Below, one piece after another: positions 1 through 64,000 of a DNA stretch of 64,000 nucleotides. Numbering within the stretch: position 1 is the first letter of the stretch; every line of letters starts with the position of its first letter. Source of the DNA: Methanomassiliicoccales archaeon (GTDB lineage Archaea; Thermoplasmatota; Thermoplasmata; RBG-16-68-12; SOIM01); NCBI GenBank assembly GCA_004377185.1, contig SOIM01000025.1:1-64000 (forward strand), given 5' to 3'. Position numbers and translations under genes: made by a program. The notes under the pieces were generated by a model. That model was not told where the DNA came from. It worked only from the letters and a program-made list of their open reading frames with translations, and made no database searches.

Positions 1-30
1 GAGTGTTGCTAGTGGTTGATCTCTAGAGGA

Positions 31-52
31 GTTAACCTTGTTTAAGGTTAAC
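31..52. promoter_or_regulatory. Inverted repeat upstream of the 75-residue gene
   Basis: Two 9-bp arms, GTTAACCTT at 31-39 and AAGGTTAAC at 44-52, are perfect reverse complements separated by 4 bp. The unit GTTAACCTTGT also occurs twice as a direct repeat (31-41 and 47-57). The element ends about 38 bp before the start codon at 91, so it overlaps the region where a TATA box would lie. An operator for the small gene is a reasonable inference; a hairpin in an upstream transcript is the alternative. Confidence 0.5.
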
Positions 53-90
53 CTTGTAACTGTTCCTAACGTTACCCCCTCAGTGAAATC

Positions 91-318
91 ATGCAGATTG
101 GTTGTGGCCGGACTATCAAGACAATAAAGGATAACCGATATCTCTACTTCTGGTGGTACGAGAATGCAGAGGGAAGAAGTGTTCAGAAGTTTGCCTGCTT
201 GGGAAAAGTGGGCAACCCCGAAACGACGCTCAAGGCGAATAGAATGGCCAATAAATACTATGTCAAATCAAGGAGAATGCTGGATGAGCTCATAGAGAAG
301 ACGCGCGAGCGGGATTAG
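91..318 (+). CDS. Small basic hypothetical protein, 75 aa
   Basis: This 75-residue basic protein has an N-terminal region with several aromatic residues (YLYFWWYEN near residues 18-26), followed by a Lys/Arg-rich helical C terminus (about 45-75) that looks amphipathic. The KTIK..RYLYFWWYE pattern resembles short N-terminal DNA-contacting segments seen in some archaeal integrase-like proteins, but no catalytic domain follows, so a function is not claimed. It stands alone between an inverted repeat (31-52) and a 159-bp gap. It could be a stand-alone DNA-binding protein or the remnant of a larger mobile-element gene. Confidence 0.55.
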   Translation: MQIGCGRTIKTIKDNRYLYFWWYENAEGRSVQKFACLGKVGNPETTLKANRMANKYYVKSRRMLDELIEKTRERD

Positions 319-477
319 TTCTGGACACTGACAGGGAGATACAGAGGAGATCAGACTACCATATGTGCCAGGGCCTTTGTCACGGGATTAGAACTCATGA
401 TAATCGGGATGAGTGCCGGATGGGCTCTCCCAGCCCTCTGCAAAAACGTATATTCCCGTAACTCCTTCTCACATCGA

Positions 478-1224
478 ATGGAAAAGGTCATTGGTGTGCT
501 GACACGTGATTTCAAACTGTACTATGACCTGGTGAAGGTCCTCAAGAAAAGGGATCTGCCTTTCATAAGCCTCTCCTTCGATGAAACGATCCCGCCCAAC
601 ACGGGAGTGATCATAACCACAGCGGAAGAGGTTGACCATATCGATTTTGAGAGGAAGGTGGTGTGCAAGGACATAACCGCGGCCATAGCGGAATCCATTC
701 GCGTGCTGAAGGGCAAGGAACGTTTTGATGAATTGATTATAGGGATTGACCCGGGAGCGAAGCCTGGAGTTGCAGTTGTGGGGGACGGGTTCGTATTGGA
801 GACGAGACGGGCCTCCTCCCCTGAAGAAGTTGCAGAGATGGTAAAGGAGATGTCTTCCTCCTATCCAGCCACCCGAATCGGGTTGAGAATAGGGCATGGA
901 GATCCCACGAACAGAAACAGAATCATAAACTCGCTCTCCTCACAAAGGTTTGACATCGAAATAGTGAATGAGAAGGGCACAACCCCCAGGTCCGATACGC
1001 CGGACCAAGAGGCTGCCACTGGAATATCGTTCATGAAGGGTCATCCCGCCAAGAGGAAATATGAGATCTCACCCACTCCGGGAGAGGTAAAGGACATACA
1101 GAACAGGAGCAGAAAGAAGAGCAAGGGGAAGATAACCATATCCAAGCATCTAGCCAGTCTCGTAGCAAAAGGAGAAATCACCCTCGAAGAAGCAATCCGG
1201 AAGCAGATGGAGAGCAGAGCGTAG
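478..1224 (+). CDS. RNase H-fold (RuvC/YqgF-like) conserved archaeal protein
   Basis: The predicted protein is 248 aa. Residues about 85-105 contain IIGIDPGAKPGVAVVGDG, the first strand-turn-strand of an RNase H-like fold as in RuvC and YqgF, with the Asp in a catalytic position. The N-terminal part (about 1-75) is a separate small alpha/beta domain. The C terminus (about 190-248) is basic and could bind nucleic acid. ATG 478 is chosen because a TATA-like stretch (GTATATTC, 449-456) lies about 27 bp upstream; the open frame extends to 397 but that stretch does not read like protein. A Holliday-junction or nucleic-acid role is inferred from fold only. It is followed 75 bp later by cdc48. Confidence 0.75.
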   Translation: MEKVIGVLTRDFKLYYDLVKVLKKRDLPFISLSFDETIPPNTGVIITTAEEVDHIDFERKVVCKDITAAIAESIRVLKGKERFDELIIGIDPGAKPGVAVVGDGFVLETRRASSPEEVAEMVKEMSSSYPATRIGLRIGHGDPTNRNRIINSLSSQRFDIEIVNEKGTTPRSDTPDQEAATGISFMKGHPAKRKYEISPTPGEVKDIQNRSRKKSKGKITISKHLASLVAKGEITLEEAIRKQMESRA

Positions 1225-1299
1225 TCAACGGTCCAGCAACACCAACGCGATAGCTACTACGCAATCTTTATTAACCGCCTTGGATAATAGAAAGGCCTC

Positions 1300-3525
1300 A
1301 TGCCGGAAGCGGTGACCTTGAGAGTTGCAGAAGCCCCCCAATCGGACGTTGGTTTGGGAAGAGCCAGGATGGATACCCAGACTCGAATGCTGTTGGAAGT
1401 GGATGTGGGAGATATTGTTGAACTCACAGGCAAGAAGACCACGGCCGCCAAGCTCTTCAGAGTGATGCAGGAGGACGAGGGAAAGGGCATCGTGAGAATA
1501 GATGGCCTGGTTCGAAGGAACGTAGGGATCTCGATAGGCGACAAGGTAGTTGTCAAAAAGGGCAAGATCGCGGACGCAGAGAAGGTCATAATCGCTCCGA
1601 TTATTTCTGAAGGTCATAGAATCAGCTTTGGCCAGGGCATAGAGAATTTCGTGAGAAGAGGTCTGCTCAAGAGACCGATGAACAAAGGAGATGTGGTGAT
1701 CGTTCCCGGCATTGCGCTCATGGGCGGTGCCTTGCCATTCTTGGTGACCAAGGTGGTGCCGAAAGGGATTGTTCAGATCGTGGACGAGAGCATCATCGAG
1801 ATGAAAGAGGAGCCGGTCACCGAAGCTGAGATGGTCACTTCCACCGTGACCTACGAAGACATAGGTGGATTGGACGAAGAGCTACAGAGGGTGCGGGAGA
1901 TGATAGAGCTTCCATTGAAGCACGGCGAACTGTTCGAGAGGCTGGGAATAGATCCTCCGAAAGGTGTTCTTCTGTACGGACCTCCGGGAACGGGCAAGAC
2001 ATTGATTGCAAAAGCGGTCGCGAGCGAAGCGGGTGCCAGTTTCTATACCATCCAAGGACCGGAGATTATGTCCAAGTACTACGGTGCCAGCGAAGAGAGA
2101 TTGAGAGAGAAGTTCGAGGAGGCCGAGAAGAACGCTCCGTCCGTGATTTTCATAGATGAGCTGGATTCGATAGCTCCCAGAAGGGAAGAGGTCAGCGGAG
2201 AGGTAGAGAGAAGGGTTGTGGCTCAGCTGCTTACATTGATGGACGGTATGAGTACGAGAGGAGACGTAATCGTCATAGCAGCAACCAACCGTGAGGATGC
2301 CATTGATCCAGCGCTGAGAAGAGGGGGAAGGTTCGATAGAGAGATAGAGATAGGAGTGCCGGACAGGGCAGGGAGAAAAAAGATACTTCAGATTCACACA
2401 AGAGGTATGCCGTTCGAGGGGGACGAGGAAGACAGGGACGCTTTGCTCACGGAACTAGCAAACATTACCTTCGGATTCGTCGGAGCAGATCTGGCCGCGT
2501 TGGCAAGGGAGGCTGCAATGAAGACGCTCAGGCGCTACCTTCCGGAGATCGACCTGGACAAACCAATACCGGCCGAGATTCTGGAGAAGATGAGGGTCAC
2601 GAACGAGGATTTCAAGAACGCCCTGAAGGAGGTCGAGCCGAGTGCGATGAGGGAGCTCCTTGTCGAGATCCCTAGGGTGAAATGGGATGATGTGGGCGGA
2701 CTCCAGGACGTAAAGGAGAAGCTCAAGGAGATGGTCGAGATGCCCCTCACAGATCCGGACGCCTTCAAGGAGATGGGGATCAAACCTCCCAGAGGTCTTC
2801 TCTTGTTTGGTCCTCCCGGGTGCGGCAAGACGCTGATCGCCAAGGCGCTGGCAAATGAATCGAGAGCTAACTTCATTTCGATAAAGGGTCCGGAGGTCAT
2901 CTCCAAGTGGGTCGGAGAGAGCGAGAAGGCAATACGGATGATATTCAAGAAGGCCAAACAGGTCTCCCCGGCAATCATCTTCCTGGATGAGATAGACGCC
3001 ATTGCGCACATGAGGGGGGGGCATATGGGCGATTCAGGTGTCACGGAGAGGGTTGTGAACCAGCTCTTGACCTCCATGGACGGTCTAGAAAGTCTGGAGG
3101 GCGTTGTGGTCCTGGGTGCCACTAACCGTCCCGACATGTTGGACCCTGCGCTGCTGAGGGCAGGGAGATTCGACAGGCTCGTGCTAATACCCGTTCCCGA
3201 CAGAGATGCCAGGCTCGAAATTCTAAGGGTTCACACTCGAGAGATGCCCCTCAAGAATGACGTAAGCCTTGAAGAGTTGGCGGACGAGCTGGAGGGCTAC
3301 TCCGGAGCTGACATCCAGTCGTTGTGCACGGAGGCTGCCATCCTCGTGATGAAAGAGAAGAAAAAGAAGAGAGAGGTTGGCATTGAGCATTTCCACAAAG
3401 CGAGACAGAGCGTACTGCCCTCGATCGATCCGCAGACGATCAAGTTCTACGAGACGATTGCACAGACCTTGGACAGAACCGGGATATCGGATAAGGATAG
3501 GGACAGGCCCTTCTACGTTGCTTAG
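1300..3525 (+). CDS. cdc48: Cdc48/VCP/VAT AAA ATPase
   Basis: This 741-residue protein has the normal length for archaeal VAT/Cdc48, a hexameric cytoplasmic unfoldase that feeds substrates to the proteasome. An N-terminal double-psi barrel region (about 8-180) precedes two AAA modules. D1 has Walker A GPPGTGKT at residue 227 and Walker B IFIDELD near 282. D2 has GPPGCGKT at 504 and IIFLDEID near 559. Arginine-finger and sensor regions ([24 protein letters not shown]) are intact in both. A TATA-like TTTATTA (1266-1272) about 30 bp before ATG 1300 supports a near-leaderless start. The C terminus ends RPFYVA and does not match a HbYX proteasome-docking motif. The gene appears monocistronic. Confidence 0.98.
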
Positions 3526-3675
3526 AGCCGTTGTTTGATAAGCTCTTTTCGATGAACGTCAGTCCCCAAGTTGCACAAGAACGAGCATGGCACCAGATAA
3601 TCTTTATATAGTCTGGAATCGTTTAACCCGTAGCCACATAGTTGCTCCAGAGCGATGGCGATGGGGTGAGAAGGG

Positions 3676-3915
3676 ATGAAAAAATTCGCAACCGAACTAA
3701 GGGGAAAGACTGTCATGACGAATGACGGTCAGATTCTAGGAATGATTGAGAATTTCATAATCGACACCAAGACCGGAAAGCTCCTGGATGTGCTGGTAAT
3801 TCCTGCTGAAGAGATTGAGCCCCGACTGTTCAAGGTGGATGCCCAGGGCAGAATCATACTACCGTTCACCGGGTTGAAGGCGATCAAAGACGTAGTTGTG
3901 ATGAACATAGAGTGA
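3676..3915 (+). CDS. PRC-barrel domain protein
   Basis: A 79-residue single-domain protein with the PRC-barrel signature: an early RGKTVMTNDGQILG turn, then IIDTKTGKLLDVLV, and a C-terminal strand ending VVVMNIE. PRC-barrels occur in photosynthetic reaction centre H subunits, in RimM, and as stand-alone archaeal proteins of unknown role, some linked to cell division (CdpB). A TATA-like CTTTATATAG (3602-3611) lies upstream, leaving a leader of about 40 nt with a purine-rich GAGAAGGG just before ATG. It is monocistronic. Whether it is a CdpB-type division protein cannot be decided here. Confidence 0.88.
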   Translation: MKKFATELRGKTVMTNDGQILGMIENFIIDTKTGKLLDVLVIPAEEIEPRLFKVDAQGRIILPFTGLKAIKDVVVMNIE

Positions 3916-4039
3916 GTTGATCAGCTTCTCCAGCCAGTGAAGTTCTCTTGATTTTGTAATTTAGCAAAGAGAGCTTTCACAACAGCAATCTGGGGTCGTT
4001 AGAAAGTGTAAAATAGTCAATCATGGATACTTCTGGCGT

Positions 4040-4522
4040 ATGGCGTTGGAAGAATGGCACATAGGACTGATTCTCCTGATAGTGGGAGTGTCGATGCTGG
4101 TAGTTGAGGCCGCATCACCAGGTTTCTTCATTGCGATTCCCGCAACCGTGCTCATGGTGCTCGGGGCCATCGGAATGGCGGTTGAAGGATTCTTCTGGAC
4201 ACCCTGGAGCCCCATCGTTGCCGTAGTGGTAGTGATACCCGCCACGATCCTGACCATGAAGTTCTATCAGACCTTGTCTCCGCCAGCACCGCCCACAACG
4301 ACGGTGGGCCATTCGCTCGTGGGACAGACAGGAATCGTAAAGGCTCCCATCGAGCCAAACACAATCAAAGGCAAGGTCAGGATCGAGAATCAGGTTTGGA
4401 GCGCTACATCCGACCGTCATATTGCAAAGGGCGCCTTGGTAGAGGTCGTCCAAAGCAAAGGAGTCCATGTAATCGTCAAAGAGACTGGAAAGACATTATC
4501 TGAAACACCGCGTGAGGGGTAG
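4040..4522 (+). CDS. NfeD-family membrane protein
   Basis: The 160-residue protein has three hydrophobic segments (about 8-25, 30-48, 54-72) followed by a soluble OB-like domain (about 88-150) with VGQTGIVKAPIEP and GALVEVVQSKGVHVIV, which is the NfeD layout. NfeD proteins partner with stomatin/SPFH proteins in membrane microdomains, and the next gene starts 2 bp downstream and encodes one. A TATA-like TAAAATAG lies about 27 bp before ATG 4040. It lacks the N-terminal ClpP-type protease domain of long NfeD, so it is the short form. Confidence 0.92.
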   Translation: MALEEWHIGLILLIVGVSMLVVEAASPGFFIAIPATVLMVLGAIGMAVEGFFWTPWSPIVAVVVVIPATILTMKFYQTLSPPAPPTTTVGHSLVGQTGIVKAPIEPNTIKGKVRIENQVWSATSDRHIAKGALVEVVQSKGVHVIVKETGKTLSETPREG

Positions 4523-4524
4523 AT

Positions 4525-5781
4525 ATGACAAAGAGGTTTCAAGAGGAGAGAGGTATGAGTCTTGTGAGAAAGATGAGTGGTTGGAGGTCCTTGTTCGTCA
4601 TAGGGGGACTGTTTCTGGGGATTGCTCCGTTCTGGATAACCGACATTGCAGCCCAGCTCAATCCTGCCATAATGCTCGGAATCACCTTCCTGGTGATACT
4701 CGCAGTCATTGCGATTCTGGGTGGAGCACTCAAAATCATTCAACCGTACCAGCAGGGTCTGCTGATTGTTCTGGGGAGTTTCAAGAGGGTTCTCAACCCC
4801 GGTGTGAACTTCGTACCGCCCTTAATCTCCCGGGTCATTAGAGTAGATCTGAGAACCCAGGTTCTGGATGTCCCCAGGCAGGAAGTGATCACAAAGGACA
4901 ACTCGCCTACGAACGTCGATGCTATCATCTTTATCAAAGTGATCGATCCCGTCAAATCCTTTTTCGAAGTGGTGGACTACAAGATAGCCACCATAGCGCT
5001 GGCGCAGACCACACTTCGATCAATCATCGGCGATATGGAACTGGACGAGATACTGTACAACAGGGAGAAGATAAATGTCCAACTGAGGGACACACTGGAT
5101 CATGCCACGGACGCATGGGGTGTCAAGGTCGAGGCGGTCGAGATAAGAGAGGTGGATCCGGTCGGAGCAGTGAAGGCAGCAATGGAGGAACAGACCGCGG
5201 CAGAGAGGGAGAGAAGGGCAGCCATCCTGAGAGCGGATGGTGACAAGAAGTCCGCAATCCTCGTGGCGGAAGGTTCGAAAAGGTCAAGAATTCTCAAGGC
5301 AGAGGGTGTGAGACAGGCGAAGATACTGGAGGCAGAGGGTACGAGATTGGCCATCATCCTAGAAGGTCAGGGCGAGGCCCAAAAGCTGAGGATACTGGCA
5401 CTGGGTGCGGCAACCTTGGACTCCAAGGCCCTCACCGTTCTTTCGCTTGACACAGTAAAGACCATGAGCGATGGCCAAGCGACGAAAATCATATTCCCGT
5501 TCGAACTAACGAGGCTAATCGAAGGTGCGAGCGAGTATCTGGGGGTTAGTAGGAAGGTTCCGGAAAGGGAGATTGCGGATTACAGGAACTTGGAGGAGCT
5601 CTTGGGTAAGTCTGATGACGTCCTTGGGCCGATACCCAAACATGCAGAGCTCAAGGCCGAGCTGAAGACAATCGAAAAGCAGATGGAAATGGTCTCCAAG
5701 TCAACAGAAAAGATAGCTCACATTCCTGAAGCTGCCAAGGACCTGAAGAAGATACTGAAGAAAGAGGAAAAGTCCGAATGA
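4525..5781 (+). CDS. SPFH/stomatin-like membrane protein
   Basis: This 418-residue protein is a band-7/stomatin homologue that probably oligomerises on the membrane with NfeD. Two hydrophobic stretches (about 24-43 and 49-70) are followed by the SPFH domain (QQGLLIVLGSFKRVLNPGVNF, then VPRQEVITKDNSPTNVDA) and a long coiled-coil (about 215-300) made of repeated ILxAEGxRxAxIL units. The Glu/Lys-rich tail (350-418) is an extension beyond typical stomatins. It starts 2 bp after the nfeD stop with GAGGGG upstream; a second ATG at 4555 is preceded by GAGGAGAGAGG and is a possible alternative start. Confidence 0.95.
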   Translation: MTKRFQEERGMSLVRKMSGWRSLFVIGGLFLGIAPFWITDIAAQLNPAIMLGITFLVILAVIAILGGALKIIQPYQQGLLIVLGSFKRVLNPGVNFVPPLISRVIRVDLRTQVLDVPRQEVITKDNSPTNVDAIIFIKVIDPVKSFFEVVDYKIATIALAQTTLRSIIGDMELDEILYNREKINVQLRDTLDHATDAWGVKVEAVEIREVDPVGAVKAAMEEQTAAERERRAAILRADGDKKSAILVAEGSKRSRILKAEGVRQAKILEAEGTRLAIILEGQGEAQKLRILALGAATLDSKALTVLSLDTVKTMSDGQATKIIFPFELTRLIEGASEYLGVSRKVPEREIADYRNLEELLGKSDDVLGPIPKHAELKAELKTIEKQMEMVSKSTEKIAHIPEAAKDLKKILKKEEKSE

Positions 5782-5874
5782 ACGCTCTTCCAGGCAAGCT
5801 GTTATCAAATCTGTGAATGAACTGATGAAGGTTAAATAACAAACGTGAATCTATGTCGGTGGGGTTGCTGAACT

Positions 5875-7152
5875 GTGGGGACCTCTGAGAAAATAGGCAT
5901 TCTGCTCTTGGACATGGGGGAGCCGCCCGAATACAATGAGCGCACGTACTACTCCTTTCGAAGTTACGTTGAAGCACTTGTCAACATTGGTTTTGTGGAC
6001 AAGAAGGTTCTGAAGGAGGACAAAGGGACAATATTGCAGAAAAGGGAGAATCTCTTCCCCTACGATAGTACCGCAGGTCCGGAACTGGTCGATGCTTGGC
6101 TCAAGCCTCACAAGGAAAAAGCCTCCACTTCGAGAAAGAAGAAGGGACATCCTAGCATACTCCCACAACTAGTGGACTCCTACTCTTATCTGAAGGCGAA
6201 GGGCCCTGGCAAAGGTGAGCCCGACTTCTACGAGATGTACGGGTTCGAGGTCTGCCGCAGGTGGCAGTTGATGAGGGGTTTCTCGCCCTATTATCACCAA
6301 GCGCTCAAGGTGAAAGAGCATGTCAAGAAGATGCTTGAGAAGAAGTTCGAGGACAAGATAGCGGTGAGATTCGCCTACGGACAGGATCCAGTCCCGCACG
6401 AAAAGGAGCAGACCCCGGACGTAGTCATCAAGAACCTCGTCAAGAAGGACAAGATATCTCACCTGCTGGTCGCGGAGCATATGAATATTTTCAGTGATGT
6501 AACGACCACCCTCTATCTCAGGAAGATGGTGGAGGACGCACTGAAGGAGATCAAATCAAGAATCCCGGTCAGCTACATCAATCAACTGGGCGAGAACGAA
6601 GCGATGAACATGGGACTCATTGCAAAGGTTTCAGATGAACTGAAAATCCTGCCTGAAAGGTCCAAGGTCATGATAGCACTGTCAAACCATGGTCTCCCCC
6701 CTGCAAAGGTCGGTGATTACGATGGGAGCAAAGATTCCTATCACGAGAATGCCGAGAAGGTGTTCCAGGTTGCAAAGAACAAAATCACTCAAACAGTGAA
6801 GAGGAAAGGGCGTCTTGAGGTGGTCCAGGTTTTCGTAAGGCAGATGGCAAGAGGCTTTGAGAACGACACCAAGGTGCTCACGCCCAAGAGGGCTTTGAAC
6901 ATGGCAGTATCCAGAGGGTACAACTACTATATCGACATCCCGTACGAGATGCCTGCGGACGGCGTACACGTTCTTGTGAAGTTGAGACAGTCATATGGCA
7001 TCGATCCCCCAAAATGGAATGCTTCTTACGAGACGAACTTCCCTTACAAGAGTCTGAAGGCAAAGATCACCAGCGCACACTTCTATCCGGAATACAGGAC
7101 TCAGGCTTACTACATGGAGATATGGAATGTGCTGGATGGTCTGCTCGCTTAG
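5875..7152 (+). CDS. Ferrochelatase-superfamily protein, long form
   Basis: The 425-residue protein begins KIGILLLDMGEPPEYN, as ferrochelatases begin with a LLLNxGxP strand. Near residue 264 it has ALSNHGLPPAKVGDY, matching the ferrochelatase signature with the metal-site His. Known HemH proteins insert iron into (proto/copro)porphyrin and are usually 310-350 aa; this one is about 80 aa longer, with extra Lys-rich helices near 60-110. No other heme genes are in the window, so substrate and even chelatase activity are open: it may be a chelatase on another tetrapyrrole. GTG 5875 is the first usable start after TATA-like GTTAAATAAC (5831-5840) and follows GGTGGGG. Confidence 0.75.
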   Translation: MGTSEKIGILLLDMGEPPEYNERTYYSFRSYVEALVNIGFVDKKVLKEDKGTILQKRENLFPYDSTAGPELVDAWLKPHKEKASTSRKKKGHPSILPQLVDSYSYLKAKGPGKGEPDFYEMYGFEVCRRWQLMRGFSPYYHQALKVKEHVKKMLEKKFEDKIAVRFAYGQDPVPHEKEQTPDVVIKNLVKKDKISHLLVAEHMNIFSDVTTTLYLRKMVEDALKEIKSRIPVSYINQLGENEAMNMGLIAKVSDELKILPERSKVMIALSNHGLPPAKVGDYDGSKDSYHENAEKVFQVAKNKITQTVKRKGRLEVVQVFVRQMARGFENDTKVLTPKRALNMAVSRGYNYYIDIPYEMPADGVHVLVKLRQSYGIDPPKWNASYETNFPYKSLKAKITSAHFYPEYRTQAYYMEIWNVLDGLLA

Positions 7153-7160
7153 TGTAGCAT

Positions 7161-9071
7161 CTAGTTTTGGATCAGAATCGAACCATCAGACAGTGCGTGA
7201 ACCCAGAGCGCCTTGCCAGCCTGCATCAGATAGGTGTCTCCAACAGCCTTAAGATGGTAAGGCGGGGAGGACGGATCATAGGCCTCTACCCTGTCGTACG
7301 AAATCCCTGAGAGGACATTGCCCAGCGTGTCATTCGTCATGGAGGGGAATCCAATCAGGTTCCACCCGCTCTTAATCGGGATAAGAACTGACTGCAGCAC
7401 AATTCCGGCAACATAGAGATTTGCATTCGCTGAGACGTTAACCCACACACCCATAGTCACATCAACGGCAGAGAGGTCATTGAAAGGTTTCTGCGGATCA
7501 TACAGTTTCCAAGGGTTTGCTGGATCGGATGTGTCATAGGTCCAGGCCGATTCCAGATTCCACATCTCAAAGAATATGAACGAAGCGTCCGCAAAATGTG
7601 TCCGGAATGGGATGGAAACAAGGTTCATGCCAGAAGACAGAGGAATTGCACACTTGCCTCCGTAGACATTCGAGGAGGTTCTCCACCCTTCGTAGTCCCT
7701 GGTTGCGACATAGTATGTGTAGTTCTTGGAATCGGCACCTGCTCCGGAATGATCGAAGACATAGGATCCAGCGAAGACCACGCCAAGACGTGTGAAGTTC
7801 AGAACTCCATACCCACAGGACAGGTCGTTCACGCTGTAGTATATCTCGTAAAAGACCACATCTGATTCTCCTGCCCCATCATCTCCGGAAGGATTCCAGC
7901 CGAGCACAACGTCGCCTCCAGCACCGACCCAATCAGCTCCTTGAAGATCGGCGACACCAGGTGCATTTCCAGAAGGCATCTTGTTGAATAGGTCAAGAAC
8001 AAGAAAGGCGCGATAGCTGGTGACCCAGGACTCATCGGTATCATCGGGTTCTCCGTAATTTGTCGGTAGACCACCATCATCATCTCCATCCGCGGCAATC
8101 TGTCTATCCAGGATGTCCAGGAAGTTGACGTAGTACTGCTTGTCAGAGGTGATGTTCCAGACACCATAGTGACCGCCTGCATACCAGGCCTCCCATCCTA
8201 CCTGGCTGTTGCCAGCTCCTACACCAGGGTTCGTGACCTCCGTCCGCAGAGAGGGTCCGTAGGTCTGCATCCAAGTTGCATTCGGGAACTCCTGCATGCT
8301 GGACTGCCAAATACCCCACATTGAGGTTCCGCCAGCAAGAGCCCAACCTTCCTGAGCGAGTAGGGTAGGATCGCCCTCTATCGTAGACATTGTTGCATTT
8401 CCGTACTCCACTGCCTTCCACTTGGCGGTCTCGTTCCCCACACCCAAAGCGTAGTTGTACATATTCCCAGCAGCCCATCCTCGAATGTGAACTCTTGTCA
8501 ACCAGTTGAACAAGAAGATGTCGGGTTCCAAGGCATTCACATTGACTATGAACGACATCGAGGAGTTCGCGTACCAGCTATAGGTCCAGTTGTTATACAC
8601 CTCGCGGAAATTCTGCTCGGCGGCCAGGGCCCAAGCTGAGCTGTAAACCTTTCCTGAATCATCTTCCAACCAAGCTGGATGTGCAATAGAGTAGTTCCAT
8701 GCGTTCAGAACATAGGGATAGTACGTATTATCTCCAGTCAACTGATAGTACCTGCACCAGACCCAGATCGACTCCAGGGTGTTGTCTGTATTCTCGTAAG
8801 GATCATCCTCCGCTTCCATCATTCCTCCGTCCGGAGCTTGCAGTGTGGCGAAGAACTGAGCGGTCTTTGTGAAGTTCTCCATATGCCAGTTGGTAGGGAC
8901 AGGGTTCGGACCAATGTCTGAATTTGGACCTTCCTCACCTGCAGAAACGAGCAAAACTGATTCTCTAACAATCGAAGTTGACGTTCCCGAGAAACCCAAA
9001 ACAAAACAGAGGACCAAGACAATTGTCTTCCCGATCAAGCCCACACGGTGCCTCGCGCTGTGAGGAAACAT
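7161..9071 (-). CDS. Secreted protein with alpha-toroid-like domain, Fn3-like domain and C-terminal GWNL module
   Basis: The 636-residue protein has an N-terminal signal segment (about 10-45) and many N-x-S/T sites, so it is exported and probably glycosylated. Residues about 60-370 are rich in Trp and Tyr with repeated helix-like units (SIWVWCRYYQLTG..YYPYVLNAWNYSI), suggesting an (alpha/alpha) barrel as in glycosidases or polysaccharide lyases, without a recognised active site. A Fn3-like domain with two Cys follows (about 390-495). The C terminus (about 500-636) has two beta units, SGMNLVSIPF and SGWNLIGFPS, shared with the secreted protein at 27492-31556. The start may instead be GTG 9044, which follows GAGG. 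It follows htpX by 33 bp. Confidence 0.8.
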   Translation of the reverse strand: MFPHSARHRVGLIGKTIVLVLCFVLGFSGTSTSIVRESVLLVSAGEEGPNSDIGPNPVPTNWHMENFTKTAQFFATLQAPDGGMMEAEDDPYENTDNTLESIWVWCRYYQLTGDNTYYPYVLNAWNYSIAHPAWLEDDSGKVYSSAWALAAEQNFREVYNNWTYSWYANSSMSFIVNVNALEPDIFLFNWLTRVHIRGWAAGNMYNYALGVGNETAKWKAVEYGNATMSTIEGDPTLLAQEGWALAGGTSMWGIWQSSMQEFPNATWMQTYGPSLRTEVTNPGVGAGNSQVGWEAWYAGGHYGVWNITSDKQYYVNFLDILDRQIAADGDDDGGLPTNYGEPDDTDESWVTSYRAFLVLDLFNKMPSGNAPGVADLQGADWVGAGGDVVLGWNPSGDDGAGESDVVFYEIYYSVNDLSCGYGVLNFTRLGVVFAGSYVFDHSGAGADSKNYTYYVATRDYEGWRTSSNVYGGKCAIPLSSGMNLVSIPFRTHFADASFIFFEMWNLESAWTYDTSDPANPWKLYDPQKPFNDLSAVDVTMGVWVNVSANANLYVAGIVLQSVLIPIKSGWNLIGFPSMTNDTLGNVLSGISYDRVEAYDPSSPPYHLKAVGDTYLMQAGKALWVHALSDGSILIQN

Positions 9072-9104
9072 CTCCTTACCAAAATCCTAAACCCGTTCCT
9101 ATGA

Positions 9105-9986
9105 TTAAAGGCTAACCATTCCGGTGGCCATCTTTCGAAGCCTCTTGACTCTCTCCTTGACGGGAGGATGTGTGGCGAACATCCTGCCCAGGGCATTGCC
9201 TCGGAAGGGGTTCACAATGAACAGGGACGATGAGGCGGGGTTGCCCTTGTCAATGGGCTTCCTCTTGTTCGCCTTCTCGAGCTTCAGCAATGCGTCCGCA
9301 AGGTCGTTCGGTCGGTGAATGGTCATCCCACCGATCTTGTCAGCCTTGAACTCCCTGCTTCTGGATATCGCAAGCCTCACCAGCAACGCGGCCAGTGGAG
9401 CGGTGATGGCAACGACAATCACTATCAGTATCATCCCCATGTCCCCGCCGCCCCTTCTCCTTCCGAAGAGCATGTTGAACCAGAACATCCTTGCGAGAAA
9501 AGCGATGGCACCAGCGACGGTGGCGGCAACGGTCATCACCAGTACGTCACGGTTCTTCACGTGAGCCATCTCATGAGCGACTACACCATCCAGTTCCCTG
9601 TCGGTCAGGATCTTGAGAAGCCCGTCGGTTACGGCCACAACCGCCTTCTCTGGATTCCTTCCGGTTGCGAACGCGTTGGGAGTGGCGGATGGAATGATCG
9701 CTATCCTGGGTTCCGGCAGACCGTAGAAGGAGTTCACCCTCTGTACGCTCTTGTACAGCCTGGGAGCCTCTTTGGGAGATGCGATCTTGGCCTTGTAGGA
9801 CCACATGATGATTCTGTCGCTGTAGAAGTAGGCAATCAGGTTGATCGCAATCGCAATTGAAAGGAAGAAGACCAATCCGAACCACCAATAATCCCCCATG
9901 AGGAAGGCGCCCAGTACCCAGCCTATGGCCATGAATATGGACATCAGTAGTAGGAACAGTCCCAGTATTCTCAATCTTGGATGCAT
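9105..9986 (-). CDS. htpX: HtpX-type M48 zinc metalloprotease
   Basis: A 293-residue membrane protease of the HtpX/M48B family, involved in membrane-protein quality control. Two N-terminal hydrophobic segments (about 8-28, 33-53) precede a cytosolic catalytic domain with HEMAH at residues 138-142 as zinc ligands and SREFKAD near 210-216 supplying the third ligand Glu. Two further hydrophobic stretches lie at about 150-170 and 185-207, as in E. coli HtpX. The motif PNAFATGR is also conserved. It is 71 bp downstream of rqcH on the same strand. Confidence 0.96.
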   Translation of the reverse strand: MHPRLRILGLFLLLMSIFMAIGWVLGAFLMGDYWWFGLVFFLSIAIAINLIAYFYSDRIIMWSYKAKIASPKEAPRLYKSVQRVNSFYGLPEPRIAIIPSATPNAFATGRNPEKAVVAVTDGLLKILTDRELDGVVAHEMAHVKNRDVLVMTVAATVAGAIAFLARMFWFNMLFGRRRGGGDMGMILIVIVVAITAPLAALLVRLAISRSREFKADKIGGMTIHRPNDLADALLKLEKANKRKPIDKGNPASSSLFIVNPFRGNALGRMFATHPPVKERVKRLRKMATGMVSL

Positions 9987-10057
9987 TTCAGCTGAGTATA
10001 TCTCAAAAGGTTGCTTATTAAGGTTTCGAAATCTCTGGGGAAGATAACATGCCGGCG

Positions 10058-11926
10058 TTAGATCCTCTTTTGCACTATCTCAATGCCACCGGGTGGGAGG
10101 ATCCTGGACATCTCATCCACTGGAACTTGGAAGACTCGGCTCAATTCTTTTGCGATCTCTTCTTTCTTGGTCTCACCTGGTCTCAAGACCGCGAACCTCT
10201 TGCTCTGGGGTTCGACCGCACTTATAGGCCCGCACATGACCTTCCGGCTGCCTTCGTATTCTATCTCGCCAACAGCGACCTGCAGCTCCAGACCACGGAA
10301 ATGATTTCGTTTGCCCCTTACTACAAAGGCTCCTCTTGGCAGGAATTCTCCAGACTCTGGATGCTTGCTGACCTGCTCGGGTTTGACCCAATAGGCGGAG
10401 CCACCACCGACCCGGGAACTCCACGCTTTTGAGAAGGAAAGAGCGAATTCGCACGCTTCTCTCAGCGTGACATCAGTGGCTTTGGAACCTTCTTTGATGA
10501 CCACACTGGGTGCACCCTTGATGTCGGCGTGAGCGTACCGGTCCCCGTCCTTGAGATGCCTCTTCACGATTCTGTCATTGCTCCTCGCATCCCTGCCGGC
10601 TATGACCAGATGACCTTCGCTTGAGACGAACCATCTGTATGTGTCGAACCAAAAATGCTTTGTGGGCTCCATCTTTGGAAGCTTCTCTCTTCTTTCCCTT
10701 TGCTTCGCGACCTTCTCCATTGCTTGCTGGCTCTTTGCTATTTCTACCTTCAGTCTATCCCTTTTGGACTTCTCCTTCTTCGCCTTTTCATAGAAATGAT
10801 TTGCGTTGTCATAGACGGTATTTCGATAGTTCAATTCAAATTCCTTTCCATCTGGCAGAGCCATCCTGGCGATGCTTTTCTCGTGGTTAATGGACTTGAC
10901 GTTGGCATCCTCTGTCGAACCTGATTTGAGTTCTTCCAGCAGCTTCTCGAAATGGGAGGGGTTGGCATGAAGGTAGTCCGCGATTTCCCTGTACAACTTC
11001 TCCTTTTCCAAGGATTTGTCCATAGCTTCTACTTGCTGCTTTATCCTTCTCTCAAAGCGAGCAGTTTCATCCTCTTCTTCAACCTCTTCCACATCCACTT
11101 CCAACGAAGATACGAAGAATTCCAGTGCCTCAGACACAGATTCAAAAGCTCTTGATTCAAGGCTTTCGTGCTGTCTTAGAGAGATTGGGGCGGCATCAAA
11201 GACCTGTTCGTCTTCAATAACAACGTTCGGGCTTTTCTTGGTGAGAACATCTTGAAAGATGTTCTGCAACTCCCCATAGATCTTCCCGATCAGTTCAGAA
11301 GATAGTTCGCCTGCCCGGGATTTCTTGTCGATCCCAGATCTGAGGCAGAGCTCCTCTGAGTATTGGCCCCCCAGGTTGAAATCAAGTGCCAGTGTTCGGA
11401 CCAGATCCTTCTCGGATTCTTTGATGATGGATTCGAACTCGGACTGAGATAATGATTGGGGATTTTGGTGGCTCGGTGGGAACTTGTAGTCCTCTCCGAT
11501 CTTAATCTCCCTGCTGCTCCAAGACTCCCTCCTTAGGGGGTTGACGATCTTGCCTTCTTTGACGAGAACTGCGTTCCCCCTACTGAATAGTTCAAATATC
11601 AGCTGGAATCTCTCTTTCTTTTCGAAATCAAGTACCAGGACCCTGTCAAAGTCATGTTGTTCCACTTTTGTGAACCTTGCATTTGACAAGTGTTTTCTAA
11701 GAACCATTGCAAATGTCCCTGGTTGACCCTTTCCCTTTCTGGGGTCGCGAAGAAATAACCACTTGCCAGCCTTTGAGAATATGTCTTTCTTTCCAATCTC
11801 CTTAGAACCGACTCTAATCGAGAGTTCGTCCTTGGTTTGAAAGGCCTTGTCGAACCGGCCACCGATCATTACTTGCAGCTCCTGGGCAACGGCCATGAGA
11901 TCGAAGCTGCTCATCGCTTTCTTCAT
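10058..11926 (-). CDS. rqcH: RqcH/NEMF (NFACT) ribosome quality control protein
   Basis: The 622-residue protein has the full NFACT architecture: NFACT-N (about 5-230, beginning SSFDLMAVAQELQVMIGGR), a long charged coiled-coil (about 285-420) and NFACT-R (about 425-560) with AGRDARSNDRIVKRHL and YAHADIKGAPSVVIK. RqcH/Rqc2 proteins bind obstructed large ribosomal subunits carrying peptidyl-tRNA and in bacteria and archaea direct C-terminal tailing of the stalled peptide. The helix-hairpin-helix region seems poorly conserved. The neighbour downstream is htpX, another protein-quality-control factor, which may be a functional grouping. Confidence 0.95.
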   Translation of the reverse strand: MKKAMSSFDLMAVAQELQVMIGGRFDKAFQTKDELSIRVGSKEIGKKDIFSKAGKWLFLRDPRKGKGQPGTFAMVLRKHLSNARFTKVEQHDFDRVLVLDFEKKERFQLIFELFSRGNAVLVKEGKIVNPLRRESWSSREIKIGEDYKFPPSHQNPQSLSQSEFESIIKESEKDLVRTLALDFNLGGQYSEELCLRSGIDKKSRAGELSSELIGKIYGELQNIFQDVLTKKSPNVVIEDEQVFDAAPISLRQHESLESRAFESVSEALEFFVSSLEVDVEEVEEEDETARFERRIKQQVEAMDKSLEKEKLYREIADYLHANPSHFEKLLEELKSGSTEDANVKSINHEKSIARMALPDGKEFELNYRNTVYDNANHFYEKAKKEKSKRDRLKVEIAKSQQAMEKVAKQRERREKLPKMEPTKHFWFDTYRWFVSSEGHLVIAGRDARSNDRIVKRHLKDGDRYAHADIKGAPSVVIKEGSKATDVTLREACEFALSFSKAWSSRVGGGSAYWVKPEQVSKHPESGEFLPRGAFVVRGKRNHFRGLELQVAVGEIEYEGSRKVMCGPISAVEPQSKRFAVLRPGETKKEEIAKELSRVFQVPVDEMSRILPPGGIEIVQKRI

Positions 11927-11981
11927 TGTTTAGCAAAAAGTGGTTGCAGTACTTAAGGCTATTATCAGGGAGAGGTCTTCC

Positions 11982-12116
11982 TCATTCGAGGTCATCGAGG
12001 GACATCCACTCAGACTCTTCATCCAAGATTCCGTATTGTCTTCTCATGAAGGATTCATACTCAGAACAATCATCTGACTTAATGAATTCCTCTTTCCCGT
12101 CCGTACTCCTCACCAT
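11982..12116 (-). CDS. Small acidic protein, 44 aa
   Basis: An ATG at 12116 opens a 44-codon frame encoding an acidic hydrophilic peptide beginning MVRSTDGKEEFIKSDD and ending SLDDLE. The composition (12 Glu/Asp, two Trp/Tyr clusters) looks like protein rather than noise. No clear Shine-Dalgarno is present. It lies between rqcH (same strand, 56 bp downstream) and tRNA-Thr. No homologue is recognised. Confidence 0.4.
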   Translation of the reverse strand: MVRSTDGKEEFIKSDDCSEYESFMRRQYGILDEESEWMSLDDLE

Positions 12117-12209
12117 TAACACAATGGCTCAACGGTAATAAGGAGATTTCGACAACATCATTCGATATAGGAAACATTAAGAATCGAGAACGATTAATGG
12201 ACTACTGGT

Positions 12210-12283
12210 GCCGATGTAGCATAGTCTGGTGGTGCGATACCTTGGTAAGGTGTAGGTCGAGGGTTCGAATCCCTCCATCGGCT
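12210..12283 (+). tRNA. tRNA-Thr (anticodon GGT)
   Basis: A complete cloverleaf can be drawn. The acceptor stem is GCCGATG at 12210-12216 paired with CATCGGC at 12276-12282 (7 of 7 pairs). The D arm is GCAT..TGC. The anticodon stem is ATACC/GGTGT (one T-G pair) with loop TTGGTAA, giving anticodon GGT, which reads ACC/ACU threonine codons. The T arm is GAGGG-TTCGAAT-CCCTC. The discriminator is T at 12283 and CCA is not encoded. No intron is visible. Its 3' end recurs downstream at 12944, 13736 and 15020. Confidence 0.95.
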
Positions 12284-12423
12284 TCTGGGATAGAATGTTT
12301 CAAAAAAGGGCAATCATACGTCTTGAAGCTGGCCAGGGTCAGACAACAAAGCCTAACTTAGTCATGAATGACAAGCAAAGGTTCTTATAGCCAGGGACGT
12401 CATGACTGGCAAGGAGAATTTAA

Positions 12424-12699
12424 GTGAACATCTACGTAGGCAATCTGTCACATGATGTCACAGAGACTGAACTGCGGGAGGCTTTCGAAGCTTCCGGCGA
12501 GGTTTCGTCCTGCAAGATTATCACAGACAGATTATCTGGAGCATCAAGAGGATTCGGATTCATCGAGATGCCCACAGATGAGGAAGCAAAGAAAGCGATG
12601 GCAGAACTGAACGGAACCGAAATGAAAGGACAGGCAATCACTGTCAACGAAGCCCGACCTCGGAATGATAGCCGAGGCGGTGGCGGACGTCGCTTCTGA
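12424..12699 (+). CDS. RRM RNA-binding protein with Gly-rich tail (copy 1)
   Basis: The 91-residue protein is a single RRM domain. RNP2 is IYVGNL (residues 3-8) and RNP1 is RGFGFIEM (about 43-50), and the C terminus is Gly/Arg-rich (SRGGGGRRF). This matches the small cold-inducible RNA-binding proteins of cyanobacteria and plants. RRM proteins are uncommon in archaea, so past transfer from bacteria is plausible. The start is GTG 12424 with AAGGAG 8 bp upstream and TATA-like TTCTTATAG near 12381-12389. A second copy lies at 13227-13499; promoter, coding and 3' untranslated sequences are all alike, so the whole unit was duplicated. Confidence 0.93.
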   Translation: MNIYVGNLSHDVTETELREAFEASGEVSSCKIITDRLSGASRGFGFIEMPTDEEAKKAMAELNGTEMKGQAITVNEARPRNDSRGGGGRRF

Positions 12700-12763
12700 T
12701 CTGCAATCCTCTGAAACAAGAGAACCGTAAAAGAACTTCGACAAACAACGGCCTGGGAACGAG

Positions 12764-12803
12764 ATCAAAGATCCCTCGGGATGCTTTCTGATATCTTCTT
12801 TTG
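12764..12803 (+). terminator. 3' hairpin and T-rich tract after RRM copy 1
   Basis: ATCA-AAG-ATCCC (12764-12775) can pair with GGGAT-(G)-CTT-(TC)-TGAT (up to 12792), giving a long stem with small bulges, followed by TTCTTTTGT (12796-12804). The equivalent site after RRM copy 2 also folds although its sequence differs. The fold is read by eye; no energy calculation was run. Confidence 0.5.
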
Positions 12804-12899
12804 TCTGATCCGTTTGGCGATATTCGAACTGATTGAGCGATAGCGCTATTCACCATGTTGAGTATGAGATGGAGCCTAGACATATATGTAGATCATGAA

Positions 12900-12968
12900 G
12901 CCGAAAAAGTGCTGTTGTTACCAGGGTCGGCTTTGAAACTGAAGTTCGAATCCCTCCATCGGCTTCTG
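12900..12968 (+). repeat. tRNA-Thr 3'-end copy (tRNA pseudogene-like)
   Basis: Positions 12944-12968 are identical over 25 bp to the T-loop, acceptor 3' strand and flank of tRNA-Thr (12263-12287). Upstream, GCCGA at 12900-12904 could pair with TCGGC, but the D and anticodon arms cannot be drawn and the T stem is broken (GAAG opposite CCCTC). It is therefore a non-functional copy. It sits between the two RRM genes and probably came along with their tandem duplication, or marks an old integration site. Confidence 0.75.
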
Positions 12969-13226
12969 TAGGAACAAGAACCGCGTCTCAGTTCTTATCG
13001 GACGAGGACATTTCTTTGAGACAGACGTAGGCTGTACGGATTCATACGAAAATCATGCCCATTCACCAAAAGGAATGAGGTGTCTTCCATGAAGAGTGTT
13101 GCGAAAAGCAGGGGCCATGAGAACTCGAGCTAACAGCAAGGAGTAGTACTTGGCTGGGGCCCGCATAATGAAAGTAAGGCGAAGATTCTTATAGAAATAG
13201 ATATTAAGACAGGCAAGGAGATCTAA

Positions 13227-13499
13227 ATGAACATCTACGTAGGCAATCTGTCACGTGACGTAACCGAGAACGATTTGCGAGAGGCTTTTGAAGCCTTTGG
13301 CGAGGTCGCATCAGTAAAGATCATCACGGACAGGTTCACAGGGGCATCAAGAGGATTCGGATTCGTCGAGATGCCCACAGAAGAAGAAGGCAAGAAAGCG
13401 ATGGAAGACCTGAACGGAAAGGATATGAAAGGGCGAGAGGTCACTGTCAATGAGGCCCGACCTCGTACCGAGCGTCGAGGCGGTGGAGGGCGCTACTGA
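13227..13499 (+). CDS. RRM RNA-binding protein with Gly-rich tail (copy 2)
   Basis: The 90-residue paralog of the protein at 12424-12699 has RNP2 IYVGNL and RNP1 RGFGFVEM, and ends ERRGGGGRY. Most differences are conservative (for example HDVTETEL versus RDVTENDL). ATG 13227 is preceded by AAGGAG as in copy 1, and TATA-like TTCTTATAG lies near 13172-13180. The 3' flank also aligns with that of copy 1. Likely role: a single-stranded RNA chaperone acting on mRNA, perhaps at low temperature. The cold link is family knowledge, not seen here. Confidence 0.93.
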   Translation: MNIYVGNLSRDVTENDLREAFEAFGEVASVKIITDRFTGASRGFGFVEMPTEEEGKKAMEDLNGKDMKGREVTVNEARPRTERRGGGGRY

Positions 13500-13562
13500 T
13501 AAGCGGTCCTCAGGCACTGAAGATTCGATATAGAACTTCGACGAACAACGGCTGGGAAGGAG

Positions 13563-13592
13563 ATCAAAGATTTCTTTTTGATGACTTCTTTT
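13563..13592 (+). terminator. 3' hairpin and T-rich tract after RRM copy 2
   Basis: ATCAAAGA (13563-13570) pairs with TTTTTGAT (13575-13582) across a TTTC loop (8 bp, one G-T), followed by TTCTTTT (13586-13592). It occupies the same place as the hairpin after copy 1, with the ATCAAAGA arm shared and the rest rewritten, which suggests that structure is retained. Confidence 0.5.
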
Positions 13593-13735
13593 GTCGAGAA
13601 TCGTTTGGCGATATTCGATTTAATGAGCGGAAGCTGTATTCATTACACAAGATAGCAGGAAGAGCTACCCAAATGTCTCCGTTCAACGTCAAGTACGAAA
13701 GAGGTCGCTATCCCCAAGTTGGTGGTTGAATTGAA

Positions 13736-13760
13736 GTCCGAAACTCTCCATCGGCTCTTG
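13736..13760 (+). repeat. Degenerate tRNA-Thr 3'-end copy (second)
   Basis: 20 of 25 bases match the tRNA-Thr 3' end (12263-12287), including the CTCCATCGGCT block. The 12 bases just upstream (GGTTGAATTGAA) resemble those preceding the other two downstream copies (CTTTGAAACTGAA, CTTTGAACCTGAA). The 13500-13992 gap otherwise shows only the RRM 3' region and a promoter/ribosome-binding site for the next gene. Confidence 0.65.
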
Positions 13761-13992
13761 CGGCGAACAGTTGAGATGTCGTTCTTCTCTCCCGAGTACG
13801 TCTCCCAAAGAGACAGTCCAGACTTCGTGCAAGCAAACCGAAAAGGATTTGGAAAGCGCAGATGTTTCCTCAACAGCTTATTCTTTTTAGGAACGCCGTT
13901 AATTAGTGGAACCTTCATTAGGGCCTCAAGTAGGGGACTATAACGCATTAGATTGATCGGTCTTTGCAAGGACAGAAAGGAGGATTGGTTGT

Positions 13993-14325
13993 ATGAGAAC
14001 AATTCAAAACCACTGTGAAGAGAGCCTCGAAAAGCTCCCAACGGTAGAGCAAGAGCGAGTAAAATCAGCTTCCATTCATTATTGGTGTTTGGCTTTGGCA
14101 GGAGAAATCGGAGAACTGTGCAACCTGGTGAAGAAAGAGACTAGGAATCGAGTGAGCAAGAAGGAAGAGATTGTCGAAGAGATGGCCGATATACTGATTT
14201 ACCTTTGTATGATGGCGAATAGTCTGGGAGTGGACCTTGAAGAGGAATACTATCGGAAGCAAAAGAAGAACTTACAGAGATTCAGGGAGGATGAAAGAGG
14301 TACCAAGAGTCAAACAGAGTCCTAG
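13993..14325 (+). CDS. MazG-like nucleotide pyrophosphohydrolase
   Basis: The 110-residue protein is an all-alpha NTP pyrophosphohydrolase of the MazG/dUTPase-2 superfamily. It has the two-helix metal motif GEIGELCNL (about 36-44) and EEIVEEMADILIYL (about 58-71), giving the ExxE...ExxxD set that binds Mg. Such enzymes hydrolyse non-canonical or excess (d)NTPs to monophosphates. GGAGG lies 10 bp before ATG 13993 and TATA-like GACTATAAC near 13938. Its 3' end overlaps the convergent acetyltransferase gene by 4 bp. The substrate cannot be told from sequence. Confidence 0.88.
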   Translation: MRTIQNHCEESLEKLPTVEQERVKSASIHYWCLALAGEIGELCNLVKKETRNRVSKKEEIVEEMADILIYLCMMANSLGVDLEEEYYRKQKKNLQRFREDERGTKSQTES

Positions 14326-14960
14326 CGTTTCTCAAAGATCCTTCTAATCCCAAGACTTTCTGGGTTGTAAAGTGGGTGAGCCATACAGAAAGTCACCCCT
14401 TCCAAAAGGCTTTCTATATTCCATGCGGGTTTCTGTGCTCTCTCTTTCAGAGGCAACCACATCAGGTGAACTTTGAATGGAATCTCTTTATGCTTCACTC
14501 TGTGCCTCAATTCAACAGAATCAATCGAAACAAAGCCTAGTCTTTCAATCTGGTCTTTCTTCATCCAAGGACTCGGATGATTCTCGAGTGCGATCGTAGC
14601 AAATCCCGTTGCGTTCCTTTCGCGATGTATCGAATCGGCTAACAAAGTTCTTCCGAGATTGTGCCCCTTCGCCCTTCTCAGCACCCAGATGCAATTCATT
14701 ACGATAATGCCATTGCCCGAGATTGGTAATCCCGATGCCTCCGCTGGGGCATATTCAATTTGACCAATTGCATCACCCTTGAGGAACATAATCTTCTTGC
14801 GGAACCCTTTTGGTACAGCTCTTTCCAGATATTGAGCTCTTCTCCTGTATTTCCGGGAGGGCATAGGTGCAAGGCATCTGAAGAGGCGCACCTCAAACTC
14901 TTTGCTCCGAGTTATATCTAGAATCTTTGTTTTTGGTTTGGGATTTGATCGGGAAGGCAA
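14322..14960 (-). CDS. GNAT-family N-acetyltransferase
   Basis: The 212-residue protein contains a GNAT core: a strand FLKGDAIGQIEYAPAE (about 56-71), a second strand NGIIVMNCIWVL (about 79-90), and the acetyl-CoA loop RRAKGHNLGRTLLADS (about 91-107). Beyond residue 130 is a family-specific C-terminal extension. The acceptor is unknown. The start is TTG 14960, chosen because a TATA box (TTATAA on this strand, 14985-14990) lies 27 bp upstream, predicting a leaderless message; the next in-frame Met is residue 33. It lies in the tRNA-copy region together with the MazG-like gene. Confidence 0.8.
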   Translation of the reverse strand: MPSRSNPKPKTKILDITRSKEFEVRLFRCLAPMPSRKYRRRAQYLERAVPKGFRKKIMFLKGDAIGQIEYAPAEASGLPISGNGIIVMNCIWVLRRAKGHNLGRTLLADSIHRERNATGFATIALENHPSPWMKKDQIERLGFVSIDSVELRHRVKHKEIPFKVHLMWLPLKERAQKPAWNIESLLEGVTFCMAHPLYNPESLGIRRIFEKR

Positions 14961-15019
14961 CGTGTAATGAAGCTTCGCATAGGCTTATAATGCTTTTTCC
15001 CTTCGACTTTGAACCTGAA

Positions 15020-15044
15020 ATCCAAAGCCTTCCATCGGCAAATG
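15020..15044 (+). repeat. Degenerate tRNA-Thr 3'-end copy (third)
   Basis: 17 of 25 bases match the tRNA-Thr 3' end, with TTCCATCGGC intact, preceded by CTTTGAACCTGAA as in the 12944 copy. It is the most distant and most decayed of three copies. The rest of the 14961-15273 gap holds the acetyltransferase promoter and a TATA-like ATTATATAAC (15172-15181) for the next gene; nothing else is seen. Confidence 0.55.
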
Positions 15045-15273
15045 GAGTACCATTGCCCTCATCCTAGAACGGTTATCCATATGATGTCCCTGCAGAGCTC
15101 AAGCATAGACTGTGTGAGTCAATCCTAACCACGAAGATCTGAGAACGCCTGAATTCTCTGGAAACGCAAACCTATTATATAACAGGGTTATAGGGGATTC
15201 CTTGCCTGTTCAAAGAGGAAGGGGAGGCGAATAATAACGCATCTTTCGGAGCGGCCAGATTCGAGGTGATTAG

Positions 15274-15960
15274 ATGGTAGACTACTTTCCGTTGGTGGGT
15301 AGCATCATTGCAGCAGTCTTCATGGTTCTTCTGCTGATACAGTATTTGAAAAGAAGGAAGATGCACCAGCTGTTGTGGACGGTTGCGATCGGCCTATGGT
15401 TCATAACGATGCTCTTAGAGTTCCTGTCGGACCCTGAGCTAGTGGGTGGAAATCCGACCATGTACAAGGTTTTCTATGTTTTTGCAGCGACGCTTGTGGG
15501 CATAATGGGGGCAGGATCTCTCTACTTGCTCACGCACAAACCGTGGGGAAAATATTTTCTGCTGTATGTCATCGTCGTATTCATCCCCTTCATTGCTCTG
15601 GGTCTCACTGCCTCGGTGGACACGGCAATGCTGACTGAGGGTTTCAAGACCGCCGGAAAAGCCATGCCTTCCCATGTCCGCATCTTCTCCCCTCTCTTGA
15701 CTGTGCCCGGAGGGATACTCCTGATAGGAGGAGCGGTCTACAGCTTCTGGTTGGATAGGACCAAGAAGTACAATCTGCTCATAGCTCTGGGTGGAATATT
15801 TCCCTTGATGGGGGGTTCCCTCGCCCGGGCTGGTAACATCACGCTTTTCTATGCATTTGACACCATCGGGGCGCTACTGTTGTTCATCGGATTCCTACTA
15901 AGTATGGAGTACATCAAGAGAAAGGAGGAGAAAAAGGAAGAGGATGAAACAGAAGATTGA
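15274..15960 (+). CDS. Multi-pass membrane protein of unknown function
   Basis: The 228-residue protein has seven hydrophobic segments (about 5-22, 33-50, 62-84, 92-113, 143-160, 169-186, 191-211) and a charged cytoplasmic tail (KRKEEKKEEDETED). The seven-helix count and the RRKMHQLLW loop after helix 1 recall archaeal 7TM sensor-like proteins, but no Lys retinal site or enzymatic motif is seen. GAGGTGAT precedes ATG 15274. It is not in an operon. I do not recognise a specific family. Confidence 0.75.
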   Translation: MVDYFPLVGSIIAAVFMVLLLIQYLKRRKMHQLLWTVAIGLWFITMLLEFLSDPELVGGNPTMYKVFYVFAATLVGIMGAGSLYLLTHKPWGKYFLLYVIVVFIPFIALGLTASVDTAMLTEGFKTAGKAMPSHVRIFSPLLTVPGGILLIGGAVYSFWLDRTKKYNLLIALGGIFPLMGGSLARAGNITLFYAFDTIGALLLFIGFLLSMEYIKRKEEKKEEDETED

Positions 15961-16058
15961 AGGTATTCTTTTCTATATGAATCGAGTGAACGAGGACAAC
16001 AAGAAAATTCACTTTTCTCAAAAGCAGATATACGCGTTCTGAGCAGAGATTGAAGAAT

Positions 16059-16211
16059 CTAGACAGACTTACATCTCGTAAACGAATCGCAACAGGGAAC
16101 CTTGCATTCCTTGGCGTGTTCTGAAGGGATGATTTCACCGCAGCCCTCACAATACCATTCGTTCCCTTCGGTTTCCTTCAGGTCCTCGTCGCAGATAGGG
16201 CATTTGCGCAT
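16059..16211 (-). CDS. Small zinc-ribbon protein, 50 aa
   Basis: An ATG at 16211 opens a 50-residue frame with four Cys pairs or singles: CPIC (4-7), CEGC (21-24), then C36, C40, C41, C47. The first two CxxC knuckles, 13 residues apart, form a typical rubredoxin-like zinc ribbon. It begins MRKCPICDEDLKETEGNEWY. A TATA-like TAGAATAC lies about 27-30 bp upstream. Small ribbons like this are common in archaea and usually have unknown partners. It lies just upstream of nothing on its strand and convergent with the membrane protein gene. Confidence 0.6.
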   Translation of the reverse strand: MRKCPICDEDLKETEGNEWYCEGCGEIIPSEHAKECKVPCCDSFTRCKSV

Positions 16212-16312
16212 TGACTGAAGAATTGCGCCTCAAGTATTCTAACCTTGTGTATCTCTGTCTCATATTTCGAGGAGTGCTTTGGAAGGGCGTCTTTTTCCAC
16301 AGGGACCAATAC

Positions 16313-17476
16313 TCAGAACCAATTCAAGTGAAGGCCAAGGAATATCAGGACGATTATGAATCCAATAATGCTCCCGAACAATGCCAGTAGCTTCACCCAG
16401 CTGAGTGGGGCCTCTCCTTGGACTTCGCCAGTCTGACCATTCACAAGGAAATTGTACCGCTTCCTTCGATAGAAGTAGCTTGCCACATAGACGGGTAAAA
16501 GGATGTGCTTCCACTTCGAATCGATTAGTTGGGTACTGACATGCAGACCTCTCTGCGTGTCACCGTCGAGCAGTGTGGAACAGGCTGCCCGCTCGCGATT
16601 GCGAATCGTCAGTTTGGCCGTGTCCCAGAGAACCCATGGCTCTTTGGTGTACTCCTCGGCCCCGAACCCTACAAGGAATTCGGGTCGGTAGCCCACGAGC
16701 GCCGATAGTCTGTAAGGATAAATCTTGTGAAGTATCTCCTCAGGAAGGCCCATGGAGGCATTCACCAGAAGGTCATCGTAGAAAAATGAGTGGTGACCAG
16801 ATCGATAGTTCCAACTAACGTGCTGCACCTGCCTTGTCCTCGTGACAGGGCGCCCATTTACCGTCGTTGTATACGTTTGCGTCGTGTAGTAGTAAGTCCC
16901 CCTCCAGCCGCTCCAGTCCGATTCTGCCTGTGAATCAAAGGTGAAGAAAGGCGCGTACAGACCTTTGACACCAACAAGGGCGGCCGTCTTCTTGAGGTCG
17001 CCTGGCCTGAACCACAACCTCTTGAGCCACTGCAAATACTTGGCCTTGGAATCTTGGGCATTGATCGCAAAGGGCACCAAAGCGGTCGGACGAACGATGT
17101 TTGGATTGCTGGATGTTTCGATGACGGTGTCGGAACCGCAGAAATCGCACTTGGTCGCTATGACCTTCGTATCTACGGATTGTATTGCACCACAGCTGTC
17201 ACATTTGTAAGTCTTCTGCTCGACACCTAAGCCAAAATCAGTCTCGGCCGCAGCAAGAGGGAATTCCTCGATCGTGTGTTCCTCGATCTCCAATAACTCT
17301 GTAGGGATCTCATTCTCAGTGTCGCAGTAGGGACACTTCATCGATAGCGAGCCCGGTTTGTAGGCAAGACCAGCACCGCAGGAAGAACAGCGGAACTCCT
17401 TTGTTTTGTCAGTTTCGATAGAGATTTCGTCCAACGGCAGGGAATCTGCAACGGGCAAATAAAATGTTTGTACCAA
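16313..17476 (-). CDS. Double zinc-ribbon protein with C-terminal membrane anchor
   Basis: The 387-residue protein has two zinc ribbons: CSSC/CPYC (about 30-52) and CDSC/CDFC (about 93-119). A central domain (about 130-355) is rich in aromatic residues (FYAPFFTFDSQ-like, SGWRGTYYY), and a hydrophobic C-terminal helix lies at about 363-385. Related bacterial proteins occur beside SPFH proteins of the YdjI type and are often misnamed as PriA-like. The SPFH gene is 16 bp upstream, so this is the last gene of that operon. The start is TTG 17476, next to GAGAATAATTG and within the intergenic gap. A role as a membrane partner of the SPFH protein is inferred. Confidence 0.82.
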   Translation of the reverse strand: MVQTFYLPVADSLPLDEISIETDKTKEFRCSSCGAGLAYKPGSLSMKCPYCDTENEIPTELLEIEEHTIEEFPLAAAETDFGLGVEQKTYKCDSCGAIQSVDTKVIATKCDFCGSDTVIETSSNPNIVRPTALVPFAINAQDSKAKYLQWLKRLWFRPGDLKKTAALVGVKGLYAPFFTFDSQAESDWSGWRGTYYYTTQTYTTTVNGRPVTRTRQVQHVSWNYRSGHHSFFYDDLLVNASMGLPEEILHKIYPYRLSALVGYRPEFLVGFGAEEYTKEPWVLWDTAKLTIRNRERAACSTLLDGDTQRGLHVSTQLIDSKWKHILLPVYVASYFYRRKRYNFLVNGQTGEVQGEAPLSWVKLLALFGSIIGFIIVLIFLGLHLNWF

Positions 17477-17492
17477 CCACTGCCAGAAGCAA

Positions 17493-18584
17493 TTATTCTC
17501 CTAACTTCTCTCCACACTCATTACAGAACTTGCTTCCCCTGGCCATCTCAGCACCGCACTTCGGACAGGGCACCGCAACAGCCATGGATGTTCCGCACTC
17601 TGGGCAGAACTTGCTTCCCTTAGGTATGAATTCCTTGCACTTCGGGCACTCTATCCCTTTCTCTTGACGGCCCCCGCAGACATTGCAGAACTTGGACCCG
17701 GGTGGGATAATGGCCTTACATTTGATGCAGGGTTCTCCTGGTGCCGCGGAAGGCTGGCGCATGGTATCCGCCATCTGGTAGCCCATTCCTATTCCGGCCC
17801 CAATGCCTACTCCAGCACCCGCACCGCCTCCGGCAGGGTTCTCTGCCGCATCCCGCATTGCCTGACCGGTCTGGTACTGCACATACCCCGTTCCTGTGAT
17901 GGCCATAGATGCCCTTGCGTCCACAGCCTCTTGAACTTCCTCGGGAAGACTGATATTGAGTCCGCTGATCTTGACTATCTCGATCCCAAAGGCGTCAAAG
18001 TGGTCGGTACACTTGGCAAGGATGACCTGCTCGATCTCTTCCAGGTTGGCGGCCAGATCCAGAACCGCCATACCACGCTTCTTTATCTCTCCGAGACTGT
18101 CATAAGTGACGACAACTATCTGTTCTTTGATCCTTTCCTCCACTTGTGCGGCCGTGGTCAGGTTCAGGGTCCCTACGAACTGGTTTATGAAATTCTCAGG
18201 CGAGGAGACCTTGTACCTGAACTCCCCGAAGACCCGCAGACTCACGACATGGAACTCGGGATCCCTGAACTGATAAGGTTGCTTTGATCCGAACTTTCCG
18301 TCGAATGGTCTCTTCTGGATGTAATAGACCTCGGCCCGCTGCTTCACGCCGCTGAGGAGCTTCACGATGGCCCCCACAATGGGAGCGTTGATGCTAGTGA
18401 GAGCGTACCTGTCCGGTCTGTCTATGTATGCCAGAGCTTTTCCGTCCCGGTAGAAGACAGCCATCTCGTCCTCCCTCACCACGATGTTGTCGTTCAGCTT
18501 GATGTTGCGCGGATTGCGCCATACTATGTTACCACGCTTGGTGGCATCTTCCCACGCGAACGTTTTGGACCCGAATAGACTCAT
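17493..18584 (-). CDS. SPFH protein (YdjI type) with three C-terminal zinc ribbons
   Basis: The 363-residue protein has an N-terminal SPFH domain of the virion-core-protein/YdjI group (about 30-225; VVREDEMAVFYRDGKA, IQKRPFDGKFG). A Gly/Ala-rich linker follows (about 250-275), then three tandem zinc ribbons (about 287-310, 315-335, 342-360), each CxxC...CxxC, the last ending CNECGEKLGE. There is no membrane helix, so it is probably peripheral. It overlaps the upstream gene by 4 bp (ATGA), implying translational coupling. In Bacillus, YdjI with PspA-like YdjF (LiaH-related) and YdjG/H forms an envelope-stress membrane complex; this locus has comparable parts. Confidence 0.92.
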   Translation of the reverse strand: MSLFGSKTFAWEDATKRGNIVWRNPRNIKLNDNIVVREDEMAVFYRDGKALAYIDRPDRYALTSINAPIVGAIVKLLSGVKQRAEVYYIQKRPFDGKFGSKQPYQFRDPEFHVVSLRVFGEFRYKVSSPENFINQFVGTLNLTTAAQVEERIKEQIVVVTYDSLGEIKKRGMAVLDLAANLEEIEQVILAKCTDHFDAFGIEIVKISGLNISLPEEVQEAVDARASMAITGTGYVQYQTGQAMRDAAENPAGGGAGAGVGIGAGIGMGYQMADTMRQPSAAPGEPCIKCKAIIPPGSKFCNVCGGRQEKGIECPKCKEFIPKGSKFCPECGTSMAVAVPCPKCGAEMARGSKFCNECGEKLGE

Positions 18585-19108
18585 TTGCTCACCTCCGTCT
18601 TCGTTATTGCGCGCATGCGCTTCTTGAAAGCATCCTCAAAATCGTTCACAAGTGAAAGTAATTTCGATATCTTCTCAGGAACATCATCACCGCCCACTGC
18701 GCTCTTCAGAGCATCCGCCTCCTCACCCATGGTCGCAACTGCGTCAAGCATGGAAAGGTCGTACTCGTACAGGTAGTTCAGTTCGTCCTCCACTATGCGA
18801 ATTGCTGGAGAGATGCCTGAATAGCCGCCTTCGGCATGGCGGACCTTTCCCTCAAGCGATTGGAAGCTATGGATCAACCCTCCGACATCGTCCAGCACGG
18901 CCATTTGATAGTTCTCGGCCAGTGCCTTGCGGGCATCCTCCACCCCTCTCCGGGCCTCCTCGATCATTTCAGCCAACTGCCTGCGGAGCATGTTGTCCGC
19001 TGTGCGTATGTCCTCCCGTCTTCGGTAGCCTGCGAAGCCTGGAACATGTAGTTGTATCCTCTTCAGGAGTCCGCGCTCTTCCTCGACCCTATCCCTCAAA
19101 TCTGGCAT
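18581..19108 (-). CDS. Helical coiled-coil protein of the SPFH operon
   Basis: The 175-residue, entirely helical acidic protein has no membrane segment. It begins MPDLRDRVEEERGLLKRI and has Arg/Glu-rich heptad stretches at about 35-70 and 135-165. It might do a job like PspA or LiaH, but sequence similarity to ESCRT-III/PspA proteins is not evident by eye. ATG 19108 is chosen over the longer frame to 19162 because a TATA-like TTCTTATCC lies near 19145. Its stop overlaps the start of the SPFH gene. The upstream neighbour is the LiaF-type membrane gene (64 bp away). Confidence 0.78.
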   Translation of the reverse strand: MPDLRDRVEEERGLLKRIQLHVPGFAGYRRREDIRTADNMLRRQLAEMIEEARRGVEDARKALAENYQMAVLDDVGGLIHSFQSLEGKVRHAEGGYSGISPAIRIVEDELNYLYEYDLSMLDAVATMGEEADALKSAVGGDDVPEKISKLLSLVNDFEDAFKKRMRAITKTEVSK

Positions 19109-19172
19109 TATGAGCACCCATGTAGATAACAGAAGCTGTGGATAAGAATGTTTTGATATCATCCAAGTGTGG

Positions 19173-19382
19173 CTAGCGTATCGCCTTCGTCACGAGGAGA
19201 TAGACTCCTGCTAGCAAGACCACTAAAGGCAGTACTAGGTTGAGATCAGCTTGGATAATTTCCATGGCGGACAATAGCCAGATCAGGCCGACAATGAGCA
19301 ACACAATGCCCCAGAATATCCCTCCGGCCCTGGTGGTGATCTCTGTGCTTGTTGTGCGGTGTTCGATTTCGCCCCTTTCCAT
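19173..19382 (-). CDS. LiaF/LiaI-type two-helix membrane protein
   Basis: The 69-residue protein has a polar N terminus (about 1-20) and two helices (about 24-42 and 49-65), with the pattern GIFWGIVLLIVGLIWLL..LVLPLVVLLAGVYLL characteristic of the LiaF transmembrane-like (DUF5668) module. In Firmicutes this module belongs to the Lia envelope-stress system. ATG 19382 is 27 bp from TATA-like CTATTTATT (19405-19413), predicting a leaderless message. It opens a same-strand group with the helical protein, SPFH protein and zinc-ribbon membrane protein. Confidence 0.82.
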   Translation of the reverse strand: MERGEIEHRTTSTEITTRAGGIFWGIVLLIVGLIWLLSAMEIIQADLNLVLPLVVLLAGVYLLVTKAIR

Positions 19383-19589
19383 GTGTTATGTATCCGAGAC
19401 GGGGAATAAATAGGTAACCCCATTACCGTCCCAAAATCACCTCTGTTAAAGATGAAAAGATGAGCCAGCACGTTAGGGAAATGGCAATTAAACGAAAAGC
19501 CTTCCAAATTCTATTAATAAGACATATGTCCATATCAGCGGCCTGGTGGGCAACTTTGAGATTGGCCTGCAGCACGTGAGGGCTGTTTC

Positions 19590-22500
19590 ATGTCAGAGCG
19601 TAAGTGGAGGAGCTTCGCAGGATTGGGATTGGTGGGCTTGCTATTTGTCGGGTTGTTAATAGTTCCTCAGGAAGCCAAAGCTCAACCGGAGATTGATTAC
19701 ATTCTAATTAGGGATGCAGCGAATGGACTTGGCTCAGTAGTAGGCAATCGAACCTACATATCAGGGCAAAACGATACTTACTACGCAGCAGGGTACAACA
19801 ATACCGCGGGATATGTGAAAGATGTGGTGGCTTATTGGGGGAGCGGAAACGAGGATGTCATCCATGTGATTGGGAAGGAGGGAAATTCAACTATCTGCGT
19901 GGCCGTTGAATATGGGACAACAAGAGTCCATTTAATGACATTCGGGATTGGCAATAATCTGACATCCTCCACTGGTAACCTCACCGTCATCTCGGACATA
20001 GACTATGTCATCCTGAGGAATGAATCAGGTGGAGGCGGAGAGTGGTTCGGTGACACTGTCATAATGACTGAGACATTCTTTGTCATATATGCCGCGGGGT
20101 ACAATAACACCCAAGGCTATAGGAGGGCTGTACCAGTTGATTGGTCAACCACAAACAGCACACTATGCAATGTGGGATTCAGAAAGAATCCGTATGTAAA
20201 CATCATAGCCCAAGGCGTGGGAACTTGCAAAATAACAGGCACCTATTCTCCTGGGATATCCAATACCACAGGTCTTATCACAGTGATTACGGACATTGAC
20301 TACATTGTAATTCGGGATGCACCGCTGGGCGGGGGGTCTGTAGTTAAGAACCTTACGTACACCTTGGATCAGATCGACGAATTCTTCGCTGCTGGGTACA
20401 ACAATACACTTGGTTATATGAGGGATGTGGGGGCCTATTGGTTCTCAAGCAACACCTCGGTCTGCACCGTATCCCCTGGACCATGGTCAAAGGGAATACT
20501 CACTTTCAATAATGATGGATACTGTAAGATAACTGCCAACTATGATTGGATTGCTTGGAACATCACCGGTACGATTACTGTCCTCTTTGACATCGACTAC
20601 TTGGTCATTCGGGATGCTCCAGCTGGCGGTGGCCAACCTGCTGTGGGAAAAATTCTCTATGTGGATTACTACTATAGTTTCTATGCTGCTGGATACAACG
20701 ACACCGATGGTTTTAGGCGGGACCTTTCTGTGCAATGGACCAATTCTAACACTGCCGTATGCAAACCCAAATCAGTAACAGGAAAACAGTACAAGTTGGA
20801 GACATGGCTCACAGGTAGCTGTCGTCTCACCGCAACCTTCAAGTCAAGAGTCACGAACGGCACAGGCGACATGACAATACTTCTCGATATCGACTACATA
20901 ACTATCAGAACCGCTGCTGGCGGTGGGGGCAATGCCCTCGGCAACAAGACTCTCTACACCTACCAGACTTACATCTTCTACGCAGCAGCCTACAATACCA
21001 CAACAGGCTATATGAAGGACGTTTATGCGACATGGACGAGCTCCAATACTTCAATATGCCCCTTTCAGAGGCTTACTGTTGATGGGGATCCCATCAGAGT
21101 GATACCTCCCTTGCCAGGAACATGCAATCTCACAGCTGATTTCAGGGGCTTGGTTTCCAACAAGACCGGTGTCCTAACGGTCATATTTGACATAGACTAC
21201 ATCATTATCCGAGATGGTTCCTCCGGTGGCGGAAGTCCAGTGGTCGATAGAACATATTTCACAGGACAGAGCACACGATACTATGCTGCAGGATACAACA
21301 ACACTACGGGCTATCGTCGCGATCTGGTTCCAACCTGGTGGAGCAATAATACGGGTGTGTGCCCAGTGGATGTCAATGGAAGGGTCAAATTCTGGGACGA
21401 GGGCGTATGCAGAATCACAGCGGACTTCCATGGTTTGGTTGTGAATAGTACGGGTAACGTGACCGTGGCATGGGACATCGACTATCTGGTCGTGGTCGAC
21501 AAGCAGGATGGGGGTGGGAATCCGGTTGGAGAGCGAACGTACCTTTTGGACTCCGAGGAGTACTTCTATGCGGCTGGTTACAACGATTCTTTGGGTTATA
21601 GAAGGGATTTGATACCCATTTGGTCGAACTCCAACACGACTGTGTGCAACATCTTTCCCTTTTCAAACGGTCCTGTCAGATTCCGTGCGCAATCGATAGG
21701 ATATTGCAGAATCTCGGCCACCTATCTTGGCAGAGTCTCAAATTCTACAGGCAATCTAACGGTTGTGTCGGAGATAGATTACATAGTCGTCAGGGATGGG
21801 CCTAGCGATTCGGGGGACTGGGTGGAAGATAGGGACTACCCCATTTTCATCCAGGACAAATTCTACGCCGCAGGCTACAACAACACCAGAGGTTTCGTAG
21901 AGGATTTGGAGGTCATATGGACCACTAACAACTCTGCTAGTTGTGGATTGAGCCATGACCCCGAAGACAAAACCTATGTTATCTTCAGAGCGAAAGCATT
22001 TGGCTACTGCAAAGTAACGGCAAACTATCATGGCATTATTTTCAACTCCACAGGCTTGCTTCACGTGATTCCCAGACCGATTATCATTGTAGATGACGAT
22101 GGTAGTGGGGACTACCTTACGATTCACGAGGCTCTGGAAGAGGCTGTAGATGGAACAATCATCAGGGTTCTCAATGGAACATACTTCGAACATGTTGTGG
22201 TGAACAAGTCGGTTCTCATAGAAGGTCTGGACAAATCAAATACTTGGGTCAACGGCAGCGGATATGGAACAGTTTTCTTGGTCACTGTAGATAATGTCCG
22301 AATAACAGGCCTTACTATCGAATCTTCCGAGTACGGAGTCTTTCTAGAACATGTGAAATCCGCCAGTATAGACCACAACACAGTGCGATGGTACGATTAC
22401 GGCATCTACAGCAACTATTCGAAAGGAACTCACATTGAGAAGAACCTCGTGACAGAGGGTTCTAATGGCATAGTGACGGTCCACTCCGACAATGATGCAG

Positions 22501-23963
22501 TTTGGCACAACGAAATCTCCTACAATGATGTTTACGGAGCAAAAGACTATGATTCGGAGTTAAGCAAATGTTTTAACTGGAACTACTTCCACCACAACAA
22601 GATTGCGTACTACTACGACCCAGACGAGGACCTCGAACCACTAATATTGGACAGCAATGTCTTCGAAGACAATGAGATTGCAATCCTCGTAGAGTATGCC
22701 TCAACAATTCACATAACCAACAACACCGTGCTACGCGGTGAGAAGGGAATTTCCATATTGAATGGATCGCCGTTTGTGGAAAACAACTCCATTTCAGATG
22801 TGATCTACGGAATAGAGCTCATAGATTCCTCAAGCTACATTCTTGGGAACGTGATTGAGAACTCAACTATTGGCATCATGGCAACCAGAGAATCGCCGAT
22901 AATAGAGGGAAACATCATTCGTGATTCTGATGTGTACGCGCTCAGGCTTGAAGAGGTGGGAAATGCTTCCGTCTCATCGAATGATTTTGGCATCGGTAGG
23001 GCGATCATATCCAACTCGACCTTGAACCAGTTGCAGGTGCAGAATGGAACCATACAGTTGATTAACTCCTCATGGGAAGAACTGGACATCGGTGAAGGGG
23101 GGACGGTAGAAATCAGATGGTGGATTCGGTTGCAGATATTGTCGGAAGGGGGAGAGCCAATTCCCGGAGCAAGTCTGAAAATCGTGGATTCTCAAAACAA
23201 CATCATTGCGGAATTCCTATCGGATGAAGAAGGTCTGACACCTTTGATAGATGCAATTCAACAAAGGATTGATGAGACCGGGACACTTGACTTGGATTCC
23301 TACCTCGTGGAGGTTGTAGTTGACGGAAGAAGACAACAGTTCGAGCTGACTGTGGACTCAAATCGTATCTTCTCGTTAGGCCTCCTACCGCCCACCTCGG
23401 AACAGCCTTGGCTATTATTCGCAGTAATCGTCATTGCCGTAGCGGCTCTTTGTTTCGCCCCTGCTACAACTATCGAAAGAAGTCGTTATGCCCTACTGAC
23501 AGTGTTCATGCTGTTCTACGTCAAACTGAAGAAAGAGGACGTCTTGGAGCAATTCACTCGGGGCAGAATCTACGGATACGTTGAAGCAAACCCTGGGGAA
23601 CATTTCGGAGCCATCAGGAAAGCTCTTTCACTTTCCAATGGGAATACTGTTTACCATTTGCAGGTATTGGAAAGACAGGGATTTATCAAATCAAAGAACG
23701 ATGGAATGTACAAGAGGTTCTATCCCAAAGGTGCGGTCCTGCCTCCAGACAACAGCGCCCCATTGCCGGAAATCCATCAACGAATTCTCTCTTGTATTGG
23801 TGAAGCACCCGGGATAAGTCAGATGGAAATTGCGACTCTCTTGGGCCTGCATCAGTCGACCTTAGAATATCAGCTGAAGAAACTGGCGAAGACTGGGCTC
23901 ATTAGGCGAAAAAGAAGTGGACGAAGAGTATGCTATTATGGAACGAAACTAGCCAAGAAGTAG
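19590..23963 (+). CDS. Giant membrane-tethered transcription regulator: 8 extracellular repeats, beta-helix, TM, two winged helices
   Basis: The 1457-residue protein starts with a signal peptide (about 9-31). Eight tandem repeats of about 95-100 residues span about 35-825. Each opens with (D/E)IDY(I/V/L), carries a YAAGYNxTxGY core, a W.S.N.S.C strand and a C.(I/L).A.(Y/F) strand, so most repeats hold two Cys that could pair. Next is a right-handed beta-helix like NosD (about 832-1180; VDDDGSGDYLTIHEAL then NN/NT rungs), a small beta domain, a membrane helix (about 1273-1293) and two cytoplasmic winged-helix domains (about 1317-1455; NTVYHLQVLERQG and STLEYQLKKLAKTG recognition helices). Many N-x-T sites fit outside exposure. 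It probably reads an external ligand or surface and acts directly on DNA. TATA-like TATTAATAAG lies near 19513. Confidence 0.88.
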   Translation: MSERKWRSFAGLGLVGLLFVGLLIVPQEAKAQPEIDYILIRDAANGLGSVVGNRTYISGQNDTYYAAGYNNTAGYVKDVVAYWGSGNEDVIHVIGKEGNSTICVAVEYGTTRVHLMTFGIGNNLTSSTGNLTVISDIDYVILRNESGGGGEWFGDTVIMTETFFVIYAAGYNNTQGYRRAVPVDWSTTNSTLCNVGFRKNPYVNIIAQGVGTCKITGTYSPGISNTTGLITVITDIDYIVIRDAPLGGGSVVKNLTYTLDQIDEFFAAGYNNTLGYMRDVGAYWFSSNTSVCTVSPGPWSKGILTFNNDGYCKITANYDWIAWNITGTITVLFDIDYLVIRDAPAGGGQPAVGKILYVDYYYSFYAAGYNDTDGFRRDLSVQWTNSNTAVCKPKSVTGKQYKLETWLTGSCRLTATFKSRVTNGTGDMTILLDIDYITIRTAAGGGGNALGNKTLYTYQTYIFYAAAYNTTTGYMKDVYATWTSSNTSICPFQRLTVDGDPIRVIPPLPGTCNLTADFRGLVSNKTGVLTVIFDIDYIIIRDGSSGGGSPVVDRTYFTGQSTRYYAAGYNNTTGYRRDLVPTWWSNNTGVCPVDVNGRVKFWDEGVCRITADFHGLVVNSTGNVTVAWDIDYLVVVDKQDGGGNPVGERTYLLDSEEYFYAAGYNDSLGYRRDLIPIWSNSNTTVCNIFPFSNGPVRFRAQSIGYCRISATYLGRVSNSTGNLTVVSEIDYIVVRDGPSDSGDWVEDRDYPIFIQDKFYAAGYNNTRGFVEDLEVIWTTNNSASCGLSHDPEDKTYVIFRAKAFGYCKVTANYHGIIFNSTGLLHVIPRPIIIVDDDGSGDYLTIHEALEEAVDGTIIRVLNGTYFEHVVVNKSVLIEGLDKSNTWVNGSGYGTVFLVTVDNVRITGLTIESSEYGVFLEHVKSASIDHNTVRWYDYGIYSNYSKGTHIEKNLVTEGSNGIVTVHSDNDAVWHNEISYNDVYGAKDYDSELSKCFNWNYFHHNKIAYYYDPDEDLEPLILDSNVFEDNEIAILVEYASTIHITNNTVLRGEKGISILNGSPFVENNSISDVIYGIELIDSSSYILGNVIENSTIGIMATRESPIIEGNIIRDSDVYALRLEEVGNASVSSNDFGIGRAIISNSTLNQLQVQNGTIQLINSSWEELDIGEGGTVEIRWWIRLQILSEGGEPIPGASLKIVDSQNNIIAEFLSDEEGLTPLIDAIQQRIDETGTLDLDSYLVEVVVDGRRQQFELTVDSNRIFSLGLLPPTSEQPWLLFAVIVIAVAALCFAPATTIERSRYALLTVFMLFYVKLKKEDVLEQFTRGRIYGYVEANPGEHFGAIRKALSLSNGNTVYHLQVLERQGFIKSKNDGMYKRFYPKGAVLPPDNSAPLPEIHQRILSCIGEAPGISQMEIATLLGLHQSTLEYQLKKLAKTGLIRRKRSGRRVCYYGTKLAKK

Positions 23964-24033
23964 TTTTCTCTAGGGTATAGTCTGGGTTGTAGGGATTTCC
24001 CATCGGAGAGATTCATATAGAGGATTGCAGACT

Positions 24034-24837
24034 ATGGGTCTGCTCACGGTGGAGAAATTGGCTCTGGAAGTCGTAACTCTTGATGAGGATCGAGAAGAGA
24101 AATTCTGGGAACACGTCTACCGGGACCCACTAGACTACTTTTTCTTCATTCTTGACTGGAAGTTCGACAGAGACAAAACCAAAATCTTGCTTGCTCTGGA
24201 AGAGGATGAAATCCAAGGCATGATGGTAATCTTCAGGAAGTCAATCGTCCAGTTGAGAGGCAGTCGCAAAGCTGCAAGCCTGCTGCTTGAGCACCTCGAT
24301 TTGGAGGAAGTGGAAATGGGCGCACCCAAGGAGTTCGAAGACCTCATGCTTGAGAGATACGAACCGCAGATAAGAAACGAAATCGTCCTGATGCACTTGA
24401 GCAAAGGTGAAGAGAGAATCCTGAAACACCAGGAGCTAGAAAGGCTCTCTGCGGACGATGCTGAACAGATTGCCAACCTCATGAGGATATCCTACCCGGA
24501 TTGGTGGGGAGAGATGACGGCAGAACGGGTCAAGTATCTCATGAAACGCAATTTCTGGCTAGGGATAAAACAGGATGACAAGGTCGTTGCGCTTGGCAAC
24601 ACCCGCTTCCTTGATTTCGGGAGCAACATCGGAGTTGTGGCCACGGACGAAGCGTACAGGAACAGAGGCTATGCGACCTCAATAGTGTCTGCGCTGACCG
24701 AGGAGATACTCCAGAGGTGTGACACGGCAATGATTCACGTTCTGAGAGATAACGATCCGGCCATTCATATCTATGAGAAGGTAGGTTTCAAACCTTACAA
24801 ATCCTATATGCTGATCAAGAAGGCAAAGAGAATCTGA
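24034..24837 (+). CDS. GNAT-family acetyltransferase, two-domain
   Basis: The 267-residue protein has an N-terminal domain (about 1-125, alpha/beta, possibly a degenerate GNAT half) and a C-terminal GNAT domain (about 130-267). The latter has the acetyl-CoA site VATDEAYRNRGYATSIVSALTEE (near 205-225) and the final strand motif NDPAIHIYEKVGFKPYKSYMLIK. The layout suggests acetylation of a small molecule or protein N terminus; the acceptor is unknown. ATG 24034 is preferred over a TTG at 24025. A zinc-ribbon gene follows after 1 bp, probably co-transcribed. Confidence 0.82.
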   Translation: MGLLTVEKLALEVVTLDEDREEKFWEHVYRDPLDYFFFILDWKFDRDKTKILLALEEDEIQGMMVIFRKSIVQLRGSRKAASLLLEHLDLEEVEMGAPKEFEDLMLERYEPQIRNEIVLMHLSKGEERILKHQELERLSADDAEQIANLMRISYPDWWGEMTAERVKYLMKRNFWLGIKQDDKVVALGNTRFLDFGSNIGVVATDEAYRNRGYATSIVSALTEEILQRCDTAMIHVLRDNDPAIHIYEKVGFKPYKSYMLIKKAKRI

Positions 24838-24838
24838 T

Positions 24839-25024
24839 ATGGATCGAATAATGGCCTGCATTGAGTGTGGAGGTACGAACCTAAAAGCCCTCTTCCACGT
24901 CAGAGGAGCGTTCGTGGGGAGCTACCATTGCCTGGACTGTGATCGAGCGGTTTCAGTGATTGCATTTGACAATGTGGAGGCACATGAGAAGTTCAGAACG
25001 TCGTTGAAAAGAGAGGGCAAGTGA
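24839..25024 (+). CDS. Small zinc-ribbon protein, 61 aa
   Basis: The 61-residue protein has CIEC (7-10) and CLDC (31-34) separated by 20 residues, a classic zinc ribbon, then a short alpha/beta tail (VSVIAFDNVEAHEKFRTSL). ATG 24839 begins 1 bp after the acetyltransferase stop, so translation is probably coupled. No specific family is recognised. The 25025-25193 gap after it shows nothing beyond a ribosome-binding site. Confidence 0.72.
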   Translation: MDRIMACIECGGTNLKALFHVRGAFVGSYHCLDCDRAVSVIAFDNVEAHEKFRTSLKREGK

Positions 25025-25193
25025 GCAATTCAGAATGATGATAGGGAAGTGGTGGACTGGACAGAGCAAACAGTCAGAGGAAGACCGAACCCGCTGAAGC
25101 CTATGATCTCAGGAAAACATGCCCTACCCTTCCCAAGACATGACCGAAATTGATTAGTACTGGCGAGTTCATGACAAATTGGAGAGGGGGAAA

Positions 25194-26315
25194 ATGAAAC
25201 TCAAATTTGGAGGAGTGATACTAGCGTGCGTAGTTGTCCTTTGGGGAGCACTTGCTGTCACTCCATCTGTTTGTGCGCAGGAACAGGGAGCACATATTCG
25301 GTTGAGCATCGAGGACGGAGAATACGAGGGAAACCACACCGATCCGTGGATAAACGAGAGCTGGGTCTGGGCAGCGGAATACAAAGAGAACGGAACCATC
25401 CAGTTCAACCTGACGGTAGAGAACAGGGCCTCCGAGAGTACGGACGTGTACGTTCTGATAGCGATACGAGGTAACACCACCGCCGATGATATGCAGACCA
25501 TTGTTGTCCAAGGCGGGGCCTCGGGTACCATAACCTACACCTTGGCCGACTTCGACCAGACCGATTTCAACCCGTTCTATCTGGACCAAGTATCGGCAGG
25601 CTCTCATGGCGTATATCCACCATCGGGCAACGGCATCTGGGTCACCTACCCAGTGGGCTGGATGGAAGGGAGAGATTCAGGCAACAATGTGACCACTCTG
25701 ACCATTGAGGTGACACTGGGACCGAATCCGTCCGATATCTTCGTGGTCCACTTCGATGCTTACGCCCTGGATACTGACGGGGAACTGGCATTCTGGAGTC
25801 CAAACAGCCATGACGCAACCCTCATGAAAGAGGAGGAAAAGGGGAACGGTAAAGGTAAAGGCCGAGGAAAGAAGCCGAAGAAGAGTCCTGGTGAGGATGA
25901 GGAGGATCCAATAGAGGAGCCTGAATCTCCACCAATCATTGAAGACCCCGAGACTCCTTTGCCGGATGAGGATGACCCACCTGTCGAAGAGGTAGTTGAG
26001 GATCCGGACGTCGAGGAAGTGGTAGAGAGTCCGCCCGCGGAGGAAGACGTGGTTGACGATCCCCCCGCGGAGGAGGGAGAGACAACAGACCCAGTTCCAC
26101 CCAAGCAAGAGCCAGAGCCGGAAGTTGAGATCGAGCTTCCTCCGGACGATGACTCCATGTTGCCCGAACAGGACGAATCGTTTGATGACTTAAATGAAGG
26201 CGGCAGAGTTGAGCCCGAGACCACGCAAGGTATTGAGAACATTCTAATCGCCTTGATTGTAATTGCCCTCGCTGCATCGATGCTCTCTCTGGCCATTCTG
26301 AGAAGAAGGCGCTAG
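25194..26315 (+). CDS. Surface protein with acidic stalk and C-terminal membrane anchor
   Basis: The 373-residue protein has a signal peptide (about 1-27), an extracellular beta domain (about 30-200) with at least five N-x-S/T sites, a basic KGNGKGKGRGKKPKK stretch, then a Pro/Glu/Asp-rich low-complexity stalk (about 220-340; repeated VEEVVEDP and PPAEE units). A C-terminal helix (about 347-366) is followed by RRRR. It has the layout of a type I membrane protein held off the cell by an extended anionic stalk. The start is ATG 25194, preceded by GAGAGGGGG, not the upstream ATG at 25179. Function is unknown. Confidence 0.8.
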   Translation: MKLKFGGVILACVVVLWGALAVTPSVCAQEQGAHIRLSIEDGEYEGNHTDPWINESWVWAAEYKENGTIQFNLTVENRASESTDVYVLIAIRGNTTADDMQTIVVQGGASGTITYTLADFDQTDFNPFYLDQVSAGSHGVYPPSGNGIWVTYPVGWMEGRDSGNNVTTLTIEVTLGPNPSDIFVVHFDAYALDTDGELAFWSPNSHDATLMKEEEKGNGKGKGRGKKPKKSPGEDEEDPIEEPESPPIIEDPETPLPDEDDPPVEEVVEDPDVEEVVESPPAEEDVVDDPPAEEGETTDPVPPKQEPEPEVEIELPPDDDSMLPEQDESFDDLNEGGRVEPETTQGIENILIALIVIALAASMLSLAILRRRR

Positions 26316-26515
26316 AAAGAGGCCACATTCCCATCTACCCGACCATCAGAAAAATCCCGGGAAGATTGCGGTCCCGTGAGAACTGCCAACCGTGTTCTGC
26401 ACGTGAAGCGATGAAAGAGCCAGCTGGACGTTTCAAGCCAGTCATAGATGCTCGGAGGAAAACCTATTAAGATGCGGTGCACTCACAGAGCAAGCTAGAG
26501 GATTGGTGAAATCTC

Positions 26516-26911
26516 ATGGTAGACATCATCAGGGCCTATGCTAGTCCCGACAAATACAGGACGAACCTCCCAGTCGAAAAAATCGTGGCGGATGAAAAGA
26601 TCGAGGAGAGAGGAGTTTCTCATTATCAGGAATTCTTGGAACAAAGAAAGGAATTGAAACCAATAATTGTCATCAAACATCCTAAGAAGGACCTCTATGC
26701 AGTTCTGGACGGCCATCACAGGTTCTGGGCTCTCAAAAGGACTGGGATGGGGCAGATTCCCGCGGTAGTTGTGGATGTGTACACCAATCTAGGTTTCGAA
26801 ATGACCAAAAAGGGATACTTCCAACCGTCTCCACTCTTCACCAAGTATGTCAGGATACCTCTTAAGAAACTCACCGAATACATGAAGACATTCATTTGGA
26901 ACACGCAGTAA
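26516..26911 (+). CDS. ParB/sulfiredoxin-fold protein
   Basis: The 131-residue protein carries the ParB-like catalytic motif VLDGHHRFWALKRTG (about 64-78), preceded by PIIVIKHPKKDLYAVLDG. This fold includes chromosome-partition CTPase ParB, sulfiredoxin and the archaeal free serine kinase SerK. Without the DNA-binding domains of ParB, a small-molecule kinase or nucleotide-using role is more likely. ATG 26516 is preceded by GGTGA; TATA-like CCTATTAAG lies near 26464. It is monocistronic, followed by a convergent gene. The 200-bp gap before it shows only this promoter. Confidence 0.8.
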   Translation: MVDIIRAYASPDKYRTNLPVEKIVADEKIEERGVSHYQEFLEQRKELKPIIVIKHPKKDLYAVLDGHHRFWALKRTGMGQIPAVVVDVYTNLGFEMTKKGYFQPSPLFTKYVRIPLKKLTEYMKTFIWNTQ

Positions 26912-26970
26912 TTGCTCGAGAAACTCTGAAAGAAGAAGGTGGATTTTGACCACGCCTTGACAAGTAGTTC

Positions 26971-27408
26971 TCACAGGATTTCTGAAAGAATGTCCCCGGT
27001 CTCTCTCACGTACTTCCCACATTTGTCCCGGATCTTCTCATCGTGAAATCGCTTCAAGCCTTCCTCGGTGGAAAGGTCCACGTCACAGATGTCCAAGCAG
27101 TTCGTTGTCCCGAGCCTCTCTACGAATCTGTCATAGAACAGCTTGGCCTTCTCGTACGCCTGCAACTTCCTATCCATGTCCTTCGCATCTGACCTTCCGT
27201 AAAGAAGCCCTATGGCCACGACTCCCCCGCTCAAGCAAGCGCAAAGGGACCCTTTTCCACCTATCCCAGCTCCGAACGGTGTGGCGATGTTCGGTATGGA
27301 TTCACATCCAATCTGACATTTCTCCGCAACCGCCTTGGACAGAGCTTCCGCGCAGTTGTATCCTTTCTTGAAGTAGTCCTCTGCTATCAAACCAAGATTG
27401 CTGAACAT
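26971..27408 (-). CDS. C-GCAxxG-C-C family redox protein
   Basis: The 145-residue protein matches the C_GCAxxG_C_C (split-Soret related) family: YNCAEA near 17-22, C32 and C36, then GAGIGGKGSLCACLSGG (about 46-62), and later Cys C104, C108, C129. These conserved Cys suggest a redox or metal site. Members occur in anaerobes, often near oxidoreductases; none is adjacent here. ATG 27408 is preceded by GGGGAGGA. Activity has not been established for the family as far as I know. Confidence 0.85.
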   Translation of the reverse strand: MFSNLGLIAEDYFKKGYNCAEALSKAVAEKCQIGCESIPNIATPFGAGIGGKGSLCACLSGGVVAIGLLYGRSDAKDMDRKLQAYEKAKLFYDRFVERLGTTNCLDICDVDLSTEEGLKRFHDEKIRDKCGKYVRETGDILSEIL

Positions 27409-27491
27409 TCCAGTCCTCCCCTTTCTATCTAGATGTCTCTGGCCTTGAATAATGTGATAGCCTTATTTTGGTTTCTGTCCGCCAGTGGCCA

Positions 27492-30400
27492 TTATTGTAG
27501 AACGTTCCACATGACGTTTGAATCCACGTAGATCCAGTAGCCGCGCCCTGCCACCATTACGTCCGTGTCCAGAAGAGCTTTCAGATAATATGGTCCGGTA
27601 GTACTGTCATATCCCTCAATCCTAAGCGCTCCGATATCAACTTTCAGCTGCCCAACGGTGTAGATAGGGTTGAAAGACGGGAAGGAAACGAGATTCCATC
27701 CGGCATACAACTGTATCTGTGTGGCAACAGGAACAAGTCCTGCAACAACCCAATCATCATCGGCCAGTACGTTCACCCAATAGGCGTTGTAGCGGTCGAT
27801 GCTCCAAAGGTCTCCTTTGTGGGGTTTCTCTTCCATGTACGATTTCCACGGATCCGCGGTATCTGAGGAATCATGCGTCCAGACCCTGTCGAATTGAATG
27901 GTTTGGAGAACTGTACTGATCGAGGTGTCCGTCAAATCCAGTGGTAGAGAGATAAGCTGCACGCCAGTGGTCAAATGCTTCACGAACTTGGCTGCTTTGT
28001 TCGGGGTTGGAGAATACTCCACTCCGTTGTAGGCCCTTACGTAGAAGAATATGTTACTCGTGTTTCCGTATCCACATCCAACGCATGTCCACTGGTAGGT
28101 GGGTGAATCGGTTGCTGGGATTGTGGTCTCCAGATTATAAGGTCCAATACTGAGATAGCCGACATAGAGCTCGTAGTTGACCACGTTGTCCAGACCAATA
28201 CCGTCATCCCCAGACCTTGCCCATGTGACAAGTATGTCCCCAAGCCCGAGACCGGTCAGCTCTGCATCCATCATCACGGGCGGGGCCGGCCCGAAGGCCA
28301 CCACATCGAGCTCTACGCAATCCGCACTGGAAAGGTTGTAGTTAGACCATGAGTCTTCTGCGTATACGCAAATCGTATGCAAACCCAGCGACCAAGTGGA
28401 TGTGTCAATCAAATATGTGACGTCCTCAAGAGGCCCATCGTAGGTGCCGTCCACAGGCAACATGGGTGTGCTGGTGACCCAGTTCGTGATCCCGTCCGTG
28501 AAGTTGGCACTGACGATGTTCTGGTTCCCGGTGTTCACATCGGAAATCGTTGCGTTCAGGTACACAGGATCTCCAAAGAGAACGGTAGTGGATTTGGAGT
28601 TGTTGACCAGTACGTTCAGAACCTCCGGAGCCAGGTTGTCCACAATGGTCAGAGTCACACACGCACCCGTCATATTGAGGTTGGGTACGTTATCCCTGGC
28701 ATAGACGCAGTACTGATAGGATCCAGGCCAGTCTGGCGTTGTCACAATCCCTTGGACATCCTCGACCGAGTTGTTGTAAATAAAGTCGAGCGGCCACAAC
28801 TTGGTGCTAGGCCAATTGGCCAGTCCTAATGTGTAGTTCGCATCTTGGATATTGTTATTACCTCTGCTGGTGTCGTCAATCGTTGCACTCAAAATGAAGT
28901 CTGGCGGTTTGGCAGAGAAGTCAAATGATGCCCCTGGGAGTCCGTTGATGAATACATCATAGATATCAGGTGGCCAGAGGTCAGAAGAAATGATTATGGT
29001 TGCGCATGGACTGGTCACGTTGATGTTGCTGGCTACATCCGAAGCGAAGACACATAAGTCATAGGAAGCTTCGGCCCAGAGAGTCGTATCAATTGCGGCA
29101 GTGGCATCCTCAATGAGGCTGTCAAATGCGCCATCTGCAGCAGACATAGCACCGCTTCCGCCAGTTCCAACTATCAGGTAACTTGCGTTCTGCACGTTGG
29201 ATTCGAGGTCCTCAATGGTCGCCGTCAGAGTAACCAGAGTCCCGGCCATCACGACAACGGAGGGCAAACCGTCCACCAACACGTTGTAGATCATGGGAGG
29301 ATCGTTGTCAATTGGAGTGCTAGTAATCGTCAGTGATGCACATAGACCGGTGGTGTTTCGTTTGGCCGACGCATCCCACGCATAAACGCAGACATCATAA
29401 GTAGCGTCCGACCAGCCAGCAGTATTGATGTCTTTTGTGGCACCTTCTATGGGGCTGTCAAATGCTCCGTCTTGAGGATCCATATCTATGCCGGGCCAAT
29501 TGCCCTGTCCGACCGTGTAGTTCGCTCCAGCTATGTCCGAGTTGCCCGTGTTGCTGTCGTCAATATCTGCAGTGAGAACCACCACATCACCAGGATTGAC
29601 AGTCTTGGATGGTTGACCATCAAGTAGGACGTTGGAAATCTCAGGAGGTTCATTATCAACAGGAGCAGAACCAATGACGAAATCTGCGTCGCTTATCACA
29701 CAATTGCTTTGACCCACACTATCGATTGCGCACACTCTGACCCTGCATTTGTTGGAGTCCACGTTCGGAGTGGTCCAGATATAGTACCCGTCATTCGGTT
29801 CATTGGTTGCGATTGTGACCCAAGTTGGAGATACAGAGTCTATGGTGTAATCAATCGACGTCACTGACAATTCGGGCATTTCAACGTCGTTCGCGTACCA
29901 TCGTATTTCGTAAACGGTCATCTTGGCAATGACCTCTCCACCGTCAGGTTGCAGGACATCAACATGTGGAGGGGTTGCGCCGTCGAGCCAGTCCAGCATG
30001 TCCCTCATCAGTGTCTCTTCCGTGCTGTCACCATCCTTGACATCGGTGGCTTCGAAATAGTCAAATGCATCGTATATGACGCGGGAATCCGGATCGTGAT
30101 CCGCCCTGATGCCAGCAATGTCGGTCGGATTGGATGAATAGACAAAAATCTCGGTTGATCCAGATGTGCCAATGATGTCGGGCGAACTGTGCGTGATACC
30201 TAAGTTTGAGATTCCGTTCGTGATTGGGTCACCAGGTATGCCATCCACTTGGTTGTCCCCTGAGGTGTCAGCGACGAAGGTCGCGTGAAGATTGTCGTTC
30301 AGCCAGGTAGTCCATCCATTGATGTTTGCATCGTTTGCGATTTCCTCGCCTGAGAAAAGGAAGTTTCCTGTGCCACCAAGATGGGTCTCAATGGCAGTAC

Positions 30401-31556
30401 GCGACGTCGCTGAGAGCGAGGTACTGTCGGTACTTGTGAACCAGACCACGGCAGGGTATTCTGAGATGTCGCTGTATGTTGGCTTAGCCCTGTAGTTGTC
30501 CATTTCAGTGTCCAGCATCTTATTCTCATATGAGTCCCAATTGGCGTGTGGTACGCTTCCCTTCACCAAGATTTCATCATATGTGTCGAATTCGTATGCG
30601 TAGTTGTCATTGTCATTCTCGTCAACGAGGAGAACACCGTCAGGTACGAAATTCAATGCCGCTGCCTGCAGAATAGCATAATTGGTGCGCCACGCCATAC
30701 TTGGTAGGTACATAAAACCAATTCCATTGTGCGTCTGTACAAAAACGGCAATCCCAAGAGTACGGATGTCCCACCCCGCTTGAATGGTGAATGTCCGCTC
30801 AATGTCGAGTGTGTCACCAACATCATCGAAGCTTGCAGGAACGGCATAATCAGTGAGAATGGTCCTCACAACTTGGTTGTACACCCTGTGGTGCCCATAG
30901 GTCTCGCTCGCAATCGGCAGATAGATGTTGCTTTCATAGACCATGAACGTGACGTACATATTGTCCTCGCCAATCAGATCAGTTGCTTCGATGTGAGCCA
31001 GAACTCTTCCTTCGGTGCTGGTTAGATTCCCTGTTAGGGATATTGTCAGGTTCGTTGTTCTGTCCTTTTCCGCTTGGTAGGCGTCTCTGTCATCATGATA
31101 CCTCTGCCACTTGGTGGTTCCACCGGATGCCCATAGAGTTGCTCCAGCAACGCCATTTCCACCAGCGTCGCCCTTGTAGTAGCCCCCTCCGTCCACAATC
31201 ATTGTCGGATATCCCGTAACGCCGTACCATAGCCTCCTGGTATTACTGGGGGAATAGTATATCGCGTCCGAACTTGAAGGATGATGCTCCAGAACAATGA
31301 TGTTGTCCGTCCCAAGCTCATCATGCAACCGATTGACAGCGAAAGCCTGAGGGGGGCAATACGGACACCAATCGGCGGTGAACAACTCCAAGACGACCGT
31401 TCTCTCGCTGGAACCATCGATACAAGCATTTGCAATAGGTTCCTCAGGAGCATTAGGTTCCGTCTCAGGTAGAGACCCTATCACAACCGCGAATGTGCCC
31501 GAAAGCATCACAACAGCCACAAATGAAGCCCACAAGATACGAGAATGTGCCCGCAT
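27492..31556 (-). CDS. Giant secreted protein: thioredoxin-fold N terminus, four Ig-like repeats, Fn3, C-terminal GWNL module
   Basis: The 1354-residue protein starts at ATG 31556 with GGAGG upstream. A signal peptide (about 1-28) leads into a thioredoxin-fold domain (about 45-180) with active site ADWCPYCPP and cis-Pro GYPTM, resembling Omp28-type proteins. A Rossmann-like domain follows (about 320-510; FLFSGEEIAND, VIYDAFDYFEA). Then come a domain at about 525-625 and four Ig-like repeats of about 110 aa (about 630-1075), each with PPEIxNVLxxGxPS, GxxDSPIEDA and a CVYAxD strand. A Fn3-like domain precedes the C-terminal pair TGVQLISLPL and AGWNLVSFPS (about 1195-1354), shared with 7161-9071. 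It is presumably a surface oxidoreductase or adhesin. Confidence 0.85.
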   Translation of the reverse strand: MRAHSRILWASFVAVVMLSGTFAVVIGSLPETEPNAPEEPIANACIDGSSERTVVLELFTADWCPYCPPQAFAVNRLHDELGTDNIIVLEHHPSSSDAIYYSPSNTRRLWYGVTGYPTMIVDGGGYYKGDAGGNGVAGATLWASGGTTKWQRYHDDRDAYQAEKDRTTNLTISLTGNLTSTEGRVLAHIEATDLIGEDNMYVTFMVYESNIYLPIASETYGHHRVYNQVVRTILTDYAVPASFDDVGDTLDIERTFTIQAGWDIRTLGIAVFVQTHNGIGFMYLPSMAWRTNYAILQAAALNFVPDGVLLVDENDNDNYAYEFDTYDEILVKGSVPHANWDSYENKMLDTEMDNYRAKPTYSDISEYPAVVWFTSTDSTSLSATSRTAIETHLGGTGNFLFSGEEIANDANINGWTTWLNDNLHATFVADTSGDNQVDGIPGDPITNGISNLGITHSSPDIIGTSGSTEIFVYSSNPTDIAGIRADHDPDSRVIYDAFDYFEATDVKDGDSTEETLMRDMLDWLDGATPPHVDVLQPDGGEVIAKMTVYEIRWYANDVEMPELSVTSIDYTIDSVSPTWVTIATNEPNDGYYIWTTPNVDSNKCRVRVCAIDSVGQSNCVISDADFVIGSAPVDNEPPEISNVLLDGQPSKTVNPGDVVVLTADIDDSNTGNSDIAGANYTVGQGNWPGIDMDPQDGAFDSPIEGATKDINTAGWSDATYDVCVYAWDASAKRNTTGLCASLTITSTPIDNDPPMIYNVLVDGLPSVVVMAGTLVTLTATIEDLESNVQNASYLIVGTGGSGAMSAADGAFDSLIEDATAAIDTTLWAEASYDLCVFASDVASNINVTSPCATIIISSDLWPPDIYDVFINGLPGASFDFSAKPPDFILSATIDDTSRGNNNIQDANYTLGLANWPSTKLWPLDFIYNNSVEDVQGIVTTPDWPGSYQYCVYARDNVPNLNMTGACVTLTIVDNLAPEVLNVLVNNSKSTTVLFGDPVYLNATISDVNTGNQNIVSANFTDGITNWVTSTPMLPVDGTYDGPLEDVTYLIDTSTWSLGLHTICVYAEDSWSNYNLSSADCVELDVVAFGPAPPVMMDAELTGLGLGDILVTWARSGDDGIGLDNVVNYELYVGYLSIGPYNLETTIPATDSPTYQWTCVGCGYGNTSNIFFYVRAYNGVEYSPTPNKAAKFVKHLTTGVQLISLPLDLTDTSISTVLQTIQFDRVWTHDSSDTADPWKSYMEEKPHKGDLWSIDRYNAYWVNVLADDDWVVAGLVPVATQIQLYAGWNLVSFPSFNPIYTVGQLKVDIGALRIEGYDSTTGPYYLKALLDTDVMVAGRGYWIYVDSNVMWNVLQ

Positions 31557-31695
31557 TTTCACTCCTCCATTCATAGAATGGCATAGATTGAATCCACCTG
31601 ACACTATATCAATATTACTGCGTTATAATGGCCAACGATTCGGAGCCTTCCAGTTTGATAAGGTTTTTATTTGCAGAGAACGGTTATCCAAAACC

Positions 31696-32709
31696 GTGGA
31701 CACAAGAAAATTGGCTAGGTTCCCCTATCTCAAAGAGACTGCCAGTCACATCAAGGAATCAGATCCATCGCTTGACGATCTCCTAACAGACCCGGCCTAC
31801 GAGGAAGCAAGGATGGCTGGGGAAAGAAGAGTGTTCGAGGCCCTGGAGAAGAGCACAATCGAGGACCACAGTCTGGTCAGCGATGCTGAGATCTTGAACG
31901 AGTTGCTTTCCTACCCCGTGGCACGAATGATAGTGTCCTGCGTCGGAGACCCCTTCCTGGTCAGAAGATATGCGCTCTCGGAAGCGAAAACGGCAAACCG
32001 AAGATGGTTGGACGAGGACAACGAGTTCATCGCCGGTCTTTCGAACGAGCTGGACGTCGATCATAGGATGGAGGACGGATACATCAAGATCCATTTCTCG
32101 GACTTCCTGAAGAACACCGCTCAGATGAGAAGCAAGGGCTGGAAGCTCATCAACCAACGGCTGGACGGAGGTTACGTTACACTGAGCCGGCAGAAATTCC
32201 TCCGAGTGCTTCAGGACGCCCTGAGGATAAGAATAGAGAATGAGCTGCCACTGGAAGTCAACGAGAAGATACTGGAGACCTTCCGGGGACCCACGCTCGA
32301 ACTGATAGACAAGATACAGGAGAAAAAGAGCAAGTACAAGGCGGAGGATTTCGGGAAGATAAGGACCACCAGACTGCCTCCGTGCATGAACAGGCTTCTA
32401 GCTACTCTTCAAACAGGAGAGGGCGTACCTCACACCGGGCGTTTTGCTCTCACCGCTTTTCTCAGGCATTTGGGTCTGAGGCCAGATGACATCCTGAGGA
32501 TGTTCTCAACAATCCCAGATTTTGACGAGGGCAAGACGAGATACCAGATAGAACACATATGCGGCATGACTTCAGGGACGAAATACACGCCCCCGGAGTG
32601 CAGCACCATGAAGTCCTACGGGATCTGCTACAACCCGGATGAGCTGTGTGGTAAGATAAAGCACCCACTTTCCTACTATCGTTTGAAGGGGAAAAAGAGA
32701 ACGGCCTAG
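31696..32709 (+). CDS. priL: DNA primase large subunit PriL
   Basis: The predicted 337-residue protein is the archaeal-eukaryotic primase large subunit. The C-terminal domain (about 230-330) keeps four Cys for the 4Fe-4S cluster: LPPCMNRLL, HICGM, the PPECSTMKSYGIC segment and LCGKIKHPL. PriL binds PriS (not in this window) and is needed to start RNA primers. The open frame runs upstream into the antisense of the secreted protein gene; GTG 31696 is chosen because TTTTTATTT (31661-31669) lies about 30 bp upstream and because KTVDTRKLARFPYLKE matches the usual N terminus. Length fits the family (330-400). The 3' end overlaps the convergent gene by 4 bp. Confidence 0.93.
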   Translation: MDTRKLARFPYLKETASHIKESDPSLDDLLTDPAYEEARMAGERRVFEALEKSTIEDHSLVSDAEILNELLSYPVARMIVSCVGDPFLVRRYALSEAKTANRRWLDEDNEFIAGLSNELDVDHRMEDGYIKIHFSDFLKNTAQMRSKGWKLINQRLDGGYVTLSRQKFLRVLQDALRIRIENELPLEVNEKILETFRGPTLELIDKIQEKKSKYKAEDFGKIRTTRLPPCMNRLLATLQTGEGVPHTGRFALTAFLRHLGLRPDDILRMFSTIPDFDEGKTRYQIEHICGMTSGTKYTPPECSTMKSYGICYNPDELCGKIKHPLSYYRLKGKKRTA

Positions 32710-33329
32710 CGGATTTTTCTCCAAGCTCTAACACCCCGCTGGATTGCGGTTATGTTCCCTCCAATAGCTATGATTACCATCGATACGTCAATGTATGTGA
32801 GGTAATAACCACCGTACCCGATTCTCCAGAAATCAGTTTGAGATGCAATCAGCTGGATGAGCGTGAAGAGCATCAGGATCACTAGCCTGTCCGCCCTGCC
32901 CATTATCCCCCCGTAATCGCGTCCTGCTCCGACAGCCTGGGCCTGCGTACCAAGATAGCTCGTCATCAAGATCCCGACCAAAGCGAATAGTGCAATGACG
33001 CTGTTGTGAATTCCCGAGAGTATGATCCCGCCAACTATGAAGATGTCCGCATACCTGTCCAGAACGTGATCTAGGAAGTCTCCCCTCTTCGAGGCTTTCC
33101 CTGTCATTTTGGCGATTTTCCCATCAAGTGCGTCGAAAAGAGCATTGAGGGCAATGAAGACAAAGGCAAATAGGAGTCCCCAGAATCCACCAATCCAGAA
33201 GTTGACTCCCGCAAACACCGCGCACAGAAAGGCAATCCAGGTCAGAGTGTTGGGGTTTATGTGTTTCATCCTTGTTGCCAATGGAAGCAAGAACCACTCG
33301 GCCTTGTCTCTATGGGAATCTAGTACCAA
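32706..33329 (-). CDS. CDP-alcohol phosphatidyltransferase, probable archaetidylinositol-phosphate synthase
   Basis: The 207-residue integral membrane enzyme has the CDP-alcohol phosphotransferase signature: D..DGKIAKMTGKASKRGDFLDHVLDR (about 65-92), with the four Asp of D1xxD2GxxA...GxxxD3xxxD4. About six helices surround it. Archaeal members of this size usually make archaetidylinositol phosphate from CDP-archaeol and inositol phosphate, a membrane lipid head-group step. The gene overlaps the upstream kinase gene by 10 bp, so the two are an operon. Archaetidylserine or archaetidylglycerol synthase are alternatives. Confidence 0.88.
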   Translation of the reverse strand: MVLDSHRDKAEWFLLPLATRMKHINPNTLTWIAFLCAVFAGVNFWIGGFWGLLFAFVFIALNALFDALDGKIAKMTGKASKRGDFLDHVLDRYADIFIVGGIILSGIHNSVIALFALVGILMTSYLGTQAQAVGAGRDYGGIMGRADRLVILMLFTLIQLIASQTDFWRIGYGGYYLTYIDVSMVIIAIGGNITAIQRGVRAWRKIR

Positions 33330-33844
33330 TCCAGGATCACCTCGCTCCAGTCAATCTGTCCGACCCTGTGGTCATCCCTCTGCCCTTCCACAATTCTGAG
33401 CACGGTTTCCACCGTCTGGTCAACCGTCCTTCGGGTTGTATCGACTTCGTACGTCTCTTCAACGGATTCGACCGATTCTATCGTGACGACATCCACCGCT
33501 TCCGCTTCCACGTTCTCCTTCACCTTCTTCTCGTTCCAGTTCTTGGCCTCCAGGCGCTTCTTCAGCTCGTTGGGGTTGCATCTCAGGACGATGGACAGGT
33601 CCACATCCATCAAATGGGAGAAATGGCCGTCCAGGAAAATGACATCGTTCTCCAGACCTCTCACCTTCTCGCGCAGCGCGTCCACGTCAACAATATCTAC
33701 GTCCCTTTCAGGGTCCACACCGACTACTGTGTTCGACTCAAAAGCCAGTTCGTTCAGATTCACTATGTGATATCCTTCCTCCCTCAATCTCTCACATACA
33801 GCGGTCTTACCCGTTCCAGGCGTGCCGGTCATGGCCACAAGCAT
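33320..33844 (-). CDS. AK6/Fap7-type adenylate kinase-like NTPase
   Basis: The 174-residue P-loop protein begins MLVAMTGTPGTGKTAVCERLREEGY and contains VIFLDGHFSHLMDVDLSIVLRCNP (about 70-93) with the LID-like KNWNEKKVKENVEAEAVDV. This is the archaeal Fap7/AK6 family, which in archaea and eukaryotes assists final 18S/16S rRNA maturation with uS11 and has adenylate kinase activity. ATG 33844 is chosen over ATG 33856 because an ATATAT box (33868-33873) is centred 26-27 bp upstream. It overlaps the lipid-synthase gene downstream. Confidence 0.9.
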   Translation of the reverse strand: MLVAMTGTPGTGKTAVCERLREEGYHIVNLNELAFESNTVVGVDPERDVDIVDVDALREKVRGLENDVIFLDGHFSHLMDVDLSIVLRCNPNELKKRLEAKNWNEKKVKENVEAEAVDVVTIESVESVEETYEVDTTRRTVDQTVETVLRIVEGQRDDHRVGQIDWSEVILDWY

Positions 33845-33904
33845 CGAGTGTTGCATTGATTTCCTTGATATATGGTTTGCGACGAGCAGTAGAATGAAAC
33901 TAAT

Positions 33905-34684
33905 CTAACCTATCCGTTCTTGAAGTGTTGAGAACAACTCTCCCTGGATTAGCACCTTTTCGTAATTCTGTCTGAAGGAGGGAGGAATTGAAGATTCCCT
34001 GACTTCGAACGTAAAATCGTATGTAACGTCCATCAAGAACAGCGGATGAGCTGGGGCCAGGCCGAAATCCGTTTGTTTGCCAGCAAGAGCTTCAGTGATG
34101 GCTTTCTTCGGTATCTCACCGTTCGCGTACTTGACGAGGGCCAAGACCATCCTCCTGACCATGTTCCAGAGAAAGCTCTCTCCCTTTATGTCGAGGTAGA
34201 TGAAATTCCTCTTCCTGCTAACCTTGATCGAATCCATTCTTCTCACAGTGGACCTTTCGCTCCTTCTGCAGAAGTTCTTGAAATCGTGTTCTCCAACAAA
34301 CAGAGAGGAGGCGCGCTTCAGCCCGTCCAAGTCCAGTCCTTTGTCAAGATGGTATCTGTACCACCTCTGCCTGGCATGGCGTGGATTGAAATCATCGTTC
34401 ACCTCAGCAAAGCCCCAGAAATAAACGTCCTTAACATTCGAATTCAAAGCTCTCAGCATCTGGCCCTTCTTGAAATCGGTGTCAAAGGCAATCACATTCC
34501 CGACTGCACTAGCCCCGCGGTCTGTCCTGCTCGAGCTCTGGAAGTTGTTCTCCTTCACCCCTTGAATCATCTTCGTTCTGTTCAGGGCTTTGATGATATC
34601 CCCCTCCACCGTCCTCACATTGGGCTGTCTCTGATAACCCCAAAAAACAGAACCATCATACGCGAATTTGAGGGCTACCCTCAT
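33905..34684 (-). CDS. truA: tRNA pseudouridine synthase TruA
   Basis: The 259-residue protein is a TruA-type synthase making pseudouridine at positions 38-40 of the tRNA anticodon arm. The catalytic Asp is in SSSRTDRGASA (about 50-60). The motifs FAYDGSVFWGYQRQP at the N terminus and ESFLWNMVRRMV (about 165-176) are typical. The ATG at 34684 is chosen rather than 34693 because a TATA box reading TTATATAG on this strand (34707-34714) is centred 27 bp away. The gene is divergent from trmJ with only 40 bp between start codons. Confidence 0.95.
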   Translation of the reverse strand: MRVALKFAYDGSVFWGYQRQPNVRTVEGDIIKALNRTKMIQGVKENNFQSSSRTDRGASAVGNVIAFDTDFKKGQMLRALNSNVKDVYFWGFAEVNDDFNPRHARQRWYRYHLDKGLDLDGLKRASSLFVGEHDFKNFCRRSERSTVRRMDSIKVSRKRNFIYLDIKGESFLWNMVRRMVLALVKYANGEIPKKAITEALAGKQTDFGLAPAHPLFLMDVTYDFTFEVRESSIPPSFRQNYEKVLIQGELFSTLQERIG

Positions 34685-34690
34685 CGGAAG

Positions 34691-34724
34691 CATGATTATT
34701 ATCTATCTATATAAGGTGTCCCAG
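34691..34724. promoter_or_regulatory. Nested divergent promoters of truA and trmJ
   Basis: Two TATA-like boxes lie inside the 40-bp gap. ATTATTAT (34695-34702) is centred about 27 bp before the trmJ ATG at 34725, and CTATATAA (34707-34714), read on the minus strand, is centred 27 bp before the truA ATG at 34684. Each box thus sits on the far side of the other gene's transcription start, so the two preinitiation complexes must overlap and probably exclude each other. No experimental start sites are known. Confidence 0.6.
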
Positions 34725-35444
34725 ATGCCCGATTACTTCGTCCTGCTGGTAGAGCCGAAAACAGAGGGGAACGTAGGAGCGGTCGCCCGGTCAATGATGA
34801 ACTTCGGGTTGAACGAGCTTGGTCTGGTCAATCCTTGCGAAATCGGGGATGTGGCTCAGAAGAGGGCGATGAAGGCCATCGGTATCTTAGAAGGAGCAAG
34901 AACGTTCGACTCCCTCGAAGAAGCACTGGCGGACATGGATTTCGTGGTGGGGACTTCGGGTGTGAATACTCTTGGGGAGCGGAGGTTCATTCGCATCGCA
35001 TTGACCCCGGAGGAAGCGTCCGAGAAGCTAAGCGAAATGGATGGAAAGATTGCCCTACTCTTCGGAAGGGAGGACTTTGGTCTTCTGAACGAAGAACTGA
35101 AGAGATGCGACATGCTGCTCAGGATCCCCTCAAGTGAAGAATACCCAATACTCAACATCTCCCACGCTGCAAACATCCTGTTCTATGAACTATTCAAACA
35201 CCAATCCGAGAAAGAGAAGCCGAGGGAGGCGTCCGGATTCGAGAAAGAGAAACTGTACGAACATTTCGAGAGACTCCTAGATGCAATCAGCTACCCGGAA
35301 CACAAGAAAGGAAGAACCAAGATGATGTTCAGAAGATTGATGGGCAGGGCCACGCCTTCCAAATGGGAATTCCACGCAATGATGGGAGTGATAAGCTCCG
35401 CTGCGGACAGGCTCAACAGGAACAAATCCAAGATGAAGGACTAG
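34725..35444 (+). CDS. trmJ: TrmJ-type tRNA (Nm32) 2'-O-methyltransferase (SPOUT)
   Basis: The 239-residue protein is a SPOUT RNA 2'-O-methyltransferase: LVEPKTEGNVGAVARSMMNFG (about 7-27), then LLFGREDFGLLNEELKRCD (about 105-123) and LNISHAANILFYELFK (about 134-150), which form the knotted SAM site. The C-terminal extension (about 165-239) is helical and basic. Family members of this form methylate nucleotide 32 of tRNA. ATG 34725 is the start fitting the TATA box at 34695-34702. It ends with a 4-bp overlap with the convergent GAPDH gene. With truA it forms a divergent tRNA-modification pair. Confidence 0.92.
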   Translation: MPDYFVLLVEPKTEGNVGAVARSMMNFGLNELGLVNPCEIGDVAQKRAMKAIGILEGARTFDSLEEALADMDFVVGTSGVNTLGERRFIRIALTPEEASEKLSEMDGKIALLFGREDFGLLNEELKRCDMLLRIPSSEEYPILNISHAANILFYELFKHQSEKEKPREASGFEKEKLYEHFERLLDAISYPEHKKGRTKMMFRRLMGRATPSKWEFHAMMGVISSAADRLNRNKSKMKD

Positions 35445-36448
35445 CAAACCCCGATGTACTTGTCCGTAGTCTCCATGCTTTTCAATTTGTCCTCTTCCAT
35501 CTCCAGCATTGAACGGATGGCATCCACGTTCTCAGGCACTACGTCCGACTCCTGATGGATGGCTTGGTAGTAGTACAGCTTTTTCCCAACGGTATGGACA
35601 CCGTCATCCCAGACAGCGATCTCGTACAGGTCTCCCCTCTCCCTGCACAGGTCCCTCGCCATCTCCATTATCTGCGCGGTCGATTTGATGCCTTCCGAGC
35701 CAGAGACGAATATGATCCTCGGGGTCGCCTTCCATAGACCAATGACATCCTCGCTGGAGACTTCCTTCTTCAGATCCACCACAACCGAGTGCAGGTGCAT
35801 TATCGTGGTGGGAACCTTGACAGCAGTTGTCTGTATGTTCAATTCGGGAACTACGCTCTGCACGTCCGGACCGTGATGGGAGGGCACCTTCAGCACCGGC
35901 TCAATGGCGTTTATCGGTCCTCTTTTGGTGTCCCAGGGATCCGCGGACCTTCTGACCATGACCGCAAGAACATTGTCTATGCCATACTCGGTGTAGAGAG
36001 GATATAGAGTTCTCAGCAGACCGGTGGTATTGCAGGACACGACCCTCACGAACTGCGCACCGTACGCCTGTTCATAGTTAGCCATCGCATTGAATGATAG
36101 ACCGGTCAGGTCATGCTTCTCCCCGCCCTGCCAGATGGCCTTCTTCCCGAGCTTCTCGTACATCTCCTTGTAGCCCATCTTCTTCGGAGTGCAGTCCATT
36201 ACGATGTCCGCCTCGGGTAACAAATCGTCCAATGTGCCCTGGGTCTCCAGACCGGCCTCGTCAAACCTCGATACGAAGTCCTTCGAAGCTGCATAAAGAG
36301 GAAAACCTCTCAGGTTAGCCATCTTGGCTTCAAAGGTGGGCCTGGTCTTGGTCACACCTATGACCTCCATATCTGGCTGGGCATTAATCGCGTCCGCCAA
36401 TCTCTTACCAATCGTCCCATATCCGTTGATTGCAACTTTGACCTTCAC
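35441..36448 (-). CDS. gap: Type II (archaeal) glyceraldehyde-3-phosphate dehydrogenase
   Basis: The 335-residue enzyme is archaeal phosphorylating GAPDH: NAD(P)-binding NGYGTIGKRLADAI at the N terminus and the active-site Cys in VVSCNTTGLLRTLYPL (about 135-150). It interconverts glyceraldehyde-3-phosphate and 1,3-bisphosphoglycerate in central carbon flow, mainly gluconeogenic in archaea. KTRPTFEAKMA after the second strand suggests possible NADP acceptance, as in related enzymes. The start is GTG 36448, preceded by GGGGGTT. Length matches the family. Confidence 0.97.
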   Translation of the reverse strand: MKVKVAINGYGTIGKRLADAINAQPDMEVIGVTKTRPTFEAKMANLRGFPLYAASKDFVSRFDEAGLETQGTLDDLLPEADIVMDCTPKKMGYKEMYEKLGKKAIWQGGEKHDLTGLSFNAMANYEQAYGAQFVRVVSCNTTGLLRTLYPLYTEYGIDNVLAVMVRRSADPWDTKRGPINAIEPVLKVPSHHGPDVQSVVPELNIQTTAVKVPTTIMHLHSVVVDLKKEVSSEDVIGLWKATPRIIFVSGSEGIKSTAQIMEMARDLCRERGDLYEIAVWDDGVHTVGKKLYYYQAIHQESDVVPENVDAIRSMLEMEEDKLKSMETTDKYIGVC

Positions 36449-36481
36449 TACAACCCCCGAGGGTGAAAACGCAAAGAAGTC

Positions 36482-37474
36482 TTAAGGATTTTGTTTGGAG
36501 AGCTCGGGGTACAGGTCCGATCTCAACCGAGGCAGAAGAGCCATGAGGACGGCGTGTTCGGTCAGCTTTCTCCTGTTCGTCAGTCCCTTTGACAAATGGC
36601 CGACAGTTCCCTTCTCCTCTTCTATGGTGCTTACGCCCAGACATGTCTTGATGACCTCGGCGACCGGGAATCCTCCTCTCAGATCGGCCACGACCGATTG
36701 CGGTAGCACGAAACCTGGTCCGTGACCCATTGTCAGCACGCCCCTCTTGTCCACGATCGCACAATACTGCACAAAAAAACCGCTATCCAGTTTATCGTTG
36801 ACGAAGAGTCCGCATTCTATGCCAACACCGAAATCCGCGTTCTTGATCGCTTCCTTCGCCCTCTCGACCGCACCCTCAATCGCCTCATCATCAGTGGGAA
36901 TGCCGGACGCCCTCGTCTCCAACTCAACACCGTGGATCTCGACCTTCTTGAAAACCTTGAGAAAGACATCTCTGGTCGCCCAGATCTTTGCCTTGTTCTT
37001 GGAACCCACATTGACAACCAACGGTCTCTGGAGCTTCCCTTCCTCGTCTATCTCCCCGCTCCTGATCCGCGATGAACTGATGGGGCAGCTGTCGTCAGCA
37101 AGAATCATGGGGGCCAAATGGATGTCCAGCGGTCTCAGACCGTTCTCCCTTCTCATCTCATTGATCTCCTCCGCGGTCTTCTTTGTTTCTTCGGAAGCGA
37201 TGATAGCGTCGAGGTTCTCCAGAAACGGTGCTGGCCCGTACACGTCCGATATCTCAACGATCTCAAACTGCTCGTGCCCGAGGGAGCGCAGGAAGGCCTC
37301 CAATCCCTCCCTTCTCTTCTTAACGGGTGAAACGGGATGTCCCCTTGCCCGTTCTGCCATCTGGTCCGAGGTCATCCCGATGAGAACCTCGTCCCCGAGG
37401 GAGAAGGCCTTCTCGATGATGGCTCTATGACCCCTATGGATTATGTCGAAAGTTCCACCGAAAGCAACCCTCAA
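36482..37474 (-). CDS. coaD: Fusion of phosphopantetheine adenylyltransferase and inosine/xanthosine triphosphatase (CoaD-YjjX)
   Basis: The 330-residue protein joins two enzymes. Residues about 1-150 are an archaeal-type phosphopantetheine adenylyltransferase (GGTFDIIHRGHRAII with the HxGH site and PISSSRIRSGEID as the ISSTRI-like motif), which makes dephospho-CoA. Residues about 155-325 are a YjjX/DUF84-like house-cleaning (d)NTPase (VVNVGSKNKAKIWATRDVF, then GIPTDDEAIEGAVERAK and GVGIECGLF) that hydrolyses ITP/XTP. The start is TTG 37474: it overlaps the upstream TGA (TTGA), and GGTGAGG lies just before it; the longer frame to 37588 reads as antisense to the upstream gene. Fused forms occur in some euryarchaea. 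Confidence 0.9.
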   Translation of the reverse strand: MRVAFGGTFDIIHRGHRAIIEKAFSLGDEVLIGMTSDQMAERARGHPVSPVKKRREGLEAFLRSLGHEQFEIVEISDVYGPAPFLENLDAIIASEETKKTAEEINEMRRENGLRPLDIHLAPMILADDSCPISSSRIRSGEIDEEGKLQRPLVVNVGSKNKAKIWATRDVFLKVFKKVEIHGVELETRASGIPTDDEAIEGAVERAKEAIKNADFGVGIECGLFVNDKLDSGFFVQYCAIVDKRGVLTMGHGPGFVLPQSVVADLRGGFPVAEVIKTCLGVSTIEEEKGTVGHLSKGLTNRRKLTEHAVLMALLPRLRSDLYPELSKQNP

Positions 37475-37671
37475 AACCTCACCGTCGAGAAAATGACTGC
37501 CATTAAGAGTACGATTATGCTTCCAACGTACAGGATCAAGAGCTGTCTCCTCTTCCTTCGCAGCATACCGATGCGGTCCTCCTCGCAATCGTCCGAACAG
37601 AAGTCCTTGCTCGCGGAGACGGCCCTACCGCAGTTGAGACAATGTTTGTGCTGTGGTAACCTCTCTGGCAT
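37471..37671 (-). CDS. DUF2116-type zinc-ribbon membrane protein
   Basis: The 66-residue protein has CLNC...CSDDC (about 11-28), a His/Cys zinc ribbon with the QHKHC lead characteristic of DUF2116 proteins, then one membrane helix (about 43-62). Such proteins often lie next to coaD in euryarchaea, as here, where stop and start overlap (TTGA). ATG 37671 is chosen since TATA-like ATTTATC (minus strand, about 37695-37701) is 27 bp upstream; GTG 37689 is an alternative. The function of the family is unknown. Confidence 0.8.
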   Translation of the reverse strand: MPERLPQHKHCLNCGRAVSASKDFCSDDCEEDRIGMLRRKRRQLLILYVGSIIVLLMAVIFSTVRF

Positions 37672-37714
37672 CGGTAGCTCATTCTCCACTCATAGATAAA
37701 TGTTGATGGTCGGC

Positions 37715-37732
37715 AAAAGTTTTTAAACTTTT
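37715..37732. promoter_or_regulatory. 18-bp palindrome between divergent genes
   Basis: AAAAGTTT-TT-AAACTTTT is a palindrome with perfect 8-bp arms, located between the coaD operon (minus) and gar1-tfb (plus). It lies 20-45 bp upstream of the candidate starts of the minus-strand gene and so could be an operator or simply an extended TATA/BRE region. TATA-like ATTTAAATAG (37774-37783) for gar1 lies further downstream. Confidence 0.4.
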
Positions 37733-37824
37733 TCGCTCAATATTCATTCCTAGCTATAAAGTTTTCCGAAATATTTAAATAGTACGAATATCATGATTTT
37801 AAGCTAGAACGGCAAGGGTGCGGG

Positions 37825-38049
37825 TTGAGAAAACTAGGTGTTATAACAGACATTACATACAGCGGATTCCTCCTTGTCCGCGCAGATTTTGCGCCGAGAA
37901 TCGGGGAGAATATCTTGGACTCTCGCAAGAAGAAGATAGGCAGAGTCACCAGAGTGTTCGGGCCAACAAAAGCACCTTTTGTCACCATCAGACCCTCTGA
38001 GAGGAAGACCTCCTTGAGCCTGGTCGGGCAGGAGCTCTTTCTTAGATGA
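37825..38049 (+). CDS. gar1: H/ACA RNP protein Gar1
   Basis: The 74-residue protein is a minimal Gar1: a beta-barrel that opens [21 protein letters not shown], with the conserved GxxVxD-like [22 protein letters not shown] and KAPFVTIRP. Gar1 joins Cbf5, Nop10 and L7Ae in H/ACA RNPs, which pseudouridylate rRNA. The TTG at 37825 follows GGCAAGGGTGCGGG. It precedes tfb by 20 bp; gar1-tfb adjacency is common in euryarchaea. It fits the archaeal short form without Gly-Arg tails. Confidence 0.92.
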
Positions 38050-38068
38050 CTTGGAGGAGGTTGGTAAG

Positions 38069-39016
38069 ATGGAAGAAACGAAGAAGAAAAAGAAAACAGA
38101 GCCAAACGAAGGCGTGAACAGGTGCCCTGAATGTGACAGCGGACATCTGACCAAGGACTATGAGAGGGGAGAGTTGGTCTGCGAGGACTGCGGGCTAGTG
38201 CTTGATGACCAGATGATAGACCAGGGACCGGAATGGAGAGCGTTTGACGTAGAGCAGGGGGAGAAGAGGGCAAGGACAGGCGCCCCGATGACCTATACCA
38301 TCCATGACAAGGGCCTTTCCACAACAATCGGATGGAAGAACAAGGATTCCTACGGGAAGAGCATTCCCACCAGGAACAGGGCCCAGCTGTACAGGCTGAG
38401 GAAGTGGCAGAGAAGGATCAGGGTCTCGAACGCCACCGAGAGGAACCTGGCTTTCGCGTTGAGCGAACTAGACAGAATGGCCAGCGGCATGGGGTTGCCA
38501 AGGAACGTCCGGGAGACGGCCGCGATGATCTACAGGAAGGCCGTCAACAAGAACCTGATCAGGGGGAGAAGTATCGAAGGCGTTGTGGCCGCTTCTCTCT
38601 ATGCCGCATGCAGGCAATGCAATGTACCACGGACGCTGGACGAGATCGCCAATTCAAGCAGGGTCGGGAGGAAGGAGATCGGCAGAACGTACAGGTTCAT
38701 GACAAGGGAGCTCAAGCTCAGGCTGATGCCCACCAAACCCCAGGACTACGTATCCAGGTTCTGTTCCGAGCTCAAGCTCGGTGGAGATGTCCAGACCAAG
38801 GCGATAGAGATACTGAAGGAAGCCACGGATAAGGAGCTCACGAGCGGAAGAGGTCCAACAGGTGTTGCGGCAGCCGCGATTTACATTGCCTCCATAAAAT
38901 GCAACGAGCGTAGGACCCAGAGGGAGGTCGCGGACATAGCCGGCGTCACTGAGGTCACGATAAGGAACAGGTACAAAGAGCTCACGGAGAAGCTGAATAT
39001 CGAGATCCAGCTCTAA
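38069..39016 (+). CDS. tfb: Transcription initiation factor TFB
   Basis: The 315-residue protein is the archaeal TFIIB homologue that joins TBP on promoters and recruits RNA polymerase. It has an N-terminal Zn ribbon ([18 protein letters not shown], about 17-38), a B-reader region (GPEWRAFD, about 53-60) and two cyclin folds (about 125-205, 215-310), ending [22 protein letters not shown] 38069 is chosen because GGAGGAGG lies 9-15 bp upstream and the earlier frame start is only a TTG. It overlaps the convergent endA gene by 4 bp. It is probably co-transcribed with gar1. Confidence 0.97.
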
Positions 39017-40161
39017 GGCCGCACTCTTTTGAGTGCGACATATTCTATTTCTTTTCCGACCATTCCGAACAAGATGTCTTTCTTCACTCCGTGTGATACT
39101 CGGACAGCCCTGCTCACCTCGGGCCACATGCCTTTGTGTCCCGCTGAGAAGGCGTGAACCAGATACTTCGCATGTGCCTTGTGTGGGTCCATGGTGTAGG
39201 CGCGGAAATGGGATCCGTACTTGAATCCCGTCTTGACGATTACCCCCTTATCCTCCAGATCTCGGAAGACCTTCAGCCTGAGTCCGAAGTCGGGTTGAAT
39301 CTTCCTTGCCTTCTTGAGAAATGAATGCAGACCAATCCTCCGACCCGTTTTGGCGTTCTTGACCTCGATCATGCCCTTCTCAAGGAGATATGCCGTCTCT
39401 ATCAGCGACAGTTGCAGTCTGCTGCCAATCATCTTGCCGTAGAACCCGTGTTCATACAGCGCCCTGGCTTCTTGCTCATCCATGACCATCACCCTGTCCT
39501 CCAGGAGCAGAGAATGGGCTTTCGGTTTCTTCCTCTTCTTCCCCCTCTTGCCCTTTGGCTTCACAACTCTGGCCAGGTAGTACGTCAAATCGCTCTCCTC
39601 ATCCACGACCGCAAGTAAGAGCTCCTTCTTGACCTGCATGGCCTTGGACAAATGCTTCCTCAGTTCCTTCAGATCGAAAATCGACCTCTCGGACAATGCG
39701 GACACCCAGTATTTGGAAGGTGTCTTGCTCGGGCTGCCTCCGCGGGGGAAAACACGGAAGTCCAGCGGGTCCACGCAGGGCTTCACGACATATCCGCGCA
39801 ACCTGAGGTCCCGGTAGACCAGATACTTGATCCCGAAGTTGGGATGGATGTTGTTCGCCACATGCAGCAGTTGTGGGAACGTCATCCTCCTGCCTTTCTT
39901 CTTCACATCGATCCGCCCTGACTCCGAGAGGAATATCCCTTCCACCAGTTCGAGCTTCAAAGCTCCGCCTGACTGAGGAGTTCCGAAATACCCCTTGTTG
40001 TAGATCTGGCTGGCCTCGGCCTCCTCCTTGATGATCATTGCTCTTTCTAGCAGCTCTGCCTCTGGCATTCCATTCAGCCAAACCGATTGGGATATTTTAA
40101 GAGTGTGGTCGTCCAGCCAGCAATGCCCATCGACATCAACTTTAAATAGAAACTCATTCAT
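39013..40161 (-). CDS. endA: tRNA-splicing endonuclease EndA, duplicated two-unit form
   Basis: The 382-residue protein is two endonuclease units in tandem. The N-terminal unit (about 1-180) and C-terminal unit (about 220-382) share [31 protein letters not shown] and [19 protein letters not shown]. Only the second unit keeps the catalytic set (Tyr and His in [10 protein letters not shown], Lys in HAKYLVHAF); the first has a changed loop, [16 protein letters not shown]. This matches the alpha-prime-2 dimeric type, or the longer epsilon-2 type. The enzyme cuts bulge-helix-bulge introns. ATG 40161 is used because an earlier in-frame start runs into the divergent gene. Confidence 0.92.
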
Positions 40162-40172
40162 ATCAAGCCAGT

Positions 40173-41114
40173 ATGAACCGCCAGCAGTTGATAGAGGATT
40201 TGAGGACGGTTCTGGCAAAGGCAGGATTCTTTCTCTCGGACAAACATGATACCAGACTGATTTGTTTTGATATCGTCACAAGGAGAGATGACGATCTTTT
40301 GATCGTGAAGGTCCTGACCAATATCGACTCCTTCAACGCTCAGAACGCGATGCAACTGAAAATGATTTCCGGCATCCTGGGTGCTTCCCCACTGCTGGTG
40401 GGTGAAAGGTCGGGTGCGGGAAAGATAGAGGACGGTGTGATATACTCCAGATTCGGGGTGCCAATCCTTTCTCTCACAACGGTGTCCGAGTTCCTCTTGG
40501 AGGGCGTTCCTCCTTTCGTGTTCTCCGCTCCCGGTGGCCTTTATGTGAAAATGGACGGGGACATCATCCGAAGAATCAGGGGAAAGAAGAGGGTATCTCT
40601 GGGCATGCTGGCTGAAACTGCTGGTGTTTCGAGAAGGACCATCCAGATGTACGAAGATGGAATGGGAGCAACCCTTGATGTTGCGATTCGCCTGGAAGAG
40701 TTCCTGGGTCAGCCCCTGGTCGTGGCATTGAATCCGTTTTCCCACAAAGAAGCCCCTGTTGGGGAGGCTCTCGATCTTAACATGTTCGAGGGATTCGAAA
40801 GGGATATCCTGGATCATCTGGGGAAGCTAGGGTACAGCCTCATACCGACCGCCAGATGTCCCTTCGACGTATTCACGAAAGATCCGAAGACAGTTCTCCT
40901 TACAGGATTGGGGAAACTGGCAAAACCACTAGAGCGAAGGGCCACCATTGTTGCTAACATATCCAGAGTCGTGGAAAGGGACTCAGTGATATTCGTGGAC
41001 AGAAGACGGGTTAGAGAGAACATCGCAGGAACTCCGTTGATCGGCAGCAAGGAACTGAAGAAGGTGAAGGACCGGGAGGAGATTCTGGAGATAATCTCGG
41101 AAAGGAAGAAATGA
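40173..41114 (+). CDS. Archaeal HTH regulator (COG1395 type)
   Basis: The 313-residue protein has an N-terminal restriction-endonuclease-like/DUF domain (about 1-120; RLICFDIVTRRDDDLLIVKVLTN), a Cro/CI-type helix-turn-helix (about 130-180; LGMLAETAGVSRRTIQMYEDG) and a C-terminal alpha/beta domain. This order defines the widespread archaeal COG1395 putative transcription regulators, whose targets are mostly unknown. ATG 40173 is 28 bp from TATA-like TTTAAATA (40141-40148), giving a leaderless message. It overlaps the endA divergent promoter, and the next gene follows after 1 bp. Confidence 0.88.
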   Translation: MNRQQLIEDLRTVLAKAGFFLSDKHDTRLICFDIVTRRDDDLLIVKVLTNIDSFNAQNAMQLKMISGILGASPLLVGERSGAGKIEDGVIYSRFGVPILSLTTVSEFLLEGVPPFVFSAPGGLYVKMDGDIIRRIRGKKRVSLGMLAETAGVSRRTIQMYEDGMGATLDVAIRLEEFLGQPLVVALNPFSHKEAPVGEALDLNMFEGFERDILDHLGKLGYSLIPTARCPFDVFTKDPKTVLLTGLGKLAKPLERRATIVANISRVVERDSVIFVDRRRVRENIAGTPLIGSKELKKVKDREEILEIISERKK

Positions 41115-41115
41115 C

Positions 41116-41736
41116 ATGGAAGTAGTCAACGTCGGCACTTCCAAGGTTGCGATTCTGCCTGTGGTCAGGGGTCTTGTGTCCGAGGAGAGGAAGGTCGAGG
41201 GTGCTTTCAAGAAGTGGAAGTCGAGTTCTGTTGCCCTATCCATATCGAAAGAAGAACTGGAGGCTCTGAAGCAATTCAAGGACGAAATGGCGGAACTGGA
41301 GACCTTCGAGGAAGAGGTGTACGTATCGCGTCTCAGCAAGTTCGGGGAAGTGAAGAAACCTCCGCCCTGTTTTCTAAAAGCTGTCAGGCTCTGCACAGAG
41401 AATGATGTTGAGTGTGTGGGCGTGGATATGACAGAGGATGAGTACACGGACGCATACTGCCACTTCGTTTCTACATTCGAAGTGATGCGACAGTCCTGGT
41501 TCAAGAAGAAGCTGCAGTCGAAATCACTGGAATCTGAAACGCCAGAGGAGTTCGTACTGAAGTTTGACCAGACGGTGAACAAATCCAAAGGCTTCAAGGA
41601 GCTGGAGAGGGAGAGGGAGAGAGTGATAGCCCACAAGATATGGATGTTGGCCAAGACCCAGGACAAGATAATGGCTGTTATCGAGATAGAGAGAGCTGAT
41701 GGGGTTCTGTCCGAACTGAAAAAGAAAAGGAAGTAG
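41116..41736 (+). CDS. Conserved hypothetical, possibly TraB-related
   Basis: The 206-residue soluble alpha/beta protein begins VVNVGTSKVAILPVVRGLVSE. The N-terminal V.NVGTS and a late helix with ERERERVIAHKIWMLAKTQDKIMAVIEI (about 165-195) loosely recall TraB/PrgY proteins, in which a GTxH strand and an RD..MA..I segment form the core. The His of GTxH is Lys here, so the assignment is weak. ATG 41116 lies 1 bp after the regulator's stop, so the pair is an operon. Function is unknown. Confidence 0.6.
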   Translation: MEVVNVGTSKVAILPVVRGLVSEERKVEGAFKKWKSSSVALSISKEELEALKQFKDEMAELETFEEEVYVSRLSKFGEVKKPPPCFLKAVRLCTENDVECVGVDMTEDEYTDAYCHFVSTFEVMRQSWFKKKLQSKSLESETPEEFVLKFDQTVNKSKGFKELERERERVIAHKIWMLAKTQDKIMAVIEIERADGVLSELKKKRK

Positions 41737-41742
41737 ATGGTT

Positions 41743-44700
41743 TTACTTCTCTGCTCTGACTGGGTCCAGTAGTATTCCACGGTCAGCGTCGCCCAGGTCT
41801 ATGTCATAGAAATAGGTCACGAGCTCGGGGTCCACGTTGACAACGATGCTCTCCCAGTACTGTCCTTTTACATGCCTGAGGAATACGAGCTCCTGCACGT
41901 CCGTTCCGTAAACGATGTCGTCCCAGTAGTCTCCGTCGACATCACCGACCCTAATCGAGTAGACGTCTCCCGATGTCGTTGCGACAGTGGATCGGGCCCA
42001 GGAACCTCTGGACTGTCCATTTATCCATATGTACACGCTGTTGTCGGTGGTCCCAGCGGCAACGTCAAGATAATCGTCAGAGTTGAAGTAGCCTATGTCC
42101 ACGGTCAGAGCATTGGCGGTCGCTGTCAAGGAGTCAGAGGCGGTCCAGCCTGCTCCGTAGTATACTCTCACGAAAGGATTGGCTGCAAACCCGCAGACGA
42201 TGTCATTCACACCATCTTCGTCTATGTCTCCGACCGCAACATCATTCACGACAGCACCAACATTGATCTTGGTCAAGGTGGGAATCACTATGATCCTGTC
42301 GATTCTCATGTAGTCCACATGGACGGTGTCGTTGTTGAGGTGGTTGACTGTACCGTCGGTGTCGATCACTCTTATGTACACTGTGTTGCCTCCAATCGAT
42401 GTCGGCATTGATGCAGACTGAGCCTTGTCATCGTCTGTGGCCTTGGACACAATGAGGAGGTCGGACCAAGGACCGCCCGCATTCAGCGAGTACTGGAACT
42501 TGAAGTTGTCTCCCTCAACGTTTGTCGGGCGATAAGCCTCTACGTAGAACTTGTATGCGTCTCCGAAAGCAGCAGGTGAGTCGAACGTCCATACGTGGTC
42601 GAGTGTGCTTGTCTGGCCGCTCTGGCGGCTGACTCCTACATACAAATGGTCAATCTTGAAAGAGGTGAGAGTCCCGTCCGACTTTCCGTCTGTGGGATTC
42701 CAGGTAATGTCAGTGTCGCGCACATAGATGTAGAGCTGTCCTCCACTGAAGCCTCTGGCAGTCAAATTCCAGGTAACAGTTGTCTCGGTCGTCGAGGTAA
42801 ACTGCCAAGGCCAATCAAAAGCAGCGTCATAGTATCCCACAGCGAATGGTTCAGTGCTCGCACCACTATCAGGCGTCAGGAAACCAGTAATCGTCAAGGT
42901 AACGATATCTCCGGGCTGAACACTTACATTGCCCATGTTGTATGCGTGTCCAGAATCATCAGAAAGGCCGGAATCCCTATACAGATACCTCGTCTTCGGA
43001 CCGTCGACATAAGGTTTTTCAGTGAGAATCTCATAAACTCCGTCGTCCGCGTGAGTATCAGAGTAGATTCCGGTCTTAGTCCCTACGTTTGGCATTTGTT
43101 CACTTGTGGCACTGTAGATAGTTGTGATGTATGCATCCCCAGTTCCTTCTCTCAGCACTTCGCGGACGTTATCAGAAGCCTTTGTATCTAAATAGCTTCC
43201 GGTGACAATCGAACCTATGTTCGTCGTTTCACTGAGGGCGTAGTATGGATTCGAACTGGTTACACCAAATGTGCCATTATTATTCTGGTAGACCCTTATC
43301 TTGTTGTCACTGCAAGCAGCCACGATATCGAGGAGCTCGTCACCTACCACATCCGCCAGCTTGATCGCATTTACAGAGGCACCCACGCTGTCAACCAAAG
43401 TCGGCGCCCAGGCCGCCCCGTTCCTGTACCACCAAATCTGACCATTGGTAGCACCTGCGACTATGTCTGGATCATTGTCTTTGTCCACATCTCCGGCATC
43501 GATTCCATTGACAGGCGAATCAATGTTGTCAATCTCGTACCTTGTCCAGAGCTCTCCCTCGCCTGCAATGTTTCGGTACCAATATACGTATCCAGCTTCG
43601 ATTCCCACAGCAACGTCCAAGTCCTGGTCCAAGTCCAAGTCAGAGAATACCACAGACAAGAATGCGCCACCGCCCCACGGAGGTTGTTTCTGGCTTGGGA
43701 AAGGTTCGAACTCCTGGATTGAAGACCTCGGGAAGAGAGGTGCCACATTGTCATAGAAGAAAGCGTAGTACTTCTTGTCGTGCGTGGGATGAGCGAACTC
43801 TTCCACAACGGTTGCTATGTCCAGGTTCCACCGCGGCCCATTGACCTTGATCTGCATGGATAGAGCCAGCATGTATTCTTCATCGTCATCCACCAGGCTA
43901 CGCACCCAGAATCCGTAATAGTTGGCTCCCTGCAACCAGGGGTCAATGTTCGGCTTGGAGAGGTCGATGGTGAATTTGTAGCTCGTTGTCGAGTTGTACT
44001 GGGTATCGCCGACCGGCGTTACACCCGGTGGAGCCCAAACCTGCTTTCCGCCCACATAATCCTCGATGATGACATCGCCAATATCAACCTCTCCCATATC
44101 GGTATTGGCCGTCTTCACAATTATCTTGACGTACACCATATCAGTGAAATTGAATTCGCTGCAAGGAACCAAATGGTCAGGATCGCTGAAGGTCAGCAGA
44201 TCTGGATATTCGGGAATATTGCCGTCCTCGTCCGTGATGTTGAGCCTGTCAACGGTGTGGAACCTGTTTCCATAGGTGTCCCTGATCGTAACCTCCAATG
44301 GGTACCTACCGTAGTCAAGCTTGCCATCGCCACACCCAATCACTTCGCTAGTAGTATTCCATATGTAGATGAACACCGTCCATTTCCCAACAGCATCTAA
44401 GAATATGAAGGCATCAGTGGAAGATGGAGTCGTAGCTGGTCCAGGTGCAGGCGCGCAATAGACCTGTGGAACGCCCTGGCTATTGTAGAGCATAAACGAG
44501 TTCTCTTCATCATTGGCCTCGAGCGTCTTGGAAGCCACCAGGACAACTACTATCTCTCCCTTCACGAACTGCCTAGTGGAGTTGGATTGCCATCTCCTGC
44601 TCTGCCATTCGGTATAGTTGAAGACATCGAACCTCTGCAGCCTGTTGCCGAAGCTGAGGTTGCCGGGTCCTCCTGGAGGCAGTGTCAGGTTCTGTTGGAG

Positions 44701-45615
44701 GTGAAGTTCTTGCTTGGTGGCCTCTGAGAGAACCACCGCCAGGTTCATTGTCGACTGGGTGGTATGATTGGCCTTGTCGGTCGCGTTGAAGAGCATTACT
44801 CCACCATCCCAAGAGAGTTCGATTCCGGGGAAGGGGACACCAGCATCATCTTCGTAGTATGCGAAATCGTAAGAGAATATCCCATCGTTTGCCACTCTGT
44901 CCCCATGCTCGCCATTGTCGAACAACCTTGTCTCAATCTCGAGCCAGGTCAGCAGAAGATGCACCTTCGCGGGATCCAAGTCCCCGTCTTCGTCAAGGAT
45001 CCTGGCATAAACGGCAAAGTAGGGATCGTCATCCTCAATCAGGTCCCTCGTGAATATAGTCTGAGGCCAGGCGTCGGTCCATTTCTCAACGAAGACGGGA
45101 AAGTTCGTGAGCTCCGCCCCAAGGAGCTGACTCCTCCAAAGTACCACCCCCTTCTCGCTGTCCAACACAAGGGCACTTACCGTGTCACTGGCTTCTATCG
45201 TGGTGTTCTTGTATGTCCATTTCTCGCCGATGTTCCACTCGTCGTCACCGACACCGATGCCATAGACGAAACCTTCGCTCGTTATTCCTCGGAGCCTGAG
45301 CCTGTCCTGCATGTAATCGCCATCTATCTTGATGACCTCGATAATGACCAATGTCTTGAACTCGGGCAAAGGTTCACCGCTTTCATGAGATATGTTGATG
45401 ATCGCCCCCGACCAGGCCCCGCCGATCATAATGGGCTCCAGTTCGCCGTGGATCTTCAAACGGATAACGGGGTTCGGCGATTCCATACTCCCGACCCAGA
45501 TTATGATAACAGAGAATAGCACAACGGTTATGGCCAAAATCAGGATTGTTCCCACAATCTCGGAGACACCTTCTTCATTCCAGCGAGCTTTCCTAACGAG
45601 ACGAGGCTTTCTCAT
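41743..45615 (-). CDS. Giant pilin-like surface protein with FG-GAP beta-propeller repeats
   Basis: The 1290-residue protein opens with an archaeal type IV pilin signal: basic leader, then EEGVSEIVGTILILAITVVLFSVIIIWV (about 14-41), with cleavage expected just before the hydrophobic helix by a PibD/FlaK-like peptidase. The rest is extracellular. It contains FG-GAP/VCBS-type repeats (about 690-790 and 1110-1280; DLDQDLDVAVG, DVDKDNDPDIVAG, DIDEDGVNDIVCG and DVDGDYWDDIVYG, all with Asp-rich Ca-binding loops) around beta-sandwich domains. Pilins are normally 100-200 aa, so this is a pilin-anchored adhesin or enzyme. ATG 45615 starts the only sensible signal. It is divergent from an ATPase regulator. 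Confidence 0.85.
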   Translation of the reverse strand: MRKPRLVRKARWNEEGVSEIVGTILILAITVVLFSVIIIWVGSMESPNPVIRLKIHGELEPIMIGGAWSGAIINISHESGEPLPEFKTLVIIEVIKIDGDYMQDRLRLRGITSEGFVYGIGVGDDEWNIGEKWTYKNTTIEASDTVSALVLDSEKGVVLWRSQLLGAELTNFPVFVEKWTDAWPQTIFTRDLIEDDDPYFAVYARILDEDGDLDPAKVHLLLTWLEIETRLFDNGEHGDRVANDGIFSYDFAYYEDDAGVPFPGIELSWDGGVMLFNATDKANHTTQSTMNLAVVLSEATKQELHLQQNLTLPPGGPGNLSFGNRLQRFDVFNYTEWQSRRWQSNSTRQFVKGEIVVVLVASKTLEANDEENSFMLYNSQGVPQVYCAPAPGPATTPSSTDAFIFLDAVGKWTVFIYIWNTTSEVIGCGDGKLDYGRYPLEVTIRDTYGNRFHTVDRLNITDEDGNIPEYPDLLTFSDPDHLVPCSEFNFTDMVYVKIIVKTANTDMGEVDIGDVIIEDYVGGKQVWAPPGVTPVGDTQYNSTTSYKFTIDLSKPNIDPWLQGANYYGFWVRSLVDDDEEYMLALSMQIKVNGPRWNLDIATVVEEFAHPTHDKKYYAFFYDNVAPLFPRSSIQEFEPFPSQKQPPWGGGAFLSVVFSDLDLDQDLDVAVGIEAGYVYWYRNIAGEGELWTRYEIDNIDSPVNGIDAGDVDKDNDPDIVAGATNGQIWWYRNGAAWAPTLVDSVGASVNAIKLADVVGDELLDIVAACSDNKIRVYQNNNGTFGVTSSNPYYALSETTNIGSIVTGSYLDTKASDNVREVLREGTGDAYITTIYSATSEQMPNVGTKTGIYSDTHADDGVYEILTEKPYVDGPKTRYLYRDSGLSDDSGHAYNMGNVSVQPGDIVTLTITGFLTPDSGASTEPFAVGYYDAAFDWPWQFTSTTETTVTWNLTARGFSGGQLYIYVRDTDITWNPTDGKSDGTLTSFKIDHLYVGVSRQSGQTSTLDHVWTFDSPAAFGDAYKFYVEAYRPTNVEGDNFKFQYSLNAGGPWSDLLIVSKATDDDKAQSASMPTSIGGNTVYIRVIDTDGTVNHLNNDTVHVDYMRIDRIIVIPTLTKINVGAVVNDVAVGDIDEDGVNDIVCGFAANPFVRVYYGAGWTASDSLTATANALTVDIGYFNSDDYLDVAAGTTDNSVYIWINGQSRGSWARSTVATTSGDVYSIRVGDVDGDYWDDIVYGTDVQELVFLRHVKGQYWESIVVNVDPELVTYFYDIDLGDADRGILLDPVRAEK

Positions 45616-45798
45616 GTCGATCTCCCCATAAGTCTAACAAGAAAGTGGAGAGAAGGGTATATAAGACTTGTGTGGTACTTACCCGAACTGTACCAAGAGA
45701 TTGGTTCTGATAATCAGAAATACGAACACTCCTTGGCAACATCTGTCTCGGAGTCAAACCGTCATTGTTATATAATCCGCCCATTAATCGTGCACGAC

Positions 45799-46944
45799 AT
45801 GACGGGGGAGGGAATGACCGTCAATGAGAAAATCCTGCTTCATCTCAAGGACTGCAGGAGCAGCAGGGAGAATCTTACCCCTGGTGCCACCCAGGAGGGG
45901 ATCGCCCGAGGCGTGGACATAAGGAGAAGCCATGTGCCAAGAGCGGTCAAGAAGTTGATCTCGGAGGGCAATGCTGAGGAGATAAAGGGCCGCCTGCCAG
46001 GCAAGGCCAGAAAGGTGAAGATGTACCTTCTTACCGAACCGGGCATGAGGATTGCCAGAGAGATCTCGGAGGAGATGGAGAAGGAGAAGGTGATGATCAG
46101 AGGGGTGGAAGAGACGGAGATGACGATCCGAGAGGCGAGACTGGCTTTCGAGATGACCAGTCTAGAGATACTGCGAAACCTGACCCCGGAGGGTGTCCTG
46201 GAGATTCCAGAAGAGGTGGAAGAGGAGATCGAGTTCCTGGACAGGAAGGAAGAGCTATCGGAAATGAGAGACTGGGTCAACCAGGACACGGGATTGCTCG
46301 TCATATACTCCCCAGAAGGTTTCGGGAAGACACGGATGGCGAGAAGGTTCCTCAAGACGCTCAGGAAGTCCGATATCTATTGGGAAGACCTGTCGGAGAA
46401 TCACTCCACATATGAGATATTCCAGGGCATCTCGGAGTATCTAGCCAAGAGAGGAAGGAAAAGGTCCTCAGAGCTCTTCGAGGATGGGGACATAGACGGC
46501 CTGTTATCCTCGCTTCCGGACGAGATGGCTTCGGTACGTTCCGTCTACGTGTTCGACAACTACTTCCATCTGGGAGAGGACATAGTGGATTTCTTCTCCT
46601 ACCTGGCAAAGAGCTCAAAGAGGCTGAAGAATTCCAGGGTCCTCGTACTGGCAAGGGAGGCAACACCTTCCTACTGTAGGTTCTACACCAAGGATTCTGT
46701 CGAGAGAGAGTTGGTCAGAGAGATCCACTTGAGGGGTTTGGATGAGGAGAACAGCAAGCTCCTTCTCGGACGACCGGACATTGACGAGGAATCGTTCCGC
46801 AGGGTCTACCTGCTGACAAAGGGTTGTCCGTTGTATCTGAAGTTGATAAGAGACGGTGATGCGGAAGAGCTGAAAAGGCGGTCCAGATTCACCAACCCAG
46901 AGATCAAGCTGCTCATGTTCTCAAGAGATGTGAAGGCGAAGTAG
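45799..46944 (+). CDS. Winged-helix protein with STAND/archaeal-type ATPase domain
   Basis: The 381-residue protein has an N-terminal winged helix (about 10-90; TPGATQEGIARGVDIRRSHVPRAVKKLI) and a P-loop ATPase (about 145-381) with Walker A IYSPEGFGKTRMARR and Walker B-like SVYVFDNYF, followed by RVLVLAREATPSYC. It resembles archaeal MarR-like regulators fused to STAND-type NTPases. ATG 45799 is 27 bp from TATATAAT (45770-45777). It lies divergent from the giant pilin-like gene and may regulate it. The hydrolysis motif past Walker B is not typical, so signalling rather than turnover is possible. Confidence 0.82.
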   Translation: MTGEGMTVNEKILLHLKDCRSSRENLTPGATQEGIARGVDIRRSHVPRAVKKLISEGNAEEIKGRLPGKARKVKMYLLTEPGMRIAREISEEMEKEKVMIRGVEETEMTIREARLAFEMTSLEILRNLTPEGVLEIPEEVEEEIEFLDRKEELSEMRDWVNQDTGLLVIYSPEGFGKTRMARRFLKTLRKSDIYWEDLSENHSTYEIFQGISEYLAKRGRKRSSELFEDGDIDGLLSSLPDEMASVRSVYVFDNYFHLGEDIVDFFSYLAKSSKRLKNSRVLVLAREATPSYCRFYTKDSVERELVREIHLRGLDEENSKLLLGRPDIDEESFRRVYLLTKGCPLYLKLIRDGDAEELKRRSRFTNPEIKLLMFSRDVKAK

Positions 46945-46984
46945 TACGAATTTCTTTATACAGTTACTGAGTTGGACCCTTGAA

Positions 46985-47149
46985 ATGGACGAAGGCACGT
47001 CAAAGCTGGTTGTGGTTCTCTACATCCTCGCTGCACTCATATTGATCGTGGGAATCTACGTAGCTTCTTATGACAAGTTCATAGGAGCAGGGATCATTCT
47101 GGTCGCAATCGCTCTCATCATAATACCCATGACCCGTGCACGTTTTTAG
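46985..47149 (+). CDS. Small two-helix membrane protein, 54 aa
   Basis: An ATG at 46985 encodes 54 residues: a short acidic start (MDEGTSK), helix 1 (about 8-28, VVVLYILAALILIVGIYV), a KFIG turn and helix 2 (about 33-48), ending TRARF. TATA-like CTTTATAC (46953-46960) lies 28 bp upstream, so a leaderless message is expected. The stop TAG at 47147-47149 overlaps the 3' end of the convergent cobalamin adenosyltransferase gene by 4 bp. Function unknown. Confidence 0.6.
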   Translation: MDEGTSKLVVVLYILAALILIVGIYVASYDKFIGAGIILVAIALIIIPMTRARF

Positions 47150-47670
47150 AACTCGATGCCTTTCCTGCCCACCTGGCCTTCTTTGTATGGATGTTTTATC
47201 TCAAGCATCTCGGTGACGTAATCCGCGATCTTGACGATCTCTGGATTCGCATTTCGCCCGGTTAGGATGAGCTCCACTTCTTCGGGCTTTTCATTGACCA
47301 ATTCCAAAACATTCTCCAGATCTATCAAGTTGAAGTCAGCGGCCAGGTTGATCTCGTCCAGGATCACGATATTGTACTCCCCGCTTTGTAGGACCTCCTT
47401 CGCTCTGGACAAAGCATCTTTGGCATATTCAAGATCCTCTGGTTCAGGGTTGTCCTTGTTCACGAACTGTGGCCGCCCGAACTGCTCGATTGTGATGTTG
47501 GGACTATCCTTGCAGGCCTTCAGCTCACCGTAATCTATACGCCCTTTCATGAACTGGACGATGTAGACCTTCTTCCCGTGGCCAGATGCCCTCAAGGCCA
47601 GGCCAAGTGCTGCCGTTGTCTTCCCCTTGCCATTGCCAGTATATACGTGCACCAGTCCGCGTTCTTTCAT
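47146..47670 (-). CDS. cobO: Corrinoid adenosyltransferase (CobA/BtuR/CobO)
   Basis: The 174-residue P-loop enzyme transfers an adenosyl group from ATP to cob(I)alamin or a cobyrinate precursor. Walker A is VYTGNGKGKTTAALGLALRA (N terminus), KVYIVQFMKG follows, and IVILDEINLA (about 95-104) is the metal-binding strand. The ending GRNANPEIVKIADYVTEML and HPYKEGQVGRKGIEF is typical of the CobA family. ATG 47670 is used since TTTAAATA (minus strand, about 47693-47700) is centred 27 bp upstream. No other B12 genes are nearby. Confidence 0.95.
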   Translation of the reverse strand: MKERGLVHVYTGNGKGKTTAALGLALRASGHGKKVYIVQFMKGRIDYGELKACKDSPNITIEQFGRPQFVNKDNPEPEDLEYAKDALSRAKEVLQSGEYNIVILDEINLAADFNLIDLENVLELVNEKPEEVELILTGRNANPEIVKIADYVTEMLEIKHPYKEGQVGRKGIEF

Positions 47671-47746
47671 TAGGAAACCGATAAAGCTGGGACTATTTAA
47701 AATGCCACTCAAGTGTTCTATAGCATGACTTCCTTCCGGGAGGAGG

Positions 47747-47878
47747 ATGGGAGGGATTGTAGTTAAGAATCCGGTAGTAGCTCAACAGAATCTAACTAAG
47801 GATGATTTCTTGGATATTGTCATGGGCAATACCTACGTTGCGGATGTTGTCTGCGAAGGAGTCTCCCTTCTTACTTGA
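47747..47878 (+). CDS. Small ORF, 43 aa, with well-placed promoter
   Basis: ATG 47747 opens a 43-codon frame beginning MGGIVVKNPVVAQQNLT and ending VCEGVSLLT. TATA-like TTCTATAG (47716-47722) is centred 27-28 bp upstream and GGGAGGAGG directly precedes the start. The composition looks like protein, but no family is recognised; it could also be the tail of a lost gene. It lies between cobO and the membrane-protein cluster. Confidence 0.42.
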   Translation: MGGIVVKNPVVAQQNLTKDDFLDIVMGNTYVADVVCEGVSLLT

Positions 47879-47958
47879 TTGATGGATTGACACCTACCTC
47901 GCCCCTTTGTTTTTCATATTTGAGGGAAGGTTTTTAAGAACGGCCATTGTTGTGAGTG

Positions 47959-48462
47959 ATGGAGGATATTTCGATGGAGGAGCAGATCGCTGTTGCTGTC
48001 TATTCGATGATGATTGTGGTGGTAGTGTTTCTTGGTGGTTTCGTATTGAACATCATAGTGAGTCGTGTGGCGGATGCGTGGCGATTTATCGCTTTTCTTG
48101 AGGGTTTGATGGAATGTGGCGTCATTAGTGAGAAGAAAGTGGAGGGGTTGTTTAGGGAGTGGGGTGATATTCGTGTTGTGAATCGACTAATGGAGAACAA
48201 TCTTAAGGTACATTTTATCAAGACGATTCTGTCGTGGTTGGGTTTTCTCTTAGCTGGGTTGATTGTAATGTTGGGTACGTTATGGTTTGTGGGTGGCGAG
48301 GGTTGGGATGATATGCAAACGTTGGTTGGTATGTGGTTGATGTTCTTTTATTGTCTGGGAGTTCTACTCTATGGGCTGTATCGCTTTCTTGATGTGGGTA
48401 AGGATATAGTGAGGTTTGAGCAGAGGTTATCTGTATATCTGAAGAAGGATGGTGTGTGGTGA
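47959..48462 (+). CDS. Membrane protein, cluster member 1
   Basis: The 167-residue protein has an N-terminal helix (about 6-32, preceded by EEQIAVAVYSMMI), a soluble helical stretch (about 37-85) with the sequence GVISEKKVEGLFREWGD, then two more helices (about 88-112 and 120-142). The following gene shares the N-terminal pattern (AxAxYSMMI, then a phenylalanine-rich helix), so they are related. The coding strand is strikingly poor in C and rich in G and T compared with flanking genes, which suggests foreign origin. TTTTTAAG (47930-47937) lies 25-29 bp before ATG 47959. Function unknown. Confidence 0.7.
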   Translation: MEDISMEEQIAVAVYSMMIVVVVFLGGFVLNIIVSRVADAWRFIAFLEGLMECGVISEKKVEGLFREWGDIRVVNRLMENNLKVHFIKTILSWLGFLLAGLIVMLGTLWFVGGEGWDDMQTLVGMWLMFFYCLGVLLYGLYRFLDVGKDIVRFEQRLSVYLKKDGVW

Positions 48463-48476
48463 GGACTGGTGATTAA

Positions 48477-49097
48477 GTGAATGAAAGCGCTGCAATTGCG
48501 ATGTATTCAATGATGATAACCGTAATAACTTTTTTCGGGGCTTTCCATTTAATGACTGGTAGTAGGATGTTGATGGAATTTTCAATAATGATTGGACAGT
48601 TCGTAGGTTCGACAATAAAGATTCAGTCTAGCTTGAATTACATTAGGGGAAAGATCGGTCCTTTCATAAACAAATTGAAGCGATCCACCAAAGCGGGAAT
48701 CCAAGAAAAAGATGTTGTTGATGAACTTGAGTCGGGAATCAACAGTGATATAGAAGAGATTCAGGCTACTTTGAGGTTTATGGCAAAGCTGGAATCGAAT
48801 GCCAAGAGATTGAGAGATAGAGATGAGAAGTCATTCCTTTTGGATATGATTGTCATATTCGGTAGTATTATGATTCTATTGGTACTTCTCTTAGCTGTTG
48901 GTGATTCCTATTGGCAAACTGCAATCATGATTGGTTGGGTTATACTTGTGTGTGCAATAATTGTCTTGTTTGTTCATATCCGGTCGTTGATTCGCGATAT
49001 CAATTCGACTGTTTCCACGGTCAAGACTGTTGAGGCCCAAGAGGAAAACATCAACAAGGCGTGTACGCGGATTATGATGAAGCTAGAGGGTTCATGA
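48477..49097 (+). CDS. Membrane protein with central coiled coil, cluster member 2
   Basis: The 206-residue protein starts at GTG 48477, 14 bp after the preceding stop. Helix 1 is about 7-27; a long amphipathic coiled coil (about 40-115; KRSTKAGIQEKDVVDELESGINSDIEEI) precedes two helices (about 122-140, 146-168) and a C-terminal helical segment (about 170-206). The helix order matches the upstream protein, with a different soluble part. They may form a membrane complex. No family is recognised. The genes are presumably one operon. Confidence 0.7.
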   Translation: MNESAAIAMYSMMITVITFFGAFHLMTGSRMLMEFSIMIGQFVGSTIKIQSSLNYIRGKIGPFINKLKRSTKAGIQEKDVVDELESGINSDIEEIQATLRFMAKLESNAKRLRDRDEKSFLLDMIVIFGSIMILLVLLLAVGDSYWQTAIMIGWVILVCAIIVLFVHIRSLIRDINSTVSTVKTVEAQEENINKACTRIMMKLEGS

Positions 49098-49358
49098 AGA
49101 TCGTTTCAAAGGCCTAGTAGAGAAAAGTGGGTTTTCGGGGAGTCCCTGGGGGATTTGTGCGTATATTCCATGACTCAACCTCACTTATATTCCACCAAAT
49201 CAAGAGATTTGCAGAATCGACTGGCTCAAAGTCGGAATCCACAATTTGGTGAGTTGGGAACTAAAATCGGCATAGCCAGTATCATCAAGTCTCGGACTAT
49301 TTAAGCTTGAAAGGTAGCTTTATATCGGAAAATGGTGTTTGACCCGAAGGGAGACCAC

Positions 49359-49652
49359 ATGTACGTAATCTTCAAGGTCCTGGTCGAGAAGAAAGGGAAG
49401 ATAGACGAGATACTCAAGGACGATCTTGTCAGCAGGCAGAGCATAGTCGTCAGAGATGCTTCGGCGCTTTCAATGGAGAGCAAAGAGACTTTTGTTTTGG
49501 TAGAAGGAAGCGATGAGGCTCTCAAGAAGGCTGAAGAGCTCTTTGAGGAGGTGGGGGAGAAGCTGGAAGGCTCGGAAGCTGAGGAGATACACAACAAAAT
49601 CAAGGAAAAAGAGGATGACGCGGCCGGAGGAATGGGTCTGCTCTTCGGTTAG
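49359..49652 (+). CDS. Conserved small protein with Gly-rich C terminus, 97 aa
   Basis: The 97-residue alpha/beta protein has strands MYVIFKVLVE and SKETFVLVEG flanking helices, a KKAEELFEEVGEKLEG helix, and a tail GGMGLLFG that is separate and flexible. It looks like an archaeal family of unknown role, as small dimerising ACT-like proteins might. ATG 49359 follows GGGAG with 6-nt spacing and TATA-like CTTTATAT (49319-49326); a start at 49332 with the alternative box at about 49296-49304 is also possible. The 49098-49331 gap holds these promoter elements and no convincing gene. Confidence 0.7.
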   Translation: MYVIFKVLVEKKGKIDEILKDDLVSRQSIVVRDASALSMESKETFVLVEGSDEALKKAEELFEEVGEKLEGSEAEEIHNKIKEKEDDAAGGMGLLFG

Positions 49653-49728
49653 CTGGGTGTCAGAGCCTCTGGACAACTCATTTTGGTCGATTCTTCACTG
49701 TGAAGGCAGAGCTTTGCGCGTTTTCCAG

Positions 49729-49887
49729 TCAGATCAGATTGTTGTTAGGTGATATCATACGAAAATAGAGGGAGGAGGACGTAGCGGAAGGCATAGGACT
49801 ATTCTGTCTAAAATTATCCTCCTCCATCAGCAGCTTGAAGCTTATTGATTCCTCTTTCTTTTCCCCCTCTCCCAGGTTTCTTATCAC
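49729..49887 (-). CDS. Possible small gene, 52 aa
   Basis: The minus-strand GTG at 49887 opens a 52-codon frame beginning with VIRNLGEGEKKEESISFKL and ending MISPNNNLI. TATA-like TTAAATAG (about 49905-49912 on that strand) is centred about 24 bp upstream, which is why it is listed. Coding evidence is weak: no homologue is recognised. Otherwise the 408-bp stretch 49653-50061 shows nothing except the promoter (CATTTATAG, 50024-50032) for the next gene. Confidence 0.25.
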   Translation of the reverse strand: MIRNLGEGEKKEESISFKLLMEEDNFRQNSPMPSATSSSLYFRMISPNNNLI

Positions 49888-50061
49888 CTCTGGCATCTGA
49901 ACGGGACTATTTAACGCTAGTGTGAATATCACCATTGATAATACCAACTACCAAGGCATCGTTAAGCTCATTCAAGGGAAGAAAGGACACTTCCAAGAGG
50001 AACTGGATTTCTCGATAATCGGTGCATTTATAGATTCTCTGGGTATGTGAGCGTGACCTGA

Positions 50062-50523
50062 ATGAATGAACAAGAGATAGTAGTCATTAAGAACGCTCTC
50101 AGTCGTCGAACGGGCATTATTGCAGTGCTTATGGCAGTAACGGGTTCAATTATTCTCATATCTCTCGGTGTCTATTTTCAGGAGGACCCATTGATTACCG
50201 GGATATTCGCAATGATGCCTTTTGTCTTGATAGTATTTGCATACCTGGGGGCCTTGAGAGTCGCGATTATGGTCGGAGTTAGCTCTCAAGGCATTCAGCT
50301 AGTCTACAGGAGCGGGAGAAAAGAAAACATCTCGTGGAAAAATGTTGTGACAATGAAACCCGTACGACTGGATCCCGGTTTCTTTCTTTTGATATTTCTT
50401 AAAGAGGATGGCAAGAAAGCATTTAACATTTTATCAGAAGAGCCAGCCAATCAAGTCAGGCAAATGTGGATTGCGTTGCATCCAGATGCAGAGGATTTGA
50501 TGAGCGAACCGAAATTCAAATGA
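50062..50523 (+). CDS. Two-helix membrane protein with PH-like domain
   Basis: The 153-residue protein has a short N terminus, two helices (about 18-36, 45-68) and a soluble beta domain (about 72-150) with VGVSSQGIQLVYRSGRKENISWKNVVTMKP, as in bacterial PH-like (bPH2-type) membrane proteins. These often come in pairs, as in this region (also 50560, 52484, 52958). TATA-like CATTTATAG (50024-50032) lies about 34 bp upstream. Function is unknown; members elsewhere are thought to be envelope or signalling proteins. Confidence 0.65.
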   Translation: MNEQEIVVIKNALSRRTGIIAVLMAVTGSIILISLGVYFQEDPLITGIFAMMPFVLIVFAYLGALRVAIMVGVSSQGIQLVYRSGRKENISWKNVVTMKPVRLDPGFFLLIFLKEDGKKAFNILSEEPANQVRQMWIALHPDAEDLMSEPKFK

Positions 50524-50559
50524 CAACTGGGTACCCGTTCTAGGATTGAGTGGGAGAAG

Positions 50560-51081
50560 ATGTCCGAAAAAGAAGATTCAATGTCTCATTCGACACAACT
50601 GGTTGATGAAAGATGGTTTGACAACGAGATATTCTACAGAATGCGACGGGTTGATAATTATGTTGGGGGTGGTGTGATAGTCTTCATCGTGGCTTTCTCC
50701 CTTATGGGATTCTATGCCACAGGTAATGCACTAGTCTTTCTCATTATGTTTATCATGCTGACGATTGCGCTCTTGATGTACTCATTGACTTTCTGGATTC
50801 CGCAGCGTGTTGGACTTTTTGTGGATGGTCTCACTCTTCAACACAAAGATCCGATACAGGATAGGACATTCTCGTGGAAGGAAATAGGTAGGATTAGTGC
50901 TCGGAAGAAGCCTCCCAGGACATTCGACAAGAGCGAGGTCTATTCGCTGACTTTTTGGGACCACAACAATAGGAAAATGATGGGAAGCCCTCTTGTAGTT
51001 TCTCGGGCCGTGTACGAAGGGATTAAGGGTATCCTGAAAGAACGGAATCTTGATCTCCTTTGGCAACCTTCGCAGAACTGA
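50560..51081 (+). CDS. Two-helix membrane protein with PH-like domain
   Basis: The 173-residue protein shares the layout of the upstream gene: a longer polar N terminus (about 1-33), two helices (about 36-55, 58-80), then a beta domain with RVGLFVDGLTLQHKDPIQDRTFSWKEIGRISAR. The motif FSWKEIG parallels ISWKNVV in the upstream protein. ATG 50560 follows GGGAGAAG. The next frame begins inside its 3' end. The role is unknown. Confidence 0.68.
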   Translation: MSEKEDSMSHSTQLVDERWFDNEIFYRMRRVDNYVGGGVIVFIVAFSLMGFYATGNALVFLIMFIMLTIALLMYSLTFWIPQRVGLFVDGLTLQHKDPIQDRTFSWKEIGRISARKKPPRTFDKSEVYSLTFWDHNNRKMMGSPLVVSRAVYEGIKGILKERNLDLLWQPSQN

Positions 51082-52462
51082 CTCCGTAGAGTTGTTCTCA
51101 TACATCCAGTTCTACCCTCTCACGAGAGAGAACAGCCCACCGGTAATACTCAACGTGAAGATAAAGAAGCATGACGAGTGGGGACTCTGCTTCGCCCTCT
51201 TCATTCCCTACCCATGCCTCAAGAGGGCATGGACGGACGTCAACGTGGAAGCCCTAGACGTAGCCCAATACACAGTAACAATAGAACTGAACGACGACAG
51301 CAGAAGGTCGGTAACGTTAACAGGAAAAGGGCACGAGTGGTTCCAGGCGAAGCTGGACCTGGACGTGTGGGACGTTCTGGGAAGATACAAAGTGACAGTA
51401 TCAATGGTGGACTTCGCTGGGAACGAGCTGGACCCAGCGTACACGAAGGAAATAGACGGCTTGTTCGGAGGAGTGCTGAGATTTCTGGAGGCGTTGTGGG
51501 ACTTCCTGGTGAGTCTTGCTTGCATGATTGCGGATGCGGTGATGGCGGCTTTGAACTTTCTCTTGGAGCTGATTGGAGCCGCTATCGCTGGTCTATTGGG
51601 TGCGATATTTGATCCTCTTTGGCAAGGTGGCTCTAACCCTGAGTTAACCGGCTTTGCTGACACTATGGAGCTCCTTCTTGACGAACTCGATGAGACAACT
51701 ACGGGAGAATCAGGATCGGGAAGCAGAGGTCCTCCCATTGCAAGAAGCAAGAACGGCGTGTCCGGCTTGGGGTTTGTCCTCGAAAACGAGATTAGCGATG
51801 AGGAGGAAGAAGAGGAAGAAGACAGCCCCCCATACGAGTGGGCGAAAAAGGTCCAAGACGGGTTGAAGGGGTTCGTTTTCTACGCAGTGACTATCGGTGG
51901 CTTCATGCTCATACCAACAGCTATCGTTGGCGTCCTGATAGACTCTTTCCTCCCCTTCGGTCTATGCGCACTGGGAATATTCGTGGCAGTGATAACATGG
52001 TTCTTCCTTTCTTTGATTCCTCTTGACACGTTGGCTGAGGCTCCAACGACGGTTGAGGGCGTTAGGCAGGCGCTTGAAGGATATCATACTGATCACGGTG
52101 ATGCCGTCTTCCTTTTCAACATGCTTCTGCTGCCCTTTGCCCTCATTTTCGGGCCACTGATATTAGACCCAATTCCCTTGACCAGTCTAGCTGCTGCACT
52201 TGGGATAGCAATGGCTTCTCTACTAGTAGCGGCATTCCTTGCTCAGAAGCAATTCTCGTCCAACTCAGCCCTTCATGTTGCTGCCATTCTCCTGGTTTTG
52301 TGGGCAATAACTCTCCTGTCGGTGACTTTTACAAAAGTTCTCACTGACCCCGCTTTGTTGCCAGGAATCAAGGCGACAGGTTTGAGTATGTTGACGTTAT
52401 TCATTCTTCTGAACATTACTGCCTTGGCCAGCTTGCTTGGTGGTATTAGCAAGAATGCCTAA
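51050..52462 (+). pseudogene. Composite or 5'-truncated surface/membrane protein gene
   Basis: The open frame begins at a TTG inside the previous gene; its first real-looking codons are near 51085. Up to about residue 145 it reads as the tail of an exported beta-rich protein (PPVILNVKIKKHDEWG, VTVSMVDFAGNELDP), using A-ending codons heavily, with no signal peptide. Then come membrane helices (about 148-190), an acidic linker (DEEEEEEEDSP, about 246-256), and six more helices (about 270-470). The change of style suggests that the 5' part of a larger gene was lost and the rest stayed open. Alternatively it is a real gene with an unusual start (GTG 51155). Confidence 0.5.
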
Positions 52463-52483
52463 AAGAACTGAAGAGGATTGTGC

Positions 52484-52939
52484 GTGGGAGACAAAGATGA
52501 GACGGTCTGGTTGATCAATAGACCCGCTTGGCTATACCTACTCGCGACCTTAATCGGTCTCCTGATAGGCTTGCCTCTCGGCCTCTTGATTTTTTCATTC
52601 CCCCCGCTGTGGGCATTCATACCGGGTTCTCTGATTGCAGCGGTCATACTCATACCTGCTCTCGCCAGGACTCTTGTCTTCCGAGTTGGGATTAGTGATG
52701 AAAAAGTAGTCTTCAAAAAGGTTCATCGGAAGATAGAAATCAAGAAGTCCGAAGTCCTCTCAATTGACGTGTTTCTTCCCTTCGACCCTTCCGACCTAGC
52801 AAAACCATGGTTCAGGGTGAGGGATCGTCGCGTGACTATTGAACTTCGCGGGGGGAAAAGCCTGCGATTCTTCACTATTGAGCCCCAGATAGTTCATCAA
52901 TTACTCCGCGTTTTCAAAAAACAAAAGAATACAAGTTAG
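52484..52939 (+). CDS. Two-helix membrane protein, tandem paralog A
   Basis: The 151-residue protein starts at GTG 52484, aligned to its paralog (GDKDETVWLINRPAW against MEDRDVIVWLVNRTPW). Two helices (about 16-40, 46-66; LIGLLIGLPLGLLIFS) precede a beta domain with FRVGISDEKVVFKKVHRKIEIKKSEVLSIDV and DRRVTIEL. This belongs to the PH-like two-helix layout in this cluster. The paralog begins 18 bp downstream of its stop. Function unknown. Confidence 0.72.
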   Translation: MGDKDETVWLINRPAWLYLLATLIGLLIGLPLGLLIFSFPPLWAFIPGSLIAAVILIPALARTLVFRVGISDEKVVFKKVHRKIEIKKSEVLSIDVFLPFDPSDLAKPWFRVRDRRVTIELRGGKSLRFFTIEPQIVHQLLRVFKKQKNTS

Positions 52940-52957
52940 GGCTATGGGAGACTGTCT

Positions 52958-53401
52958 ATGGAAGACCGAGATGTGATAGTCTGGCTGGTCAATAGAACCC
53001 CTTGGGCTATTTCGATTGTTGTTATTGTGGGTCTGTTGATAGGTCTCTATTTGGGCATTCTGATTTTCTCATTGGCGCCACTTTGGGCTTATATACCAGG
53101 TCTTCTGGTTGCACTAATTATACTCGTCCCTGGGCTTGGAAGAATTTTCGTTTTTCGAGTCGGGATTGGCAACAAAAAGGCAGTCTTCAAGAAGGCTCAT
53201 CGGACAATCGAAGTAATCTTTTCCGAGGTGTCATCGATTGACGTGTTTCCTCCTTCCAATCCCTCCGAGCTATCAAAGCATTGGTTAAACATCAAAGATC
53301 GCCGTGTTTCCTTCAGACTTCATGATGGAGAGACTATAGAATTCTCTCCTATTGAAGGCTTTATAGCACATCGGTTACTGGAGGCTTTCAATGAACAATG
53401 A
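52958..53401 (+). CDS. Two-helix membrane protein, tandem paralog B
   Basis: The 147-residue protein shares most of its length with paralog A, notably GLLIGLYLGILIFSLAPLWAYIPG, FRVGIGNKKAVFKKAHRTIEV and DRRVSFRL. ATG 52958 follows GGGAG. The two genes are a recent-looking tandem duplication that has since diverged. The downstream gap to 53532 contains nothing recognised. Confidence 0.72.
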   Translation: MEDRDVIVWLVNRTPWAISIVVIVGLLIGLYLGILIFSLAPLWAYIPGLLVALIILVPGLGRIFVFRVGIGNKKAVFKKAHRTIEVIFSEVSSIDVFPPSNPSELSKHWLNIKDRRVSFRLHDGETIEFSPIEGFIAHRLLEAFNEQ

Positions 53402-53532
53402 GTTTGCTCTGCCAGGGAACCAGAATTGCATTCTTCTCTCTCATCAGAACAACATCGTTTCTTCTCGCACGTCGGAGGGTCATCCTAAAGACGGAAACGG
53501 AACCCTCCAATTCTTGGTTCAAATCAAAGGTC

Positions 53533-53964
53533 TCAGATCCCGTGAACGCTGAAATGTTTCTCACAATTGTGACACACATACTTAAGCGACAACCTCCCTG
53601 ACTTGAGAATATACTTTCCGTTTGCCCGTACGTGTCTGCCATCGCAGTGAGGACAGGGAGGCTTAGATTCCTCCCACTCTTCGGGATAGCGCTGAAACCA
53701 GCGGTTGCAGAATCTGCAGTAGAACCTCTGATAGGAGCCCTCGTGCGATTTTGGATGGATGCGACCATGTTTGCTGACACCATCTCTCCTGTGGCATTCA
53801 GGACACTGTTGCACATCAGTCCTCGGAGGAAGTCCTGGGAAGAGCATGAACTCATAGTTGCAGGGTTTGCAGTAGTACTGCTGAAGTTTTCCAACAGTGG
53901 GAGAGTTGTGCTTCCCGTATTTCATGACGTTCAGCCTGTCTCCGCATCTTGGACAGGGGGGCAT
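53533..53964 (-). CDS. Triple zinc-ribbon protein (transposase-ribbon type)
   Basis: The 143-residue protein consists of three ribbon units: CPRC...CKPC (about 4-35), CPEC...CRFC (about 54-86) and CPHC...CHNC (about 103-135). Each has the pattern CPxC....V..G...(Q/K)xYxCxxCxxxF, as in the zinc ribbons at the N termini of IS1-like transposases, but no catalytic domain is present. ATG 53964 follows AGAAG, though the frame extends to 54162. It is divergent from the MNT/HEPN pair. A DNA-binding role is inferred. Confidence 0.68.
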   Translation of the reverse strand: MPPCPRCGDRLNVMKYGKHNSPTVGKLQQYYCKPCNYEFMLFPGLPPRTDVQQCPECHRRDGVSKHGRIHPKSHEGSYQRFYCRFCNRWFQRYPEEWEESKPPCPHCDGRHVRANGKYILKSGRLSLKYVCHNCEKHFSVHGI

Positions 53965-54057
53965 GCTTGCTTTCTTCTGAACATGTTCACAAACCCCAGC
54001 TTTGCTGTTTGACTGTCGAGAGAGTCTCAGCGGTCCCGATCGAACAATAGTTTTTTG

Positions 54058-54106
54058 TATTGAACTATCATTCAATCTATTGAACTGTGGTTCAAATGAT
54101 TGAACT
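54058..54106 (+). promoter_or_regulatory. Periodic operator of the MNT/HEPN operon
   Basis: TTGAACT occurs three times at exactly 20-bp spacing (54060, 54080, 54100), two helical turns apart. Inverse copies interleave: TTCAAT-CT-ATTGAA (54071-54084) and GTTCAA-ATGA-TTGAAC (54090-54105), the latter enclosing the ATG at 54096. This arrangement suits cooperative binding of a dimeric repressor, probably the winged-helix/nucleotidyltransferase protein itself, covering its own start. Confidence 0.65.
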
Positions 54107-54659
54107 CTTTGAGAAGTACGTGGACTGGAAGATCCTGGCACTCTTCCTGAAGTACCCCACAACGGAGTTCCATGTCAAGGAGCTGGCACGCAAGATCGAT
54201 GTAAGCCCAGGGAGCGTGAGCAATGCTGTGAGATATTTCGAGCCCTTCCAAATCCTGAAGAAAGAAGAGAAGGGTCTGGCGCACCTCTACAGACTGAATG
54301 AGGAACTGCCCCTTGCGAAACACCTCAAATTGACTTATACCCTGGTCAGAATCCTTGCCCACAGAGTTGTCGAGAGACTTCTCGATCTGGACGAGAGCAT
54401 TCTATCCATCGCAATCTACGGCAGCTATGCAACGGGAGAGTATGATGAGAAGAGCGACTTGGATATCCTGATCATCACACCAGGCGACAAGAACGCTCTC
54501 ACACCGCTTCTCAGAGAAGTAGAAAGTGAACTCGGGGTCAGGGTCAGCCCGCAGGTACTGAAGCTTCACGAATGGCAGAGATTGAGCAGGGCGGACAAGG
54601 TTTTCCATGACAGGGTGGTCGAGAACCACATTCTTCTGCACGGCGCGGGATTGATATGA
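54096..54659 (+). CDS. MNT-type nucleotidyltransferase with winged helix (antitoxin)
   Basis: The 187-residue protein has an N-terminal winged helix (about 8-70; YPTTEFHVKELARKIDVSPGSVSNAVRYF) and a minimal nucleotidyltransferase domain (about 90-187) with GSYATGEYDEKSDLDILI, the GSxxxGxxxxxSDxDL site. MNT antitoxins silence HEPN RNase toxins, in known cases by AMPylating a Tyr. Fusion of a DNA-binding domain lets it repress its own operon. ATG 54096 follows the operator; GTG 54087 is a weaker alternative. It overlaps the HEPN gene by 4 bp (ATGA). Confidence 0.88.
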   Translation: MIELFEKYVDWKILALFLKYPTTEFHVKELARKIDVSPGSVSNAVRYFEPFQILKKEEKGLAHLYRLNEELPLAKHLKLTYTLVRILAHRVVERLLDLDESILSIAIYGSYATGEYDEKSDLDILIITPGDKNALTPLLREVESELGVRVSPQVLKLHEWQRLSRADKVFHDRVVENHILLHGAGLI

Positions 54660-55072
54660 ACCTGGATGAGTGCTTATCACGAGGATTCTTGAAGAGGGTA
54701 AGATCTGACATGGAGAACGCTCAACGTTCGTTACGCATTCAAAAAGAGTGCCACCAGGATGCCCTCAAGAACAATGAGATCGAATGCTACAGGGTCGTTC
54801 TGATTCTTTGCTATACATCAATGTTCCACGCCTCGAGAGCTGTCCTCTACAGGGATGGCGTTAAAGAACGGAGCCACATATGCATACCAATCTACTTCAG
54901 AGCCAAGTATCCCGAACTGGACAGGTACGCCAACATCCTGGATTCCTATAGAGAACTGAGGCACGGCGTTTTCTACAGGGTGGGAACGACGGTTGATAAA
55001 AGGGAAGCCGAAGAGTCCCTTGTCTCTGCAAAGGAGTTCCTCGCTCAGATCGAGTCCTTTGTGAGTGGATGA
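54656..55072 (+). CDS. HEPN-domain toxin
   Basis: The 138-residue all-helical protein has the HEPN layout: an N-terminal helix pair, CYTSMFHASRAVLYRDGV (about 45-62), and SYRELRHGVFYRVG (about 96-109), in which R..RH fits the RNase RxxxH-type active site and the following Tyr is the usual AMPylation target. The start codon overlaps the MNT stop. Partner assignment rests on this overlap. HEPN toxins cut RNA when freed from the antitoxin. The 55073-55234 gap after it shows nothing. Confidence 0.85.
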   Translation: MNLDECLSRGFLKRVRSDMENAQRSLRIQKECHQDALKNNEIECYRVVLILCYTSMFHASRAVLYRDGVKERSHICIPIYFRAKYPELDRYANILDSYRELRHGVFYRVGTTVDKREAEESLVSAKEFLAQIESFVSG

Positions 55073-55234
55073 GGTTGTGCAGCCATTCCGGATGCAGCTC
55101 TGCAATCGACTGAGAGAGCCAATCTCAGAGCAGGGACGGCAAGAAGGCCGCTCTTTACCGCAAAAACCGCCATAGCCCACTCTATTGTAACCCTCCCACG
55201 AAAAACGAATGCGACGACTGGTTTCGGTCTGTTC

Positions 55235-55483
55235 TTAAATCGTCTTTATCTTCTCTGCCACGAACTCCCTTACTTCCTTTTCGTCCGGAATGGTGAGAGA
55301 CCTCTTGAACCGCTCACTCCCGTCTGAACGATAGTATCCTCTCGAGACGGAAATGAACTCGTTCTCACCGTCATCCGTTATTGCTCTCTTTCTGGCCACT
55401 TCGAGAAAGTTGTTCCTTCCAAAATCCACCTTCTCGGAGCTCACTGTTTCGAATTTTACGTTGGCTCTTGTTTCTGGTTCCAT
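55235..55483 (-). CDS. Small conserved-looking basic protein, 82 aa
   Basis: The 82-residue alpha/beta protein starts with MEPETRANVKFETVSSEK and contains NNFLEVARKRAI, NEFISVSRGYYRSDG, RFKRSLTIPDEKEVREFVAEKIKTI. The spacing of small strands and a C-terminal helix suggests a nucleic-acid-binding or regulatory protein; no family is recognised. ATG 55483 follows GGAGG with 7-nt spacing. It carries an unusual structured 5' leader (55484-55556), whereas most neighbours look leaderless. Confidence 0.72.
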   Translation of the reverse strand: MEPETRANVKFETVSSEKVDFGRNNFLEVARKRAITDDGENEFISVSRGYYRSDGSERFKRSLTIPDEKEVREFVAEKIKTI

Positions 55484-55556
55484 TCTAGTGCCTCCGTTCC
55501 GCCACGCAAGCCCTAAGAGGACCTATGCGTGTTTTCTCCAATAGTTGCACTTAGGG
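55484..55556 (-). promoter_or_regulatory. Structured 5' leader with possible regulatory stem
   Basis: On the minus strand a TATA box CTTTATAAG (55579-55587) predicts a start near 55556. From there CCCTAAG (55550-55556) pairs with CTTAGGG (55511-55517), enclosing a symmetric 5x5 internal loop and a second stem CTAT/ATAG with a 14-nt loop. GGAGG (55491-55495) lies outside the stem. The position at the very 5' end and the length of 72 nt suggest a regulatory leader. Folding is by eye only. Confidence 0.5.
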
Positions 55557-55727
55557 TTACCCCAGACTACTTTTGTGACTTATAAAGATTTGGTAGATAT
55601 GGCCAGACCGAATTGACTTTTCGCGAAGGGTCTGGGGTCTGGACTTTCGGCACGAAAATCGGATAATGGCGGGTTCTGAGAGGAAAACCACACAGATTAA
55701 ATAGACCGCCAAAATATGTTGAGACGC

Positions 55728-57056
55728 ATGCGTTGTACGAACTGTGGTCGGGAGTTTGAGGGGGATATCTGTCCGAATTGCTACACACCTGCAAGGCAGC
55801 CCGTTCCTCCAGAACTGTTCAGGTGCAACAAATGCGGTACTGTCTTTTCCGGTTCCTACTGCACCAACTGCGGGTCTCCCGCTTCCGCCTCCACACCGAT
55901 TTACTACCGCCCCTATTCGACGACAAGGAGAGGGGGAAGCGATATCCAGAAGATGGTCACCAGTTCCTGGCTTCTCTACATCAGCGTGTTCTTCCTGGCG
56001 TTTTCTGCTTTCATAGCCCTCCTGTGGGTAGGGGCAAGCATTGTGATACCTGGTATACTGAGCGACTCCTGTGCCGAATGTCAGGCGATCCTTCTAATCA
56101 TCACACCCCAACCGATACCGATCGTAGAACCGTTCGGAGGGATTCCGTTTCTGATATATTACATCATAATTGTTGTAATAATCTCACTGTGCTTCTTCTG
56201 GCTGATCATCAAAGACCTTCCAAAGGCAATTGAAGGTTTCTCCAAGGCTATGAAGGGACGGGGAGTCTACTCCAGCACCAAGAGCACTTGGACGATGTTG
56301 CCCCAGCTGTTCGCCTTCATGATCTTCTTCACGGTCGCGTACAGCCTCATCCTCCATCTTTCGGGGATAGATTACCTGCCCTCTCAGGTCGAGACACGCC
56401 CACTGTGGTATTTCCTGTACGCAGTGGCCAGCGCTTCAGTCTGGGAAGAATTCATCTCGAGAACACTGCTCATCGGCATTCCTCTTTTCATAATTGCCAT
56501 CATAAGATACAGAAGGGTCAGCAAGCCTGCCAGATTCTTCATAGGGGGAGGTTTCAAAATCGGCATCCCGGAGGGAACCTTCCTGCTGTTCTCCGCAATA
56601 ATGTTCGGGACGGCACATACCTACAGCGGCGGGGTATGGGTTTTCGCTCCGACGTTCGTTGGCGGGCTCATTCTTGGATACATCTTCCTGAAAAGGGGCA
56701 TCGTTGCCTCCATTCTCTTTCACTTCGTGTGGAACTACTTCGTCGCGTTCAACTATATGGCTCAGGTCACTGGCAATTATACCCTCCTCATTGTGGGAGG
56801 CGCGTTCACCCTTTTCCTTGTGTTCATTGGATTGGTCCTGACGGTCTTCCACCTCGGCCGAATGATTGGTCTCTTCCGGAGAAGGCCAATAAGAGCGATG
56901 GCGGAGGGGCCGCAACCAACTATGGCGCCCGAGAGACCGACAGAAACGACCATACCTCAACCGCCGCATGGATTCCAGTGCCCGCGTTGCGGATGGACGG
57001 AAGCCACCTTTGAGGAAGGGCACTTCAAATGTCTTCGGTGCGGACACGTCACTTGA
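55728..57056 (+). CDS. CPBP intramembrane protease with zinc ribbons
   Basis: The 442-residue protein has two N-terminal zinc ribbons (CTNC/CPNC and CNKC/CTNC, about 3-50), about eight membrane helices (about 82-390) and a C-terminal ribbon (CPRC/CLRC). The CPBP (Abi/Rce1-type) motifs are all present: EEFISR (about 240), FGTAHTY (about 290) and HFVWN (about 333), containing the Glu, His and His/Asn of the active site. Family members cleave prenylated or membrane proteins. ATG 55728 is 27-28 bp from ATTAAATA (55696-55703), so start 55716 is less likely. The end overlaps the convergent gene by 8 bp. Confidence 0.88.
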   Translation: MRCTNCGREFEGDICPNCYTPARQPVPPELFRCNKCGTVFSGSYCTNCGSPASASTPIYYRPYSTTRRGGSDIQKMVTSSWLLYISVFFLAFSAFIALLWVGASIVIPGILSDSCAECQAILLIITPQPIPIVEPFGGIPFLIYYIIIVVIISLCFFWLIIKDLPKAIEGFSKAMKGRGVYSSTKSTWTMLPQLFAFMIFFTVAYSLILHLSGIDYLPSQVETRPLWYFLYAVASASVWEEFISRTLLIGIPLFIIAIIRYRRVSKPARFFIGGGFKIGIPEGTFLLFSAIMFGTAHTYSGGVWVFAPTFVGGLILGYIFLKRGIVASILFHFVWNYFVAFNYMAQVTGNYTLLIVGGAFTLFLVFIGLVLTVFHLGRMIGLFRRRPIRAMAEGPQPTMAPERPTETTIPQPPHGFQCPRCGWTEATFEEGHFKCLRCGHVT

Positions 57057-57810
57057 CGAGCAGTTCCTCCAGGAACCCCTTTCCCTTGAGCACGCCATCC
57101 ATCGTTCTCGCTTCCAGAACGAAGTTCCCGGAGTATCCAGACAGTTCCCTCAGGACAGATTTGAAATCAACCGTTCCTTCGCCCAAGGGCAGATGGTAGT
57201 CCGATCTCCCGTCATTATCGTGAACATGTACGTTGATGAACTTGTCCGTGAGCTGCAGGAAGTTCTCCATTTCGCCCGTGGTGTTGGCATGCCCGACGTC
57301 AAAACATATCCCGATGTCCGTTCCTTCGATGACATGAAGCAAATCCTCGGCTTTCAGACAGATGGTCACAACCATGTCCGGCATGTTCTCGACCCCCACC
57401 TTGATTCCCAGTTCGCCAATCTTCGCATCGATCTCTTTGACCGATTCCTTGGTGATATCGAGCACTTTCTCCGGCTCGGAGAAGCTGATGGGGGACAAGT
57501 GACCAGGATGCAATGTGACAGAGCCCATTCCCAGTTCGGACGCGATCTCTATTGCCTCAATCACCTGCTTCACGGACTCATCCAGCATTCTCCTGTTGAA
57601 AGAGCCTATGTTCACATCAGAAAAAGGAGCATGAAGTGACAGTTCCAGATCGTAGGAGGGGATCAGTCTCTCCAGGTCGCTACGGATGTCCGCAATCGAA
57701 TGAACGCCCTCACCCACAATCTCCCAACCCTCGAAATGTGAAGAGACAAGTTCGAACGCTTCCTCGAGATCCAAACGAGAGGTGACCTGATAACTGGAAA
57801 AGAAGATCAT
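57049..57810 (-). CDS. TIM-barrel sugar phosphate isomerase/AP endonuclease-like protein
   Basis: The 253-residue protein is of the xylose-isomerase-like TIM-barrel superfamily: WEIVGEG, LSLHAPFSDVNIGS, VTLHPGHLSP, VGVENMPD, GICFDVGHANTTG and INVHVHDNDG carry the His, Glu and Asp metal ligands in order. Endonuclease IV uses a three-zinc site of this type, but length and context (no DNA-repair partner) fit sugar phosphate isomerases/epimerases equally. It overlaps the upstream gene by 4 bp (ATGA). Confidence 0.85.
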   Translation of the reverse strand: MIFFSSYQVTSRLDLEEAFELVSSHFEGWEIVGEGVHSIADIRSDLERLIPSYDLELSLHAPFSDVNIGSFNRRMLDESVKQVIEAIEIASELGMGSVTLHPGHLSPISFSEPEKVLDITKESVKEIDAKIGELGIKVGVENMPDMVVTICLKAEDLLHVIEGTDIGICFDVGHANTTGEMENFLQLTDKFINVHVHDNDGRSDYHLPLGEGTVDFKSVLRELSGYSGNFVLEARTMDGVLKGKGFLEELLVK

Positions 57811-58190
57811 GATTTCTCACCCAAATCCGGAGCGATTATGTCAATCAAATCCAGCAAACGTTCATCCTCGATTATGACCTCGATCTCCCCAAGAGACGAC
57901 CTCTCTGCAAAGCTCACCTTCCCTACGAACGCGACCTGCTTGTTCAAGCGGAATCTGAGCTTGTTCCCATCGACCGACTTGAGGAAAATCGCTCTGGCAA
58001 CCGACCTGATCTGCTGTTCTCTGAGGAGCTTCTCCAGCGTTTCTGTGGATTCGGTGGTACCAACCAGCTCCTCCTCCTTCCGTTCAATCTGCAAATCGGG
58101 AAAGATGTTCAACATCGATTTAATCACTTTGTCTGCGTTCTCGGTAGGTTTACAAACCGTCCTCACGACAACTAAAGGCACGCACCTCAA
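57807..58190 (-). CDS. UPF0201/DUF54-type RNA-binding domain protein
   Basis: The 127-residue protein shows the archaeal UPF0201 (COG1931) pattern: TVCKPTENADKVIKSMLNIFPDL, then TESTETLEKLLREQQIRSVARAIFLKS, and GEIEVIIEDERLL. It is a small alpha/beta protein resembling L5/RNA-binding folds, with exact function unknown. The 3' end overlaps the start of the TIM-barrel gene; the upstream PolD gene is divergent, 66 bp away. GTG codons at residues 4 and 9 are alternative starts. Confidence 0.85.
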   Translation of the reverse strand: MRCVPLVVVRTVCKPTENADKVIKSMLNIFPDLQIERKEEELVGTTESTETLEKLLREQQIRSVARAIFLKSVDGNKLRFRLNKQVAFVGKVSFAERSSLGEIEVIIEDERLLDLIDIIAPDLGEKS

Positions 58191-58256
58191 TCATGCTCCT
58201 TCGCAAAAAGATTGCCGTAGGAAAGTTTATAGCATCCGGTGTCAAATATCTCGCGG

Positions 58257-59723
58257 ATGAGAGATCAGCTTTTGAGTTTTTTCACCGAGAAGGGGACCCT
58301 CGTCGAACCCGAAGTGATGGAACACATCCTTTCCGAAGAGGATCCCATCCAGTTCGCCGAGAGTATTTATTCCAACCTGGAAGCAAAGCCATTGGTCCTG
58401 ACGATGGAGGACATAATCAAGGTCGAGTCGATAGTGAGGGATGTCGCGCAAGAGCACAAAGCGGAGAAAGAGTCGAAGGAGATCAAGTCCTCAAGCGGAA
58501 GAGGAAAGGTCAGCGTAAAGGCAAAGGACTTTAATTCGGAAGTAAAGATAAAAAAGGACATCACAGGCAATTCCACATGCGAAGGCACCATCAAGGACTT
58601 TCAGAAGTATTTCAAACACCGCTTCCAGACACTCGGAATGATGATTAGAAGGAGGAGAGAGATAGGCGGTTGTATTGATATTTCCAGAGCAAGGAAAAAA
58701 GCCACTCAAATGAGGTTCGTATGCATCGTTAACAGCGTTAGGGATACAAAGAGCGGTCACAAGATCATCGAAGTTGAAGATGAAACTGACGTTGCCTCCG
58801 TTCTGGTCACAGATAGCGCGATTGGCGGTGAGAACATCGTCCCAGACGAGGTAATCGGGATAATAGGAAAGAGCTGGAGACAGGACCTCATCATTGCAGA
58901 GAGGATTGTGAGGCCGGACATTCCCGATAGGAGAGGTTTCGAAGGATGCGATGACCCAATCTCGGTCGCATTTGTCTCGGACACACATGTGGGCAGCAAC
59001 ACGTTCATGCAGGAGAAGTGGGATAAGTTCATGGCGTGGATGAACAACGGTGATGAGATCTCCTCTTCAATCAAGTACATAGTAATCCCGGGTGACGTGG
59101 TGGACGGGATAGGCATCTATCCAAGGCAGGAGGAGGAGCTTTCCATCCACAACATTTACGAGCAGTACGAGGAGTTTGTTAGGCTTTTGCAGGACATTCC
59201 AGACCACGTTCAGATAATCATATGCCCTGGAAATCATGATGCCGTCCGGCCGGCAGAGCCGCAACCTGCGCTGCCCAGCAACATAAGGAAGCTCTTCCCG
59301 TCCGAGGTGATATTCGCGGGAAATCCAAGCACGATGACCCTGCACGGTGTGGAGGTCCTGGTCTATCACGGAAAGAGCATAGACGACTTCGTGGGGACGG
59401 TGCCATCGCTGACCTACGAGAACCCACTGGAGTCCATGAGGGAGATGCTGAAGAAGAGACACCTGGCTCCCACCTACGGGGCTAAGACTCCCATCGCGCC
59501 AGAGAGCCGGGACCATCTGGTCATAGACACCGTTCCGGACATCTTCGTGACGGGTCACGTTCATTGGGTAGGTGTGGACGAGTACAACGGAGTGAGGCTT
59601 GTCAATGCATCCACTTGGCAGTCCCAGACCTCCTATCAAAAGATGAGGAACATCGATCCCATTCCAGCCATGGTGCCCATCATAAACCTGCAGACTGGGA
59701 GAGCCAGAATAAAAGAGTTCTGA
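58257..59723 (+). CDS. polB: DNA polymerase D small subunit DP1
   Basis: The 488-residue protein is the small (exonuclease) subunit of the euryarchaeal PolD replicase. After an N-terminal helical domain and a Ser/Lys linker (about 75-105) comes an OB fold (about 110-235) and a calcineurin-like phosphoesterase domain (about 240-480) with SDTHVGS, GDVVDG, PGNHDAVR, VYHGKS and VTGHVHWV, all catalytic ligands intact, so 3'-5' exonuclease activity is expected. The large subunit is not in the window. ATG 58257 fits TATA-like GTTTATAG (58225-58232). The rest of the region downstream is a pseudogene. Confidence 0.95.
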   Translation: MRDQLLSFFTEKGTLVEPEVMEHILSEEDPIQFAESIYSNLEAKPLVLTMEDIIKVESIVRDVAQEHKAEKESKEIKSSSGRGKVSVKAKDFNSEVKIKKDITGNSTCEGTIKDFQKYFKHRFQTLGMMIRRRREIGGCIDISRARKKATQMRFVCIVNSVRDTKSGHKIIEVEDETDVASVLVTDSAIGGENIVPDEVIGIIGKSWRQDLIIAERIVRPDIPDRRGFEGCDDPISVAFVSDTHVGSNTFMQEKWDKFMAWMNNGDEISSSIKYIVIPGDVVDGIGIYPRQEEELSIHNIYEQYEEFVRLLQDIPDHVQIIICPGNHDAVRPAEPQPALPSNIRKLFPSEVIFAGNPSTMTLHGVEVLVYHGKSIDDFVGTVPSLTYENPLESMREMLKKRHLAPTYGAKTPIAPESRDHLVIDTVPDIFVTGHVHWVGVDEYNGVRLVNASTWQSQTSYQKMRNIDPIPAMVPIINLQTGRARIKEF

Positions 59724-59765
59724 ACCTGAGAAAGGGCTTAATATCGGTACTTCTCTTGAGTTTTC

Positions 59766-59971
59766 GTGAGGATAGCGGTCGTCGGGGACTTACATTACGA
59801 GAAGTATCTGGATGAGTTCAAGAAGGAACTCGAAGGGTTGTCCGAAATCGATCTTTTCCTCCTGACCAAGAACAGACTTCGCTAAAGGACTTCGGTGTGG
59901 AGCTTCCCTCCGTTCCGATCCATAACGTGGCCTTTCCCATAGAAAAGAAGATAACGATAATCGAGGTTTGA
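59766..59971 (+). pseudogene. Remnant of a metallophosphoesterase gene
   Basis: GTG 59766, 27 bp from TTAATATC (59736-59743), begins VRIAVVGDLHYEKYLDEF and LLT, the start of a calcineurin-like phosphoesterase, but a stop follows at 59883. In another frame 59879-59971 reads LKDFGVELPSVPIHNVAFPIEKKITIIEV and a stop, like the C terminus of such an enzyme. Most of the core (about 150 or more residues) is missing, so an internal deletion with frameshift is likely. A third frame (59974-60042) reads LDDDVNILMPFYVFQDG and may be a further fragment. Confidence 0.6.
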
Positions 59972-60110
59972 CTCTCGACGATGATGTGAACATACTCATG
60001 CCCTTCTACGTATTCCAGGACGGGCCGATTGCCAGTCATTGAACGACTTCGATCAATCTGCGAAGTTATTTATACGCATGGGAAAGTATTCCGTGTCACG
60101 AGTGGTCCAG

Positions 60111-61352
60111 ATGGAGGAGGAGGAAGAACTCTCTGCATCCGAAGAAGAGCCCTCTAAAGACGTAGAGGAGGAATCACCCGAATCGAAAGAAGAAACCATT
60201 GAGCCAACAAAAGATACAAAACCACCATCTGAAAAAGAACCTCCACCGTCAGAGGAGGAGAAGCCACCTCCATCCGAGAAGGAGAAACCCTTGAAGCCAA
60301 AGAGGAAGTGGGTGAAATCCACTCTCCTAGTTCTCAGGGACGTTGGGATCGCACTGCTGATTGTACTGTTGGTCTTCCTCGCGCTCTGGGCCTACGCTGG
60401 CGTCTGGCCACCCATGGTCGTGGTGGAGAGCGACAGCATGCAGCATGAGAACTACGTGAGCCATGTAGGCGTCATAGACACGGGAGACCTCGTCCTGGTC
60501 CAGCATGTGGACAATCCGTATGAGATCGAGACATACGCACGTTCCAGGTGTAACGGACACATGACCTACGGTGACTATGGAGACGTAATAATATACAATC
60601 AGTTAGGTGGAGGCGACAAACCCATCATCCATAGAGCCTTACTTTGGTTAGAGTTCAATACGACTACTAACAACAGTTTTGACGTTCCAGACCTTGAATG
60701 TAATCAGTGGATAAACGGGGTCAATTGGTGGGGATGGAATTCCACAGGTAGTGTGACCATACCCAGGAACATTGATTCTAACCTAAGACTGTGGATAAAC
60801 TCAAGCTACAGGCATCGCGAGATTACAATTACCATTGGTGGCGTCAATGGCATGCTCAATGAGTTCAAGGCGGATGAGACCTGGACAGGAGGTGGTTTCG
60901 TTGCGATGGGGGACCACAATCCAGGACACGACAGTCATCTCATAAAGCATGACTGGGTCATAGGTAGAGCGAGGGGGGAGCTCCCGTGGTTCGGCCTGAT
61001 AAAACTGGCGGTCACCGGTGAGGTGCCTTGGGGCAGCGTTTGCCAGTCCCAGACTGAACAGCACTGCGCTACCGACAACAGTTGGACCTCCCTCACCATC
61101 ACCCTGATCCTTTTCATAGTCGTTCCAATATCGCTGGACATAGGCCTCGGTTTCTATCAGAAATGGAAGGAGAAGAAGAAAGGTAAGGAGCCAGAGAAGA
61201 AAGAGGAAGAAGAGGAACGACTGCCTCCTGAGCAAAGATTGGAAGGAGTGATTTCCAGAGATCTGGCCGAGAAGAAAAAGCCGGATGAGACACCCAGAGA
61301 AGAACCGTCAGAGGAGACTGCTGAAGAAACTACTCATGAACCAACAGAGTAG
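60111..61352 (+). CDS. Archaeal signal peptidase I with acidic stalk
   Basis: The 413-residue protein has an acidic Pro/Glu/Lys-rich N terminus (about 1-60), a helix (about 74-98), a lumenal/extracellular S26B catalytic domain (about 100-310) and a second helix (about 330-352) with a long Lys/Glu tail. Catalytic Ser is in VESDSMQH, His in KPIIHRAL and Asp in AMGDHNPG, as in archaeal and ER signal peptidases. It would process the many exported proteins in this window. Family members are usually 150-250 aa, so both tails are unusual. ATG 60111 is used; TATTTATA (60067-60074) fits GTG 60102 or this ATG. It overlaps the convergent cdc6 gene by 23 bp. Confidence 0.88.
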   Translation: MEEEEELSASEEEPSKDVEEESPESKEETIEPTKDTKPPSEKEPPPSEEEKPPPSEKEKPLKPKRKWVKSTLLVLRDVGIALLIVLLVFLALWAYAGVWPPMVVVESDSMQHENYVSHVGVIDTGDLVLVQHVDNPYEIETYARSRCNGHMTYGDYGDVIIYNQLGGGDKPIIHRALLWLEFNTTTNNSFDVPDLECNQWINGVNWWGWNSTGSVTIPRNIDSNLRLWINSSYRHREITITIGGVNGMLNEFKADETWTGGGFVAMGDHNPGHDSHLIKHDWVIGRARGELPWFGLIKLAVTGEVPWGSVCQSQTEQHCATDNSWTSLTITLILFIVVPISLDIGLGFYQKWKEKKKGKEPEKKEEEEERLPPEQRLEGVISRDLAEKKKPDETPREEPSEETAEETTHEPTE

Positions 61353-62571
61353 TCTGGAACTTGAGTCTGTAGTTCTTTATTCCGCTGAGGACCTCGTCCT
61401 TTTCCAATACCTTCTTCGTCTCAAGCATCGGAACGCTTGATTGTATCTCTTTTGTCCTGCCGCCTCTACCGAAAGACTTCACCCTGGCGTTGACCAGCCC
61501 CAGCATATCGAGCTCAGAGATGAGGTCGGTAACCCTCCTTTGGGTCAGGATGCCTGTTCCTGCCCTCCTCGCGAGCTCCTTGTACGCTGAGTACACATCT
61601 CCGGTGGTGAGCCTTTTGCTCCCTCTCTCCTCGCTCAGTATTATCCCCAGAAGTACGAGTTTGGATTGTGTGGGAAGCGACCTTGTGGCTTCCAGGACGC
61701 AGTCCAGTTCGACCTTGTTCTTTGCCCTTCGTACGTCCTGTTCCGTTATCCTGTCACAGCCGGACCTTTCTGCCAGCTCTGCTGCCACTCTGAGCAGATC
61801 AAGAGCCCGCCTTGCATCTCCATGTTCCTGAGCGGCCAGGGCGGCACACAATGAGACAACCCCTCCGTTTATCACACCGTTCTCGAAGGCCAGCTCCGCT
61901 CTCTGCTGCAATATGTCCCTCAGTTCGTTCGCGTTATAGGGCGGAAAGACCATCTTCTCGTCCCCGAGCCTGCTCTTCACTCTTGGGTCGAGAAACTCGG
62001 TGAACTTCAGGTCGTTCGATAACCCGATCAGGCTGATCTTTGCCTTCTCCAGATCATCATTGATCTTTGACAGATGGTAGAGAACGTCATCCCCGCTCTT
62101 ATACACCAGCTTGTCGATCTCATCCAAAACAATGACAACAACCCTTCTCTCCTCGTCCATCTTTTCTCTCAGGATGTTGTAAACCCTCTCGGTCGACCAA
62201 CCCGTGAACGGGATCCTCTCATCAAAATCCTGTACGAACCTGTTCCCAATGTTCTGAAGAACGGCATAGGGAGTGTCGACAATCTCGCAGTTCATGTAGA
62301 TGAAATGGATCCTTTCCCATTCGTCCGCTTTCAGGATCTCGTTGCCGAGGTACTTGATGACCGCCGTCTTGCCCGTTCCGGTCTTTCCGAAAATCAGCAC
62401 GTTCGAAGGCCTTTCTCCTCTGAGAGCGGTAGCCAGTATGGAAGCCAGCTGGTCGATCTGCTTCTCCCTGTGAGGCAAGTTCTCAGGTATATAGGATGGC
62501 CTGAGGATATCTCTGTCCTCTTTGAAGACGGACTTCGTTTGAAGGTAAGGCTTGAATACGCTGTCCTCCAT
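61330..62571 (-). CDS. cdc6: Orc1/Cdc6 replication initiator
   Basis: The 413-residue AAA+ protein binds origins and loads MCM. Walker A is FGKTGTGKTAVIKYL (about 60-75), Walker B is VIVLDEIDKLV (about 140), the sensor 1 segment is LIGLSNDLKF, and the C-terminal winged helix (about 320-400; LTTGDVYSAYKELARRAG) completes the layout. ATG 62571 is preferred because GGGGGAGGGG precedes it; ATG 62595 is an alternative. A candidate origin lies directly upstream. Archaeal cdc6 genes usually flank an origin. Confidence 0.95.
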   Translation of the reverse strand: MEDSVFKPYLQTKSVFKEDRDILRPSYIPENLPHREKQIDQLASILATALRGERPSNVLIFGKTGTGKTAVIKYLGNEILKADEWERIHFIYMNCEIVDTPYAVLQNIGNRFVQDFDERIPFTGWSTERVYNILREKMDEERRVVVIVLDEIDKLVYKSGDDVLYHLSKINDDLEKAKISLIGLSNDLKFTEFLDPRVKSRLGDEKMVFPPYNANELRDILQQRAELAFENGVINGGVVSLCAALAAQEHGDARRALDLLRVAAELAERSGCDRITEQDVRRAKNKVELDCVLEATRSLPTQSKLVLLGIILSEERGSKRLTTGDVYSAYKELARRAGTGILTQRRVTDLISELDMLGLVNARVKSFGRGGRTKEIQSSVPMLETKKVLEKDEVLSGIKNYRLKFQTTLLVHE

Positions 62572-62781
62572 TCCCCTCCCCCTTAAAACATTCACAGGAA
62601 CTCTCGCTTTCCACCGGGAAAATGCAAGGATCGTCCCGAGGGGAGAGAGGGTATAGTGCCCGCATTACTAAAAACTTTCTTAGGGTGTTCTGTTACACTT
62701 CTTTTATTGTGAAGAAAATATAGAATTCTTTCCTCGGACAACCGATTGCAGAAAAATCTATCGATCTAAACCTGGTAGTTT
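62572..62781. other. Candidate replication origin region upstream of cdc6
   Basis: The gap between cdc6 and the VKOR gene contains an A/T-rich stretch (about 62664-62745). The minus strand carries TTCCCGGTGGAAAGCGA at about 62604-62620, close to the archaeal origin recognition box core (TTCCAGTGGAAAC), with one inserted base. Only one such box was found by eye, so the call is tentative. It also must hold the promoters of cdc6 and perhaps the VKOR operon. Confidence 0.35.
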
Positions 62782-63273
62782 CTACTCTCTGGAGCCTCTA
62801 AGAAATCCGTACAGGTCGACAGCAAGAATCACCGTTATCAGCAGGAAAGAGGTGAAGCAGTAGGGACAGATTGCATGTATGACGAACAGCTCGAGATAAG
62901 TCAAGTACCATGAGAGAACGGCTCCAACAAGAGCGACGAACAGAACAAAAAGGAAGAAGTTCTTTGTGTAGTCCCTGCCCCAGTGAACGAGCCTGATGAT
63001 CGAGAACAGGAATATCAGAACGAACCCAAGCAGACCTAGATACGCGAGAGGTATTCCGAAGATATTGTTGTACGGTCCGTGGATGACCTCCCCGCAATCC
63101 CACAGACCGCCTACTACGCAGAAAGGGGGATGTGTCGGGTGGAGAGGATCCCAGGTTATTTCCTCAAATGTCAGAAACCCGGCAAAGAGCATGCCCACGA
63201 AAGAGAGCATTATCGTGAAAAGGAGGATGTTGGCCTCGTTATGGACCTTTCTCTCTGTCAGAAACTCGAACAT
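62782..63273 (-). CDS. VKOR-family disulfide-generating membrane protein
   Basis: The 163-residue protein has four to five helices and the VKOR signature: CVVGGLWDCGEVIHGPYNNIFGIPLAYLG (about 52-80) with its conserved Ser-equivalent region, and IHAICPYCFTS (about 133-143) supplying the CxxC that passes electrons to quinone. It oxidises a thioredoxin-like partner outside the membrane, replacing DsbB in many archaea. The partner is probably the product of the upstream gene, 12 bp away on the same strand. Confidence 0.9.
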   Translation of the reverse strand: MFEFLTERKVHNEANILLFTIMLSFVGMLFAGFLTFEEITWDPLHPTHPPFCVVGGLWDCGEVIHGPYNNIFGIPLAYLGLLGFVLIFLFSIIRLVHWGRDYTKNFFLFVLFVALVGAVLSWYLTYLELFVIHAICPYCFTSFLLITVILAVDLYGFLRGSRE

Positions 63274-63285
63274 GGTCGCTTTCCC

Positions 63286-64000
63286 TTAGCCTTGCAGATG
63301 ACTTTCGATTTTGGCTACCATATAGTCAAAGGTTCGCAGTTCTGTGAAATAATCGACGATTATTCCTTGGTCGTCTATGATAACATATGTTGGCGTTACC
63401 TGTACGCAATAGTCACCGCTAACGGAGAAGCTTGAGTCCCAAATGTACGTCATATTGCCCCCGCCACCATATGTGTCTCTGAAATCTCGCACTTTCTGAA
63501 CTGAGTCTCTTGAGCTCGATGAAATGGCAATGAATACCACTTCCTCGCCGTAGTTGTAGTGTTCATGTAGATCATGCATAGTAGAGGCCATCGCTTGACA
63601 TGCACCGCACTCTGTATAGAAGAATTCCAAAACTATGAGTTCCTTCTGCTCAATCAGGTCATTCAAATCGATCTCATTGCCCTCCACATCACCTCTCCGG
63701 AAGTATATGGCGTCCTCGCCCACAAGGTCGCATCCGGAACCAATAGGTCCAAAGGAGGATAGCAATATGACCATAGTGACTATTAGGACCGATACGATTA
63801 TTCCGGCAAGAATCCACTTCTTTCGCTCCCGCTCCTCGAAAGGCGCCATCCGCTTCCTCTCTTCCTTCCTGGCGATCTTTATGGCGGTCTTGTCATCCTC
63901 GGTCAGCGAGACGTCGACCTTGGCCCGGGGATGAACCCTTTTTAGGTGGGATTCAAGGTTCTCCGTTTTCACGTGGATACCGCATACCGGACATTCTCTC
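63286..64000 (-). CDS. Membrane-anchored thioredoxin-fold protein with N-terminal zinc finger (5' end outside window)
   Basis: The frame is open to the window edge. The visible 5' codons read ECPVCGIHVKTENLESHLKRVHP, a C2H2 zinc finger, so the true start lies beyond 64000. A linker with KARKEERKRM-like basic residues follows, then one helix (about 50 residues later), and a secreted thioredoxin/TlpA domain with FFYTECGACQAM (CxxC) and cis-Pro VTPTYV. It is placed to receive or give disulfides via the VKOR protein encoded just downstream. A cytoplasmic zinc finger on such an anchor is unusual. Confidence 0.85.
   Translation of the reverse strand, partial: RECPVCGIHVKTENLESHLKRVHPRAKVDVSLTEDDKTAIKIARKEERKRMAPFEERERKKWILAGIIVSVLIVTMVILLSSFGPIGSGCDLVGEDAIYFRRGDVEGNEIDLNDLIEQKELIVLEFFYTECGACQAMASTMHDLHEHYNYGEEVVFIAISSSSRDSVQKVRDFRDTYGGGGNMTYIWDSSFSVSGDYCVQVTPTYVIIDDQGIIVDYFTELRTFDYMVAKIESHLQG

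Follow-up and report, generated by a model that had tools for sequence, protein, structure and literature searches.

Transmembrane transcription regulators (TTRs), in which a DNA-binding domain and at least one transmembrane region lie in one polypeptide, are a recognized class in bacteria and archaea, most of them single-pass, and the survey of Demey et al. (2023, PMC10269533) counted 4 (±2) of them in each archaeal genome. The window examined here, a 64,000-nucleotide stretch of DNA from an uncultured Thermoplasmatota archaeon, encodes a protein that has the structural hallmarks of this class, namely a helix at residues 1273-1292 and two winged helices that score above Pfam cut-offs. Like TTRs, it is predicted to unite DNA-binding and transmembrane parts in a single kinase-free polypeptide, and it is most likely a member of this known TTR-like class with a reversed domain order and a giant ectodomain. 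Its family differs from the surveyed TTRs in carrying tandem C-terminal winged helices, in having frames of up to 2467 residues, and in abundance, with 15 to 53 module open reading frames (ORFs) in each of six Thermoplasmatota genomes that were picked partly for high copy number, some of these ORFs being short and probably soluble.

In ToxR, TcpP, and CadC, an OmpR-type winged helix lies in the cytoplasm at the N terminus, and the outer domain is at the C terminus. The window protein has in common with them a single-pass, membrane-anchored winged-helix design with an outer sensory domain, but the order is reversed, a cleavable signal peptide is predicted, the two winged helices are C-terminal and MarR/ArsR/Lrp-like, and the linker is near zero. 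Among archaea, ArnR of Sulfolobus consists of an N-terminal HTH, a HAMP and sensor domain, and then two C-terminal membrane helices (PMC6396743). ArnR and ArnR1 resemble the window protein as archaeal membrane-bound one-component regulators with an HTH; however, ArnR is without the large ectodomain present here, the domain order is again reversed, and Pfam detected no HAMP domain in the window protein. The first winged helix falls in the same Pfam family (PF24266) as HVO_0163-type HTH proteins, and control matches to this family were obtained in Haloferax volcanii, Methanosarcina acetivorans, and Methanocaldococcus jannaschii. Among the open-access papers searched, none reported experiments on the PF24266 family or treated PF24266/HVO_0163 as a regulator, none dealt with COG3398, and none described this architecture or the family as receptors.

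We propose, and consider it probable, that the window protein is a single-protein (one-component), kinase-free, membrane-anchored transcription regulator. The signal peptide would export the N-terminal 1240 residues, and an Ig-like arm, glycosylation-prone and disulfide-braced, would extend from the membrane on a beta-helix and a small membrane-adjacent sandwich. A single helix would span the membrane, placing the winged helices nearly linker-free on its cytoplasmic face. An outside cue, perhaps the binding of an ion, a glycan, or a partner on the surface by the beta-helix, or else a pull on the Ig arm, would pass via the membrane helix and the juxtamembrane helix with its conserved Glu and PLY motif, and the tandem winged helices would then shift their placement or pairing to alter promoter binding. 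The open frame begins with ATG and coincides exactly with the gene in Table 1, and Pfam, AlphaFold2, and ortholog comparison agree with the original prediction of one 1457-residue frame and its domain order: signal peptide, eight Ig-like repeats, NosD-type beta-helix, CnaB-like domain (newly recognized here), membrane helix, and two winged helices. In every folded domain, pN was far below pS in the ortholog comparison. The proposed lack of a kinase step likewise fits the protein itself, in whose 1457 residues Pfam matched no HisKA, HATPase, or receiver domain.

Table 1. Features of the putative surface-receptor transcription regulator gene (window coordinates).
Feature	Coordinates	Strand	Basis
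BRE/TATA-like promoter element (putative), TTCCAAATTCTATTAATA	19502..19519	+	starts 88 bases before ATG; conserved
Whole gene, putative surface-receptor transcription regulator, 1457 aa	19590..23963	+	frame and full-length orthologs
Signal peptide, Sec type, residues 1-32	19590..19685	+	inspection, hydropathy
Ig-like repeats of Big_2 type, eight in tandem, residues 34-827	19689..22070	+	repeats 2-8 with Cys pair
NosD-type parallel beta-helix, residues 828-1167	22071..23090	+	PF05048, collinearity
Conserved beta-helix patch GAKDY...CFNWN.F..N.IAY.YDP, residues 983-1011	22536..22622	+	conservation
CnaB-like beta sandwich, membrane-proximal, residues 1173-1254	23106..23351	+	AlphaFold2, Foldseek, weak Pfam
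Transmembrane helix, residues 1273-1292	23406..23465	+	hydropathy, AlphaFold2
Short juxtamembrane helix, residues 1296-1310, Glu1296 and PLY motif (LFY here)	23475..23519	+	alignment, AlphaFold2
Winged helix 1, residues 1315-1379, PF24266	23532..23726	+	Pfam, AlphaFold2, profile
Winged helix 2, residues 1394-1451, MarR/ArsR-like	23769..23942	+	Pfam, AlphaFold2, Foldseek, profile

PF24266 (HTH_HVO_0163_N) matched residues 1323-1380 with 60.4 bits (cut-off, 31), HTH_24/MarR matched residues 1394-1443 above its cut-off, and in a profile search the best matches of the C-terminal region were the transcription regulators 5duk, Lrp, MarR, and ArsR. AlphaFold2 modeled two winged helices with two-stranded wings, rather than another fold, and most blocks had a pLDDT above 90; since the pTM of this C-terminal model was just 0.45, the placement of the two domains relative to each other is uncertain. 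Each wing is basic, with a charge of +4 in one and +6 in the other over 15 residues. The top Foldseek matches include ScpB, ESCRT-II, and SelB, which are protein- or RNA-binding winged helices, and such domains can alternatively bind proteins or RNA.

Several features point to the cytoplasmic placement of the winged helices that we infer. Net charge is -62 in the ectodomain and +15 in the C-terminal 162 residues, the last 147 residues contain zero Asn sequons, and flank charge averages +2.4 after the membrane helix (48 relatives) versus -0.75 outside (16 scorable relatives). The single spanning helix of the original prediction stands, but a second hydrophobic helix had been omitted from it. 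Because this juxtamembrane helix has just 12 hydrophobic residues, is flanked by conserved basic residues (at position 1299 in 41 of 48 relatives and at 1312 in all 48), and is preceded by Glu1296, invariant in 48/48, it is more likely in-plane or re-entrant than a second crossing. A full second crossing is further disfavored in that the winged helices would end outside; given that a second hydrophobic helix exists, we allow a small chance that the number of crossings is even, with that outcome. Identity among orthologs was 74 to 81% in winged helix 1 and 74 to 79% in the juxtamembrane helix versus 35 to 55% in the membrane helix, and thus, by sequence comparison, the output module is conserved far better than the membrane anchor.

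Alternatively, a protease might cut near or within the membrane helix upon a signal, with the tandem winged-helix piece leaving as a soluble regulator. An intramembrane protease of the presenilin/SPP type (PF06550, E = 7.4e-75) is encoded in the genome together with M50 site-2-type proteases, and PF24266 frames of just 170 to 250 aa or so are numerous across the phylum, so that the module could work once released. The presence of these proteases is no proof, however, as they occur widely, with M50 matches in 14 of 14 control genomes, and the strict conservation of the Glu and PLY helix suggests a working membrane-proximal state. We regard cleavage as unlikely and regulation by the tethered protein as the better reading.

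The ectodomain opens with a signal peptide that, by inspection and hydropathy, has a basic n-region, a hydrophobic core, and a cleavage-like AKA-Q site, and that is likely cut after AKA. The repeats start at residues 34, 136, 235, 334, 433, 534, 629, and 728, are 95 to 102 aa long, and share 40% pairwise identity on average. That they are Ig-like, as originally proposed, is supported by AlphaFold2 (pLDDT, 97.5) and by Foldseek, in which the top PDB match was the Big_2 protein LigA of Leptospira (E = 4.4e-12). Profile comparison also detected distant sequence similarity to LigA (E = 1.9e-5). The Pfam score for Big_2 (PF02368) was 12.0 bits, below the cut-off of 22.8, and weak PF02368 matches occurred in 2 of 54 repeat units; the repeats, as modeled, thus share the Big_2 fold and a distant sequence relation with LigA, though below the Pfam cut-off. 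LigA and LigB are surface proteins with no known fusion to DNA-binding domains, and the window repeats differ from theirs in being archaeal and having paired Cys. Two Cys had been assigned to each of the eight repeats; the count of eight is right and the pair is present in repeats 2 to 8, but repeat 1 has only one Cys, at a non-equivalent position. Across the 54 units, Cys were gained and lost in pairs, each of the 31 units that carry the first also carrying the second, which makes the suggested disulfides likely. Asn sequons are abundant in the ectodomain (45 observed versus 14 expected).

The assignment of the next domain as a NosD-like beta-helix was well founded, PF05048 scoring 59.8 bits (cut-off, 23.6). 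Among receptors with Big_2 and NosD domains, the number of repeats ranges from 2 to 18 while the beta-helix stays collinear along ~340 residues. Its conserved patch, in which the invariant Cys994 is the sole Cys of the window protein's beta-helix, is a candidate ligand or contact site. NosD functions in copper loading, alongside the nitrous-oxide reductase cluster; no nos-type gene was recognized among the neighbors scanned. The sandwich between beta-helix and membrane had SpyCatcher-type matches in Foldseek and a weak CarboxypepD_reg match in Pfam.

The protein might instead be an adhesin of the surface or S-layer, its cytoplasmic winged helices serving to bind proteins or to keep DNA at the membrane and not to regulate specific genes. 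The Ig arm resembles adhesin and S-layer domains in Foldseek, the same repeats occur in winged-helix-free surface proteins of another family, and certain winged-helix folds do bind proteins. The regulator matches of the module, its basic wings, and its retention under very different outer domains argue against this view, which we consider quite improbable, and favor a transcription regulator.

This retention is evident across the family. A search for the repeats in related archaea yielded 8-repeat orthologs in two further genomes (G001 and G004), 1456 to 1460 aa long and likewise beginning MSxxxWRS, and the same type of beta-helix and output module with 2 to 5 repeats in more. An artifact of assembly or frame, by which a regulator gene would have become joined to an unrelated gene for a surface protein, was suggested by unusual size alone, has nothing else in its favor, and can be dismissed with near certainty, since this fusion also occurs in independent genomes, including the single-contig assemblies G001 and G060, and in a paralog of 1085 aa at another place in the window's own genome. 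That genome holds eight further copies of the output module, mostly with different outer domains; its response-regulator and HisKA matches number just 3 each. Both winged helices were present in every one of the 48 relatives scanned, with PF24266 in each, whereas the outer domains varied (NosD in 14, PKD in 10, He_PIG in 9, FG-GAP in 8, and Big_9 in 7), as sensor-output modularity predicts; output module and ectodomain type are mostly inherited together. By sequence, then, the window protein is one member of a large family and not unique.

Upstream of the gene, the orthologous regions of G001 and G004 align, reading TTCCAAACTTTATTAATA and TTCCAAACTTTACTAATA, respectively, at the BRE/TATA-like element, which may act as a promoter. 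A 10-base palindrome (GACATATGTC) directly after the TATA-like box was not visible in the orthologs, and a sigma-70-type promoter scan gave no match, as expected in an archaeon. Neighboring surface genes had been put forward as possible targets, an idea that we reject for lack of synteny: within 20 kb around either ortholog, the sensor alone matched, other neighbor matches were scattered and largely small shadow frames, and the gene has its own promoter-like element. Neighbor families around about 60 relatives were mainly shared orthologous regions and antisense frames. Neither a conserved operator nor a target gene emerged from the analysis.

Environmental sensing in most archaea is poorly understood, and the very short link from membrane to winged helix poses with unusual sharpness the problem of DNA search by a tethered regulator. 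Taken jointly, and tentatively, since we rate this broader reading at somewhat less than even, the data may describe a Thermoplasmatota phylum-wide superfamily of modular single-protein receptors that would be a main surface-to-gene route, in which the output unit stays fixed (a membrane helix, the juxtamembrane PLY helix with its invariant Glu, and two winged helices seated against the inner side of the membrane) and the ectodomains are diverse (Ig arm and beta-helix, FG-GAP, PKD, and others). Such receptors would number tens of copies per genome and in several lineages would outnumber both response regulators and histidine kinases, and the Ig/beta-helix branch would read its signal at the Cys994 patch. 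Kinase-free receptors in which the juxtamembrane element is strictly conserved while the outer domains vary would offer a direct, testable explanation of how an outside change gets to a promoter via one helix.

The receptor protein, encoded by a single open reading frame, is probably a membrane-anchored one-component regulator: its ectodomain would detect a change outside the cell, which would travel via the membrane helix and a juxtamembrane Glu/PLY helix before reaching the tandem winged helices as its receiving end. The original prediction of two C-terminal winged helices was borne out by an AlphaFold2 model of residues 1165-1457 (52 rows; mean pLDDT 88.1, pTM 0.45) that gives both complete with wings and is confident for the domain folds, not for their placement relative to each other. 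In Foldseek searches, the winged helices matched MarR (3bpx; 29% identity, 65 columns, 1.2 Å) and ArsR (6j05; 26% identity, 1.5 Å), and the beta sandwich matched SpyCatcher-type CnaB domains. A profile of the output module (the C-terminal part from the membrane helix onward) matched DNA-binding proteins among PDB sequences (5duk, E 8e-12; archaeal Lrp-type, MarR, and ArsR), and DNA binding by the winged helices is predicted.

Features of the receptor protein and of its surroundings in the window
Feature	Location	Strand	Source
Receptor gene, 1457 codons	window 19590-23963	+	
Repeats 1-8 (starts)	residues 34, 136, 235, 334, 433, 534, 629, 728		
NosD	residues 885-1012		Pfam
Beta sandwich	residues 1173-1254		AlphaFold2
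Membrane helix	residues 1273-1292		AlphaFold2
Second helix	residues 1296-1310		AlphaFold2
Two winged helices, complete with wings	residues 1315-1379, 1394-1451		AlphaFold2
PF24266 (HTH_HVO_0163_N)	residues 1323-1380		Pfam
MarR/HTH_24-type winged helices	residues 1394-1443		Pfam
SPFH/zinc-ribbon genes	upstream of receptor gene	opposite	
GNAT acetyltransferase gene	~60 bases downstream of receptor gene		
Acidic surface protein, ParB-like protein	other neighbors of receptor gene		
Three adjacent genes: coiled protein; SPFH/Band 7 protein with double zinc ribbons; zinc-ribbon membrane protein	window 16313-19162	-	
Very large surface protein, 1370 aa, thioredoxin-like N terminus	window 27492-31604	-	inspection
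Very large surface protein, 1290 aa, pilin-like N terminus, FG-GAP-like repeats	window 41743-45615	-	inspection

Read by eye from the sequence, the N terminus is a predicted signal peptide with a cleavage site. The exported part carries 45 N-X-S/T sequons, against a shuffled expectation of 14.0 ± 3.2, and no sequon falls within the last 147 residues. Aligned relatives show little conservation in the spanning helix, but Glu1296 is invariant (48/48), residue 1312 is always and residue 1299 mostly Lys/Arg, and only 12 hydrophobic residues lie between them; nearly all relatives have a PLY motif there, which is LFY in the window protein. Because the second helix reads as membrane-lying rather than crossing, the winged helices would stay inside; this one-crossing topology is also supported by net charge (ectodomain, -62; C-terminal part, +15). 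The main rival to tethered action, release by cleavage, would fit the presence of an SPP/presenilin-type protease and M50 proteases in the window's own genome (G000), but such proteases are common, and we consider release unlikely.

Eight Ig-like repeats with two cysteines each had been proposed. All eight exist (95-102 residues; mean identity, 40%), and repeats 2-8 have the cysteine pair at equivalent positions, but repeat 1 has a lone cysteine elsewhere. The Ig-like fold was upheld by a model of repeats 6-7 (pLDDT 97.5) and by LigA (Big_2) as the top PDB match (E 4.4e-12), with S-layer Ig domains next; a repeat sequence profile also found LigA/LigB (E 1.9e-5 to 3e-3). Among 54 repeat units compared, many lack cysteine, all 31 with the first cysteine have the second, and eight jointly use an alternative pair (columns 38/53). 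Since cysteines come as pairs, disulfides are predicted, on good indirect evidence. In another family, the same repeats occur in surface proteins that lack winged helices. Other Ig-repeat surface proteins, at several loci (L143, L146, L149-L151, and L153), have in common a short C-terminal tail (...ERYG...W.G......GI.EML......GRY...DWKK), which may be a further cytoplasmic element attached to these repeats.

Full-length eight-repeat orthologs are present in G001 and G004 (65-66% identity overall; 77% in the beta-helix and 62-63% in the repeats, window protein versus each ortholog). Other genomes have proteins of this layout with only two to five repeats, and G000 itself has a paralog with four (1085 aa). 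The beta-helix is collinear over ~340 residues despite varying repeat number. Because it is the best-conserved part of the outside, our best guess for where the signal may be read is its conserved patch (GAKxY...CFNWN.F..N.IAY..DP), which includes Cys994, the only cysteine in the window protein's beta-helix and kept in all 15 compared. On a module tree built by a quick method, with long branches flagged, the 16 members of this Ig/beta-helix branch group together (SH-aLRT 84) and four clustered genes of genome G060 (4-18 repeats) fall elsewhere, so that the label changes twice. Outer and inner halves thus appear mostly inherited jointly, perhaps with a second joining; a single origin of the label is possible. 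The G060 cluster (contig 1, 2020000-2060000; L141 and L142), which encodes proteins of 1278, 1641, 1665, and 2463 aa with as many as 18 Ig repeats, adjoins NosD and Ig-repeat surface genes without winged helices.

With the C-terminal 177 residues as query, eight further strong module copies (E below 1e-20) were found in G000 (2.64 Mb, 60 contigs), most with ectodomains quite unlike that of the receptor protein. The module occurs in 55 of 61 related genomes (G000 counted), several being incomplete MAGs; Thermoplasmatota MAGs account for almost all of the named matches and are labeled in database records as Thermoplasmata, Methanomassiliicoccales, or Euryarchaeota. Both winged helices are present in all 48 family members scanned, whose ectodomains include NosD (14), PKD (10), He_PIG (9), FG-GAP (8), Big_9 (7), and others, and PF24266 was found in 98/116 sampled genomes of the phylum. 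Six genomes, chosen partly for high copy number and thus marking the upper range rather than the average, gave 27, 15, 36, 53, 32, and 28 module matches, many in frames of 300-2467 residues and some in short, probably soluble ones. A record labeled Candidatus Aminicenantes bacterium (CP070825; L097) holds a module copy beside a bacterial-looking gene (Ser/Thr kinase with TPRs), reflecting either gene transfer or a binning error.

A conserved BRE/TATA-like element starts 88 bases upstream of the receptor gene ATG, and the GNAT gene may be cotranscribed, with no functional link found. Neighboring surface genes had been suggested as targets, a proposal that is not supported, as the neighbors are not conserved beside either ortholog. 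The G000 paralog (contig C47) has as its neighbors an MMPL transporter and a further protein with the module. At L014, an MMPL transporter gene (3780-6734, +; PF03176, E 3e-101) is flanked by two family receptor genes, a neighborhood that recurs in several related loci.

Response-regulator and HisKA matches number 3 and 3 in G000, versus ~9 module proteins, and 5 and 3 in G060, versus 27 module matches; kinase replacement is not general, however, since G432 and G462 have about as many two-component domains as module matches. The principle is not new, since earlier work describes transcription regulators anchored in the membrane (PMC10269533), among them ArnR (PMC6396743). Relative to the literature searched, three features are new: a very large ectodomain combined with reversed domain order, an output made of tandem winged helices plus an invariant juxtamembrane element, and how large the family is within the phylum.
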